Source: Dysgonamonadaceae bacterium
GTDB lineage: Bacteria > Bacteroidota > Bacteroidia > Bacteroidales > Azobacteroidaceae
NCBI GenBank assembly: GCA_031260045.1
Contig: JAIRKO010000018.1
Span: 1 to 42,880 of the forward strand
Direction: 5' to 3'
Length of the DNA: 42,880 nucleotides
Numbering within the stretch: position 1 is the first letter of the stretch; the number at the start of each line of letters is the position of its first letter. The notes beneath the pieces were generated by a model that did not search any database, had not been told where the DNA came from, and worked only from the letters and a program-made list of their open reading frames with translations. Of the stretch, positions 1 through 42,880 are shown piece after piece. A program made the position numbers and the translations under genes.

Positions 1-404
1 TCGGCTTGAATATACGGCAGAACAACAAAACCAAGTTTGACCAGTTCTTCCGTAGCCTTTAAGGTTTCTACAGGGTCGGGCAAAAGATAGCGCGGGTCTG
101 GGTGGATTTCCAGTTTCAACCAGTCGGTCTCGAAAGCGTCGCGCGCCAGCTGTGCGGCGAAAACGGCTTCTTTGGCGTTGCGAACGCCCGAAGTGTTCGG
201 CAACAACCGGATGCCGGGGCGCTTGATATGCAGCAACATATCGTCCTGTTTGTTGTTGAAGTCCAAGCGCTTCATTGCAACAGTCACCATTTGCGTTTGT
301 GAGGCTTCAATCGCCCTGCCCATGAGTTCGTTTGAACTGAATTTTCCGGTTCCGAGAAAGAGCCGCGAGGTAAATTCTGTTCCTGCTATTGTTAGATTTT
401 TCAT
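1..404 (-). CDS. thiG: Thiazole synthase ThiG, 5' part (runs off the left edge)
   Basis: ThiG makes the thiazole phosphate half of thiamine from deoxyxylulose phosphate, dehydroglycine and the ThiS thiocarboxylate, in the cytoplasm. The minus-strand reading starts at ATG 404 and stays open to position 1, giving about 134 N-terminal residues of a protein usually near 260. Family motifs seen are an N-terminal LFLGTGKF, then [20 protein letters not shown] and YLLPDP. The lysine in WLKLE (near residue 97) is expected to form the Schiff base with the sugar substrate. No frameshift is seen. The gene is cut only by the window edge. Its 5' flank (405-611) is filled by a dispersed repeat, and no TPP riboswitch signature (such as CTGAGA) is visible there. 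Other thiamine genes would lie to the left of the window. Confidence 0.93.
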
Positions 405-407
405 TGT

Positions 408-589
408 AAGTAAATGTTCATAATTAGGTCATATTTTTTTCTGGATTGCTTCACCGCTTCGCGGTTCGCAATGACAGGTGCGGTATTTAGCTTCGCCGAT
501 TTTCAATTAACCTCACTGCGTCATTGCAAAGGCGAAGCCTGAAGCAATCCATAATTAAAAAATATAATTTAATTTTTCACACATACTTA
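408..589. repeat. Composite MITE-like repeat, family A, copy 1
   Basis: The element has two inverted arms. The left arm contains GGATTGCTTCACCGCTTCGC, then GGTTCGCAATGAC (ends at 475). The right arm, 520-551, is the inverse version GTCATTGCAAAGGCGAAGCC followed by TGAAGCAATCCA. The outer edges are AT-rich and begin with AAGTA in opposite orientation. The element has no coding capacity. It fills the space between thiG and the CoA-transferase gene. The left AT-rich arm recurs at 38264-38311. Confidence 0.8.
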
Positions 590-611
590 TGTTTTTGGGC
601 GCGTAAAATTT

Positions 612-2099
612 TCAGGCTTCCCGGTTCACCGTCCGCATGTCGCCGGTTTTGTTGAAAGTATTGTGAAAAGACAGCGCAGTTGCCATATTTTGAGGCGTAT
701 GTCCTTTTTGTCCGGAATTCAAATATTCCCTTAACAAATTTTTGTAAATAGGATCTACGCAGTTATTGATGATTTCTTCCGCCCGCTGAACCGGCGATTT
801 GCCTCTCAAATCGGCAATCCCGTGTTCGGTAATCAGGATTTTCACGGAATGTTCGCTATGATCGACATGCGACACCATCGGCACGATGGCGCTGATTTTC
901 CCGTCTTTAGCCGTAGATGGCGTTGTGAAAACGGATAAATAGGCGTTCCGGCAAAAATCGCCCGACCCGCCGATGCCGTTCATCATTTTTGTACCTAAAA
1001 CGTGGGTTGAATTAATATTCCCGAAAATATCCGCTTCCAGAGCCGTATTAATGGAAATCAGTCCCAAACGGCGAGCGATTTCCGGACTGTTGGAAATTTC
1101 CTGCGGACGGAGCAGCAACTTGGGTTTAAATGCCGGAAGATTGCGATATACTTCTTCCAAAATGGGCGTACTCAGGGTTAGCGAACAGCCACTGGCAAAT
1201 TTCACGTTCCCTTCTTTCATCAGTTTGACGACCGAATCCTGAATCACTTCGGTATAAACATCAAAAGGCGGAATGTCCTTGTCGGCTCCCATCGCGCCAA
1301 GCACGGCGTTTGCTACATTTCCAACGCCCGACTGCACGGGAAGGAAAGTAGCCGGAATACGTCCCGCCCTGATTTCGGCAGACAGGAAACCAGCCACGTT
1401 TTGCCCGATTTGCTCGGTTACTTTGTCCGAAGGCGTGAAAGCGCCCACTTCGTTGGGCAGGTTGGTTTCAACGATACCCACAATTTTTTTCGGATCTACC
1501 TGAATATAAGGAACGCCAATCCGGTCGCCCGGCGCGTAAACAGGAATTTCCCTGCGCACAGGAGGATCAGCCGGTTCGTATATATCATGTATTCCCGCCA
1601 GTTCTTTGGGATGATAGCGGTTGAATTCAATAACAATCCTGTCGGCAAGGTGCGCCACGGTGGGAGCGATACCCACGCCCGAAGTAAGATAAATTTTTCC
1701 GTCATCTGTAATATCGCACACTTCCAATATAGCCCAATCGGGTTTTGGAAGAAATCCGTAGCGAAGATACTGCGCCAGTTCGGAGAGGTGCAAATCAAAA
1801 TAATGAGCGTCGCGGTTGTTTAATTCCATCCGCATGTCCTTTGAGGACTGATAAGGCGTGCGGAATTTGACCGCATGAGCGCGGGACAGGCATCCGTCGA
1901 TCGAATCGCCGGTAGAAGCGCCGGAGTACATGCCCACCTTGAAAGGATTTCCCTTCGCATGTTCTTCTTCCGCTTTTTTTGCCAACGCCATCGTTACTAC
2001 TTTTGGGCAACCGGCGGCTGTAAAACCGCTGAATCCGATTACATCTCCGTCTTTAATAAGCGAAGCGGCTTCCTCAGCCGTTAATTTTTTATAAGCCAT
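612..2099 (-). CDS. Acetyl-CoA hydrolase/transferase (succinyl-CoA:acetate CoA-transferase type)
   Basis: This class I CoA-transferase moves CoA between acyl-CoA and a carboxylate; the likely pair is succinyl-CoA plus acetate, as in AarC and Cat1 relatives, in the cytoplasm during acetate or succinate metabolism. The 495-residue protein has the usual family length. Visible motifs are the glycine-rich SGVGNVANAVLGAMG, then YTEVI with the presumed catalytic glutamate (near residue 284), and GIGGSGDF toward the C-terminus. The reading frame is open back to 2126, but that longer start lies inside a TACCTTTG promoter box (2124-2131). ATG 2099, about 25 bases downstream, is therefore chosen, giving a MAYKKLTAEEA N-terminus. 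It is a single-gene unit, divergent from the ComEC-like gene. Substrate choice (succinyl, butyryl or propionyl) cannot be settled from sequence alone. Confidence 0.9.
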   Translation of the reverse strand: MAYKKLTAEEAASLIKDGDVIGFSGFTAAGCPKVVTMALAKKAEEEHAKGNPFKVGMYSGASTGDSIDGCLSRAHAVKFRTPYQSSKDMRMELNNRDAHYFDLHLSELAQYLRYGFLPKPDWAILEVCDITDDGKIYLTSGVGIAPTVAHLADRIVIEFNRYHPKELAGIHDIYEPADPPVRREIPVYAPGDRIGVPYIQVDPKKIVGIVETNLPNEVGAFTPSDKVTEQIGQNVAGFLSAEIRAGRIPATFLPVQSGVGNVANAVLGAMGADKDIPPFDVYTEVIQDSVVKLMKEGNVKFASGCSLTLSTPILEEVYRNLPAFKPKLLLRPQEISNSPEIARRLGLISINTALEADIFGNINSTHVLGTKMMNGIGGSGDFCRNAYLSVFTTPSTAKDGKISAIVPMVSHVDHSEHSVKILITEHGIADLRGKSPVQRAEEIINNCVDPIYKNLLREYLNSGQKGHTPQNMATALSFHNTFNKTGDMRTVNREA

Positions 2100-2123
2100 G
2101 TTTTTTGCTCTTGAATTTGGGTG

Positions 2124-2131
2124 CAAAGGTA
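2124..2131 (-). promoter_or_regulatory. -7 promoter box for the CoA-transferase gene
   Basis: The minus strand reads TACCTTTG, an exact match to the Bacteroidetes -7 consensus TAnnTTTG, 24 bases upstream of ATG 2099. It excludes the longer in-frame start at 2126. Confidence 0.75.
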
Positions 2132-2265
2132 ACGAATATTTTTACATGATAAGTTCAATTAGTAAATGTCGCCGAAAATTTCCAAAAAATAAAGAACCGA
2201 AACAAGAAAAGCGCTATCTTTACCGCCGAAACCCGCGTTGAGTACAATCAACTTAACATCACGCC

Positions 2266-3747
2266 ATGACCAAAATTATTAACCAAGCCGTTTTTGTACG
2301 TTTGTCCCTGTTTTACATTGCCGGAATTATTGTCCAAACGCATTGGGATTTGTATCCGCTTTGGATTTATGCCGGAATTCTGTCTATCCCGCTCATCGCC
2401 CTGTCTTTTTTGCCTACTGTCGTCCGTTTGTATTCTTGGCGGTGGCTGTTTGGTTTCGGACTGTTTTTGCTGTGCTTTTCTTCGGCGGCTATCCTGAGCC
2501 GGAACCGGTGGAATGCTTCCGAATGGCAAGGGCGCGCGGAGGAACGCATTTACCGCGTTCAAATTCTCGACGAACCGGCGAAGAAGCCCAAAACCCTGAT
2601 GTTCCGCGTCGGCATTGGCGGGCAAAAAGCCTTGATTTATCTTCCGATCGACAGTCTTGCGGCGGCTTTGCGTCCTTCGGATTGGCTGATAATCAAAGCC
2701 TGTTTTGAAAAAACCGACCAAATGTTTCTCCGCAAAGAAGGAATTGCCGCTCGCGCTTTTGTCCGTAAAAATCACTGGGAAAAGGCGGATAATCGCGCCG
2801 AAGGATTTAACCTGCGCTTTGCGGCTTTGCAGTGCCGGCAGGCTTTGTTGAACCGCCTGCGGGAAACCGTTCCCGATGAAAAATCTTTTGCCGTGGGCGC
2901 CGCCATCCTGCTGGGTTATACGCAGGATTTGGATAAAGATCTCAGGCAGACTTTCGCGGCTACGGGCGCTTCGCACGTATTGGCTATCAGCGGTTTGCAT
3001 TTTTCTATTATTTACGGCATCCTTTATTTTCTTTTTTCTTTTCTGGGAAATCATAAAAAGGGAAGAATTGTGCGACAGGCAATTATCCTGCCCCTGCTGT
3101 GGTTTTTTGTTTTCCTGACGGGCATGGGAGCGTCGGTTATCCGCGCGGCGGTGATGATAAGCCTGTGGGGAGCGGGGAATGCTTTTTTATATAAATCGTT
3201 CGGTATTAATACGGTGGGTGCGGCGGCTTTTTTTATGTTGCTCTACAATCCTTTTAATCTGTATGATGTGGGGTTTCAGTTGAGTTTTTCGGCTGTTGCG
3301 GCTATCATACTGATTAATCCGCATTTGGTAAAACTATGCGAACCGCGAAATCCGGCAATTCGCTATGTATGGGAACTGTCCTGCGTTTCCACTTCCGCCC
3401 AGTTGGGGACAGCCCCGCTGAGCATGTATTATTTTCACCAGTTTCCCTTGCTGTTTTTGGTTACCAATTTATTTGCCATTCCGGCGACAACCGTTATTTT
3501 GTGTTTAACGCCCCTGTCTTTACTGTTGCAGTGGTTGCCCGCGAACCGGTTACTCAACCTGTTTATTGTGGGATTGGAAAAAATAGAAGCAATTCCCAAC
3601 CAGTTGATTGAGAATGTTTTTTTAAGCGAAGCGGACGCCGTATACATTACTTGCCACGTAATTCTTTTTGTTCTGCTGATGGTAAAAAAGCGGATGTATT
3701 ATTTGTATTTGCTGCTTCTTAGCATTTTGTTGCAGGTTATCGGTTAA
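2266..3747 (+). CDS. ComEC/Rec2-family membrane protein, short form without the metallo-hydrolase domain
   Basis: ComEC proteins form the inner-membrane channel for single-stranded DNA uptake. This 493-residue protein starts with hydrophobic segments (residues about 5-80), then a soluble OB-like part. The Competence domain follows from about residue 205 (GAAILLGYTQDLD, FAATGASHVLAISGLHFS) and continues as many membrane segments to the end. It lacks the C-terminal beta-lactamase-like domain of Bacillus-type ComEC and is shorter than many Bacteroidetes homologues. No partner competence gene (ComEA, DprA) is visible here. The stop codon overlaps that of the convergent nfnB gene by two bases (3745-3746), so the two transcripts must share a termination region. 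A weak promoter match, TATCTTTA, lies at 2215-2222. The family call is secure; a role in natural transformation is inference. Confidence 0.85.
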   Translation: MTKIINQAVFVRLSLFYIAGIIVQTHWDLYPLWIYAGILSIPLIALSFLPTVVRLYSWRWLFGFGLFLLCFSSAAILSRNRWNASEWQGRAEERIYRVQILDEPAKKPKTLMFRVGIGGQKALIYLPIDSLAAALRPSDWLIIKACFEKTDQMFLRKEGIAARAFVRKNHWEKADNRAEGFNLRFAALQCRQALLNRLRETVPDEKSFAVGAAILLGYTQDLDKDLRQTFAATGASHVLAISGLHFSIIYGILYFLFSFLGNHKKGRIVRQAIILPLLWFFVFLTGMGASVIRAAVMISLWGAGNAFLYKSFGINTVGAAAFFMLLYNPFNLYDVGFQLSFSAVAAIILINPHLVKLCEPRNPAIRYVWELSCVSTSAQLGTAPLSMYYFHQFPLLFLVTNLFAIPATTVILCLTPLSLLLQWLPANRLLNLFIVGLEKIEAIPNQLIENVFLSEADAVYITCHVILFVLLMVKKRMYYLYLLLLSILLQVIG

Positions 3748-5195
3748 AGAAAGCTCGCGTGCATCGCCGCCGCCGCCTGCCGCCCGTCGCCCATAGCGAG
3801 GATAACGGTTGCGCCGCCCCTCACAATATCGCCGCCGGCGAAAACGTCCGGCAAATCGGTTTGCAGGCTATCTTCGTTCACAACAATCGTTCCTCGCTGG
3901 CTAACGTTCAACCCGCCAAAAGCGTCCGGAATAAGCGGGTTGGGAGAAACCCCCGTCGCCACGACAACCAAATCCGCATCCACCGTTTCAACCGCACCGG
4001 GAATTTCCACCGGTCGCCTGCGCCCGGAAGCGTCCGCTTCGCCGAGTTGCATTTTTTGGAGAACCGCCTGTTTGACGCGCCCCCGTTCGTCGCCGATGTA
4101 TTCAATGGGATTATGCAGCGTGAGGAAAATAACGCCTTCTTCCTTAGCGTGTTTCACTTCTTCCAGCCGGGCGGGCATTTCTTCTTCCGAACGGCGATAA
4201 ATAATCATGGCTTTTTCGGCGCCCAAACGGCGGGCTGTCCTCACGGAATCCATCGCCGTATTTCCGCCTCCGATTACGACGACGTTTTTCCCCATAAAAA
4301 CAGGCGTTTCCGCACCTTCGCGCCCTGCGCCCATCAGGTTAATGCGCGTCAGGTATTCGTTGGACGACAAAACGCCGGGCAAGTTCTCGCCCTGTATGTG
4401 CATAAAATTGGGCAACCCCGCGCCACTCGCCGCGAAAATACCCTTAAAACCCTGTGCATGCAAATCTTCGTAAGAAAGCGTTTTCCCGACAATGCAGTTT
4501 GTGATAAACTTTACGCCCATCTTGTGAAGGATGTCAATTTCCGCATCCACAATACGGTTCGGCAAACGAAATTCGGGTATCCCGTATTTCAACACGCCCC
4601 CGATTTCGTGCAACGCTTCAAACACCGTCACATCGTAACCGTATTTTGCCATGTCGCCGGCAAAAGACAGCCCGGCAGGACCGGAACCGATTACGGCAAT
4701 CTTAATTCCGTTACCGGCAACCGGTTTCGGCGCAGAAATCGAACCCTGTTCCCGCTCATAATCGGCGGCAAAACGTTCCAGATAACCGATGGCGACCGGT
4801 TGGCTTTTCATTTTCAGGTGAATACACCGGCTTTCGCATTGTTTTTCCTGCGGGCATACGCGACCGCATACCGCCGGTAACGCCGAAGTTTCTTTCAAAG
4901 TCCCGGCGGCTTCCAATATTTCGTTTCGTTCGATATGCTTGATAAACTTGGGAATATTCACCCCCACCGGGCAACCGCTCATGCAGGACGAATCGGGACA
5001 GTCCAGACAACGTTTCGCTTCTTGCACAGCCTGTTCCTGCGATAAACCCATATTGACCTCGTCATAACTGCGGCTGCGGTATGCAGCATCTAATTCCGGC
5101 ATTTTCACGCGGGGAATTGCCATGCGGTCTTTGTTTTTCATACTTTCCCGCAACGCTTTCCGCCACAACTCGTTTCTCTCTTCTTTATTTCCCAT
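3744..5195 (-). CDS. nfnB: NfnB / GltD-like NADPH-binding flavoprotein with iron-sulfur N-terminus
   Basis: The family includes the glutamate synthase small subunit and the large subunit of the electron-bifurcating NADH-dependent ferredoxin:NADP oxidoreductase. The 483-residue protein has an N-terminal cysteine domain (Cys near 63, 66, 71, 75 and 110, 114, 120, 124) for two 4Fe-4S clusters. An FAD-binding GSGPAGLSFAG follows near 170, then an NADPH-binding VVVIGGGNTAMDS near 305, and a C-terminal FAGGDIVRGGATVILAMGDG. It lies 22 bases downstream of an NfnA-type partner on the same strand, and no glutamate synthase large subunit is present. This makes NfnB (or SudA) more likely than GltD. Electron bifurcation is inferred from the pair, not from a single residue. 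Confidence 0.87.
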   Translation of the reverse strand: MGNKEERNELWRKALRESMKNKDRMAIPRVKMPELDAAYRSRSYDEVNMGLSQEQAVQEAKRCLDCPDSSCMSGCPVGVNIPKFIKHIERNEILEAAGTLKETSALPAVCGRVCPQEKQCESRCIHLKMKSQPVAIGYLERFAADYEREQGSISAPKPVAGNGIKIAVIGSGPAGLSFAGDMAKYGYDVTVFEALHEIGGVLKYGIPEFRLPNRIVDAEIDILHKMGVKFITNCIVGKTLSYEDLHAQGFKGIFAASGAGLPNFMHIQGENLPGVLSSNEYLTRINLMGAGREGAETPVFMGKNVVVIGGGNTAMDSVRTARRLGAEKAMIIYRRSEEEMPARLEEVKHAKEEGVIFLTLHNPIEYIGDERGRVKQAVLQKMQLGEADASGRRRPVEIPGAVETVDADLVVVATGVSPNPLIPDAFGGLNVSQRGTIVVNEDSLQTDLPDVFAGGDIVRGGATVILAMGDGRQAAAAMHASFL

Positions 5196-5217
5196 CTCTT
5201 ATTTCTTAACTCTTAGT

Positions 5218-6009
5218 TTACTCATACTCTTTGTAGGCATTCAACCGCATCAGCATTTCGTCGAAATCGACTTGGTGAGCGTCAAATTCGGGACCGTCCA
5301 CACACACAAAGCGGGTTTTCCCGCCGACCGTAACGCGACACGCGCCGCACATCCCCGTCCCGTCAACCATAATCGTATTCAGGGAAGCCACCGTAGGAAT
5401 TTTGTATTTTTCGGTCAACAGGGAAACGTATTTCATCATCACCGCAGGTCCTATCGTTACGCACAAATCAACTTTTTCGCGGTTAATAATTTGCTCAACG
5501 CCTTGGGTAACCAACCCTTTTTGTCCGTATGAACCGTCGTCGGTCATTATAACTACTTCATCGGCAATACTTCTCATTTCTTTTTCCAGAATAATCAAAT
5601 CCCCGGTTCTGGCTGCCAAAACGACGGACACCTTATTGCCCGCCTGCTTCATGGCGCGAGCAATCGGATACATGGGAGCGGTTCCCACGCCGCCGCAAGC
5701 GCACACCACCGTGCCGAAACGCTCAATATGAGTGGCTTTTCCCAAAGGTCCTGCCAAATCGTCGATATATTCGCCTTCGTTGAGGGCGCAAATTTTCCGC
5801 GTGGATTTGCCTGCCTGTTGAATGATTAGGGTAATCGTACCGTTTTGAATATCCGAATCCGCAATAGTCAAAGGGATACGTTCGCCGGATTTCCCCACTC
5901 TCAGGATAACGAAATGTCCGGGCTTACCGGACTTTGCAATTAACGGAGCTTCAACCGCAAACCTAACTACATTCTCGGATAAAACTTCCTTTTTAACGAT
6001 TTTATTCAT
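5218..6009 (-). CDS. nfnA: NfnA-type FAD/NAD-binding subunit (ferredoxin-NADP reductase fold)
   Basis: The 263-residue protein has the ferredoxin reductase layout also seen in dihydroorotate dehydrogenase electron-transfer subunits. An N-terminal FAD barrel contains RIPLTIADSD. A central NAD-binding region contains VCACGGVGTAPMYPIARAMK. A C-terminal cysteine loop, GTGMCGACRVTVGGK then FVCVDGP, should hold a 2Fe-2S cluster. In Nfn complexes this subunit binds NADH and passes electrons to the partner subunit. The next gene downstream is that partner, 22 bases away, so the two form an operon. A promoter with a perfect inverted repeat lies directly upstream, suggesting dedicated control. The alternative is a PyrK-like subunit, but no pyrD is adjacent. 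Confidence 0.87.
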   Translation of the reverse strand: MNKIVKKEVLSENVVRFAVEAPLIAKSGKPGHFVILRVGKSGERIPLTIADSDIQNGTITLIIQQAGKSTRKICALNEGEYIDDLAGPLGKATHIERFGTVVCACGGVGTAPMYPIARAMKQAGNKVSVVLAARTGDLIILEKEMRSIADEVVIMTDDGSYGQKGLVTQGVEQIINREKVDLCVTIGPAVMMKYVSLLTEKYKIPTVASLNTIMVDGTGMCGACRVTVGGKTRFVCVDGPEFDAHQVDFDEMLMRLNAYKEYE

Positions 6010-6039
6010 ATTTTGCTTGACAAATTCTTAATTTGAGTG

Positions 6040-6073
6040 CAAATTTACATGATATTTTTAATATAATATCATG
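6040..6073 (-). promoter_or_regulatory. nfnAB promoter with overlapping palindromic operator
   Basis: The minus strand reads TAAATTTG at 6047-6040, matching TAnnTTTG. Directly behind it, CATGATATT (6048-6056) and AATATCATG (6065-6073) form a perfect 9-bp inverted repeat with an 8-base spacer. It covers the stretch between the -7 box and the expected -33 position. A dimeric regulator bound there would block or recruit polymerase. Confidence 0.65.
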
Positions 6074-6175
6074 ATTTGTTTGCTTTTTGAAAATAATAAT
6101 GAAACAATGGGTTGTGATTTGCGGTGGATTGCGGGTCTACGCCCGAAAAACCTGACATAGTTCTTTTATTCGGGA

Positions 6176-6205
6176 GATTCCGTGTCGAGCGCGAGATGAT
6201 GGGGC
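6176..6205. repeat. Degenerate family B repeat
   Basis: The core CGTGTCGAGCGCGAGATGAT aligns with the better-preserved CGCGTTGAGCGCGGGATGAC at 27551-27570. Several substitutions in the stem suggest an old copy. Confidence 0.55.
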
Positions 6206-6260
6206 TTTTTTTGCAAGGAAATAGCAGGCGCGATTGGCAAGGCGACGCCTCAAACCGAAA

Positions 6261-6312
6261 AAATTCCCGCTCCAAAAGTCAATTACGACTCTACGAGCGG
6301 GGATTTTTTATT
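6261..6312. terminator. Terminator-like hairpin
   Basis: AAATTCCCGCTC (6261-6272) pairs with GAGCGGGGATTT (6295-6306) with one mismatch and is followed by a T run on the plus strand. No plus-strand gene ends just before it, so it may be repeat-derived. Confidence 0.4.
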
Positions 6313-6570
6313 TCAAAGCCAAAAATTCCTACCTCAGCGCCTCGATTTCCTGCCTCAGCGCCAGAATTTCTTAGTTAAAAGCAAGAAATTCTCCGCTTTT
6401 AGAACCAAAACGGCGGTTCGGAGGGGCGTTGTTCTGTAAAATAACCCCAGTTGGCGCGAAACAGAGCCTCGCACCGCTTATTTTAACAGGTTAAACCTAT
6501 CCTGGATAATCGGAACAAGGTAAAACCTTGTCTCAACGACCGCGATTTATCAAATTAAAAAATATTTTTA

Positions 6571-6578
6571 TACTTTTG
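6571..6578 (+). promoter_or_regulatory. -7 promoter box for the acetyltransferase gene
   Basis: TACTTTTG matches TAnnTTTG and lies 50 bases before ATG 6629. Confidence 0.6.
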
Positions 6579-6628
6579 CAGCCGCAAAACGGGTATCTTA
6601 TTTAGAAATAAAACCCGTTTCAACGGAT

Positions 6629-7135
6629 ATGTTTAGCATAAGAATAGCTACGGAAAAAGATGCGGAACTGATTTATTCGCTTGCATTACAAGTGTTCCCG
6701 GATACCTATAAGGAAATGCTGTCGCCCGAACAATCGGACTATATGCTGGAATGGATGTACGCCCCCGCAAATACCCGCCGGATGATAAGCGAGGGGCAGG
6801 TATATTTGATTATGTCGAAAAACGGGGAAAATTGCGGCTATGCATCCGTCGAACAGCAGGCTGCGGATTTGTTTCACTTGCATAAAATATATGTGCTTCC
6901 CGCGTTTCAGGGCGGCGGCGCAGGGAAATTCTTGTTTGAAGCGGTTTTGAAATATATTCGCGGCATTCACCCTGCGCCGTTCACGATGGAACTGAACGTA
7001 AACCGATACAATCGGGCGGTGCATTTCTATCAGCACATGGGTATGACGATTGACCGGGAAGGGGATTTCCCCATCGGAAACGGATATTATATGACCGACT
7101 ATATCATGAAAATCAACGCAAAAGGTGTGGGATAA
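6629..7135 (+). CDS. GNAT-family N-acetyltransferase
   Basis: The 168-residue protein has the GNAT fold order. The N-terminal strand is [14 protein letters not shown]. The central acetyl-CoA loop is [20 protein letters not shown] (near 88-107), with the R/Q-x-x-G-x-G/A signature as QGGGAG. The C-terminal strand and helix contain [18 protein letters not shown]. Such enzymes transfer acetyl from acetyl-CoA to an amine; the substrate here is unknown. It has its own promoter and lies 44 bases before gltX, which has a separate promoter, so co-transcription is optional. RimI-like and small-molecule acetyltransferases are both possible. Confidence 0.85.
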
Positions 7136-7144
7136 TATTTCTTA

Positions 7145-7152
7145 TATATTTG
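7145..7152 (+). promoter_or_regulatory. -7 promoter box for gltX
   Basis: TATATTTG matches TAnnTTTG, 28 bases before ATG 7180. Its last three bases are a TTG that would otherwise look like an in-frame start at 7150. Confidence 0.65.
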
Positions 7153-7179
7153 CGTTTTTATACCATCAAATATAAAACG

Positions 7180-8697
7180 ATGACAAACAGAAAAGTCAGG
7201 GTGCGTTTCGCGCCGAGTCCAACCGGTCCGTTACATATCGGAGGCGTTAGGACAGCCTTATTCAATTACCTTTTTGCGAAAAAACACAACGGCGATTTTA
7301 TCCTCAGAATTGAAGACACCGATTCGCTGCGTTTTGTTCCCGGAGCCGAAGAATACATCATCGAAGCGTTTCGCTGGCTCGGACTTCCTTTCGACGAAAG
7401 TCCGCATACCGGCGGCAATTTCAAACCTTACCGGCAATCGGAACGGAAAGCGATTTACAAAAAATACGTCGACCGGTTGCTGGAAAAACAATTAGCCTAC
7501 ATTGCTTTCGATACGCCCGAAGAATTGGAGGCAAAAAGAAAAGAAATCCCCAATTTCCAGTATGATGCATCCTCGCGTATGAGTATGCGTAATTCCCTCT
7601 CCCTGCCGGCGGCGGAAACGCAACGCTTGACGAACGCCGGCGTGCAATACGTGGTGCGCATTAAAATCGAACCCGGACAAACAATCACCGTAAACGACCT
7701 GATTCGCGGGGAAATAACCGTAAATTCTTCCATCCTTGACGATAAAGTTCTCTATAAATCGGCTGACGAACTGCCGACCTATCATCTGGCAAACATCGTG
7801 GACGACCGGCTAATGGAAATCACGCACGTCATTCGCGGGGAGGAGTGGTTGCCTTCTGCGCCTTTACACCTTATTTTATATAGGTATTTCGGATGGGAAG
7901 ATACGATGCCCGCATTCGCCCACCTGCCCTTGCTCCTGAAACCCGAAGGCAGCGGAAAACTAAGCAAACGCGACGGCGACCGGCTGGGTTTCCCCGTTTT
8001 TCCCTTGCAATGGCGCGACCCCCAGAGCGGCGAAACCTCGTCCGGCTACCGCGAAAGCGGCTATTTGCCGGAAGCGTTGCTCAACTTTCTGGCTTTGTTG
8101 GGGTGGAATCCCGGCGACGACAGAGAAATACTTTCCATGACTGAAATGATTGATTTGTTTTCCTTGGAAAAATGTAGCAAAGGCGGCGCCAAATTCGATT
8201 TCAAAAAGGGCGAATGGTTCAATCACCAATACATTCAATTAAAATCCGACGAAGAAATCGCCGCAATGTTCCTGCCCGTTTTGAAAAGTCACGGAATTGA
8301 AACAACGCCGGACAGGGTAATCAAAGCGATAGGATTGACAAAGGAAAGGGTCAATTTCGTGCAAGAACTCTGGGAACAGGCAGGTTTCTTTTTTGCCGCC
8401 CCCGCCACCTACGACGAAAAATCGGTGAAAAAACGGTGGAAAGAAGATTCCGCCGAAAGAATGAGCGAACTTGCCGATGTGCTGCAAAATACGTCCGATT
8501 TTTCGGCTGCCGGCACCGAATCGACCGTCATGGCTTGGATTGAATCCAAAGGATACCACACCGGAAATATCATGAACGCTTTCCGCATCGCATTGGTGGG
8601 TGAAGCCAAAGGACCTCACCTTTTTGATATTACCGAACTGATAGGAAAAGATGAAACGATAAAAAGATTGCGGAAAGCGATTACGGAATTAAAATAA
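7180..8697 (+). CDS. gltX: Glutamyl-tRNA synthetase
   Basis: This class I synthetase charges tRNA-Glu with glutamate. The 505-residue protein shows [14 protein letters not shown] at its N-terminus with the HIGH-type motif near residue 19, and GKLSKRDGD as the KMSKS-type motif about halfway along. The C-terminal anticodon-binding region has normal length. ATG 7180 gives [14 protein letters not shown], the usual beginning. The longer reading from TTG 7150 is rejected because that codon lies in the promoter. The gene is 6 bases before waaA and likely co-transcribed with it. Discriminating or non-discriminating charging (Glu only, or also tRNA-Gln) cannot be decided here. Confidence 0.97.
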
Positions 8698-8703
8698 AAG
8701 CGT

Positions 8704-9957
8704 ATGTATGATATAGCGATTATTCTCTATGCGTTCATGGTTCGCATGGCTTCTTTATTCAACAAAAAAGCGCGGAAAATGCTGTCCGGGCAGAAAAAAA
8801 CGTTTTCCGTTTTAGTGGAAAATATCGACCCTCAGGCGCACTACATTTGGTTTCACGCCGCCTCTCTGGGCGAATTTGAACAGGGACGACCGCTGATAGA
8901 AAAAATAAGGAAAGAAAAACCGGAATACAAAATTTTGTTAACTTTCTTTTCCCCTTCGGGATACGAAGTGCGGAAAGACTATGCCGGTGCGAATGTGGTT
9001 TGTTATCTGCCTTTCGATTTCCGTTCAAACGCCCAAAAATTCCTTGACCGGGCAAAACCGGAAATAGCCGTTTTCATCAAATACGAGTTCTGGATGAACT
9101 ATCTTAATCAGTTGAAAAACAGGGATATTCCGACTTATATCATCTCCGCCGTTTTTCGTCCCAGCCAGATTTTTTTCCGCTGGTACGGCTCCCGATACCG
9201 GAACGTTTTAAACAATTTCAACTGGTTTTTTGTACAGGATGAAAATTCATTGAAATTGCTGAGACAATTTAATCACAACAATATAACCGTTTCCGGCGAT
9301 ACCCGTTTTGACCGCGTATATGAAATATTCAAACAGGGAAAAAACCTCCCGTCCATAGAAAAATTCGTAAACAAAATGGAAGCGACACAACGGGTTCTCA
9401 TCGCGGGCAGCACTTGGGAGAAAGACGAAGAAATCCTCATCCCGTTTTTCAATCGACATCAGGAAATCAAATTAATTATAGCGCCTCACGAAATAAACGG
9501 CGACCGCATTGTACAACTCAAAAACCGGATCAAACGCCCTTGCACGCTCTATTCCCAATCCGGCGAAACAGAGGTGGAGACAGCCGACTGCCTGATTATT
9601 GATTGCATCGGTCTGTTGTCTTCTGCCTATCGGTATGGCGAAATCGCCTATGTCGGCGGCGGTTTCGGAGCAGGGATTCACAACGTTCCGGAAGCGGCGG
9701 TTTACGGAATACCGGTTTTGTTTGGTCCCAATTACGGCAAATGCAGGGAAGCCAAGGAATTGATTGCTTCCGGCGGCGCTTTTTCCGTTTCGGGCGAAAA
9801 TGATTTTTCCGCTCAAATGAATAATTTGTCGGCTTATCCCGAATTAATCGGAGAAGCGGGTAAAAAGGCAGGCGATTACATAATGAACAATTTGGATGCT
9901 ACGCACAAAATTTATGAGAAGGTTTTTTCAACTCGCTCTATATTTACAAAGGAATAA
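8704..9957 (+). CDS. waaA: Kdo transferase (3-deoxy-D-manno-octulosonic acid transferase)
   Basis: This is an inner-membrane glycosyltransferase that adds Kdo from CMP-Kdo to the lipid A precursor. The 417-residue protein starts with a hydrophobic N-terminal helix (MYDIAIILYAFMVRMA). FHAASLGEFEQGRPLI follows near residue 57, where the glutamate is the expected catalytic base. The C-terminal GT-B half has VGGGFGAGIHNVPEAAVYG and PVLFGPNYGK, which bind the CMP donor. Length and order are normal. It follows gltX by 6 bases, and the next gene is about 90 bases away. Whether it adds one or more Kdo residues cannot be read from sequence. Confidence 0.95.
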   Translation: MYDIAIILYAFMVRMASLFNKKARKMLSGQKKTFSVLVENIDPQAHYIWFHAASLGEFEQGRPLIEKIRKEKPEYKILLTFFSPSGYEVRKDYAGANVVCYLPFDFRSNAQKFLDRAKPEIAVFIKYEFWMNYLNQLKNRDIPTYIISAVFRPSQIFFRWYGSRYRNVLNNFNWFFVQDENSLKLLRQFNHNNITVSGDTRFDRVYEIFKQGKNLPSIEKFVNKMEATQRVLIAGSTWEKDEEILIPFFNRHQEIKLIIAPHEINGDRIVQLKNRIKRPCTLYSQSGETEVETADCLIIDCIGLLSSAYRYGEIAYVGGGFGAGIHNVPEAAVYGIPVLFGPNYGKCREAKELIASGGAFSVSGENDFSAQMNNLSAYPELIGEAGKKAGDYIMNNLDATHKIYEKVFSTRSIFTKE

Positions 9958-10046
9958 TCCTCAAGGTAAAAAGTGAAATATCACCTATCCCGAAGCGTTT
10001 CGGCAATATTTTCCGCGTCGCCTTTTGCCCTACTATTGACAGATAT

Positions 10047-11492
10047 ATGCCACCACCACTCATTCATATAAGCCGCGCTGTGCTTCGCAACCCGGAACTA
10101 CGTTTTCAGAGCGCCACCAACTTTGACCTCTACCCCAATCAACATTGGGCGGTGGTAGGCTCCAACGGGGCAGGAAAAACAACCTTTGCCAATTTGCTGG
10201 CGGGCAAACTGCCCCTTGCCGAAGGCGTCATTACCTACAACATATCCGGCGACGCGCCGCTGCACGAAAAGGTAAAAATGGTTAGCTTTCGCAACATGTA
10301 CGGATTGGTCGATTCGCGCCACCTGTATTACCAGCAACGGTGGCACTCAGCGGAGGAAAAAACGCCGTTGGTGCGCGACGTAATACAAGCCTCCGGCAGC
10401 GAAAACGGGTTACAGAAACTCATCAATTTGTTTGGAGTAGAGGACTTGCTCGACAAAAACATCATTTGCCTGTCCAGCGGAGAGTTGCGCAAAATTTTAA
10501 TTATCAACGAGCTAAAAACAGTTCCCAAACTGCTGATTTTGGATAACCCCTACATTGGGCTTGACGAAAAGTCGCGCATGTTGCTAAGCGACCTGCTCGC
10601 GCAGTTGGCGGCGACCGGCGATATGCAACTGATGCTTATCCTTCCCGATCCAAGCGAAATACCCGACGTGGTAACGCACGTGCTTCCCATTGTCCATATG
10701 CGGTGTCTACAGGGCGTAAGCGTTTCTGCCTTTTTTGCCGACGCCGAATTGCGAAGCCTTATGTTTGCCCGGCAGCAGTTGCACATTCTGCCGCCCGTAC
10801 AGGAATCGTCGGACGCCAACTACCATTCGGCGCTGGAAATGCACAACATTCGGGTGCGCTACGGGGACTACACCATTTTGGAAGACTTGAACTGGCGGAT
10901 AAACAGGGGCGAAAAGTGGGCGTTGCTCGGCGCTAACGGCACGGGCAAGTCAACCCTGCTAAGCCTGATTTGCGGCGACAGCCCGCAGGCTTACGCCAAC
11001 GACTTTTCGCTTTTCGGGAAAAAGCGCGGCACGGGCGAGAGCATTTGGGAAATTAAAAGGCGCATTGGCTACGCCTCGCCGGAGTTGCTCCTTTACTACC
11101 GCGACGATATTGCCTGCCTTGACGTTGTGTGTTCTGGATTTTTTGACCACGTGGGGTTGCATCGCAAATGTACGCCAACACAGCGTTACGCCGCCCGGCA
11201 GTGGATGGAGGTATTCGGCATTGCCCGCCTTGAAGAAGTTTCTTTTCTCAAAATATCTTTCGGTGAGCAACACTTGGTCATGCTGGCGCGGGCATTCGTG
11301 AAGAATCCGGAACTGCTGATTTTGGACGAGCCTATGCACGGCTTAGACCCGTCGAACAAGGCGAGGGTTATGCAGGTTATCGAAATGTTTTGCGGACAAA
11401 AAAACAAAACGCTCATATACGTTACGCACTATCTTAGTGAAGTGCCGAAGAGTATTGTCCGACGAAAAAACCTGACGAAAAAGCAACGGTAA
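10047..11492 (+). CDS. Two-cassette ABC ATPase, ModF/PhrA-like
   Basis: The 481-residue protein contains two complete ABC ATPase cassettes and no membrane segment. The first has Walker A GSNGAGKTT (near 39), signature LSSGELRK and Walker B LLILDNP. The second has GANGTGKSTLLSL (near 293), signature ISFGEQHL and Walker B LLILDEPMHGLD. This is the arrangement of ModF, once called a photorepair protein. Its true role is unclear, and it is not a transporter on its own. No molybdate permease or binding protein lies nearby. The first cassette has an asparagine (LDNP) where the catalytic glutamate normally sits, so it may bind but hydrolyse ATP poorly; the second keeps the glutamate (LDEP). Confidence 0.85.
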   Translation: MPPPLIHISRAVLRNPELRFQSATNFDLYPNQHWAVVGSNGAGKTTFANLLAGKLPLAEGVITYNISGDAPLHEKVKMVSFRNMYGLVDSRHLYYQQRWHSAEEKTPLVRDVIQASGSENGLQKLINLFGVEDLLDKNIICLSSGELRKILIINELKTVPKLLILDNPYIGLDEKSRMLLSDLLAQLAATGDMQLMLILPDPSEIPDVVTHVLPIVHMRCLQGVSVSAFFADAELRSLMFARQQLHILPPVQESSDANYHSALEMHNIRVRYGDYTILEDLNWRINRGEKWALLGANGTGKSTLLSLICGDSPQAYANDFSLFGKKRGTGESIWEIKRRIGYASPELLLYYRDDIACLDVVCSGFFDHVGLHRKCTPTQRYAARQWMEVFGIARLEEVSFLKISFGEQHLVMLARAFVKNPELLILDEPMHGLDPSNKARVMQVIEMFCGQKNKTLIYVTHYLSEVPKSIVRRKNLTKKQR

Positions 11493-11617
11493 TCATTATG
11501 ACGGCTGCGGTTAAAAAAGCCCGTCGTCCCGCCTTCGGGAATAACTTTAAACCATAGCGTATTTAGCAAATCCGAAACATTTTACAGGGATTTATAGCGT
11601 AATTGTTCAAAATATAC

Positions 11618-11625
11618 TATATTTG
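11618..11625 (+). promoter_or_regulatory. -7 promoter box for secDF
   Basis: TATATTTG matches TAnnTTTG, 56 bases before ATG 11682. The -33 element is not clear. Confidence 0.55.
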
Positions 11626-11681
11626 CACGCCGAAATCTAAGGATTTCATAAATTAATGTCAAAAATAAATCATAAAATCAG

Positions 11682-14657
11682 ATGCAAAATAAAGGATTTG
11701 TAACGGTCTTTGCCGCAATGTTGAGTTTGGTATGCTTATTTTATTTGTCGTTTACGCTCGTAACGAATAAATACTACAACGAAGCGAAAGAATATGCGGC
11801 TTCAGGCTATGGAAGCGAGAGCTACTACCTTGATTCGTTATCTACAAAAAAGGTATGGCTGGGATACACCCTGAAAAAAAGCCGCACGATGGAGTTAAAT
11901 CTTGGTCTTGACCTGAAAGGCGGGATGAGTGTGATTATGGAAATCAGTGTTGCCGACATCCTGAAATCGTTGGCAAACCATAACCCGGACGCCGATTTTA
12001 ACCAAGCGCTGGCAAATGCTACGGCGCGACAGGCTACGAGCAGTCAGGATTACATTACGCTGTTTACGGAAGAATATCGCAAATTAGACAAAAACGCCCG
12101 CCTGTCGGCTATTTTCAGCACTTTTGAACTGAAAGACCGAATTCAACCGCAAAGTTCGGATGCGCAGGTTGAAAACGTTTTAAGGGCGGAGTTGAAAAGC
12201 GCAATCGACAATTCGTTCAACGTGCTTCGTACCCGTATCGACCGCTTTGGCGTGGTCGCCCCAAATATCCAAAAAATGCAAACCGACGGGCGCATTTCCA
12301 TCGAACTTCCGGGCATCAAGGAACCCGAACGTGTACGGTCGTTGCTGCAAGGAAGTGCAAACCTTGAATTTTGGGAAACTTACGAAGAAAAAGAAATACA
12401 TCAGGCTTTGCTTGCTGCAAACACGATTATTCGAGATTCGATAGCAAACGTTCAACCTCAAACAACTGCCGCCGCAGAAGAAACGCCGACCGACATTGAA
12501 GAAACGGAAACGCCCTTGGATTCTTTATTTGCCGACGACGAAAAACCGGAAAGTACAACCGCAGAAAATGAGGTAAATACAAATGATGCGGATTATTTCC
12601 AAAAAAAATTCCCACTGTTTTATGTCTTGAACCTGAATCCCGACATGACCGAAGGCAGGGGACCTATTGTCGGAACCGTTCGGAAAATCGACATGAAAAC
12701 GATCGACAAGTACCTGAGCATGAGAAGAGTGCAGGATGTGCTTCCGCGACAGTTGAAATTGAGATGGGGAGTAAGTCCGATCGACGAACAGGAAAGTTTT
12801 TACCAATTATATGCGCTGAAAATTACTACCCGCAACGGGAGAGCGCCGCTGGAAGGCGACGTTGTAACCGACGCTACGGACGAATTTAGCCAGCATACCA
12901 ACGCTGCGGAAGTGAGCATGAAAATGAACAGCGAAGGCGCTAAAAAATGGGCGCGCCTGACCAAAGAAAATATTGGGCGGTGCGTTGCCATCGTGCTGGA
13001 CGATCAGGTTTATTCCGCTCCGGTGGTAAACAGCGAAATTCCTAACGGACAATCGAATATCTCCGGGCATTTCACACAGGAAGAAGCCAAAGACTTGGCA
13101 AATGTGCTGAAATCGGGTAAAATGTCGGCTCCCGCGCATATTGTTCAGGAAGAAGTGGTTGGTCCTTCGTTGGGACAGGAAGCCATTAACAAGGGATTTA
13201 TATCCTTTCTATTCGCACTCATTGTTTTAATGGCTTACCTGATTGTAGTATACGGACTTAAACCCGGTTTGATTGCCAACTTTGCCCTGCTGATGAACTT
13301 GTTCTTTACGATGGGATTTTTGGCGTCTTTCCATGCCGTGTTAACGCTTTCGGGTATAGCCGGCGTCATCTTGGCTCTGGCGATTGCGGTGGATGCCAAC
13401 GTGTTGATTTACGAGCGCATCAAGGAAGAAATCAGAGGCGGAAAACCGGTGAAAAAGGCTGTAGAAGAGGGTTATAAGAAAGCTTTCTCGGCTATTTTCG
13501 ACTCCAACCTGACTTCGATTATTACCGGCGTTATCCTCTATATTTTCGGTTCGGGACCTATTCGGGGTTTCGCTACTACCTTGATTTTCGGTATTGTTAT
13601 CTCGTTTTTCACCGCTGTATTCCTGACCCGCGTGATTTACTCCTATTTTATGGAAAAAGGCAAATTACTGGATTTGTCTTTCACCACTTCGCTGACGAAA
13701 AATTTCTTGGTGAATCCTGCTTTCAACCTGATGAAAAACAGGAAATTGATATATATTGTCAATGTGGCGGTTTTGATTGTCTGCGTAGGCTTTCTTGCCG
13801 TCAGGGGATTAAATCAGGGAATTGATTTTACGGGCGGACGGAATTACATTGTTCTTTTTGACCAACCGGTAAATACCGTGCAGGCGCAGGAATTGCTTGA
13901 TCCCTATTTTGAAAACCACACGCCGAGCATCATAACTTACGGAAAATCGGAACAGGTGCGCGTTTCGACCAATTACCGGATTGCCGAACAATCGGAAGGC
14001 ATCGACAGGGAAATAACTGGAAAAATGTATGATGCGTTCAAGCCTCTGCTGAAAAAGGGAACAAGCTACGAGCAATTTATGGCAGACAATGTAAGAAGTT
14101 CCCAAACCGTGGGCCCTGCTATTGCAGAAGACATTAAGCAAGGCGCCATTTTTGCCGTTATCTTTGCCGTTATCGCCATCGGACTTTATATTTTATTGCG
14201 GTTCAGGGATATTTCGTATAGCGTCGGTTCAATCGTCGCTTTGACGGCTGATGCGCTGTTTGTTATTGGCGTGTATGCTATTTTGTGGGGATTTGTTCCG
14301 TTCTCGCTGGAGGTAGACCAAACATTTATCGGCGCTATCCTGACGGTAATCGGTTATTCGATCAACGACAAAGTGGTTATTTTCGACCGCGTGCGCGAAT
14401 ATACCCATCTGTATCCGAGTCGCTCCAAGTACGAACTGTTCAACGGCGCGCTGAACTCTACGCTCGACCGTACATTCAACACGAGTTTCAGTTCGCTCCT
14501 TGTGCTGATTATCATCTTCTTTTTTGCAGGAGATGCCATCCGCAGTTTCTCATTTGCCATGTTGCTCGGCGTATTTATCGGGACGTTCTCGTCGCTGTTT
14601 ACCGCCGCGCCTCTCGCTTATGAAATTCAAAACAGGAGATTGAAAAAGAGTAATTAA
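11682..14657 (+). CDS. secDF: Protein translocase subunit SecDF (fused SecD-SecF)
   Basis: SecDF uses proton flow to help pull secreted proteins through SecYEG after SecA has pushed them. The 991-residue protein is a natural fusion of SecD (about 1-670) and SecF (about 680-991), usual in Bacteroidetes. Seen are an N-terminal membrane helix, the LNLGLDLKGGMSVIMEI motif near 72, a large periplasmic P1 domain, a second half with NQGIDFTGGRNY near 710, and six membrane segments in each half. An acidic, low-complexity insert rich in E, T and D (about 260-300) interrupts the SecD periplasmic part. It is monocistronic, with a promoter before it and a terminator at 14681-14720. Confidence 0.97.
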   Translation: MQNKGFVTVFAAMLSLVCLFYLSFTLVTNKYYNEAKEYAASGYGSESYYLDSLSTKKVWLGYTLKKSRTMELNLGLDLKGGMSVIMEISVADILKSLANHNPDADFNQALANATARQATSSQDYITLFTEEYRKLDKNARLSAIFSTFELKDRIQPQSSDAQVENVLRAELKSAIDNSFNVLRTRIDRFGVVAPNIQKMQTDGRISIELPGIKEPERVRSLLQGSANLEFWETYEEKEIHQALLAANTIIRDSIANVQPQTTAAAEETPTDIEETETPLDSLFADDEKPESTTAENEVNTNDADYFQKKFPLFYVLNLNPDMTEGRGPIVGTVRKIDMKTIDKYLSMRRVQDVLPRQLKLRWGVSPIDEQESFYQLYALKITTRNGRAPLEGDVVTDATDEFSQHTNAAEVSMKMNSEGAKKWARLTKENIGRCVAIVLDDQVYSAPVVNSEIPNGQSNISGHFTQEEAKDLANVLKSGKMSAPAHIVQEEVVGPSLGQEAINKGFISFLFALIVLMAYLIVVYGLKPGLIANFALLMNLFFTMGFLASFHAVLTLSGIAGVILALAIAVDANVLIYERIKEEIRGGKPVKKAVEEGYKKAFSAIFDSNLTSIITGVILYIFGSGPIRGFATTLIFGIVISFFTAVFLTRVIYSYFMEKGKLLDLSFTTSLTKNFLVNPAFNLMKNRKLIYIVNVAVLIVCVGFLAVRGLNQGIDFTGGRNYIVLFDQPVNTVQAQELLDPYFENHTPSIITYGKSEQVRVSTNYRIAEQSEGIDREITGKMYDAFKPLLKKGTSYEQFMADNVRSSQTVGPAIAEDIKQGAIFAVIFAVIAIGLYILLRFRDISYSVGSIVALTADALFVIGVYAILWGFVPFSLEVDQTFIGAILTVIGYSINDKVVIFDRVREYTHLYPSRSKYELFNGALNSTLDRTFNTSFSSLLVLIIIFFFAGDAIRSFSFAMLLGVFIGTFSSLFTAAPLAYEIQNRRLKKSN

Positions 14658-14680
14658 TTTGTTGATTATGAATTACGCCG

Positions 14681-14720
14681 AAACTGTCATTCTCACTTTT
14701 GCGGGGATGGCAGTTTTTTT
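14681..14720 (+). terminator. Intrinsic terminator of secDF
   Basis: AAACTGTCAT pairs with ATGGCAGTTT (one G-U pair) and is followed by a T run. It lies 24 bases after the secDF stop. Confidence 0.75.
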
Positions 14721-14792
14721 GAGTAGCCTTTTTTGCGGGTCTTCGCTCCGTATGCCCGCAAAGACGAAATAAACGCAAAATTTAAACTATTT

Positions 14793-15578
14793 ATGACAAA
14801 TTCAAAAAAAAACCTCATTTTAATAACCAACGACGACGGGGTTTATGCTTCGGGCATCAACAAATTAATAGAAGCCATCGCACCTTTGGGCGAAGTCGTG
14901 GTTGTCGCCCCCGATAAACCCCGTTCAGGCATGTCGGGCGCGATAACATGCGCAAATCCGATTCGGGTTTCTTTGCTGAAAGACGACGAAAAAGATTTGA
15001 AAATCTATGCCTGTACGGGTACGCCGGTCGACTGCGTTAAAATCGGAACGGACAGATTATTGCCTCGCAAACCCGATTTGCTTGTTTCGGGCATCAACCA
15101 CGGCTCGAATGCGGCGGTTTCCGTCATCTATTCGGGAACGGTGGGCGCTGCCATTGAAGGCTGTATCATCGGAATTCCTTCTCTCGCCGTTTCTTTGACC
15201 GACAATTCTCCTCACGCCGATTTCGGCGAAGCGGCAAAATTCGGCAAATCCATAGCGGAAAAAATACTTAAAGAAGGTCTTCCGAAAGGAATTTGCCTGA
15301 ATTTGAACGTTCCCAATATCCCGAAGGTAAAAGGTCTGAAAGTCGGCTCGCAAACAGCCGGACGGTGGACGAAAGAGTTTGAGGAAATGAAAGACCCGTC
15401 CGGCAAAAGCGTTTATTGGCTGACCGGCGACTTTCTCAACGACGAACCCGATAATGTAAACAGCGACGAATGGGCGCTTGCCAACGGTTATGCCGCGCTT
15501 GTTCCTTTATATATCGACATGACGGCGTATGGTTTTATTGAAAAAATTAAAAATTGGGAAAAAATAGCCGGTTTTTGA
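14793..15578 (+). CDS. surE: 5'/3'-nucleotidase SurE
   Basis: SurE is a cytoplasmic metal-dependent nucleoside monophosphate phosphatase. The 261-residue protein shows LITNDDGVYASGINKL at the N-terminus, where the two aspartates bind the metal. RSGMSGAIT and SGINHGSNAAVSVIYSGTVG supply the conserved serine and asparagine. The frame is open back to 14733, but that part overlaps a GC-rich hairpin sequence and reads as non-protein. ATG 14793 gives the expected MTNSKKNLILITNDD start. It stands alone between the secDF terminator and the RRM gene promoter. Confidence 0.96.
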   Translation: MTNSKKNLILITNDDGVYASGINKLIEAIAPLGEVVVVAPDKPRSGMSGAITCANPIRVSLLKDDEKDLKIYACTGTPVDCVKIGTDRLLPRKPDLLVSGINHGSNAAVSVIYSGTVGAAIEGCIIGIPSLAVSLTDNSPHADFGEAAKFGKSIAEKILKEGLPKGICLNLNVPNIPKVKGLKVGSQTAGRWTKEFEEMKDPSGKSVYWLTGDFLNDEPDNVNSDEWALANGYAALVPLYIDMTAYGFIEKIKNWEKIAGF

Positions 15579-15597
15579 ATGTTTTTTTCTAAAAAAC

Positions 15598-15627
15598 TTG
15601 TTTATTCGGTTTATTCATGTATCTTTG
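15598..15627 (+). promoter_or_regulatory. Promoter of the RRM protein gene
   Basis: TTG at 15598-15600, a 19-base spacer, then TATCTTTG at 15620-15627 fit the Bacteroidetes -33/-7 consensus. Start of transcription near 15634 leaves a leader of about 130 bases. Confidence 0.7.
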
Positions 15628-15761
15628 CCCCGCATTTGAGTTCTTTATAACAGTTTTATTCCAATTTTTCGAGTTCCTTATTCGTTTTTTGTATTTAAGT
15701 CTGCAATAATCCTCAATTGAATATTTATTATTTATTTTTTTATTATTTATTTTTATTTCAA

Positions 15762-16055
15762 ATGAACATTTTTATTGCAGGTTTGAGTTTCAAGGTAAAC
15801 GATACCGATTTGGCAAGTATTTTTGAAGAGTATGGTACGGTTGCATCCGCAAAAGTGATTACCGACCGTCAATCCGGACGTTCCAAAGGTTACGGGTTTG
15901 TAGAGTTGGACGACGAAGCGGCGGAAAAAGCAATCGCCGAATTAAACGGCGCCGAATACGACGGACGCACGATTTCGGTTTCGGAAGCAAAGCCCCGGGA
16001 AGAACGCCCGTTTAACGGGAATCGCGGCGGAGGCTATTCAAGGAACAGATATTGA
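15762..16055 (+). CDS. Small RRM-type RNA-binding protein
   Basis: The 97-residue protein is a single RNA recognition motif, with RNP2 as IFIAGLSF at the start and RNP1 as KGYGFVEL near residue 47. A short glycine/arginine tail (GNRGGGYSRNRY) follows. This matches the small glycine-rich RNA-binding proteins common in Bacteroidetes and cyanobacteria, which bind RNA and are often cold- or stress-linked. ATG 15762 is chosen because the upstream reading from 15717 is a T-rich leader and the RRM strand begins immediately after ATG 15762. It has a long AT-rich leader and its own terminator, consistent with post-transcriptional control. The RNA targets are unknown. Confidence 0.93.
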   Translation: MNIFIAGLSFKVNDTDLASIFEEYGTVASAKVITDRQSGRSKGYGFVELDDEAAEKAIAELNGAEYDGRTISVSEAKPREERPFNGNRGGGYSRNRY

Positions 16056-16079
16056 TTACGCTTTTCTTTATTTACAAAA

Positions 16080-16115
16080 TAACCCTCGATGGATTTCCGT
16101 CGGGGGTTTTTATTT
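16080..16115 (+). terminator. Intrinsic terminator of the RRM gene
   Basis: AACCCTCGA pairs with TCGGGGGTT across a short loop and is followed by TTTTATTTATT. Confidence 0.8.
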
Positions 16116-16120
16116 ATTCG

Positions 16121-16151
16121 GGGAATCTCGCGTCAAGCACGGGATGACGAG
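16121..16151. repeat. Family B repeat
   Basis: GGGAATCTCGCGTCAAGCAC followed by GGGATGACGAG resembles the family B core, with an imperfect stem. Confidence 0.6.
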
Positions 16152-16185
16152 AACAATAACCGTTGATTGGCGCGGTAGGGTGGAA

Positions 16186-16230
16186 CATCGCACACGTCAC
16201 TGCGAACCGCGAAGCGGTGAAGCAATCCAG
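16186..16230. repeat. Family A repeat, single arm
   Basis: CATCGCACACGTCACTGCGA then ACCGCGAAGCGGTGAAGCAA and TCCAG. The inner ACCGCGAAGCGGT is a near-perfect palindrome. It is almost identical to the copy at 30952-30995. Confidence 0.8.
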
Positions 16231-16307
16231 AAATACAAAAATTTACATATTGCTAAATAATTATCTGTCAATTTACTTAGATACAAACATATTAAATTTT
16301 TTTCATT

Positions 16308-17567
16308 ATGAACATTCTTATTTTAAGTACTTCCGAACGAACCGGCGGCGCTGCCATTGCCGCCAACAGACTTATGAAAGCGTTAATCAACAAGGGAATC
16401 AATGCCAAAGCATTGGTTTTGAATAAACAAACATCCGACAAGAACGTAATTTCCGTTCGGTCGTCGTTTATCAAAAAGCAACTTGCCCGGTTCAATTTCC
16501 TTTGGGAACGGTGGATTATATTTGTAGATAACCGTTTTAGCCGCAGGAATTTGTTTAGAGTTTCCATAGCAAATGTCGGGTTTGACATTTCCGGACATCC
16601 GCTTGTGAAATCGGCGGACATAATCCATATCCACTGGATAAATCAGGGATTTTTGTCGCTGAACGGCATTAAAAAATTAGTGCAAACAGGTAAGCCAATT
16701 GTTTGGACAATGCACGACATGTGGCTTTGTACGGGCGTTTGCCATTATGCATGGCAATGTGAAAAATATGTAGAACAATGCGGGAATTGTATGTTTTTAA
16801 ATTCAAACAGGACGAAAGATTTATCATACAAAGTTTTGCGGGAAAAACAATTTTTATCCGAAACGAATATTCAAATAGTAACCGTCAGTTCTTGGTTAAA
16901 AGAATTGGCAGCAAAAAGCGTATTGACAAAGTCGCTTAATATTTCAGTAATACCCAATGTAATAGACACTTCCGTATTCACTCCTTTAAATAAGCAAACA
17001 GCAAGGGATCAGCTTTCCTTTCCGAAAGACAAAAAAATCATATTAATGGGCGCCGCTAAATTGAACGATCCCATTAAAGGTTTTGAATATCTTCGGCAGG
17101 CGTTGGCTTTGTTAAAAGAAAAAAGGGATGATCTTCTTTTAGTCCTGTTCGGAAAAATAAAAAACTGTGATACTTTTTTATCCGATCTTGCTGTCGAACA
17201 TATTTTCATGGATGCAATCGAAGATGTTTCTCTAATTGTCCAATTGTATGCGGCAGCCGATGTAACCGTTGTCCCGTCGCATTACGAAACATTCGGGCAA
17301 ACACTTTCGGAGGCTATGGCTTGCGGTTGCCCGACGGTGAGTTTCGATAATAGCGGACAAACGGATATAATTGACCATAAAGTCAATGGCTATCTGGCTA
17401 AATATCAAGACGTAGAAGATTTGGCTAATGGGATTGAGTGGATATTATTTGATGCGAATTATCAACAGTTGTCGCAAAACGCTTATCAAAAAGCGGTTAA
17501 TTTTTATTCGGAGGAAATAATTACTATACAATATATGCAATTATATGAAAATGCAATAAACTCTTAA
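16308..17567 (+). CDS. GT4-family glycosyltransferase
   Basis: The 419-residue GT-B enzyme has an N-terminal acceptor half beginning NILILSTSERTGGAAIAANR. WTMHDMWLCTGVCHYAWQCE follows near residue 140, then two more cysteines (C-x-x-C), a pattern frequent in cell-surface polysaccharide transferases. The donor half contains VPSHYETFGQTLSEAMACG, the E-x7-E motif of family 4. It probably adds a sugar to an exopolysaccharide, O-antigen or glycoprotein glycan at the cytoplasmic membrane face. No other polysaccharide gene is adjacent, and the gene sits between dispersed repeats and more AT-rich codons, so it may be an orphan or acquired. The sugar and acceptor are unknown. Confidence 0.9.
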   Translation: MNILILSTSERTGGAAIAANRLMKALINKGINAKALVLNKQTSDKNVISVRSSFIKKQLARFNFLWERWIIFVDNRFSRRNLFRVSIANVGFDISGHPLVKSADIIHIHWINQGFLSLNGIKKLVQTGKPIVWTMHDMWLCTGVCHYAWQCEKYVEQCGNCMFLNSNRTKDLSYKVLREKQFLSETNIQIVTVSSWLKELAAKSVLTKSLNISVIPNVIDTSVFTPLNKQTARDQLSFPKDKKIILMGAAKLNDPIKGFEYLRQALALLKEKRDDLLLVLFGKIKNCDTFLSDLAVEHIFMDAIEDVSLIVQLYAAADVTVVPSHYETFGQTLSEAMACGCPTVSFDNSGQTDIIDHKVNGYLAKYQDVEDLANGIEWILFDANYQQLSQNAYQKAVNFYSEEIITIQYMQLYENAINS

Positions 17568-17581
17568 TAATTAACTTATCC

Positions 17582-17616
17582 GTCATCCCACATCCCGCGT
17601 GGGATGACAGGCTTTT
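17582..17616. terminator. Hairpin between convergent genes, family B-like
   Basis: GTCATCCCA (17582-17590) and TGGGATGAC (17600-17608) pair perfectly, followed by AGGCTTTTT. It can end the glycosyltransferase transcript and is also a member of repeat family B. Confidence 0.65.
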
Positions 17617-17701
17617 TACCGGTGAAACGTGGCGAGGACAAAAACCGTAGCCGTCATTCCCGCGTTTTTCAACCTCGTCGCGTCTCTACGTTCCGCATCG
17701 T

Positions 17702-20563
17702 TTACAAAAGCCTTTCCCTCAAAAACCGCCCCGTATGGGAATCCCCGCAGTCGGCAACTTCCTCCGGCGTTCCCGCGCAAACCAGATAACCGCCGTTTTC
17801 CCCGCCTTCGGGTCCCAAATCTATCACATGATCGGCACATTTGATTACATCCATGTTATGCTCAATAATCACAATCGTGTGTCCACGCTCAATCAATGCG
17901 TCAAACGCTTTCTGCAGGGTTTTAATATCGTGGAAATGCAGCCCTGTTGTAGGTTCGTCGAAAATAAAAAGCGTCGGCGCAGCCTTTTCTTCTTCCAAGT
18001 GAAAAGCCAGTTTTACGCGCTGGTTTTCCCCGCCGGAAAGCGTAGAGGAACTTTGCCCCAGTTTGACATAACCCAAACCTACTTCCTGCAGGCATTTCAA
18101 CTTTTTAACAATCCTTTTTTCCTGACTTTGGTGATTGGGTTTGTCGGATTTTTGCTTTTCCCCGAAAAACGCAATCGCCTCGTCAATCGTCATTTCCAGC
18201 ACGTCGTAAATATTTTTCCCCCTGTATTGTACATCCAATACGTCCTGCCTGAACCGCCTGCCCCTACAACTGTCGCATTTCAGCGCCACATCCGCCATAA
18301 ACTGCATTTCGATGGTGATAAATCCTTCGCCTTTACATTCTTCGCACCGCCCGCCTTCGACATTGAACGAAAAATAAGCCGGCGAAAACTTCATTTGCCG
18401 GGCTAACGACTGTTCGGAAAACAGTTTGCGGATTTCATCGTAAGATTTCGTGTAAGTCGCCGGATTGGAGCGGGTGGAACGCCCGATGGGATTTTGGTCT
18501 ACAAATTCGACCGCGCTAATCCTGTCCAAATCGCCGGAAATGGAAGCTGCCGGAATGGACATTTCCCGCGCTCCCTCGCAAAACTGCCTCACGCCCTGAT
18601 AGAAAACATCCCGCACCAGCGACGATTTGCCCGAACCGCTCACGCCGGTAACTACCGTAATGACATTCAGGGGAAATTTTACGTCGATGAATTTCAGACT
18701 GTTTTTACGCGCCCCCTTGATTTCGATGTAATTGTTCCATTTCCGACGCCGGGCGGGTACGGGAATCTGTTCCGCTCCGGTCAGGTAATTGACGGTATAA
18801 CCCGTAGAAACGTTGCCTGCAATTTTCCCAATCTCGCCCCGATATACGATTTCCCCGCCTTTTTGTCCGGCGTCGGGACCAACGTCGATTATGTAATCGG
18901 CAGCCCGGATAATTTCCCCGTCATGCTCCACGACAACCACCGTATTCCCAAGCGTTTGCAACTGCCTCAGCACCTTTATCAGCAATCCCGTGTCCCGCGA
19001 ATGCAAACCGATACTCGGCTCGTCGAGGACGTAAAGAGAGCCAACCAGACTGCTGCCCAGAGAGGCAGCCAGATTAATCCGCTGACTTTCACCGCCGGAA
19101 AGCGTCGACGACAAACGGTTGAGCGTCAAATAACCCAAACCCACGTCGTTCAGAAATTGCACGCGGGCGTTGATTTCCGTCATAAGCCGTTTGGCGACAA
19201 GCGTATCGTGTTCGTCCAGCGTCAGGTTGAGGAAAAAATCCCTGAGTTTGGCAACCGGCATATCAACCAGTTCGGTAATCGTCTGCCCGCCCACTTTCAC
19301 GTATTGAGCCTGCGGTTTCAGCCGTGTGCCGTGGCAAAACGGGCAGGTTGTTTTCCCCCGATAACGCGCCAGCAGCACCCGATATTGAATTTTATACACA
19401 TTCTCTTCCACATGCCGAAAAAAATCGTCAATGCCTTTCACCGTACCGTTTCCGTGCCAAAGTAAATCTTTTTCTTCCTGCGAAAGCTGATAATAAGCGC
19501 GATGAATCGGAAAATTATATTTGGACGCGCGGGCGATAAAGTCCGATTTCCATTCCCCCATTTTGTCACCTTTCCAGCAAGCCACAGCGTCCTGAAATAC
19601 CGACAGGGACTGGTTGGGAATCACCAAATTTTCATCAATTCCGGTTACTTTTCCAAAACCTTCGCATTGCGGACACGCGCCCGCAGGACTATTGAAATTA
19701 AACATTAAATCGGTTGGTTCTTCAAATTCAACGCCGTCCGCTTCAAATTTGCGGGAAAACTCCTTCACCGCAACGCCTTCGTCGGTATAAAACTTGAGTA
19801 TCGCATAACCGCCGCCTTCAAAAAAAGCGGTTTCTACCGAATCGGAAAGGCGGGAAATCGTCATCGGGTCGGAAGAGGCAGTCAGGCGGTCAATAAGGAG
19901 GTACATCTCGCCGGAAGAATATTTGGGCGATTGAGTCTGTTGAAGCGGTTTGTCGATATCATGCACGACATGCTTTTTGTCGCTCAGTATTTCGTCAATG
20001 CGGTGCGCCTCGTCATTGATTTCTATGCGGGAAAAGCCTTCTTTTTGGAATATTTCCAGTTGTTCCCGCACAGTGCGGTCGCTGTGGGCGGGCATCTTCG
20101 TCAAAAGGGAAAGGCGGACGCCTTCGGGATATTTCAACATTTCATCAACCACGTCGGCAACGTTATGCTTTGTAACTTCCTGTCCCGATGCAGGTGAAAC
20201 GGTTTTGCCTACGCGGGCGAAAAGCATCCGCATATAATCGTAAATTTCCGTTGACGTGCCAACCGTCGAACGGGGATTTCGGGTATTCACCTTTTGTTCG
20301 ATAGCGATTGCCGGAGGGATTCCTTTGATGTAATCCGTTTCGGGTTTGCTCATCCGTCCGAGAAACTGGCGGGCGTAGGAAGAAAGGCTTTCCACGTAGC
20401 GGCGCTGACCTTCGGCGTAAAGCGTGTCGAAAGCCAGAGAAGACTTTCCCGAACCCGACAAACCGGTGATGACAACAAACTTGTTGCGGGGAATCTCCAC
20501 ATCAATGTTTTTCAAGTTGTTGACCCTCGCGCCTTTGATGATGATATTTGATTCTAATACCAT
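17702..20563 (-). CDS. uvrA: Excinuclease ABC subunit A
   Basis: UvrA finds bulky DNA lesions and loads UvrB in nucleotide excision repair. The 953-residue protein has two ABC modules, each split by insertions. Walker A motifs are [15 protein letters not shown] (near 35) and [15 protein letters not shown] (near 640); signatures [16 protein letters not shown] and [16 protein letters not shown]; Walker B motifs [11 protein letters not shown] and [11 protein letters not shown]. Zinc-finger cysteines appear as [20 protein letters not shown] and CEECKGEG with [12 protein letters not shown] 20563 is selected because the longer start at 20584 is inside the TACCTTTG promoter box. It is single and convergent with the glycosyltransferase gene. 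Confidence 0.98.
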
Positions 20564-20581
20564 TTTTTGCAAAATAATTCG

Positions 20582-20589
20582 CAAAGGTA
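20582..20589 (-). promoter_or_regulatory. -7 promoter box for uvrA
   Basis: The minus strand reads TACCTTTG, 18 bases upstream of ATG 20563. No LexA-like palindrome is obvious beside it. Confidence 0.7.
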
Positions 20590-20641
20590 ACGACTATTTA
20601 TTAGAATTGAATCAATTGGGTGCATTTCAAATTAAATTGTC

Positions 20642-20755
20642 TATCGTAGTCGTCAGTGCAAAAGCGAAGCGGAGACCTGCAAAACCGCAGTTCGTTTTTC
20701 GGAGCTCCCGCGCGGGGCGGGATGACGGAACAAGTGCGAAATGACGACTACGATA
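20642..20755. repeat. Inverted-repeat-bounded composite element
   Basis: TATCGTAGTCGTCA (20642-20655) and TGACGACTACGATA (20742-20755) are perfect 14-bp terminal inverted repeats. Inside are a family A fragment (AGTGCAAAAGCGAAGCGG) and a family B core (GGAGCTCCCGCGCGGGGCGG then GATGACGG, 20701-20728). The 114-bp element has no coding capacity. Confidence 0.75.
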
Positions 20756-20776
20756 ATTATAGCTTCGCCATTCGTT

Positions 20777-21580
20777 TTATAATTTTATTATTACATAATA
20801 TATAGAATTGGGAGATATTCGTTGTAAATAATTTTTAGGATGATAATAAAAATTACATAAAAATAATTCCGACAAAATATGGTCTAATTTTAAATACCAT
20901 TTACTTCTAAGAAATTTCGGGGAATGTAGTTTCCGAACCAAAAAAGAATAAATAAAATGATGATGAGTAAGTTTAATAATTTTACATTTTTGAGAAAGAA
21001 TAATGTTTTTTAAATATTGCGGAGGGATACCTCTTTCGTGTTTCGTTAATCCCGCTCGCTTGTTTCTCCAATCACCCATCGAATTAATCGGTTCTCTCAA
21101 CAGCAAATATCCTCCTTTTTGCAATACGCGAAAAAGTTCGGATACGACAAAAGTCACATTGGGAATGTGGTGCAAAACACTAAAACAGGTGATTAAATTG
21201 AAAGTTTCGTCGGGCATCTCAATTTTTCCGGATACGGTTGCTTTCAAATATTTTGGGGTTACATGACCCAATTTTTTCGATACCGTTTGAGCGGAAGAAT
21301 CAATAATGCAAAGATTTTCTATTCGATTTATAATTGGCAGGAGTTCATATCCCCAAGAAGAACCGAACCCCAGCGCGTTATATTTCATACCTTCTGTTGC
21401 TGGTATATATTTATATCCGAACAAAATATCCAAATTGTTATTGTACGCATTATCCGATACGCCTTTCCCGTACATATCGGCGTAAGATTCTTCTTCCTCG
21501 TTGTACCACCGGATTATTTCTTCCATCGTATAATTATCTCCGTATAAACTTTTGCCTGAAAAATAATTTGTCATATCCAT
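20777..21580 (-). CDS. Class I SAM-dependent methyltransferase
   Basis: The 267-residue protein has a Methyltransf_11-like Rossmann core. Motif I is ALGFGSSWGYELLPI (near 70), with an acidic IIDSS strand end. The substrate-side motif is DETFNLITCFSVLHHIP (near 125), followed by LFRVLQKGGYLLLREP. An N-terminal extension of about 65 residues rich in Tyr, Asn and Glu and a basic C-terminal part are less typical. The substrate is unknown; sugar or lipid methylation is possible. It is more AT-rich than its neighbours, lies alone between a repeat element and the surface protein gene, and may have been acquired. The start at ATG 21580 or 21574 cannot be separated. Confidence 0.85.
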   Translation of the reverse strand: MDMTNYFSGKSLYGDNYTMEEIIRWYNEEEESYADMYGKGVSDNAYNNNLDILFGYKYIPATEGMKYNALGFGSSWGYELLPIINRIENLCIIDSSAQTVSKKLGHVTPKYLKATVSGKIEMPDETFNLITCFSVLHHIPNVTFVVSELFRVLQKGGYLLLREPINSMGDWRNKRAGLTKHERGIPPQYLKNIILSQKCKIIKLTHHHFIYSFLVRKLHSPKFLRSKWYLKLDHILSELFLCNFYYHPKNYLQRISPNSIYYVIIKL

Positions 21581-21626
21581 AAAATATAAGTTTTAATGTA
21601 AAAATACGGTAATTTGTAAGCGATTG

Positions 21627-21634
21627 CAAAGGTA
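21627..21634 (-). promoter_or_regulatory. -7 promoter box for the methyltransferase gene
   Basis: The minus strand reads TACCTTTG, 46 bases upstream of ATG 21580. Confidence 0.65.
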
Positions 21635-21693
21635 AATTTTTTTAACACACAGAACACTATTTTAAAATTAATCATGCAAAAAAATCATTGTAA

Positions 21694-21726
21694 TTTGGTT
21701 TATCCGATAAATAGTTGCTATATTTG
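21694..21726 (+). promoter_or_regulatory. Promoter of the large surface protein gene
   Basis: TTTG (21694-21697), a 21-base spacer and TATATTTG (21719-21726) match the consensus closely. The leader to ATG 21936 would be about 200 bases. Apart from this promoter, the 21635-21935 stretch shows no gene. Confidence 0.75.
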
Positions 21727-21935
21727 TGCCTGTTTTTCGTTGCTTGGATATTAAGGGGGTAACAAGTTATTTATTTTATTTGGCTATAAAAGACCGTTAT
21801 ATCCCATCAAATCAAAGACAACGAAAAAAATATAAATTAAATTAACAGGCAACAAGCTGGTCAACATTAGTCCGGATTGAGTTAATAAATAATAAAATTC
21901 GGAGACAAAAAATTGAGAATTAAACGAATGAATTT

Positions 21936-24900
21936 ATGAGAACACAGGTTTTTTATTCGGCAAAAGCAACAGTAGCGGCGTTTATATTGCTGCTATGCTG
22001 TTCCATTGTCGCTACGGCGCACAATATGTACTTAGACGGTAGCATTACCATCTCCGCTGACGGTGATTACACGATTACCGGATACGGTCTACCTAATCAG
22101 TTTATTGAGGTCGATTCCAACATTACGGCAAACATTACCCTTGAAAATGTAACCCTTACCGGAATTGACACCGATAGCAGATTTGACCCCAATAGATGCG
22201 TTTTCAACATCAATCCGGGCGCAAATGTTACGCTTACTCTCAGAGGGGAAAATAAAATAACAAGCCAAGCGGCGTATCCGGGTATCCGGGTACCGACCAA
22301 CGCTACCCTCACCGTAAACGGACCCGGAACGCTTGAAGTGACGGGCGGCGACGGCTCTGCCGGTATCGGCGGCTTTGCCGGCGACAACTGTGGCACAATC
22401 ACGATTGACGGCGGTACGATAACTGCCTATGGCGGAGCGCACGCGGCGGGTATCGGCGGCAGTTACCTCGCCGACGGCGGCACAATCACGATTAACGGCG
22501 GCACAATAACTGCTACCGGCGGAGAATACGGTGCGGGTATCGGCGGAGGAGGAGCAGCGGACAAGATCGGCAACTCCGCCGGCACAATCACGATTGACGG
22601 CGGCACGATAACTGCCAACGGCGGAGCGCACGCGGCGGGTATCGGCGGCAGTTACCTCGCCGACGGCGGCATAATCACGATTAACGGCGGCACAATAACT
22701 GCCTACGGTGGAGAATTGGCGGCGGCAATTGGCGGCGGCGAAGAAGCCGACGCCGGTACGATTATCATTGACGGCGGTACGTTGACTGTCGAAAAAGGCA
22801 GCGGCAGCAACAAAAGCGCCATCGGTCCGGGCAAGAACGGCAACGGCAAGGTTGTCGTCAGCGGCGGTAGCGTGTATGGCTCGGTGCAACAGGCGGAAAA
22901 CGAAGCAAGTCAAAAAGTTGTTCCCGTGGAAATAGGTTTTATGCTCAACCGGAACGACGCTATGCTTATTTCGGCAAGCATCCGTGGGCGCGGTTACAAT
23001 GTAAAAGATGTAAAAATCATGGACGGCAAGGTGCTTTTCTGGCTACCGGTGGAAGACATTTATCGTCGGGAAGACATTTTAGTGAATATTGGCGTATCAA
23101 ATACGCCCTATTCGAATATTGACGAACTGACGATTACGGACGGCGATAACGACGTTATAATGCTGAACACATACTATGCTGTAAACTATGCTGAAGAGCC
23201 TATATCCAAAAACAAATACAAATTTTCCATCAGCGCTTCTAAAAACGGCAAAACTACCCTTGCAAGCGGCGACTACTTTTTACCCGGCGATACTATCTCT
23301 TTTACCGTTACTGCAGATCCAAATCAACAGTACCGGTATACTTGGGAGAGAACGGGAACGCCCCCTATCATTAATACCGACTCTACCACTTACTCTTTCA
23401 CAACGGAAGACGCTACGGATCACATAAATGTAATGTGCGCCGTAACGGAAATACTCAGTTCGGTAGAGTTCTCGCTTACCGGCGACAGTTTGCTGGGATT
23501 TTACACCGAAGTCATTTTTGACGGTGACACTGTCAAGACCGGCGACAGCATTTGGGTCGCCTCCTCGTCAAGACACGAAGTTATCCTGAAAGTTCCCGGC
23601 GCAGAGGAGGATAAACTGTATAAATATACCTATATTTTGTCGGAAACGGACAGTATAGTTGCCTATAACCGTGCCTTGATAATCTTGCCGAACGTTGTTG
23701 GCGACTCTTTTAAAGCGAAATGCAAGGTGGAAGGTCCTTTTTCCCCGATACGTTTCAAGCTTGACGGTGCACCGGCGCAATTTAGCGTTACATATAACGA
23801 ACGACTGCTCCCAGACATAAACGGCTTGATTGTAGATACCGTCCTATCGGGCGGCGTCCTCTCGCTGCAAGTTACCGCCGTCGCCGCATCAAACGGATGT
23901 GATTACATCTGGTCGGGAACGGGCATTCCCAACGGCGAAGGCATTGACTACTCTACCGGCGTCAGCACGAAAACCAATTTCAACCTTACGGGAATAATAG
24001 ACGCGACGTGTACCGTAATTCCCTACTATCCGATATTTTTCTCCATCGTTGACTCCACAAAGTCCGTATCTCCCATCAACGCTACTATCAACGCTACCGT
24101 CGCCGACACAATCGTCGAAAACAATGAAACGGTGCGGCACGGTAGTCGGCTTGAAATAGCGGTAAGCGGCGCCGATCCTCAATTCTACGGATTTCTTTGG
24201 GAGGGCGACGGAATAGAAAACGTCGGGAAGAAAAACGCTTCGCTGGTCATAGACAGTCTTTCCGGTCTGGTAAATGTAAAATGTACTATAATAAGGAAAA
24301 ACAGCGTGGCTTCGTTAAAAGAACTTGTTATTGGCAAAACGGTTCTATCCGACCCCAATAGCGGCGAATATGAGTTCATCGTGGACGACTGGATAGAGGA
24401 AATAACGCTCTCAGTCACGAAAGACGTCCAGGAGGCTTCCATTTCCATTCTTAAAACATATCCGCTGGAAATGGTTACTTCCGTTTCCGAAGATTCGACC
24501 GTTCTTGAAACATATCCGCTGGAATACGGTCAAAACATTTTTATGGTTACTTCCGTTTCCGAAGATTCGACCATGCAGGAAGATTTTAAGATAACGGTAT
24601 TCCGCTGGATGCCTACCGCTTGCGGCGACACGCCTCCTTTCGGCAACAACCTTACGTGGGAATTTTCAGGCGACGAACTGACTATTCGCGGAGCGGGCGG
24701 CATGAAATCATATTCCGATACCACCGAATACCCGTGGTATCCTCATGCCGATGCGATTAAAAGCATTGTAATTGAAACGGGTGTAACAAGTATCGACGAT
24801 CGGGCTTTTTTGTTTTGCAGTAATCTGACGTCCATTATCAATTACAGTTCGGAACCGCAAGACATAAGCGAAAAAACCGTGTTCGGAGACCTTAAGACAA

Positions 24901-25226
24901 ATCTGATAACGCTTTACGTTCCTCACGGATATGAGATACTTTACAAGTCAACTCCCGTTTGGCGTAACTTCAACATAGATGAAATCACATCGCCTGCAGG
25001 CATTTCGTCCGTAGGAGCGGATGTAAAGGTTTACCTGTCGGGACAAAATCTGTATGTGAATACGCCGGTAGCCGAACGGATAAGCGTTTATTCCGTCGCA
25101 GGAACGTTGCTGAACAGGTTTGAAAAATCTGCGGGCGCATCGGCAGTTTCGGCAGCCGCTTCGCAGGTATTGATTGTGAAGGGAAGTTCCGGTTGGGTGA
25201 GAAAATTGGTGCGTAAAGTCAACTAA
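21936..25226 (+). CDS. Secreted repeat protein with beta-helix-like, cadherin-like and T9SS-like tail regions
   Basis: The 1096-residue protein starts with a signal peptide (hydrophobic AFILLLCCSIVATA, cut near 28). Residues about 85-310 hold glycine-rich repeats such as GTITINGGTITA and GAGIGG, as in parallel beta-helix surface proteins. Residues 310-790 are several beta-sandwich-like units, each near 90 residues, with recurring WxGxG. Residues about 795-890 resemble a cadherin-like beta-sandwich. A short BspA-like leucine-rich piece follows (DDRAFLFCSNLTSI). The last 75 residues contain NLYVNTPVAERISVYSVAGT and QVLIVKGSSGWVRKLV, like tails used for type IX secretion and surface attachment. 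The function is probably adhesion or glycan contact; no catalytic motif is seen. It is monocistronic, with a strong promoter and terminator. Confidence 0.88.
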   Translation: MRTQVFYSAKATVAAFILLLCCSIVATAHNMYLDGSITISADGDYTITGYGLPNQFIEVDSNITANITLENVTLTGIDTDSRFDPNRCVFNINPGANVTLTLRGENKITSQAAYPGIRVPTNATLTVNGPGTLEVTGGDGSAGIGGFAGDNCGTITIDGGTITAYGGAHAAGIGGSYLADGGTITINGGTITATGGEYGAGIGGGGAADKIGNSAGTITIDGGTITANGGAHAAGIGGSYLADGGIITINGGTITAYGGELAAAIGGGEEADAGTIIIDGGTLTVEKGSGSNKSAIGPGKNGNGKVVVSGGSVYGSVQQAENEASQKVVPVEIGFMLNRNDAMLISASIRGRGYNVKDVKIMDGKVLFWLPVEDIYRREDILVNIGVSNTPYSNIDELTITDGDNDVIMLNTYYAVNYAEEPISKNKYKFSISASKNGKTTLASGDYFLPGDTISFTVTADPNQQYRYTWERTGTPPIINTDSTTYSFTTEDATDHINVMCAVTEILSSVEFSLTGDSLLGFYTEVIFDGDTVKTGDSIWVASSSRHEVILKVPGAEEDKLYKYTYILSETDSIVAYNRALIILPNVVGDSFKAKCKVEGPFSPIRFKLDGAPAQFSVTYNERLLPDINGLIVDTVLSGGVLSLQVTAVAASNGCDYIWSGTGIPNGEGIDYSTGVSTKTNFNLTGIIDATCTVIPYYPIFFSIVDSTKSVSPINATINATVADTIVENNETVRHGSRLEIAVSGADPQFYGFLWEGDGIENVGKKNASLVIDSLSGLVNVKCTIIRKNSVASLKELVIGKTVLSDPNSGEYEFIVDDWIEEITLSVTKDVQEASISILKTYPLEMVTSVSEDSTVLETYPLEYGQNIFMVTSVSEDSTMQEDFKITVFRWMPTACGDTPPFGNNLTWEFSGDELTIRGAGGMKSYSDTTEYPWYPHADAIKSIVIETGVTSIDDRAFLFCSNLTSIINYSSEPQDISEKTVFGDLKTNLITLYVPHGYEILYKSTPVWRNFNIDEITSPAGISSVGADVKVYLSGQNLYVNTPVAERISVYSVAGTLLNRFEKSAGASAVSAAASQVLIVKGSSGWVRKLVRKVN
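22392..22769 (+). repeat. Two 189-bp tandem repeats inside the surface protein gene
   Basis: The unit starting GGCACAATCACGATTGACGG at 22392 recurs at 22581 with very few substitutions over most of its length. The 189-base period is exactly 63 codons, so the frame is preserved. Shorter half-units (ATCACGATTAACGGCGGCAC) recur inside each copy. Confidence 0.8.
24456..24572 (+). repeat. Short in-frame duplication in the surface protein gene
   Basis: ACATATCCGCTGGAA occurs at 24456-24470 and 24510-24524. ATGGTTACTTCCGTTTCCGA and the next 10 bases occur at 24471-24500 and 24543-24572. The second copy has 18 extra bases between the two blocks. Confidence 0.85.
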
Positions 25227-25251
25227 AAAAATTCATTCTTAGTTCTCAATT

Positions 25252-25295
25252 AAAAAACGGCGTTTGAGCAAAGTTTCAAACGCCGTTTTTTATTT
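25252..25295 (+). terminator. Strong intrinsic terminator of the surface protein gene
   Basis: AAAAAACGGCGTTTGA pairs with TCAAACGCCGTTTTTT and is followed by ATTTAT. It is symmetrical, so it can also act for minus-strand transcripts. Confidence 0.9.
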
Positions 25296-25339
25296 ATCGC
25301 AGTTATCACCAGCAAAAGCGAAGCAGCAAGGTTGAAAAT

Positions 25340-25430
25340 CGTACACGTCATTGCGAAGGCGAAGCCTGAAGCAATCCAGAGAAAACCACAGCGCAATTCT
25401 GGATTGCGGTATTCCCGTCATCCCCGCGAA
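25340..25430. repeat. Family A arm joined to a partial family B core
   Basis: GTACACGTCATTGCGAAGGC then GAAGCCTGAAGCAATCCAG (to 25379) is a family A arm. After a short spacer, TTCTGGATTGCGGTATTCCC and GTCATCCCCGCG follow, mixing the family A end with a family B core. Confidence 0.7.
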
Positions 25431-25463
25431 AAAGACCCGCAACGACGCACCAATATAAAACAT

Positions 25464-27260
25464 TCACACAGTAATCCCCATTTTCCGCATCAAAAAAGTA
25501 GCATTCATATTTTGAGCGACCCCGTCCTGTAACCGATAGGAAAAAGTAAGCCCGTCGCCTTTTATGTCCGCTTCAAAACGATGGTTTCGGATGTTGTCGG
25601 GAAAATCTTTCGCCAGACCGCCCAAAAGCAAATCGTGCGTGGCAATAATTCCGCAAGATTGAAGTCCAACCAATTGCCCAACCAACGCCAACGAGCCTTT
25701 TTGCTTATCCGTCGAATTAGTGCCTTTCAGGATTTCGTCAAGGATAATAAACAGCTTTTCGCCCGATTGCAGGCGGTTGATAATCATTTTCAGCCGCTTC
25801 AGTTCGGCGAAAAAATAAGACTCGTTATCGTTCAGCGAATCGGATGTCCGCAGGCTCGTAACCAAAGCCGCCGGACACACGCGCAAAGCATCCGCACAAA
25901 CCGGCGCACCCATGCAAGCCAACGCAAAATTAACGCCGACTGTTCGCAAATACGTACTTTTCCCTGCCATATTCGCGCCCGTAACAATCAGAAAATAAGG
26001 TTTTTTCGCGATGTCGATGTCGTTCCTTACGCAAGTTTCGCGATTCATCAGGGGATGCCCCAGATTTTTCCCGCGCATTTCAAAATAATCGCCGGTCAGT
26101 TCGGGAAAAACATAGTCCGGATGATTAAAAGCGAATTTGCCCAAAGAGCAAAGCGCATCCCATTCACCCAAAGTTTTTATCCAAATTTCCGTTTGCCGCC
26201 CATAAACGTTTTTCCATTCGTCGATGGCGATGGCTTTGCTTATATCCCACAATGCCAAAGGGTTCAAAAGCAAATGAACCATAACGTTGGCACGCTGATC
26301 CAGTTCGGACGATAACTGCGCCAAACGCCCGATGCAAACGGAAGCCCTCGCCCCCCACACCGTAAACTCAGCCTGAAATTCCCGCAGCAAACCGGATTGA
26401 AAGTCGCCGTTTTCAATAATTTTAATCAGTTCGGAATAAGTATTGAAAATCGCCACCTTTTTCCCAATCCACCGTTGAAGGTCGTTGATTTTCTTCGCCT
26501 TGATTTCGCTGATACCGAGCGCTAAAAGGTAAAGCACGACAATCGCCGACGAAGAAACCGTTCCGGCTATCGCCCAGCCGACGCATACAATCCAAAGCAA
26601 CAGAACCGCATAACGCAGGATTTTCCAAAACGTTTTCGACCGAATTACCGCCGGCGCAGCAATAAAAGACGCGATTTCCTGCAAATCGGAATCCCTGCTC
26701 GGACACGACAACCCGGCAACCTGAAACCGGTGAATAAAATCGGGAATCCGGCTGATTTCGGCAATGCTTTTCTGCGTGGATTTTATTTTTTCTGTCGATT
26801 GGAAAGGAGTTGAAAAACGTTCAACGAGCGCCTGTTTGCCGTAAGCCGTGCAAGTTCGGTTAACGGATTGAAACAGCGAATGATTTCCGAAAATATCCAA
26901 ATCCGGAGAGAATGCATGTCCCGAGTCGGCTCTTTCGGGAGCGCCGTCGAATGCGCTGAAATCGTAATTAATCGCGTTGATTTCGTTTTCGTCGCAAGCG
27001 AGGAAAATTTCCAACCGCGATTTCTTTTTCTGCAATTGATTGCTTATTTTCAGCAGTACTAAAAAAACAACCAATCCCGAACAGACAATTATGCTTATCG
27101 CCGATGCGCCCTGCGCCCGCAAAAAATAAACGAGAACCGCCGCGCCGACGAAAGCCGACAAACGGACGGTTCCCATCCAATAGATTTGTTTTTTGAGGGC
27201 GCTTAAAGTTTGCCGAGTTTTATCGGCGCGTGCGGAGTAATACGCTTTGATTTTTGACAT
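25464..27260 (-). CDS. Membrane-anchored MutS-like ATPase
   Basis: The 598-residue protein has a C-terminal MutS ATPase domain. Walker A is TGANMAGKSTYLRTVG, the Walker B region is LFIILDEILKGTNS, and THD follows, as in mismatch-repair MutS. It lacks the MutS mismatch-recognition domain (no F-x-E motif) and the Smr nuclease of MutS2. Hydrophobic segments near residues 27-70 and 195-235 suggest membrane anchoring. Such MutS-related proteins are common in Bacteroidetes and have no firm function. ATG 27260 is chosen because the longer start at 27314 is in the TACATTTG promoter box. The gene is single. Confidence 0.87.
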   Translation of the reverse strand: MSKIKAYYSARADKTRQTLSALKKQIYWMGTVRLSAFVGAAVLVYFLRAQGASAISIIVCSGLVVFLVLLKISNQLQKKKSRLEIFLACDENEINAINYDFSAFDGAPERADSGHAFSPDLDIFGNHSLFQSVNRTCTAYGKQALVERFSTPFQSTEKIKSTQKSIAEISRIPDFIHRFQVAGLSCPSRDSDLQEIASFIAAPAVIRSKTFWKILRYAVLLLWIVCVGWAIAGTVSSSAIVVLYLLALGISEIKAKKINDLQRWIGKKVAIFNTYSELIKIIENGDFQSGLLREFQAEFTVWGARASVCIGRLAQLSSELDQRANVMVHLLLNPLALWDISKAIAIDEWKNVYGRQTEIWIKTLGEWDALCSLGKFAFNHPDYVFPELTGDYFEMRGKNLGHPLMNRETCVRNDIDIAKKPYFLIVTGANMAGKSTYLRTVGVNFALACMGAPVCADALRVCPAALVTSLRTSDSLNDNESYFFAELKRLKMIINRLQSGEKLFIILDEILKGTNSTDKQKGSLALVGQLVGLQSCGIIATHDLLLGGLAKDFPDNIRNHRFEADIKGDGLTFSYRLQDGVAQNMNATFLMRKMGITV

Positions 27261-27311
27261 CTTTTTTCGTCGGTTGCTTTTAAGTTCGTTGCATTTGCGG
27301 AAATTCGGCTG

Positions 27312-27338
27312 CAAATGTAGTCATTATTTTATAATGAC
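27312..27338 (-). promoter_or_regulatory. Promoter with adjacent palindrome, MutS-like gene
   Basis: The minus strand reads TACATTTG at 27319-27312. Immediately upstream, GTCATTAT (27320-27327) and ATAATGAC (27331-27338) form a perfect 8-bp inverted repeat with a 3-base loop, inside the promoter spacer. Confidence 0.55.
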
Positions 27339-27352
27339 GTGAAAAAAAGGCG

Positions 27353-27418
27353 TTTGTACGCAAAGTCGCAAAAAGCCCTGTCACTGCGGGCTTTCCCGCG
27401 CGAGATGACGGGACTTTT
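27353..27418. repeat. Family B element, left copy of a direct pair
   Basis: It begins TTTGTACGCAAAG and contains the inverted arms AAAAGCCCTGTCAC and GATGACGGGACTTTT. A second copy with the same leading sequence starts at 27467. Confidence 0.7.
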
Positions 27419-27449
27419 CGCATCTTCACACACATTAAAATATTTTACG

Positions 27450-27457
27450 TACATTTG
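27450..27457 (+). promoter_or_regulatory. -7 promoter box for the thioredoxin gene
   Basis: TACATTTG matches TAnnTTTG, 156 bases before ATG 27614. A repeat element lies between it and the gene, so the leader would contain a long hairpin. Confidence 0.5.
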
Positions 27458-27466
27458 CAATGATTA

Positions 27467-27579
27467 TTTGTACGCGAAAGCGGGAAGCCGAAAAAAGCCC
27501 GTCATTGCAGGCTTGACCTGCAAGTCGCAGTGCGTTTTTTCAGGGGATCCCGCGTTGAGCGCGGGATGACGGGGCTTTT
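27467..27579. repeat. Family B element, right copy, in the tlpA-like leader
   Basis: It begins TTTGTACGCGAAAG. AAAAAGCCCGTCAT near 27491 pairs with ATGACGGGGCTTTT at 27566-27579. The inner part has the nested hairpins GCAGGCTTGACCTGC and TCCCGCGTTGAGCGCGGGAT. An open frame through it at 27339-27569 is an accident of repeat sequence. Confidence 0.75.
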
Positions 27580-27613
27580 CCCCATTAATCACTAATCATT
27601 ATTCATTTACAAT

Positions 27614-28162
27614 ATGAAAAAAACAACAATTACACTATTATTAGCCTTGCTGGAAATCGCCTACGGATTTTCGCAAAACATTGCCGTCGTCAACGGCGTG
27701 TGGGAACGGGAAAAACGCGAAAATACGGAAGGGCGGGACGCTTTTGATTTCCGGTTTGCCGACACCAATGGGAAAGAAATCGCCCTGTCCGATTTCAAAG
27801 GGAAAGTCATTTATGTGGATATTTGGGCAACATGGTGCGGTCCGTGCCGGAAAGAATTTCCTTTCCTGAAACAATTGGAAGCCGAATATCACGACAACAA
27901 AGAGTTGGTTTTTATCGGCGTGAGCATAGATAAAACGCAAGATAAAGGGAAATGGCAGGACTTTTTGATGAAAGAAAATCTGCCCGGCATCCAACTTTTT
28001 GCGGGAGACGCTGCCGGCGAAAACCTGATAACGCCCTATGAAATAAACTCAATACCCCGTTTTATTTTAGTCGGGAAAGATGGGAAATTGATTTTTGCCG
28101 ATGCGCCGCGTCCTTCTTCGGGAGAGATACGGGGGGTTATTGGTGCGGCTTTTGGGGAATAG
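27614..28162 (+). CDS. TlpA-like thiol-disulfide oxidoreductase, exported
   Basis: The 182-residue protein has an N-terminal hydrophobic signal (TITLLLALLEIAYGFS, cut near 20), then a thioredoxin fold of the TlpA/ResA type. The active site is WATWCGPCRKEF near residue 74, after FKGKVIYVDI. The cis-proline region is NSIPRFILVGKDG. The C-x-x-C is complete, so it can reduce or exchange disulfides in the periplasm. It lacks the N-terminal DUF4369 domain that many Bacteroidetes TlpA proteins carry. Substrates are unknown. The RhuM gene follows by 17 bases, but a functional link is not evident. Confidence 0.9.
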   Translation: MKKTTITLLLALLEIAYGFSQNIAVVNGVWEREKRENTEGRDAFDFRFADTNGKEIALSDFKGKVIYVDIWATWCGPCRKEFPFLKQLEAEYHDNKELVFIGVSIDKTQDKGKWQDFLMKENLPGIQLFAGDAAGENLITPYEINSIPRFILVGKDGKLIFADAPRPSSGEIRGVIGAAFGE

Positions 28163-28179
28163 TTAAGAACTGAGGATAA

Positions 28180-28869
28180 ATGAAGCGATTAAATATAAAA
28201 AACAGTACGGTTCAGTTCCTTGCTTTTGTAAGCGAGCGGGGCGGCGATACCGTTGATATTGCTTTTCAAAACGGGGATTTGTGGGCAACGGAAAAGGTTA
28301 TGGCTGCGCTTTACGGCATCGACCGTAGCGGGATAGCACGGCATATAAAGAATATTTTTGAAGACGGCGAATTGAACGAAGACATGGTGTGTGCATTTTT
28401 TGCACATACCACTCAACACGGCGCTATTGAAGGGAAAATGCAAACGAAAGAGGTTAAATTTTACAACCTTGACATGATAATTTCCGTCGGGTATCGCGTC
28501 AATTCGGCGCAGGCAATTGATTTTCGCCGGTGGGCAACTTCGGTATTGAAAGAATTTGCCCGGAAAGGCTACATTATAGACCGCAAACGAATGGAAAACG
28601 GCAAGTTTTTCGACGAAGATTATTTTGAACACCTGCTCTCCGAAATCCGTGAAATTCGTTTGAGCGAAAGGCGACTTTATCAAAAAATTACCGATATTTA
28701 TGCCACCGCTTCCGACTACGACGCCCATTCGCCGCTCACCAAACAGTTTTTTGCAACGGCGATGAACAAACTGCATTGGGCTGTTCACCGCAATACGGTA
28801 GCCGAAGTGATTTATCGCCGCTCTACCAGAGCGATTTTGACCGCTTTTTGCAGTTGGAAGAATATATAA
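28180..28869 (+). pseudogene. RhuM-family gene, C-terminally shortened
   Basis: The 229-residue product matches the N-terminal two-thirds of RhuM proteins. Seen are DLWATEKVMAALYGIDRSGI, the middle part FYNLDMIISVGYRVNSAQAI then DFRRWATSVLKEFARKGY, and KLHWAVHRNTVAEVIY. Full-length family members are usually above 300 residues. After AEVIYRR the frame changes to an unrelated-looking tail. A second frame (28824-28883) reads YQSDFDRFLQLEEYIRLNE then stop, which looks like the original C-terminus. An internal deletion with frameshift near 28820 is the best explanation. RhuM genes often lie in islands beside fic, as here; their biochemical role is poorly defined. A shortened but active protein cannot be excluded. 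Confidence 0.75.
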
Positions 28870-28875
28870 GGCTCA

Positions 28876-29592
28876 ATGAATAATTTAACGTCATATCTAC
28901 AAGAGGAAAAGCAGGCAAGACGCAAAGGCGGTTTATACCACAAAACGCAGGTCAACCTCGCCTACAATTCAAACAGGATTGAAGGTAGCCGACTGACGGA
29001 AGAACAAACCCGCTGCATTTTTGAAACCCGCACCATCGGTTTCAAAGACGAAGATGCGCTACCGGTTGACGACATTATCGAAATCTCAAATCACTTTGTG
29101 GCGTTTGATTATTTGCTTGACAGTGTGAACAATCCGCTGTCGAACGACATCATTAAAAAGTTTCACGGCATTTTGAAGACAGGCATTTCTGATGCGTACT
29201 CGGCGCAGTTTGCCGTTGGCGAATGGAAAAAACTTGCCAACGAAGTAGGCGGGATTGAAACCACAAGTCCCGAAAATGTTGAGGCTGATATGCAAACGCT
29301 TAATAATCGGTACAATTCCATTGATAAAATCGAATTTGAAAATATTATCGAATACCATTATCGTTTTGAAAAAATACACCCCTTTCAGGACGGTAATGGC
29401 AGGGTCGGACGGCTGATTATGTTTCGCGAGTGCTTGAGAAACAGCATTATCCCGTTCATAATTGACGAGCGGCATAAACAGCATTATTATCGCGGTTTGC
29501 GGGAGTTTGCAACGGTTCGTGGCTATTTGCTCGATACTTGCCTTTCGGCGCAGGATACCTATGCTGGATGGATTCGGTATTTTTATAAGTAG
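28876..29592 (+). CDS. Fic-domain AMP-transferase-like protein
   Basis: Fic proteins usually attach AMP from ATP to a hydroxyl group of target proteins. The 238-residue protein has the complete active-site motif HPFQDGNGRVGR near residue 169 (HxFxxGNGRxxR). It also has an N-terminal inhibitory helix motif, SNRIEG (S/T-x-x-x-E-G), near 35, whose glutamate should hold the enzyme in check. The start ATG overlaps the remnant of the preceding RhuM reading frame by 8 bases, a sign of translational coupling before that gene was damaged. No separate antitoxin gene is seen; the internal inhibitory helix may serve. The target protein is unknown. Confidence 0.92.
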   Translation: MNNLTSYLQEEKQARRKGGLYHKTQVNLAYNSNRIEGSRLTEEQTRCIFETRTIGFKDEDALPVDDIIEISNHFVAFDYLLDSVNNPLSNDIIKKFHGILKTGISDAYSAQFAVGEWKKLANEVGGIETTSPENVEADMQTLNNRYNSIDKIEFENIIEYHYRFEKIHPFQDGNGRVGRLIMFRECLRNSIIPFIIDERHKQHYYRGLREFATVRGYLLDTCLSAQDTYAGWIRYFYK

Positions 29593-29619
29593 GTAATCAA
29601 AATTATTATATTTTCTATT

Positions 29620-29755
29620 CCGGATTGCTTCACCGCTATGCGGTTAGCAATGACGTGTGCGGTGTTTGGCTTCACCGCTTTGCTGCGCCCGCAATGACGA
29701 CTACGGCATTTGACCCCACTGCATCATTGCGAAGGCGAAGCCTGAAGCAATCCAG
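29620..29755. repeat. Composite MITE-like repeat, family A, copy with both arms
   Basis: The left arm is CCGGATTGCTTCACCGCTAT then GCGGTTAGCAATGAC. The right arm is GCATCATTGCGAAGGCGAAG then CCTGAAGCAATCCAG. The middle (GTGCGGTGTTTGGCTTCACC) aligns with the middle of the element at 408-589. It sits between fic and the gapA promoter. Confidence 0.8.
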
Positions 29756-29785
29756 AAAATTTTTTTAAAAAATACACTATTAAAT

Positions 29786-29817
29786 TTTGAATAAACAGTT
29801 AAAAAATTATATCTTTG
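29786..29817 (+). promoter_or_regulatory. Promoter of gapA
   Basis: TTTG (29786-29789), a 20-base spacer and TATCTTTG (29810-29817) match the consensus very well; the leader is about 50 bases. Confidence 0.8.
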
Positions 29818-29859
29818 CGTCGCAAAAAGATGAAACACAGTTTAATTTTTAATCACTAA

Positions 29860-30870
<1,011 letters not shown>

Positions 30871-30896
30871 TTTACAAAGAAAATGATTAATTGTTG

Positions 30897-30946
30897 AAGG
30901 CGAAAGCGGCGGAATGTCGCTTTCGCCTTTGTTTTTTCTTTTTTTG
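30897..30946 (+). terminator. Intrinsic terminator of gapA
   Basis: AAGGCGAAAGCG pairs perfectly with CGCTTTCGCCTT and is followed by TGTTTTTTCTTTTTTT. Confidence 0.9.
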
Positions 30947-30951
30947 GAGGG

Positions 30952-31020
30952 TATCGCACACGTCATTGCAAACCGCGAAACGGTGAAGCAATCCGGATTG
31001 CTTCAGGCTGCGGTTCGTAA
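30952..31020. repeat. Family A repeat with back-to-back arms
   Basis: TATCGCACACGTCATTGCAA then ACCGCGAAACGGTGAAGCAA and TCC is joined directly to the inverse arm GGATTGCTTCAGGCTGCGGT. The two arms abut at the GGATTGCTTCA end with no spacer. Confidence 0.75.
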
Positions 31021-31084
31021 GACGAATTATGTTTTTTTGTGTAATTTTAGTAAAATAAAATAAGCCTAAATCAAAAAATACCTG

Positions 31085-31092
31085 TATCTTCG
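31085..31092 (+). promoter_or_regulatory. Probable -7 promoter box for the small exported protein
   Basis: TATCTTCG differs by one base from TAnnTTTG and lies 29 bases before ATG 31122. Confidence 0.45.
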
Positions 31093-31121
31093 CAACGTTT
31101 TAATTTTTAAATTATATTTAT

Positions 31122-31355
31122 ATGAAAAAAAGTATTGTATTATTAATGGTAGCGGCGTTGTTGGTATCGGTATCAACTTTCGCCCAGGAGAACAAAAAAG
31201 AAGCTCCTAAAGCGCAAGCAGAGCAGGTAGAGAAAAAAACCGGTGAAGAAAAAGCCGGAAAAGAAGAAAAAGCCTGCTGCAAAGAAAAAGGGAAAGACGC
31301 AAAATCTTGCCCCAAAGAAGCAGGAAAGGAAACAAAATCCGGCGACAAAAAGTAA
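31122..31355 (+). CDS. Small exported lysine/glutamate-rich protein with three cysteines
   Basis: The 77-residue product starts with a clear signal peptide (KKSIVLLMVAALLVSVSTFA, cut after the AFA-like site at about residue 21). The mature part is almost entirely Lys, Glu, Ala and Gly, with cysteines in ACCKEKGKDAKSC. The family is not recognised. The charged mature part should be unstructured or helical. The cysteine pair could bind metal or form disulfides; this is a guess from composition. It ends 6 bases before the convergent AddB-like gene and has a plausible promoter. Confidence 0.75.
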   Translation: MKKSIVLLMVAALLVSVSTFAQENKKEAPKAQAEQVEKKTGEEKAGKEEKACCKEKGKDAKSCPKEAGKETKSGDKK

Positions 31356-31361
31356 TCTGTT

Positions 31362-34229
31362 TTAGCGTTTGCGTTTGCAAAGTTCTTTGAACTTACAGTA
31401 AGTGCAATTGTTTGCGAAAGTGGTCTGTGAGAAAGGGATGTCCCGATTGAACAGATCACTTATTTTTTGTACGTACAGTTCCTCAAATTCCCCGTGCAAA
31501 CGCCTGAAATCCTCAATCGGCTCTTTTTCGTATTCCACGACGGGCGAAAAGTTTTCCCGGCTCGCGTCCTGCATGTAGAGCAGAGTCGGAACAACGGGCA
31601 ATTCAAACATTTTTTTACGAATTAAAACGGAGGCATACACGAAAATCTGAAAAATATGCCCCGCCCGCCGGTCTTTTTCCGTAACCAAATCGGCTAACGC
31701 CTTGTAAGTTTTACCGGAACTGCCTGTTTTGTAATCCACTATCCACAGTTGCCCGTTGTGTTCTTCCATTCGGTCGATGACGCCGCCGATTTTGAGTTTG
31801 ACCGCCGCCGCCGGCAGTTCGATAACATCGTAAATTTTCTGTTCCAGACCCAGCACGGTAAACGGCGCCCGTCGCCGGTCGAACGCAATCAGCCGTTCAA
31901 GCATTTTGCAAATCACGCGGAAATTAATCAGTTGTTCGCCGTTGTACTGCGTTTCGTCCGTCGGTTTGCCCTTGAAATAGACCTCTTGAAAGGCTTTTGC
32001 GACCAGTTTCCGAATTCGCAATTCCGCTTCCGGCTGCAGGTAGCCGTCCAAATGGGCTTTTTGCACGGTGAAAGCGGAATTTGCAGCGCCGGATATTTCC
32101 CTGTATAAAAATTCGGCGGCGCGGTGAAATATCGTTCCGAAAACCGAAGCGTCCAGTTCGTCGGACAACTCGTCGGGCGTTTCGTAACCCTTTATTTTTT
32201 CCCAATAAAAGCGGAGCGAACAGTCGATAAAAGTATTCAGGCTCGAAGGGGTCAGCGGCTTGGCTTCGGGATTGGCGTTCAAATCGTATTTTTCTTTGAT
32301 GAGGCGGATTATTTCATCCGTTTTCTGGACTGTAATCGGCTGTACATCCATCGGTTTCACGGTAGAAAGCAAGGTGTATCGCTGAATATTCAGTCGCTTA
32401 TCGACCAGTATTTGCAAGAGAAAACGGCTCATTTCGGCTTTGCCGCTCTGCGTTTTATCGGTATTATAAACTAAGGTGATTTTCTCGGCGCGTTGCAGCA
32501 AACGGTAGAAATGATAGGCATATATCGAATCCTGACGGTCGACGGTGTTCAGCCCCAAATGCGAACGGAGAAACTGCGGAATAAACGTATTTTCGCCGCC
32601 ATTGTCGGGCATAAATCCTTCGTTTACGCTCAATATCAACAAATTCTTAAAATCAAGCGTTCGCGTTTCGAGGACGCCCATAATTTGCAGACCTTTCACG
32701 GGTTCGCCGTGAAAAGGCACCTGCGTCGCCGACAGCAGCCGCTGCAACAGGCGCAGAAAAGTGGGCTTTTCCAGCGTCCACTCGCCGGACGACAGCAAGC
32801 CGTACAAACGGTTCAACACCTGATACGCCCTAAAAATAGATTCCTGATACAGACCGTCGTAAACATCCCGATAGGAGGCTTCGTCGCGATACGCCTTGCC
32901 CAAGTTTTCAACCAAATTCAAAAGGTATCCCGCCAAATCGACGGCATCGCTCGTATGCCTGAAAAGCGTCTCGTTATTAAGCAATTGACTGCTGGGAAAA
33001 AAGATATTGTCCCGGCTAATCGTTTTTTCCGTTTTCTCCGCTTCGGGAAAAATAATTCGGGTGTAGGGATGCCGGAGCGCGGGCAAAACCTGTTTGTAAT
33101 AGAAAGCATCGGGTTTCACAAGCCCTTTGATTTGCAGTTCCGCCCATATCTGCAAAAAAACGGCAATGGGCGTTTGCGTGATCGGAAAACCCATAGTAAT
33201 ATTCACATTTTCAACCTTTTCGGGGGAAACGGCGTGCATCACAACGGGCAAAATATCTTCGTTGCACAGCACAATCGCCGAGTCGGGCGTCGCGTGGTCG
33301 GGCGAATGTCTCAAAGACTCGATCCAGTCGGGGATAACGCCCGCCTGCCCGCTCTCGGAAGGAGAAGCCATCAAGGTGATTTCCTTTTCCCGACTCAGGA
33401 AAGCGTTAAACTCAGGCTTGTCAAGCGCCGAACCGAACTGCTCGGCGTTTTCGGCAATCGACCTGCCCGCCTCGTGATCCAGATAGTAAGTATCATAATC
33501 CCAATAAAATGACGATTTATTTTTCAGCCGCTCGAATAACCGCTCCTCGCACTTGTTGAGAACGTTAAATCCGGCAAAAACGTAGTGTTTGTCGGGAAAT
33601 TCAATCTCTTCGTTTTCAATCACTTCCCGCATTAACATACCCGGATAAGCCAACCCGCGTTCTTTCAGTTTTTCCCGAAAAGCATGGTACACCTCGCCCA
33701 AAATGTTCCAAATCGACCAAAAAGCGTCTTTCAAACGTGTATCCTCTTTGAAAATTTTGCCGAAATGGCGGTTAATATTTTCCCACTGCACTTCCGAAAG
33801 GTGGCTAAAATCGTCTTTCATCCTGTCCAAATCCTTGAGATTTGAGAACAGGGCGCGGGCTGGCACAAGGTTTTTATCAATGTCGTCAAAATCGTTCAGC
33901 AGGATTTCGCCGAAAAAGAAAAACTCGTCAAGCGTTTCCGTCACGGGCGTTTCGGACTTGGCATTGCGCACCGCAAGGTAGGATTGGTACAAATCGCCGG
34001 TCAGTTGCAGCATATCGGCGCTCCGGTAGGCGGAACGGCTCTCGAAAAGTTCCTCAATCGTTGCATATTGCGGCGCCCACAGCGGCTTTCCGACTTCGGC
34101 ATACAAATAATTATTGAAAAACAACCGCGCCCGCCTGCTTGGAAAAACCACCGTAACGTCGGCAAGCCCGTTTCCAAAGCGCGTTACCAGGTCTTTTGCC
34201 ACAAGATGGAGGAAAGAAGTTGAAGCCAT
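31362..34229 (-). CDS. AddB-like PD-(D/E)XK nuclease
   Basis: The 955-residue protein has an N-terminal helicase-like region that begins VTVVFPSRRARLFFNNYL but shows no Walker A lysine loop. Its C-terminal nuclease domain carries VIDRMEEHNGQLWIVDYKTG (D then DYK, near 825). Cysteines in FIDCSLRFYW (near 670) and in NCTYCKFKELC at the very end give four ligands, as in the 4Fe-4S nuclease of AddB. AddB works with AddA to process double-strand breaks, but no AddA helicase is in this window. It lies downstream of the HU-like gene on the same strand behind a 147-base spacer with a complex hairpin element. Confidence 0.85.
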   Translation of the reverse strand: MASTSFLHLVAKDLVTRFGNGLADVTVVFPSRRARLFFNNYLYAEVGKPLWAPQYATIEELFESRSAYRSADMLQLTGDLYQSYLAVRNAKSETPVTETLDEFFFFGEILLNDFDDIDKNLVPARALFSNLKDLDRMKDDFSHLSEVQWENINRHFGKIFKEDTRLKDAFWSIWNILGEVYHAFREKLKERGLAYPGMLMREVIENEEIEFPDKHYVFAGFNVLNKCEERLFERLKNKSSFYWDYDTYYLDHEAGRSIAENAEQFGSALDKPEFNAFLSREKEITLMASPSESGQAGVIPDWIESLRHSPDHATPDSAIVLCNEDILPVVMHAVSPEKVENVNITMGFPITQTPIAVFLQIWAELQIKGLVKPDAFYYKQVLPALRHPYTRIIFPEAEKTEKTISRDNIFFPSSQLLNNETLFRHTSDAVDLAGYLLNLVENLGKAYRDEASYRDVYDGLYQESIFRAYQVLNRLYGLLSSGEWTLEKPTFLRLLQRLLSATQVPFHGEPVKGLQIMGVLETRTLDFKNLLILSVNEGFMPDNGGENTFIPQFLRSHLGLNTVDRQDSIYAYHFYRLLQRAEKITLVYNTDKTQSGKAEMSRFLLQILVDKRLNIQRYTLLSTVKPMDVQPITVQKTDEIIRLIKEKYDLNANPEAKPLTPSSLNTFIDCSLRFYWEKIKGYETPDELSDELDASVFGTIFHRAAEFLYREISGAANSAFTVQKAHLDGYLQPEAELRIRKLVAKAFQEVYFKGKPTDETQYNGEQLINFRVICKMLERLIAFDRRRAPFTVLGLEQKIYDVIELPAAAVKLKIGGVIDRMEEHNGQLWIVDYKTGSSGKTYKALADLVTEKDRRAGHIFQIFVYASVLIRKKMFELPVVPTLLYMQDASRENFSPVVEYEKEPIEDFRRLHGEFEELYVQKISDLFNRDIPFSQTTFANNCTYCKFKELCKRKR

Positions 34230-34261
34230 ATTTGTTAAAATATTAATGCGTTTTTATGAAT

Positions 34262-34352
34262 GTAAATTTCCATCCCGATGAAAATTTATTTGCGTCGGGA
34301 CGGAAAAAAAATTACATCGGGATGGAAATTTACGTCCATGCCGATGTAATTT
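34262..34352. promoter_or_regulatory. Four-segment element with mutually exclusive hairpins
   Basis: Four related segments occur. S1 (34262-34280, GTAAATTTCCATCCCGATG); S2 (34293-34306, CGTCGGGACGGAAA); S3 (34309-34333, containing ACATCGGGATGGAAATTTAC); S4 (34334-34352, GTCCATGCCGATGTAATTT). S1 pairs with S3 over 19 bp without mismatch, S1 with S2 over 14 positions with two mismatches, and S3 with S4 over 12 bp. The S1-S3 pairing excludes both others. It lies between the HU-like and AddB-like genes in their shared minus-strand transcript path. Confidence 0.7.
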
Positions 34353-34376
34353 TGACCACATACAAATGCCTGTTTA

Positions 34377-34751
34377 TCAGGCTTTCTCGAAATGGATACC
34401 TTCGATTAGTTTCTTCAATTTGACGCTCGGTGTGAAAATGATTCTGATACCCGAAATCATCGCAACATTAAATTCATTGGCGTTATTTACGCCTTTGCTG
34501 GAAAACGAGACGCGAAAAGTGCCGAGATCGCCCAAACTGACGCTTTTGCCCATCAGCAAATACTTGGGGATGGTGTCGATTGTGCTGTCAATCACATTCG
34601 CCACATCGCCGCGCGAGAGCGACGAAAGGGCAACAATTTCTTCTGCAATCTCTTCCTGAGATATTTTGCCGTCGTTCACCGGCGAGGCATACAGTTTTTT
34701 CGCTGCCTGAGGGTCATTTGGATTGGAACGTGGAATTAACTTATACTTCAT
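34377..34751 (-). CDS. HU-related DNA-binding protein (Bacteroidetes type)
   Basis: The 124-residue protein resembles the HU/IHF-related family common in Bacteroidetes. The N-terminal half has helices (ISQEEIAEEIVALSSLSRGD). The beta-arm part is SVSLGDLGTFRVSFSSKGVN, and a basic C-terminal stretch contains FTPSVKLKKLIEGI. It should bind and bend DNA as a dimer. It is longer than canonical HU (about 90) because of an extra N-terminal segment starting MKYKLIPRSNPND. Its position between ubiE and the AddB-like gene on the same strand is compatible with one transcript, though the 59-base gap upstream may contain its own promoter. Confidence 0.9.
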   Translation of the reverse strand: MKYKLIPRSNPNDPQAAKKLYASPVNDGKISQEEIAEEIVALSSLSRGDVANVIDSTIDTIPKYLLMGKSVSLGDLGTFRVSFSSKGVNNANEFNVAMISGIRIIFTPSVKLKKLIEGIHFEKA

Positions 34752-34810
34752 GATTTGTTTCCTTTCATTTTTAAAGGGTTAATATTTAATTGATGATATA
34801 ATAACGTTAA

Positions 34811-35569
34811 TTATTTCAAATTATTGTCATGTTGCTTACTCCCGATATACATCAAGCAAATCCCAAAAGTAAATCGCTTGCAGGCAACATCTTGAAACCC
34901 GTTTTTCTCAAGTATAGCCGTCATTTCCTTGCCCTGCGGGAAAACGGCGATGGATTGCGTCAAATAGCGGTAAGCCGTGCGATTACCGGCAATCCGGTTG
35001 CCTATAAAGGGTATCAGCTTGGAATACAGTTGATAGGCTTGTTTAATCGGAAAACATTTCGGCGCGGTGAGTTCGAGCATCATCAGTTTTCCGCCCGGCT
35101 TCAATACCCGCAGGATTTCCCGCAAACTCCGGTCTAATTGCCCGAAATTGCGGACGCCGAAAGCAACCGTCGCCGCATCGAAAAAGTTGTCTTCAAACCG
35201 CAAATCGGCGCAATCCTGCCTCTCAATGCCGATGACGCCCGACAATCCCGCGCCGGCAACCTTTTTCCGCCCGACCGCCATCATTTTTTCGGAAATATCT
35301 ATGCCGACAATTTTTTTGGGTTGCAGCAGCCGGCAGGCTTCGATTGCCAAATCGCCGGTGCCGGTGGCAATATCCAGCAGATTTTTCGGGGCAAGGGCTT
35401 TCAACGCCGAAATCCCTTTTTTGCGCCACGACCGGTCGATACCCCACGACAAGGAATGGTTCAGGCGATCGTATTTGCTCGCGATTTCGTTGAACATCAA
35501 CGCGATTTGCTCGCTTTTGGATGCGCCGCCTGAGGCGTAGGGGACTGTTTTTTCTGCTTGGTATGCCAT
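34811..35569 (-). CDS. ubiE: Demethylmenaquinone methyltransferase
   Basis: This enzyme methylates demethylmenaquinone with S-adenosylmethionine, the last step of menaquinone synthesis. The 252-residue protein begins with MFNEIASKYDRLNHSLSWG, the family's signature near residue 25. It has motif I LLDIATGTGDLAIEA near 64, then VGIDISEKMM, FGVRNFGQLDRSLREILRVL and PGGKLMMLEL. Length is normal. It lies 21 bases after the S41 protease gene on the same strand, so an operon is likely. Anaerobic Bacteroidales use menaquinone only, so MenG is the functional name; the symbol ubiE is used for the family. Confidence 0.95.
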   Translation of the reverse strand: MAYQAEKTVPYASGGASKSEQIALMFNEIASKYDRLNHSLSWGIDRSWRKKGISALKALAPKNLLDIATGTGDLAIEACRLLQPKKIVGIDISEKMMAVGRKKVAGAGLSGVIGIERQDCADLRFEDNFFDAATVAFGVRNFGQLDRSLREILRVLKPGGKLMMLELTAPKCFPIKQAYQLYSKLIPFIGNRIAGNRTAYRYLTQSIAVFPQGKEMTAILEKNGFQDVACKRFTFGICLMYIGSKQHDNNLK

Positions 35570-35590
35570 GTGGACGAGTTACGAGTTTGT

Positions 35591-37243
35591 TTACTTGTTA
35601 CTTGAAGCCAATGTTTTCAAATACAAATCCCTGTCGGACAGCATTTCCAAAGCTTTATTCAAACTCCTGTCGTTGCGCAGGGAATAAATGAGTTCGCCTT
35701 TTGAAAGATAATAGCGCTTCATGATTTGCCGCCCCAAAACGTTGACAATCCGGTTTTTGTGGAAATCCATGTCGTGGTCTAAATCGGATTTCATCTGCTT
35801 TTCCAATGCGTTAAATTCTTTCGCCGCCAGTTCCCAATCGCTTTCCGCCGCCAATATGTTTTTGAGGTTTCCAATCGCTTTCTCGCTTTGACGGGTGTAA
35901 GTAAAACTTTTTGATTTCAGGAAATTCTTGAATTCGTTGTAAATATTGTTCGTTATGGTGAAGATTCTTGGCGGGTCGACGGGATGTTTCGCCTGCCACT
36001 GCACAACAAACTCAAAGAAAAGGTTTTCGGTTTCCAACTGATGCAGTATCGCCGGCGTACCCTTTTCCTCAGCGTCAAAATCGGGGAAAACGCCGCCCCC
36101 GCCCCTGACGCGGCGACCTTTGGCAGTATAAAAAAACAAATCCGGGCTGTCGGGCAGGTCGGAAATGCTTCCGGCGTTGTTATGGTGGGCATAATCAACC
36201 GCTTGAATACACCTGCCGCTGGGGATGTAATATTTGGCGGAGGTGACTTTCAACTGTCCTTTGTGGGGCAGTTTTCGCGAAATTTGCAGCAAGCCTTTCC
36301 CGAAAGTGCGGCTACCGATAACGATCGCCCTGTCCCAATCTTGCAGGCTTCCCGCCAGAATTTCCGCAGCAGACGCCGATTGCCGGTTCACCAAAATCGC
36401 CAGCGGAATCACCGTATCTATCGCATCTTGCGCGGAGCGGTATGTCTTGTTCAGTTTGGGGTCTTTCCCTTTCTCCGTCATCAAAATTCGTCCTCTGGGA
36501 ATAAAACAGTTAAGAATTTCGAGGCAGTCCTCCAGTGAGCCGCCGCCGTTATTGCGCACGTCAATGATGAGGGACGCAATGCCTCTGTTCGTTTTCAAAT
36601 CCTCGAAAGCCGCCTTGAGGTTTTGGGCGCTGTGGGTGGTGAACTTCGACAGGCAAATATAGCCCGTATTTCCCGGTAATACACAGTAATAAGTGATCGG
36701 GTCAATGGTGATGCGTTTGCGGCGGATGGTTACTTTGCGCGGTTTTTTATCGCCTTGTCGCAGGAATTTGATGGTTACCTTCGTATTCGGCTTGCCGCTC
36801 AGCAGTTTACGGATATAATCGGCGGTGCGTCCGTCTATTTTTTCGCCGTTGATTTCCGTCAAAATATCGCCGACCTGCAAACCGGCTGCTGCGGCAGGCA
36901 TACCATCAAAAGGCTCCGCGATAAATATTTGTCCCTTATGAGACAGGATGTCGGCACCGATGCCGGTGTATTCGCCGGTTGCGGCAAGCAGGAAATCCGG
37001 CAGTTCGTCTTCCGGGATGTATTCCGTATAAGGATCCAACTGTTTCAGCATAAATGCAATGTTGTCGGAGATTATTTCCTCGACGAGGATGGAATCTACG
37101 TAAGACATGCTCAGTTCCTTGAGTACGGCGCTGTATACGGACATGTTTTTTGAAATCTCAAAACGGTTTTTTTCCGATAATTGCGCAGGGGAAAAGTGAT
37201 GGCAAACAATCAGTACCAGACAGGTTAATAATAATTTACGCAT
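35591..37243 (-). CDS. S41 carboxy-terminal processing protease with PDZ domain
   Basis: S41 proteases cleave proteins near the C-terminus in the periplasm. The 550-residue protein has an N-terminal signal (KLLLTCLVLIVCHHFSPA). A PDZ domain lies near residues 85-165 (IFIAEPFDGMPAAAAGLQVG). The catalytic domain contains the nucleophile serine in VNRQSASAAEILAG and the lysine in FGKGLLQ. A C-terminal region of about 150 residues follows. ATG 37243 gives a better signal peptide start than the in-frame ATG at 37264, which would overlap the pfkB-type gene. It begins 10 bases after that gene's end, so the two are likely co-transcribed. Confidence 0.93.
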   Translation of the reverse strand: MRKLLLTCLVLIVCHHFSPAQLSEKNRFEISKNMSVYSAVLKELSMSYVDSILVEEIISDNIAFMLKQLDPYTEYIPEDELPDFLLAATGEYTGIGADILSHKGQIFIAEPFDGMPAAAAGLQVGDILTEINGEKIDGRTADYIRKLLSGKPNTKVTIKFLRQGDKKPRKVTIRRKRITIDPITYYCVLPGNTGYICLSKFTTHSAQNLKAAFEDLKTNRGIASLIIDVRNNGGGSLEDCLEILNCFIPRGRILMTEKGKDPKLNKTYRSAQDAIDTVIPLAILVNRQSASAAEILAGSLQDWDRAIVIGSRTFGKGLLQISRKLPHKGQLKVTSAKYYIPSGRCIQAVDYAHHNNAGSISDLPDSPDLFFYTAKGRRVRGGGGVFPDFDAEEKGTPAILHQLETENLFFEFVVQWQAKHPVDPPRIFTITNNIYNEFKNFLKSKSFTYTRQSEKAIGNLKNILAAESDWELAAKEFNALEKQMKSDLDHDMDFHKNRIVNVLGRQIMKRYYLSKGELIYSLRNDRSLNKALEMLSDRDLYLKTLASSNK

Positions 37244-37253
37244 AAGATAATTG

Positions 37254-38243
37254 CTATTCGGCATTTAATATTTTCAAGGCTTTTTCCCGTATTTCCGACC
37301 ATGTTTCGGGCGGCAGCTTGGTTCCGACCACGCGGATAATGTAGCATGCAAGCAGGCTTCCCAACTGTGCGCATTGTTCGAGGCTTGCCTGCTTGATCAT
37401 TCCGTAGAAAAATCCGGCGGCGTAATAATCCCCTGCGGCAGTGGTGTCTAAGGGTTTTATTTTTTGATAGGGCGGCGTTTGAATCAATTCGCCGCCGCGT
37501 TTTATCCGCGAACCTTTGTCGCCTTCTTTCAGGACGGCGATTTCCACGTCGGTAGCCATTTCGTGTATCGCCTCGCCGGCGGAAGATTTGCCGGTGAAAG
37601 CATACGCTTCTTCCTCATTGGCAAATACAATGTCAACATAATCCCTGACCAATTTGCGGATAAACACCCGGTCGGCGGCAACCACATTGAAACTGGAAAA
37701 ATCGAACATAATCTTCATGCCCAAAGACTTTGCCGTTGTCATAACGCCCTCAATCAAATCGTGATTTTGAACCAGATAACCTTCCACATACAGGTGGGTG
37801 TATTGTTCGAGCGTCGTTTTTTGTATTTCCGCTTTCTGCATGCGGGCGGCGGAACCGAGATAGGTGCAAAAAGTGCGTTCCCCGTCGGGCGTAATCAGGA
37901 CGATTGCCGTACCCGAAAAAGCGGGTTCGTGAATTAAATGCGGTTCGACGCCGGCTTTCGTCAGTTCATCAACGTAAAATTTCCCGTATTCGTCGTTGCC
38001 CACTTTGCCGATGTATCCGGCGGGCGCGCCCAGTTGCTTCAGCGCCAGCGAGGTGTTGCTCACCGAACCGCCGGAAGTCATCGCGAGTTCCGAAGTCTTG
38101 AGTTTTTCAAAGAGCGAGTTTCGCATCTCTTGCTCTATCAGGTTCATGCTTCCTTTTGCGATGTTCAGTTCTTTTAAAAGTTCGTCGTTCGGCAGTTTAA
38201 CCAAAATATCTACCAAAGCGTTTCCAATTCCGAGTATTTTCAT
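37254..38243 (-). CDS. PfkB-family sugar or nucleoside kinase
   Basis: The 329-residue protein has the ribokinase fold. The N-terminal substrate region is GIGNALVDILVKLPND, followed by the glycine pair in TSGGSVSNTSLALKQLG. The C-terminal LDTTAAGDYYAAGFFYGM holds the anion hole and the catalytic aspartate. The AAGD variant is as in ribokinase. The overall sequence is closest in style to the adenosine kinase-like group in Bacteroidetes. The substrate may be adenosine or a sugar and cannot be fixed from sequence. It is the first gene of the minus-strand series pfkB, S41 protease, ubiE. A family A repeat arm lies 20 bases upstream of its start. Confidence 0.9.
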   Translation of the reverse strand: MKILGIGNALVDILVKLPNDELLKELNIAKGSMNLIEQEMRNSLFEKLKTSELAMTSGGSVSNTSLALKQLGAPAGYIGKVGNDEYGKFYVDELTKAGVEPHLIHEPAFSGTAIVLITPDGERTFCTYLGSAARMQKAEIQKTTLEQYTHLYVEGYLVQNHDLIEGVMTTAKSLGMKIMFDFSSFNVVAADRVFIRKLVRDYVDIVFANEEEAYAFTGKSSAGEAIHEMATDVEIAVLKEGDKGSRIKRGGELIQTPPYQKIKPLDTTAAGDYYAAGFFYGMIKQASLEQCAQLGSLLACYIIRVVGTKLPPETWSEIREKALKILNAE

Positions 38244-38263
38244 ATATATTTATATAAGGTCAT

Positions 38264-38311
38264 AAGTAAATCTTCATAATTAGTTCATATTATTTTCTCT
38301 GGATTGCTTCA
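38264..38311. repeat. Family A repeat, AT-rich outer arm only
   Basis: AAGTAAATCTTCATAATTAG then TTCATATTATTTTCTCTGGA and TTGCTTCA. It aligns over its full length with 408-453 apart from a few substitutions and one 2-base gap. The inner palindromic part is missing. Confidence 0.8.
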
Positions 38312-38369
38312 TGCGCCCGAATGTTACTTTTACATACGGGTTTCTATTCTAAAATTTCCCGCAAAGATA

Positions 38370-38400
38370 TTGCATATTTGGAAAATAACCTTTACTTTTG
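38370..38400 (+). promoter_or_regulatory. Promoter of the tRNA-Asn genes
   Basis: TTG (38370-38372), a 20-base spacer and TACTTTTG (38393-38400), followed about 28 bases later by the first tRNA. Confidence 0.65.
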
Positions 38401-38428
38401 CCACGCAATTTTGCTATTGCGGTTAAAT

Positions 38429-38502
38429 TCTTCCTTAGCTCAGTCGGTTAGAGCATCTGACTGTTAATCAGAGGGTCCTTGGTTCAAGTCCAAGAGGGAG
38501 AG
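38429..38502 (+). tRNA. tRNA-Asn (GTT), first copy
   Basis: The 74 bases fold as a full cloverleaf. The acceptor stem is TCTTCCT with AGGGAGA; the D stem GCTC with GAGC; the anticodon stem TCTGA with TCAGA around CTGTTAA (anticodon GTT); the T stem CTTGG with CCAAG around TTCAAGT. The discriminator is G, as expected for Asn. CCA is not encoded. Confidence 0.97.
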
Positions 38503-38522
38503 CAGCAGAGAAACCGGAATAT

Positions 38523-38596
38523 TCTTCCTTAGCTCAGTCGGTTAGAGCATCTGACTGTTAATCAGAGGGTCCTTGGTTCAAGTCCAAGAGGGAGAG
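38523..38596 (+). tRNA. tRNA-Asn (GTT), second identical copy
   Basis: All 74 bases are identical to the first copy, 94 bases downstream, so the two are probably processed from one transcript. The flanks differ after the discriminator. The second copy borders the integrated element. Confidence 0.97.
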
Positions 38597-38748
38597 CAAG
38601 CAATCAAAAATACGCCTTTTTCGACAATGCCTGCAAAACGAAATCCCGCATGAACATTCCACATTCCCAATTATTTACCTCTTTCATCCCTTTCGTGTTT
38701 TCAATTTTCATATATTATTAACGTTTCAACTGAAAATATATTATTTTT

Positions 38749-38800
38749 AAGTATGAGTTAATTTTTTTCTGGATTGCTTCAGGCTTCACCTTCGCAATAG
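38749..38800. repeat. Family A repeat, single arm
   Basis: AAGTATGAGTTAATTTTTTT then CTGGATTGCTTCAGGCTTCA and CCTTCGCAATAG. The AT-rich edge resembles the right edge of the 408-589 element. Confidence 0.7.
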
Positions 38801-38958
38801 ATTTGTTGCGAAATAGCCCTTTACAGTAAAAATTATCTTTGCCCAATGAAATTATGAGTTAGTAAAAAAATTTAATAACGATCGTTTTCGTCAAATTACC
38901 AACGTTAATGTTACTATAACAAACATAGCAAAATAAATATCCCTAAACATGTTATTGA

Positions 38959-38998
38959 AAGTACGTTAAGCATTTCCAATGTTTAACGTACTTTTTTG
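38959..38998 (+). terminator. Intrinsic terminator upstream of the integrase
   Basis: AAGTACGTTAA pairs perfectly with TTAACGTACTT and is followed by a T run. It insulates the element from tRNA transcription. The T run overlaps the -33 box of the integrase promoter. Confidence 0.8.
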
Positions 38999-39025
38999 TT
39001 TTTTCCACTTTTTGCCGTATTTTTG
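38995..39025 (+). promoter_or_regulatory. Promoter of the integrase remnant
   Basis: TTTG (38995-38998), a 19-base spacer and TATTTTTG (39018-39025); ATG 39080 follows. Confidence 0.65.
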
Positions 39026-39079
39026 TTACCGGTTTGTTACTCGAATAAACCAGCGACAAAATATATTAACAGTCTGATT

Positions 39080-40018
39080 ATGAATAAAAAATTAGCAAAA
39101 GAACCGGTAAGGTTAAGGGAAAAAGCATTGACAAATGGCAATAAAAGTTTGTATTTGGATATATATAGGGACGGCAAAAGGAAATACGAGTTTTTGAAAT
39201 TATATATAGTCCCAGAAAAAAAACAAGAAGAAAAAAACCAAAATTTGGAGACGTTAAAGACCGCCCAACGCATCCGCGCCAAACGCCAAATTGAACTGCA
39301 AAACGATGAATACGGTTTTCCCAACAAATCAAAAATAAAAACGCCTTTCCTGTATTATTTTAGAACGATGTGTGAAGCAAGCAAGAAAAAAGACAGCGCC
39401 GGCTCTCTGGGTAATTGGTATAGTTGTCTCAAACATCTGGAAAGGTATTGTACAGAAGAAACAACGTTCGAACGACATTACAACTGATTGGATTAACGGA
39501 TTTAAGGATTATTTGGATAATGCCTACAAAGATTTATCAGGAACCAAGAAATTGCTGCAAAACACAAAAAAAATCTATTCCAGCAAATTGAGGTCTTGCA
39601 TAAACAAAGCGTTCAATGATGGAATAATACCTATTAATCCATTAAGAGGCTCTGAGGGCTTCAAAATAGAAGAAACAGAAAAGACATACCTAACATTTGA
39701 AGAGGTTAAGAAAATGGCTAAAACGGCGTGCAAAAAACAAGAATTAAAACGGGCGTTTCTGTTTGCCTGTCTCACAGGACTAAGAAAAAGCGACATTGAA
39801 AAAAAGGTAAAGATAAACCACCTTTATGTGTTGAGATAAACAAGAAAAGTAATGATTTGGAGCGAGGTACAGACCTTTGGGGATAAAACCAGAATCGTAT
39901 TTAAGCAGAAGAAGACCGGCAGGCAAGAATATTTTGATATCAATAAGCAAGCAGTAGATTATTTGGGAGAACGCCGGAACGATACGGATAAGGCAGGCAT
40001 TACAGAAACAGGGATTAA
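39080..40018 (+). pseudogene. Tyrosine recombinase (phage-type integrase), broken
   Basis: The N-terminal part (MNKKLAKEPVRLREKAL, then NGNKSLYLDIYRDGKRKYEF) is the Arm-binding domain of Bacteroidetes integrases. Near 39450-39480 the frame shifts by one and continues with the SAM-like core-binding domain (DWINGFKDYLDNAYKDLSGT). The start of the catalytic domain follows (FACLTGLRKSDIE, containing the first catalytic arginine). A stop at 39837-39839 and about 50 extra bases interrupt it; the same frame resumes as WSEVQTFGDKTRIVFKQKKT and ends at 40018. The H-x-x-R and tyrosine regions are missing. It cannot make an active recombinase, so the element is immobile unless helped in trans. Confidence 0.88.
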
Positions 40019-40275
40019 TTGAAGATGCAGAGGCACAACCTTTGAAATGGAAAAAAACCAATGCATTGCTCGGCTACTTTGTTGAAGTTGCCAACGACAA
40101 ATTGAAACTGAAACACGGGGATCCGATGAAAATAAAACCATTTGAGACGCTGTTTAATGTGAAACGTTTGTCGTCCATTATCAGCGATTACAAAAACAAA
40201 GGCAATCAAAAAAACGAATGTAAACCATATGGATATGAAATTATTGCTAAAATATTTTCAGATTTAAAATACTAA
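39958..40275 (+). pseudogene. Remnant of an unrecognised mobile-element gene fused to the integrase scar
   Basis: A frame different from the integrase is open here. Its protein-like part begins RQALQKQGLIEDAEAQPLKW and continues NALLGYFVEVANDKLKL, FETLFNVKRLSSIISDYKNK and ends KPYGYEIIAKIFSDLKY. No family is recognised with confidence; the style (PLKW, short basic C-terminus) recalls small proteins encoded beside Bacteroidetes integrases. The beginning overlaps the end of the integrase remnant in another frame, without its own promoter or clear start (ATG 40042 is internal). This suggests one deletion joined two genes. Confidence 0.55.
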
Positions 40276-40290
40276 AACACAACGACTAAT

Positions 40291-40348
40291 AAAAAAAGAA
40301 ATCCGATGTTGTATGACTGTCATCCGACATCGGATTTCTTTTTTTTTA
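40291..40348. terminator. Strong bidirectional terminator
   Basis: AAAAAAGAAATCCGATGT pairs perfectly with ACATCGGATTTCTTTTTT, closing a loop of about 17 bases. A and T runs flank it on either side, so it can work in both directions. Confidence 0.9.
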
Positions 40349-40380
40349 TAATGTTTCATCTTTGTGCCGTTGTTTTTTAT

Positions 40381-40440
40381 AGGGCGGGGTTCCATGCGCC
40401 CTGAAAGCAAGCGGCAACGCGGGAAAGTCCCGTACCGCCG
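40381..40440 (+). ncRNA. GC-rich structured leader upstream of the HTH gene
   Basis: A 60-base GC-rich island in AT-rich surroundings can fold as two hairpins. GGGCG pairs with CGCCC around GGGTTCCATG. A nested stem has CGGGAAAGTCCCG inside GCGG...CCGC. A weak -7 box (CATCTTTG, 40357-40364) would start transcription just before it. The HTH gene starts at 40471. No known RNA family is recognised; it could be a leader, a small RNA or a replication signal. Confidence 0.45.
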
Positions 40441-40470
40441 TCAATTATTAATCAATAATAAATAATTGTT

Positions 40471-40800
40471 ATGGAAAATTTTAAGGATGAACTAACAAAA
40501 ATTAAGGAAAAATTAGCAGTAGTTGAACAATTAGCGACGCTTGGGCAGAAAAAAGTATTGACTATGAGCGATGCAAGCATATTGACCGGATTAAGCAGAA
40601 GTAGATTGTATAAGTTGACTTGCTACAAGCAAATTCCACATTACAAAGCCGACGGCGGGAAATTGAATTATTTTGACAGGGACGAGTTGACGGCTTGGCA
40701 GCTGAAGAATAAAATTAAAACCGCTGATGAAATAGAAAAAGAGGCGGAAAATTACATGCTGACGGGTGCTGTGAAAAAGAAAGGGGGGAAGCATGTTTGA
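40471..40800 (+). CDS. Helix-turn-helix protein, excisionase/MerR-like
   Basis: The 109-residue protein has a short N-terminal coiled segment (KDELTKIKEKLAVVEQLATL). A winged-HTH of the excisionase type follows: VLTMSDASILTGLSRSRLYK, then IPHYKADGGKLNYFDRDEL. The C-terminal tail is charged. Proteins of this type bind DNA beside integrases and act in excision or control of mobile elements in Bacteroidetes. Its stop overlaps the start of the next gene by 8 bases, indicating translational coupling. With the integrase broken, an excision role is no longer possible in cis; control of the replication genes remains possible. Confidence 0.87.
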   Translation: MENFKDELTKIKEKLAVVEQLATLGQKKVLTMSDASILTGLSRSRLYKLTCYKQIPHYKADGGKLNYFDRDELTAWQLKNKIKTADEIEKEAENYMLTGAVKKKGGKHV

Positions 40801-41233
40801 GGATTGGTACTATTATTTATTTGAACGTCGAAACGGAATATTCAGAAACCGCTATGTAAACACTAAAAGCACAGGCTATTACGCTCCATTAGAAAGGTTA
40901 AAAAACGTTAAGGGTGAAATTACACTGGACGAGATTATGGATTTTGTCAAAATGCACCCAAGTAGTTATAAACTTGGGGGACAGGTAATTTATTCCGGAG
41001 AGCCTAAAGTAGAGGAGTTTATAGGCGGCAAGAAAAACCCGTTTTATGACAACCAGCCGGATGGATTTATAAATATCAATGATGCCGCTGGCAAAACAAA
41101 TAAAATCTTATTCGTTCCACGCGGTAAATATATAGTAAAAACAATTGCCAAAAGGTTAGCAAACAAGAAGATAAACAATGTTTCCAAAAAATGGCAACAA
41201 ATATTATATGGGTTGTCCGGAGAAAGTCATTGA
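40793..41233 (+). CDS. Unrecognised element protein
   Basis: The 146-residue protein begins MFEDWYYYLFERRNGIFRNR and is rich in Tyr, Lys and Asn. No membrane segment or known motif is seen. A basic C-terminal part (KYIVKTIAKRLANKKINNVS) suggests nucleic acid contact. It overlaps the HTH gene by 8 bases. Its last 19 bases are the first copy of a 23-bp repeat, so the current stop may lie in duplicated sequence. It shares the operon with a DNA-binding protein and a replication initiator, which suggests a role in element maintenance. Confidence 0.65.
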   Translation: MFEDWYYYLFERRNGIFRNRYVNTKSTGYYAPLERLKNVKGEITLDEIMDFVKMHPSSYKLGGQVIYSGEPKVEEFIGGKKNPFYDNQPDGFININDAAGKTNKILFVPRGKYIVKTIAKRLANKKINNVSKKWQQILYGLSGESH

Positions 41234-41378
41234 AAATCCCATTTCATTGTTGCCAGAAATTAGCAACAAATATATAGCATTGGGTCGTCCGGAGAAAGTC
41301 ATTGAAAATACAATTTCCCTTATAGTAAGTAACATCTGTTTCTATTTTTTAGCAACAATATTATTTTTGATAGTGTAG
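41178..41378 (+). CDS. Possible small membrane protein overlapping the previous gene
   Basis: A 66-codon frame starts inside the previous gene in another frame. It contains two copies of PEKVIEN and ends with a hydrophobic stretch (SLIVSNICFYFLATILFLIV) fit for one membrane helix. The 72-base repeat period keeps it in frame. No start signal is visible, and the composition may just follow the AT-rich repeats. Low confidence. Confidence 0.3.
   Translation: MFPKNGNKYYMGCPEKVIENPISLLPEISNKYIALGRPEKVIENTISLIVSNICFYFLATILFLIV
41215..41309 (+). repeat. 72-bp-spaced direct repeats upstream of the replication gene
   Basis: GTCCGGAGAAAGTCATTGAA and the next 3 bases occur at 41215-41237 and 41287-41309. 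A less perfect lead (GCAACAAATAT...GGG) precedes each. TTGTTGCCA and the following AGCAACAA add a short inverted repeat between them. Confidence 0.8.
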
Positions 41379-41433
41379 ATTTGCCAAAAATCAACGATTA
41401 TTTTTAATGCAGTCGATTTTAATAATCAAAACC

Positions 41434-42360
41434 ATGTACGATACCGTAAATTTTAAGATAGAGAGAGCGGGGTTATTTGGGGCAAATTCATTTGACATCA
41501 AACGCTATTTGTCCAATGTAACGGAGTGGAAAAATAAGAACGGGAGCAATTACACCGGTAACGCCGAAAACTATAAAATTACTGTTTCGGAAAAAGGTAT
41601 AATATCTTTATCTGGCAGCCTATCAAAATATTACTTTGGGGATAACTTGCAAAGTTTGACACGGCGGGATACCAAACAGGCAATTGATAAACTAAGCGAC
41701 CTGATACATCTGGACTTTAGAAAGGCAAAAGTTACACGCTTTGATATTGCCGGAAATATATTAACCCAAAGGCAGCCGGCGGATTATTATCCGTATCTGG
41801 GTAGCAAGCAATATTTTGAGCGGGTACAAGCCACGACGAACACGCTTTATTATAACAACCATCAAAAACAACTGTGCTTTTATAATAAAGCCAAACAGGC
41901 GGCGACTAAAAAAATACCGATACCAACAGAACTGCAAAACGAAAATCTTTTGAGGTATGAGTTACGATATTCCAATCACATTAATAAACAGTTCAAGACG
42001 GATGTAACGGCTACGATGTTGTACGAAGAGGCTTTTTACAGCCTCGTCCCTCAAAATTGGTACAATGAATTTAATTCAATCGAGACAACTAAAAGTAATA
42101 ATTTTATGCCAAACGTAAGAACAATAAAACAAGCAGAAAGAGCCGCATTTGCACGATTACTACAAAACGCGGGGCAACCATTCATTGATGAAATTATAAG
42201 CGATTGTAAGGCAAATAAGCGATTTAAACACCGAGCGGATTACTCAAAATTGAAAGCCAAGTTAAAAAAATTGATAGTCGCATCCGATTTTGAAGACAAC
42301 AGCGATTTAATAAAAGAGTTGAAGCTGAAAATATATGAGATAGCGAGAGATGCCCGGTGA
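41434..42360 (+). CDS. Replication initiation protein, phage/plasmid gene II/X-like
   Basis: The 308-residue protein starts MYDTVNFKIERAGLFG and contains KVTRFDIAGNILTQRQPADY near 110-130, YYNNHQKQLCFYNKAKQA near 160 and LLRYELRYSNHINKQF near 185. This order (R-x-D strand, a Y-x-K-like segment, R-x-E-x-R strand) is that of filamentous phage gene II/X replication proteins and their plasmid relatives, which nick double-stranded DNA for rolling-circle replication. The family match is by pattern, without a search. An alternative ATG at 41407 adds nine residues. Direct repeats lie just upstream and an AT-rich, hairpin-bearing region downstream, so the origin may be close. Confidence 0.75.
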   Translation: MYDTVNFKIERAGLFGANSFDIKRYLSNVTEWKNKNGSNYTGNAENYKITVSEKGIISLSGSLSKYYFGDNLQSLTRRDTKQAIDKLSDLIHLDFRKAKVTRFDIAGNILTQRQPADYYPYLGSKQYFERVQATTNTLYYNNHQKQLCFYNKAKQAATKKIPIPTELQNENLLRYELRYSNHINKQFKTDVTATMLYEEAFYSLVPQNWYNEFNSIETTKSNNFMPNVRTIKQAERAAFARLLQNAGQPFIDEIISDCKANKRFKHRADYSKLKAKLKKLIVASDFEDNSDLIKELKLKIYEIARDAR

Positions 42361-42767
42361 GTATCATTTCCCTACTTTATTAAATATAAATAATTAATTT
42401 TTATAAAAAAATGCCCTTTTTATTCAAAAATAAATAAAAAAGACAGCAAAATAATTAATTTTTTTATTAAAAAAACTCTAATTCTAAAGGGAATTATTAC
42501 AAAATGATAGATATTTTTTTTGGCAATTTAGTGTAAAATTAAGTATCTAATTATAATTATATATCTGAAACATAGGGGGTAAGAAAAGTTTTTTAGGAAA
42601 ATCGCGGCATACCCCTTATTAATATGAGAGTTCAAAACGTGATTTTTGAAATTGATTTTTTTTGAAATTAAATTTTTAGACGCCTCGACCGGTCGATGAA
42701 GCGGATAGCCTGAACCATCAAAAAAAGAAAAATAAGACATTATTTTTGTTATTCCCAAAACAACACA
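42361..42767. other. AT-rich gene-free stretch with hairpin and palindrome
   Basis: No gene is recognised. It holds poly-A/T tracts, an inverted repeat (TAGGGGGTA at 42573-42581 with TACCCCTTA at 42610-42618, one mismatch) and a small GC-rich island with the perfect 12-bp palindrome TCGACCGGTCGA (42685-42696). An origin or recombination site is possible. Confidence 0.5.
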
Positions 42768-42775
42768 TACCTTTG
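42745..42775 (+). promoter_or_regulatory. Promoter reading out of the right edge
   Basis: TTTG (42745-42748), a 19-base spacer and TACCTTTG (42768-42775) match the consensus. The gene it serves lies beyond 42880; the last bases read as a basic then hydrophobic stretch in one frame, without an ATG. Confidence 0.65.
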
Positions 42776-42880
42776 CAGCGTAAAAATAAGGAAAATAAAA
42801 ACAGACTAAAAGTATTTTTTCTTACAATTTTGGTGCTGTTTTGTTGCTTGATAATTTTTTATACGTTATTATTAACTGTA

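Follow-up and report, generated by a model that had tools for sequence, protein, structure and literature searches.

A decayed integrative element with a rolling-circle initiator in Dysgonamonadaceae and its relatives at tRNA genes and CRISPR loci

The right end of the window, by which we mean the whole stretch of 42,880 nucleotides analysed (Dysgonamonadaceae contig JAIRKO010000018.1), very probably holds a defunct copy of a small integrative element, of a kind that would replicate by rolling circle once excised. As part of this explanation, which is held with that confidence as a whole, the integrases of the element family have diverged to different host sites, the mapped ones being most often 3' ends of tRNA genes. 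By itself the window copy is of little importance; its relatives were found also at a tracrRNA gene and in a CRISPR repeat, and they suggest that Bacteroidales harbour integrative elements of the rolling-circle type in which no relaxase is recognised. A first-pass annotation had proposed an integrated, decayed element with an incomplete integrase and an initiator of the gene II/X family (Phage_CRI), which our results support, and had likened it to a filamentous phage, a label that is corrected below.

The copy in the window

As had been noted, two identical tRNA-Asn genes are followed by AT-rich DNA (Table 1): the GC content of 1-kb blocks was 0.36-0.38 from 38 kb on (n = 4) and 0.39-0.56 before, except for 0.34 at 21 kb. 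That the tRNA-Asn pair is the insertion site was not borne out. A tandem pair also occurs at 11 of 29 other loci of the genus, and the pair lies 426 bp from the first arm site, compared with core-to-arm distances of 93-157 bp in eight relatives; it is therefore probably not the attachment site of the window copy. No clear direct repeat that could be the attachment core was found around the copy. The start of ileS, considered as a candidate site, matched by 9 bp only, and neither a tRNA-Asn nor a kinase gene adjoined ileS at 30 ileS loci.

Table 1. Features at the right end of the window
Feature	Position	Strand	Basis or remark
tRNA-Asn, identical pair	38429-38503 and 38523-38597	+	ARAGORN; probably host flank
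Left attachment core, predicted stretch	38866..38930		Spacing: arm site 39023 minus 93-157 bp (8 relatives)
Putative arm-type sites of the integrase, two copies of TTGTTAC 11 bp apart	39017..39042	+	Sequence
Broken tyrosine integrase, C-terminal part missing	39080..39990	+	Domains, alignment with relatives
3' remnant of cargo gene, fused to broken integrase	39994..40275	+	Match to element B
Likely terminator, inverted repeat with 27-nt arms and a 1-nt spacer	40291..40345		Sequence
HTH_17/excisionase-type DNA-binding protein	40471..40800	+	Profile search
Family-3 protein, function without assignment	40793..41233	+	Relatives; overlaps HTH gene by 8 bp
Direct repeats, two interleaved pairs (37 nt and 29 nt) spaced by about 70 bp	41176..41317	+	Before Rep
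Rolling-circle initiator (Rep), Phage_CRI/RepD type	41434..42360	+	Profile and fold match
Right-end sequence	42715..42880	+	99% common with end of C51 (copy C); 38 bp more on C12 and C3
Promoter-like motif TACCTTTG	within 42715..42880	+	Sequence

The pieces of the integrase lie within 39080-39487, 39372-39839 and 39852-40022, and profile search found Arm-DNA-bind_5 (1.9e-15) and Phage_int_SAM_5 divided over these frames. Alignment to intact relatives revealed that the C-terminal part is gone, which we take to be the region of the HxxR...Y residues, in agreement with the first reading of an integrase without catalytic residues. Near 39990 it is fused to the tail of another gene of the family (58 bp, 91% identical to element B, a second element of the same genome). 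Arm-type sites are likewise present at both ends of the relatives L042 and L047.

The HTH gene and the gene of unknown function coupled to it were both recovered, the two reading frames overlapping. The HTH product matched HTH_17 (27.4 bits, cut-off 27) and phrog_25262 (3.1e-25), a PHROG of unknown function, with TIGR01764 under its cut-off. The family-3 protein has 146 aa compared with 153-189 aa in 13 relatives, and the model of a relative gave no clear fold match in PDB or BFVD. Profile search confirmed the gene II/X-like initiator as Phage_CRI (E 2.2e-17, 64 bits, cut-off 21.7), whereas Rep_trans (PF02486) stayed below its cut-off (22.3 versus 29.6 bits). The nearest solved folds are the plasmid initiators RepDE and RepN (PDB 4cwc, 4cwe, 4cij), a fold of the RepD/pT181 type at 10-14% identity; the Rep profile retrieved no Rep from PDB sequences. 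As three of 34 residues invariant in 12 relatives are changed (positions 150, 154 and 217), it is doubtful that the window initiator still works. The direct repeats before Rep may, at a guess, form the origin region.

At the right end, only the contigs C12 and C3 start with a match to the last 113 bp of the window; both then have 38 more bases in common and continue into DNA before ileS and cysN. The motif TACCTTTG resembles a promoter consensus.

Relatives at tRNA genes, a tracrRNA gene and a CRISPR repeat

Genomic islands that target tRNA or tmRNA genes carry the 3' part of the RNA gene and rebuild it on insertion, and tRNA genes are thought to be favoured integration sites, being conserved and rebuildable. 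Among 16 relatives with both ends, a core repeat was found in ten and no clear one in six; in six of the 16 the core lies at the 3' end of a tRNA gene. The order HTH gene, family 3, Rep is kept in 12 of 13 relative contigs (in the exception, L052, the contig ends within Rep), and family 3 precedes Rep in nine of 12 further loci. The relatives show two features of a non-canonical integrative and mobilizable element (IME): an integrase with site-specific attachment repeats, and a rolling-circle-type initiator or relaxase without a mating apparatus, as seen without a dedicated library of mating genes.

In L043, two copies of a 33-bp repeat, 6835 bp apart and each with a terminator hairpin, are identical to the tracrRNA region before cas9; the duplicated core is the 3' half of the RNA gene, which is rebuilt at one end. 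The tracrRNA was named by its bases in common with the repeat, its hairpin and its position, and gave no family match in Rfam. L057 is 96% identical to L043 over 3.7 kb, and identity stops at the tracrRNA anti-repeat, with Cas9 proteins behind the two elements that match in patches only (23-40%). Because the left end of L057 is lost, its contig has no CRISPR array and cas1-cas2 of both loci are 75% identical DNA, the pair may go back to one insertion followed by replacement of cas9. The gene names cas9, cas1, cas2, ileS, cysN, ychF, mnmE, RhuM and Fic were confirmed beyond inspection by eye and BLAST.

Element B, observed on one draft contig, is bounded by 18-bp cores 7273 bp apart. When its flanks were joined, the cores of the CRISPR array were 74-75 bp apart throughout and 75 bp apart at the restored place, so that the flanks rejoin to an intact site. 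Among 295 genomes of the order, 17 integrase matches were obtained (35-41% identity), of which only element B had a tracrRNA or repeat motif nearby, and a B-type integrase had two other matches in 393 genomes of the order (36-40%). IMG/VR searched with the integrases of both CRISPR sites gave no match. Only 13- and 14-base matches resulted when 22 spacers were compared with the window, L042-L061 and L139, and 19 spacers with the inside of B, C, the window, C12, C3 and L061. No report of a tracrRNA gene or CRISPR repeat as attB was found in the open literature reached by word search.

Rival readings

Phage_CRI is the family of the gene II protein of filamentous phages, and element B has two membrane-protein-like reading frames (61 aa, DUF6722; 33 aa, read by eye); in the window no short structural protein with a single membrane span was recognised without a membrane predictor. 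The initiator family and the two frames would suit a filamentous prophage (inovirus), or what is left of one, whose coat and Zot genes have disappeared or escape recognition. We nevertheless regard this reading as very improbable. The initiator was unmatched among 50,697 phage records and had no PHROG of known function, and none of the 38 genomes of the genus, that of the window included, gave a Zot match (the profile matched in five of 14 control genomes, and a divergent Zot could escape it). Where phage genes had been sought to the right, the DNA before ileS and cysN was met instead. In addition, ten cargo proteins of the relatives matched no family above cut-off, and the nearest solved folds are those of plasmid initiators. 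Small size, an integrase with a replication module, no recognised structural genes and one related contig in IMG/VR would also fit a satellite that relies on an unrelated helper phage for packaging or export. This is quite unlikely, as no helper was recognised and the single IMG/VR contig, the only one confirmed of 126 pattern matches, starts with host mnmE.

An appreciable chance, still clearly short of even, is left to Rep acting mainly as a relaxase in a MobT-like IME moved by a conjugative helper. In elements of Firmicutes, initiators of the Rep_trans type have a double role, in relaxation and in the start of replication (PMC5704250), and the fold match to RepDE/RepN agrees with this; on the other hand, a non-systematic look identified no oriT, coupling protein or helper, and the same review counts every IME known from Bacteroidetes at that time as canonical. 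For the CRISPR link, chance use of degenerate sites, with CRISPR repeat and tracrRNA as secondary targets, is unlikely. Its rarity would fit: none of 96 motif-bearing genomes had the tracrRNA motif twice on one contig, 16 of the 17 integrase matches had neither a tracrRNA motif nor a repeat motif within about 1.5 kb, and L043 and L057 are possibly one event. Against chance stand the perfect identity of the L043 core to the conserved tracrRNA core over its 33 bp, a geometry as in the tRNA cases, and the same element type abutting tracrRNA in two genomes.

Known systems and a possible life cycle

The integrative element proposed here resembles non-canonical streptococcal IMEs (Rep_trans/MobT; PMC5704250), which have a tyrosine integrase, a rolling-circle initiator, sites at gene 3' ends or tRNA genes and no mating apparatus; it differs in phylum, in Phage_CRI as best initiator score, in the lack of a visible coupling protein and in two lineages in CRISPR RNA genes. 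From pT181-type RepDE/RepN it is set apart by low identity and by being chromosomal with an integrase, and from Inoviridae, whose initiator family is alike, by having no recognised morphogenesis ATPase or coat gene and no phage-record match. The tRNA/tmRNA islands of TIGER/Islander (PMC12424338) likewise target RNA genes, whereas here tracrRNA, or the CRISPR repeat in element B, is used.

In a working copy such as B, the tyrosine integrase with its arm- and core-binding domains would insert the circle at a short chromosomal core, the HTH protein perhaps serving as an excisionase or as a switch. Once the element is excised, the RepD-like protein would nick an origin, which probably lies directly before the initiator gene, and copy the circle; as the element has no recognised transfer genes of its own, transfer to new cells would need a helper (conjugative element or phage). 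The 3' half borne by one lineage would rebuild the tracrRNA gene; the other would use the CRISPR repeat. That the family evolved integrases aimed at the RNA components of type II CRISPR-Cas, at both the tracrRNA gene and the repeat, is a tentative and rather unlikely proposal. If true, insertion and excision could change or switch tracrRNA, repeat insertion would split the array, and the elements would have a site found in immune hosts alone, together with some control over the immunity of these hosts. The tracrRNA core, near invariant in the Bacteroidales loci seen here, meets the same needs as tRNA genes. An element that first has to get into an immune cell and then settles in the gene of the guide-RNA scaffold would offer a directly testable link between integration and immunity.

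Some candidates were set aside. The apparent double motifs in G254, G296 and G297 were explained by an additional locus that has no cas9 next to it, by a match outside tracrRNA and by overlapping contigs. G323, with an integrase behind an intact tracrRNA, had no duplicate, lacked cas9 over the following 18 kb, and was left out of the count. In L139 from IMG/VR, considered as a tracrRNA insertion, the integrase lies directly behind a tmRNA, as identified by Rfam (ARAGORN found none).

Affiliation of the element and its right end

The decayed element near the right end of the window belongs to a small family of rolling-circle integrative elements of the Bacteroidales and is not a filamentous phage, the affiliation proposed in the first-pass annotation. 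Its Phage_CRI/RepD-type initiator had no relative among 50,697 phages, a Zot search of 38 genomes from the genus found no match, and the phage genes anticipated further to the right are missing. The final 113 bp of the window equal the first 113 bp of two other contigs of the same genome, C12 and C3, and the final 166 bp recur at the end of a third, C51. C12 and C3 have another 38 bases in common (one mismatch) and then diverge, C12 into the ileS leader, as seen by comparison with ileS at 29 other loci in the genus, and C3 into DNA before cysN. As host DNA is reached so soon, the element is about 4 kb long and carries no phage gene on this side. A promoter-like stretch close to this end has copies at five further places in the genome (83-97% identical), upstream of genes that form another repeated family.

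Relatives of the initiator were detected in five of the 58 genomes of a genus-weighted set, its own included (one weak, E 4.7e-5), on 13 contigs of the species collection (L058 and L048 being the same records as L043 of genome G006 and L042 of genome G008, respectively) and in 12 of 393 genomes of the order, again with its own (15 matches at E 1e-20). IMG/VR contributed one relative, and one of 72,556 plasmid records matched (25%). The own genome holds three initiators, namely the window copy (A), that of the intact element B and that of a fragment (C), the latter two on C51. The recurring gene order is integrase, cargo (Fic, family 4), HTH, family 3 and initiator; its last three genes were found in this order on 12 of the 13 species-collection contigs (L059 is a fragment, and the initiator gene of L052 runs off its contig), and family 3 preceded the initiator in nine of 12 further loci. 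Ten accessory proteins of the relatives gave no family above the cut-off. Such elements integrate at a core, as the junctions show for the relatives, and, judging from their protein families, are probably excised with the HTH protein, replicate as a rolling circle and move with a helper. Rep_trans-type initiators serving as both relaxases and replicators have been described (PMC5704250).

Coordinates of the features discussed
Feature	Location	Coordinates	Remark
HTH gene	window	40471-40800	
Family 3 gene	window	40793-41233	
Interleaved direct repeats	window	41176-41317	directly before initiator gene
Initiator gene	window	41434-42360	
Promoter-like stretch	window	42724-42791	
Promoter-like stretch	L021	402-469	
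Promoter-like stretch	L022	6-73	
Promoter-like stretch	L024		
Promoter-like stretch	L023		
Intact element B	L004 (C51)	10309-17560	in CRISPR repeat; with Fic protein and DUF6722 ORF
Third initiator copy C	L004 (C51)	18470-19974	
Lone CRISPR-repeat match	L004 (C51)	7988-8020	opposite strand
RhuM-family gene	L043	14371-15387	
RhuM-family gene	L057	17086-18105	

Decay and left end of the window copy

The reported loss of catalytic residues from the integrase was borne out by alignment with intact relatives, by which the window integrase keeps the arm-binding and core-binding domains and has lost the C-terminal part. By a deletion the gene was joined near 39990 to the end of a cargo gene, which matches element B at 91% over 58 bp. 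The family 3 protein has 146 aa compared with 153-189 aa in 13 relatives, and is 33% identical to the first of these. The initiator is an uninterrupted reading frame that differs at three of 34 columns invariant in 12 relatives; two of these changes replace acids, presumably metal-binding, by amides. In all three pairs among the own genome's initiator copies, change is greater at third codon positions than at the other two, so the initiator was under constraint in the past. The interleaved repeats before the initiator gene are possibly a replication origin.

In seven relatives whose core was mapped, as well as in L060, an element directly behind mnmE, 93-157 bp separate the core from the first arm-type site. 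With the first arm site of the window (TTGTTAC) at 39023, this spacing places its core near 38866-38930, to the right of the tRNA-Asn pair, whose last base is 38597. Elsewhere in the genus, 11 of 29 loci also have tRNA-Asn genes in tandem, and those beside the window copy probably reflect neighbourhood rather than targeting. The attachment repeat that the first-pass annotation had suggested looking for was not detected as a direct repeat of the window copy.

Attachment sites and CRISPR RNA genes

Cores were surveyed in 16 elements with both ends (sets of ten and six), the window copy lying outside these. Six have the core at a tRNA 3' end (three tRNA-Leu, with integrases 99% identical in two and 88% in the third, and three tRNA-Met), and one each at the ychF 3' end, at another site (L055), in a tracrRNA and in a CRISPR repeat; in the remaining six a clear core is missing, the longest exact repeat being 10-12 bp, about shuffle level where tested. 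Each of the six target tRNA genes is found at the initiator end, encoded on the opposite strand with the 3' end toward the element, and the tracrRNA of L043 is placed and oriented likewise. What is new is the occupation of CRISPR RNA genes by relatives, one of them in the same genome, as read from the sequence of draft assemblies in all CRISPR cases; a word search of the open literature found no earlier report of such genes as attachment sites.

The array around element B consists of 45-bp repeats. Each begins with the 18-bp core GTTGTGAATTGCTTTCAA, which is present at both element ends, 7273 bp apart. Removal of element B in silico gave a core spacing of 74-75 bp (66 bp at one edge), with 75 bp at the restored place and spacers of 29-30 bases. 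The cas9, cas1 and cas2 families used gave no gene in 20 kb around element B; those of this genome lie on contig C11, preceded by an unoccupied tracrRNA. Splitting of the array might silence the segment separated from the leader. Copy C starts directly behind the last, truncated repeat of the array, in opposite orientation to B, and a lone exact 33-nt match to the repeat lies about 1.6 kb from the array.

In G006 (L043) an element has the end of an rRNA operon on one side and cas9 on the other, with identical 33 bp at both element ends, 6835 bp apart. This repeat is assigned to the tracrRNA 3' half on four grounds: it aligns with the cas9 leader of the window's genome, its cas9-side copy runs on into TTGTGAATTGCTT, which is also present in the CRISPR repeat of the L043 contig, a terminator hairpin is predicted at both copies, and the tracrRNA core motif precedes cas9 in most other genomes examined. 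No Rfam family matched the candidate. The tracrRNA is complete at the cas9 end and its 3' half stands alone at the other, as in tRNA-targeting islands; the rebuilt tracrRNA keeps a host-derived 5' part, so that immunity is probably kept.

An element almost identical to that of L043 (96% identity over 3.7 kb and 99% over 0.9 kb) adjoins another tracrRNA in L057. Identity ends at the anti-repeat end and the Cas9 proteins behind match patchily (23-40%), which makes two separate insertions likely. A single insertion with later replacement of cas9 is conceivable, as cas1-cas2 of both loci are 75% identical in DNA, and the L057 contig has lost the element's left end and lacks the array. A RhuM-family gene lies behind cas9 at both loci.

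Among 295 genomes of the order, 96 contained the motif ACAACGGAATAATC (reversed control, six). Of the 30 motif loci returned, 26 could be read as tracrRNA and 24 had cas9 adjoining; the site is thus widely conserved. Its occupancy is rare, since none of the 96 motif-bearing genomes has the motif twice on one contig. In L147 (G323) the place expected for cas9, behind an intact tracrRNA, is taken by an integrase gene, and the 18 kb that follow hold no cas9.
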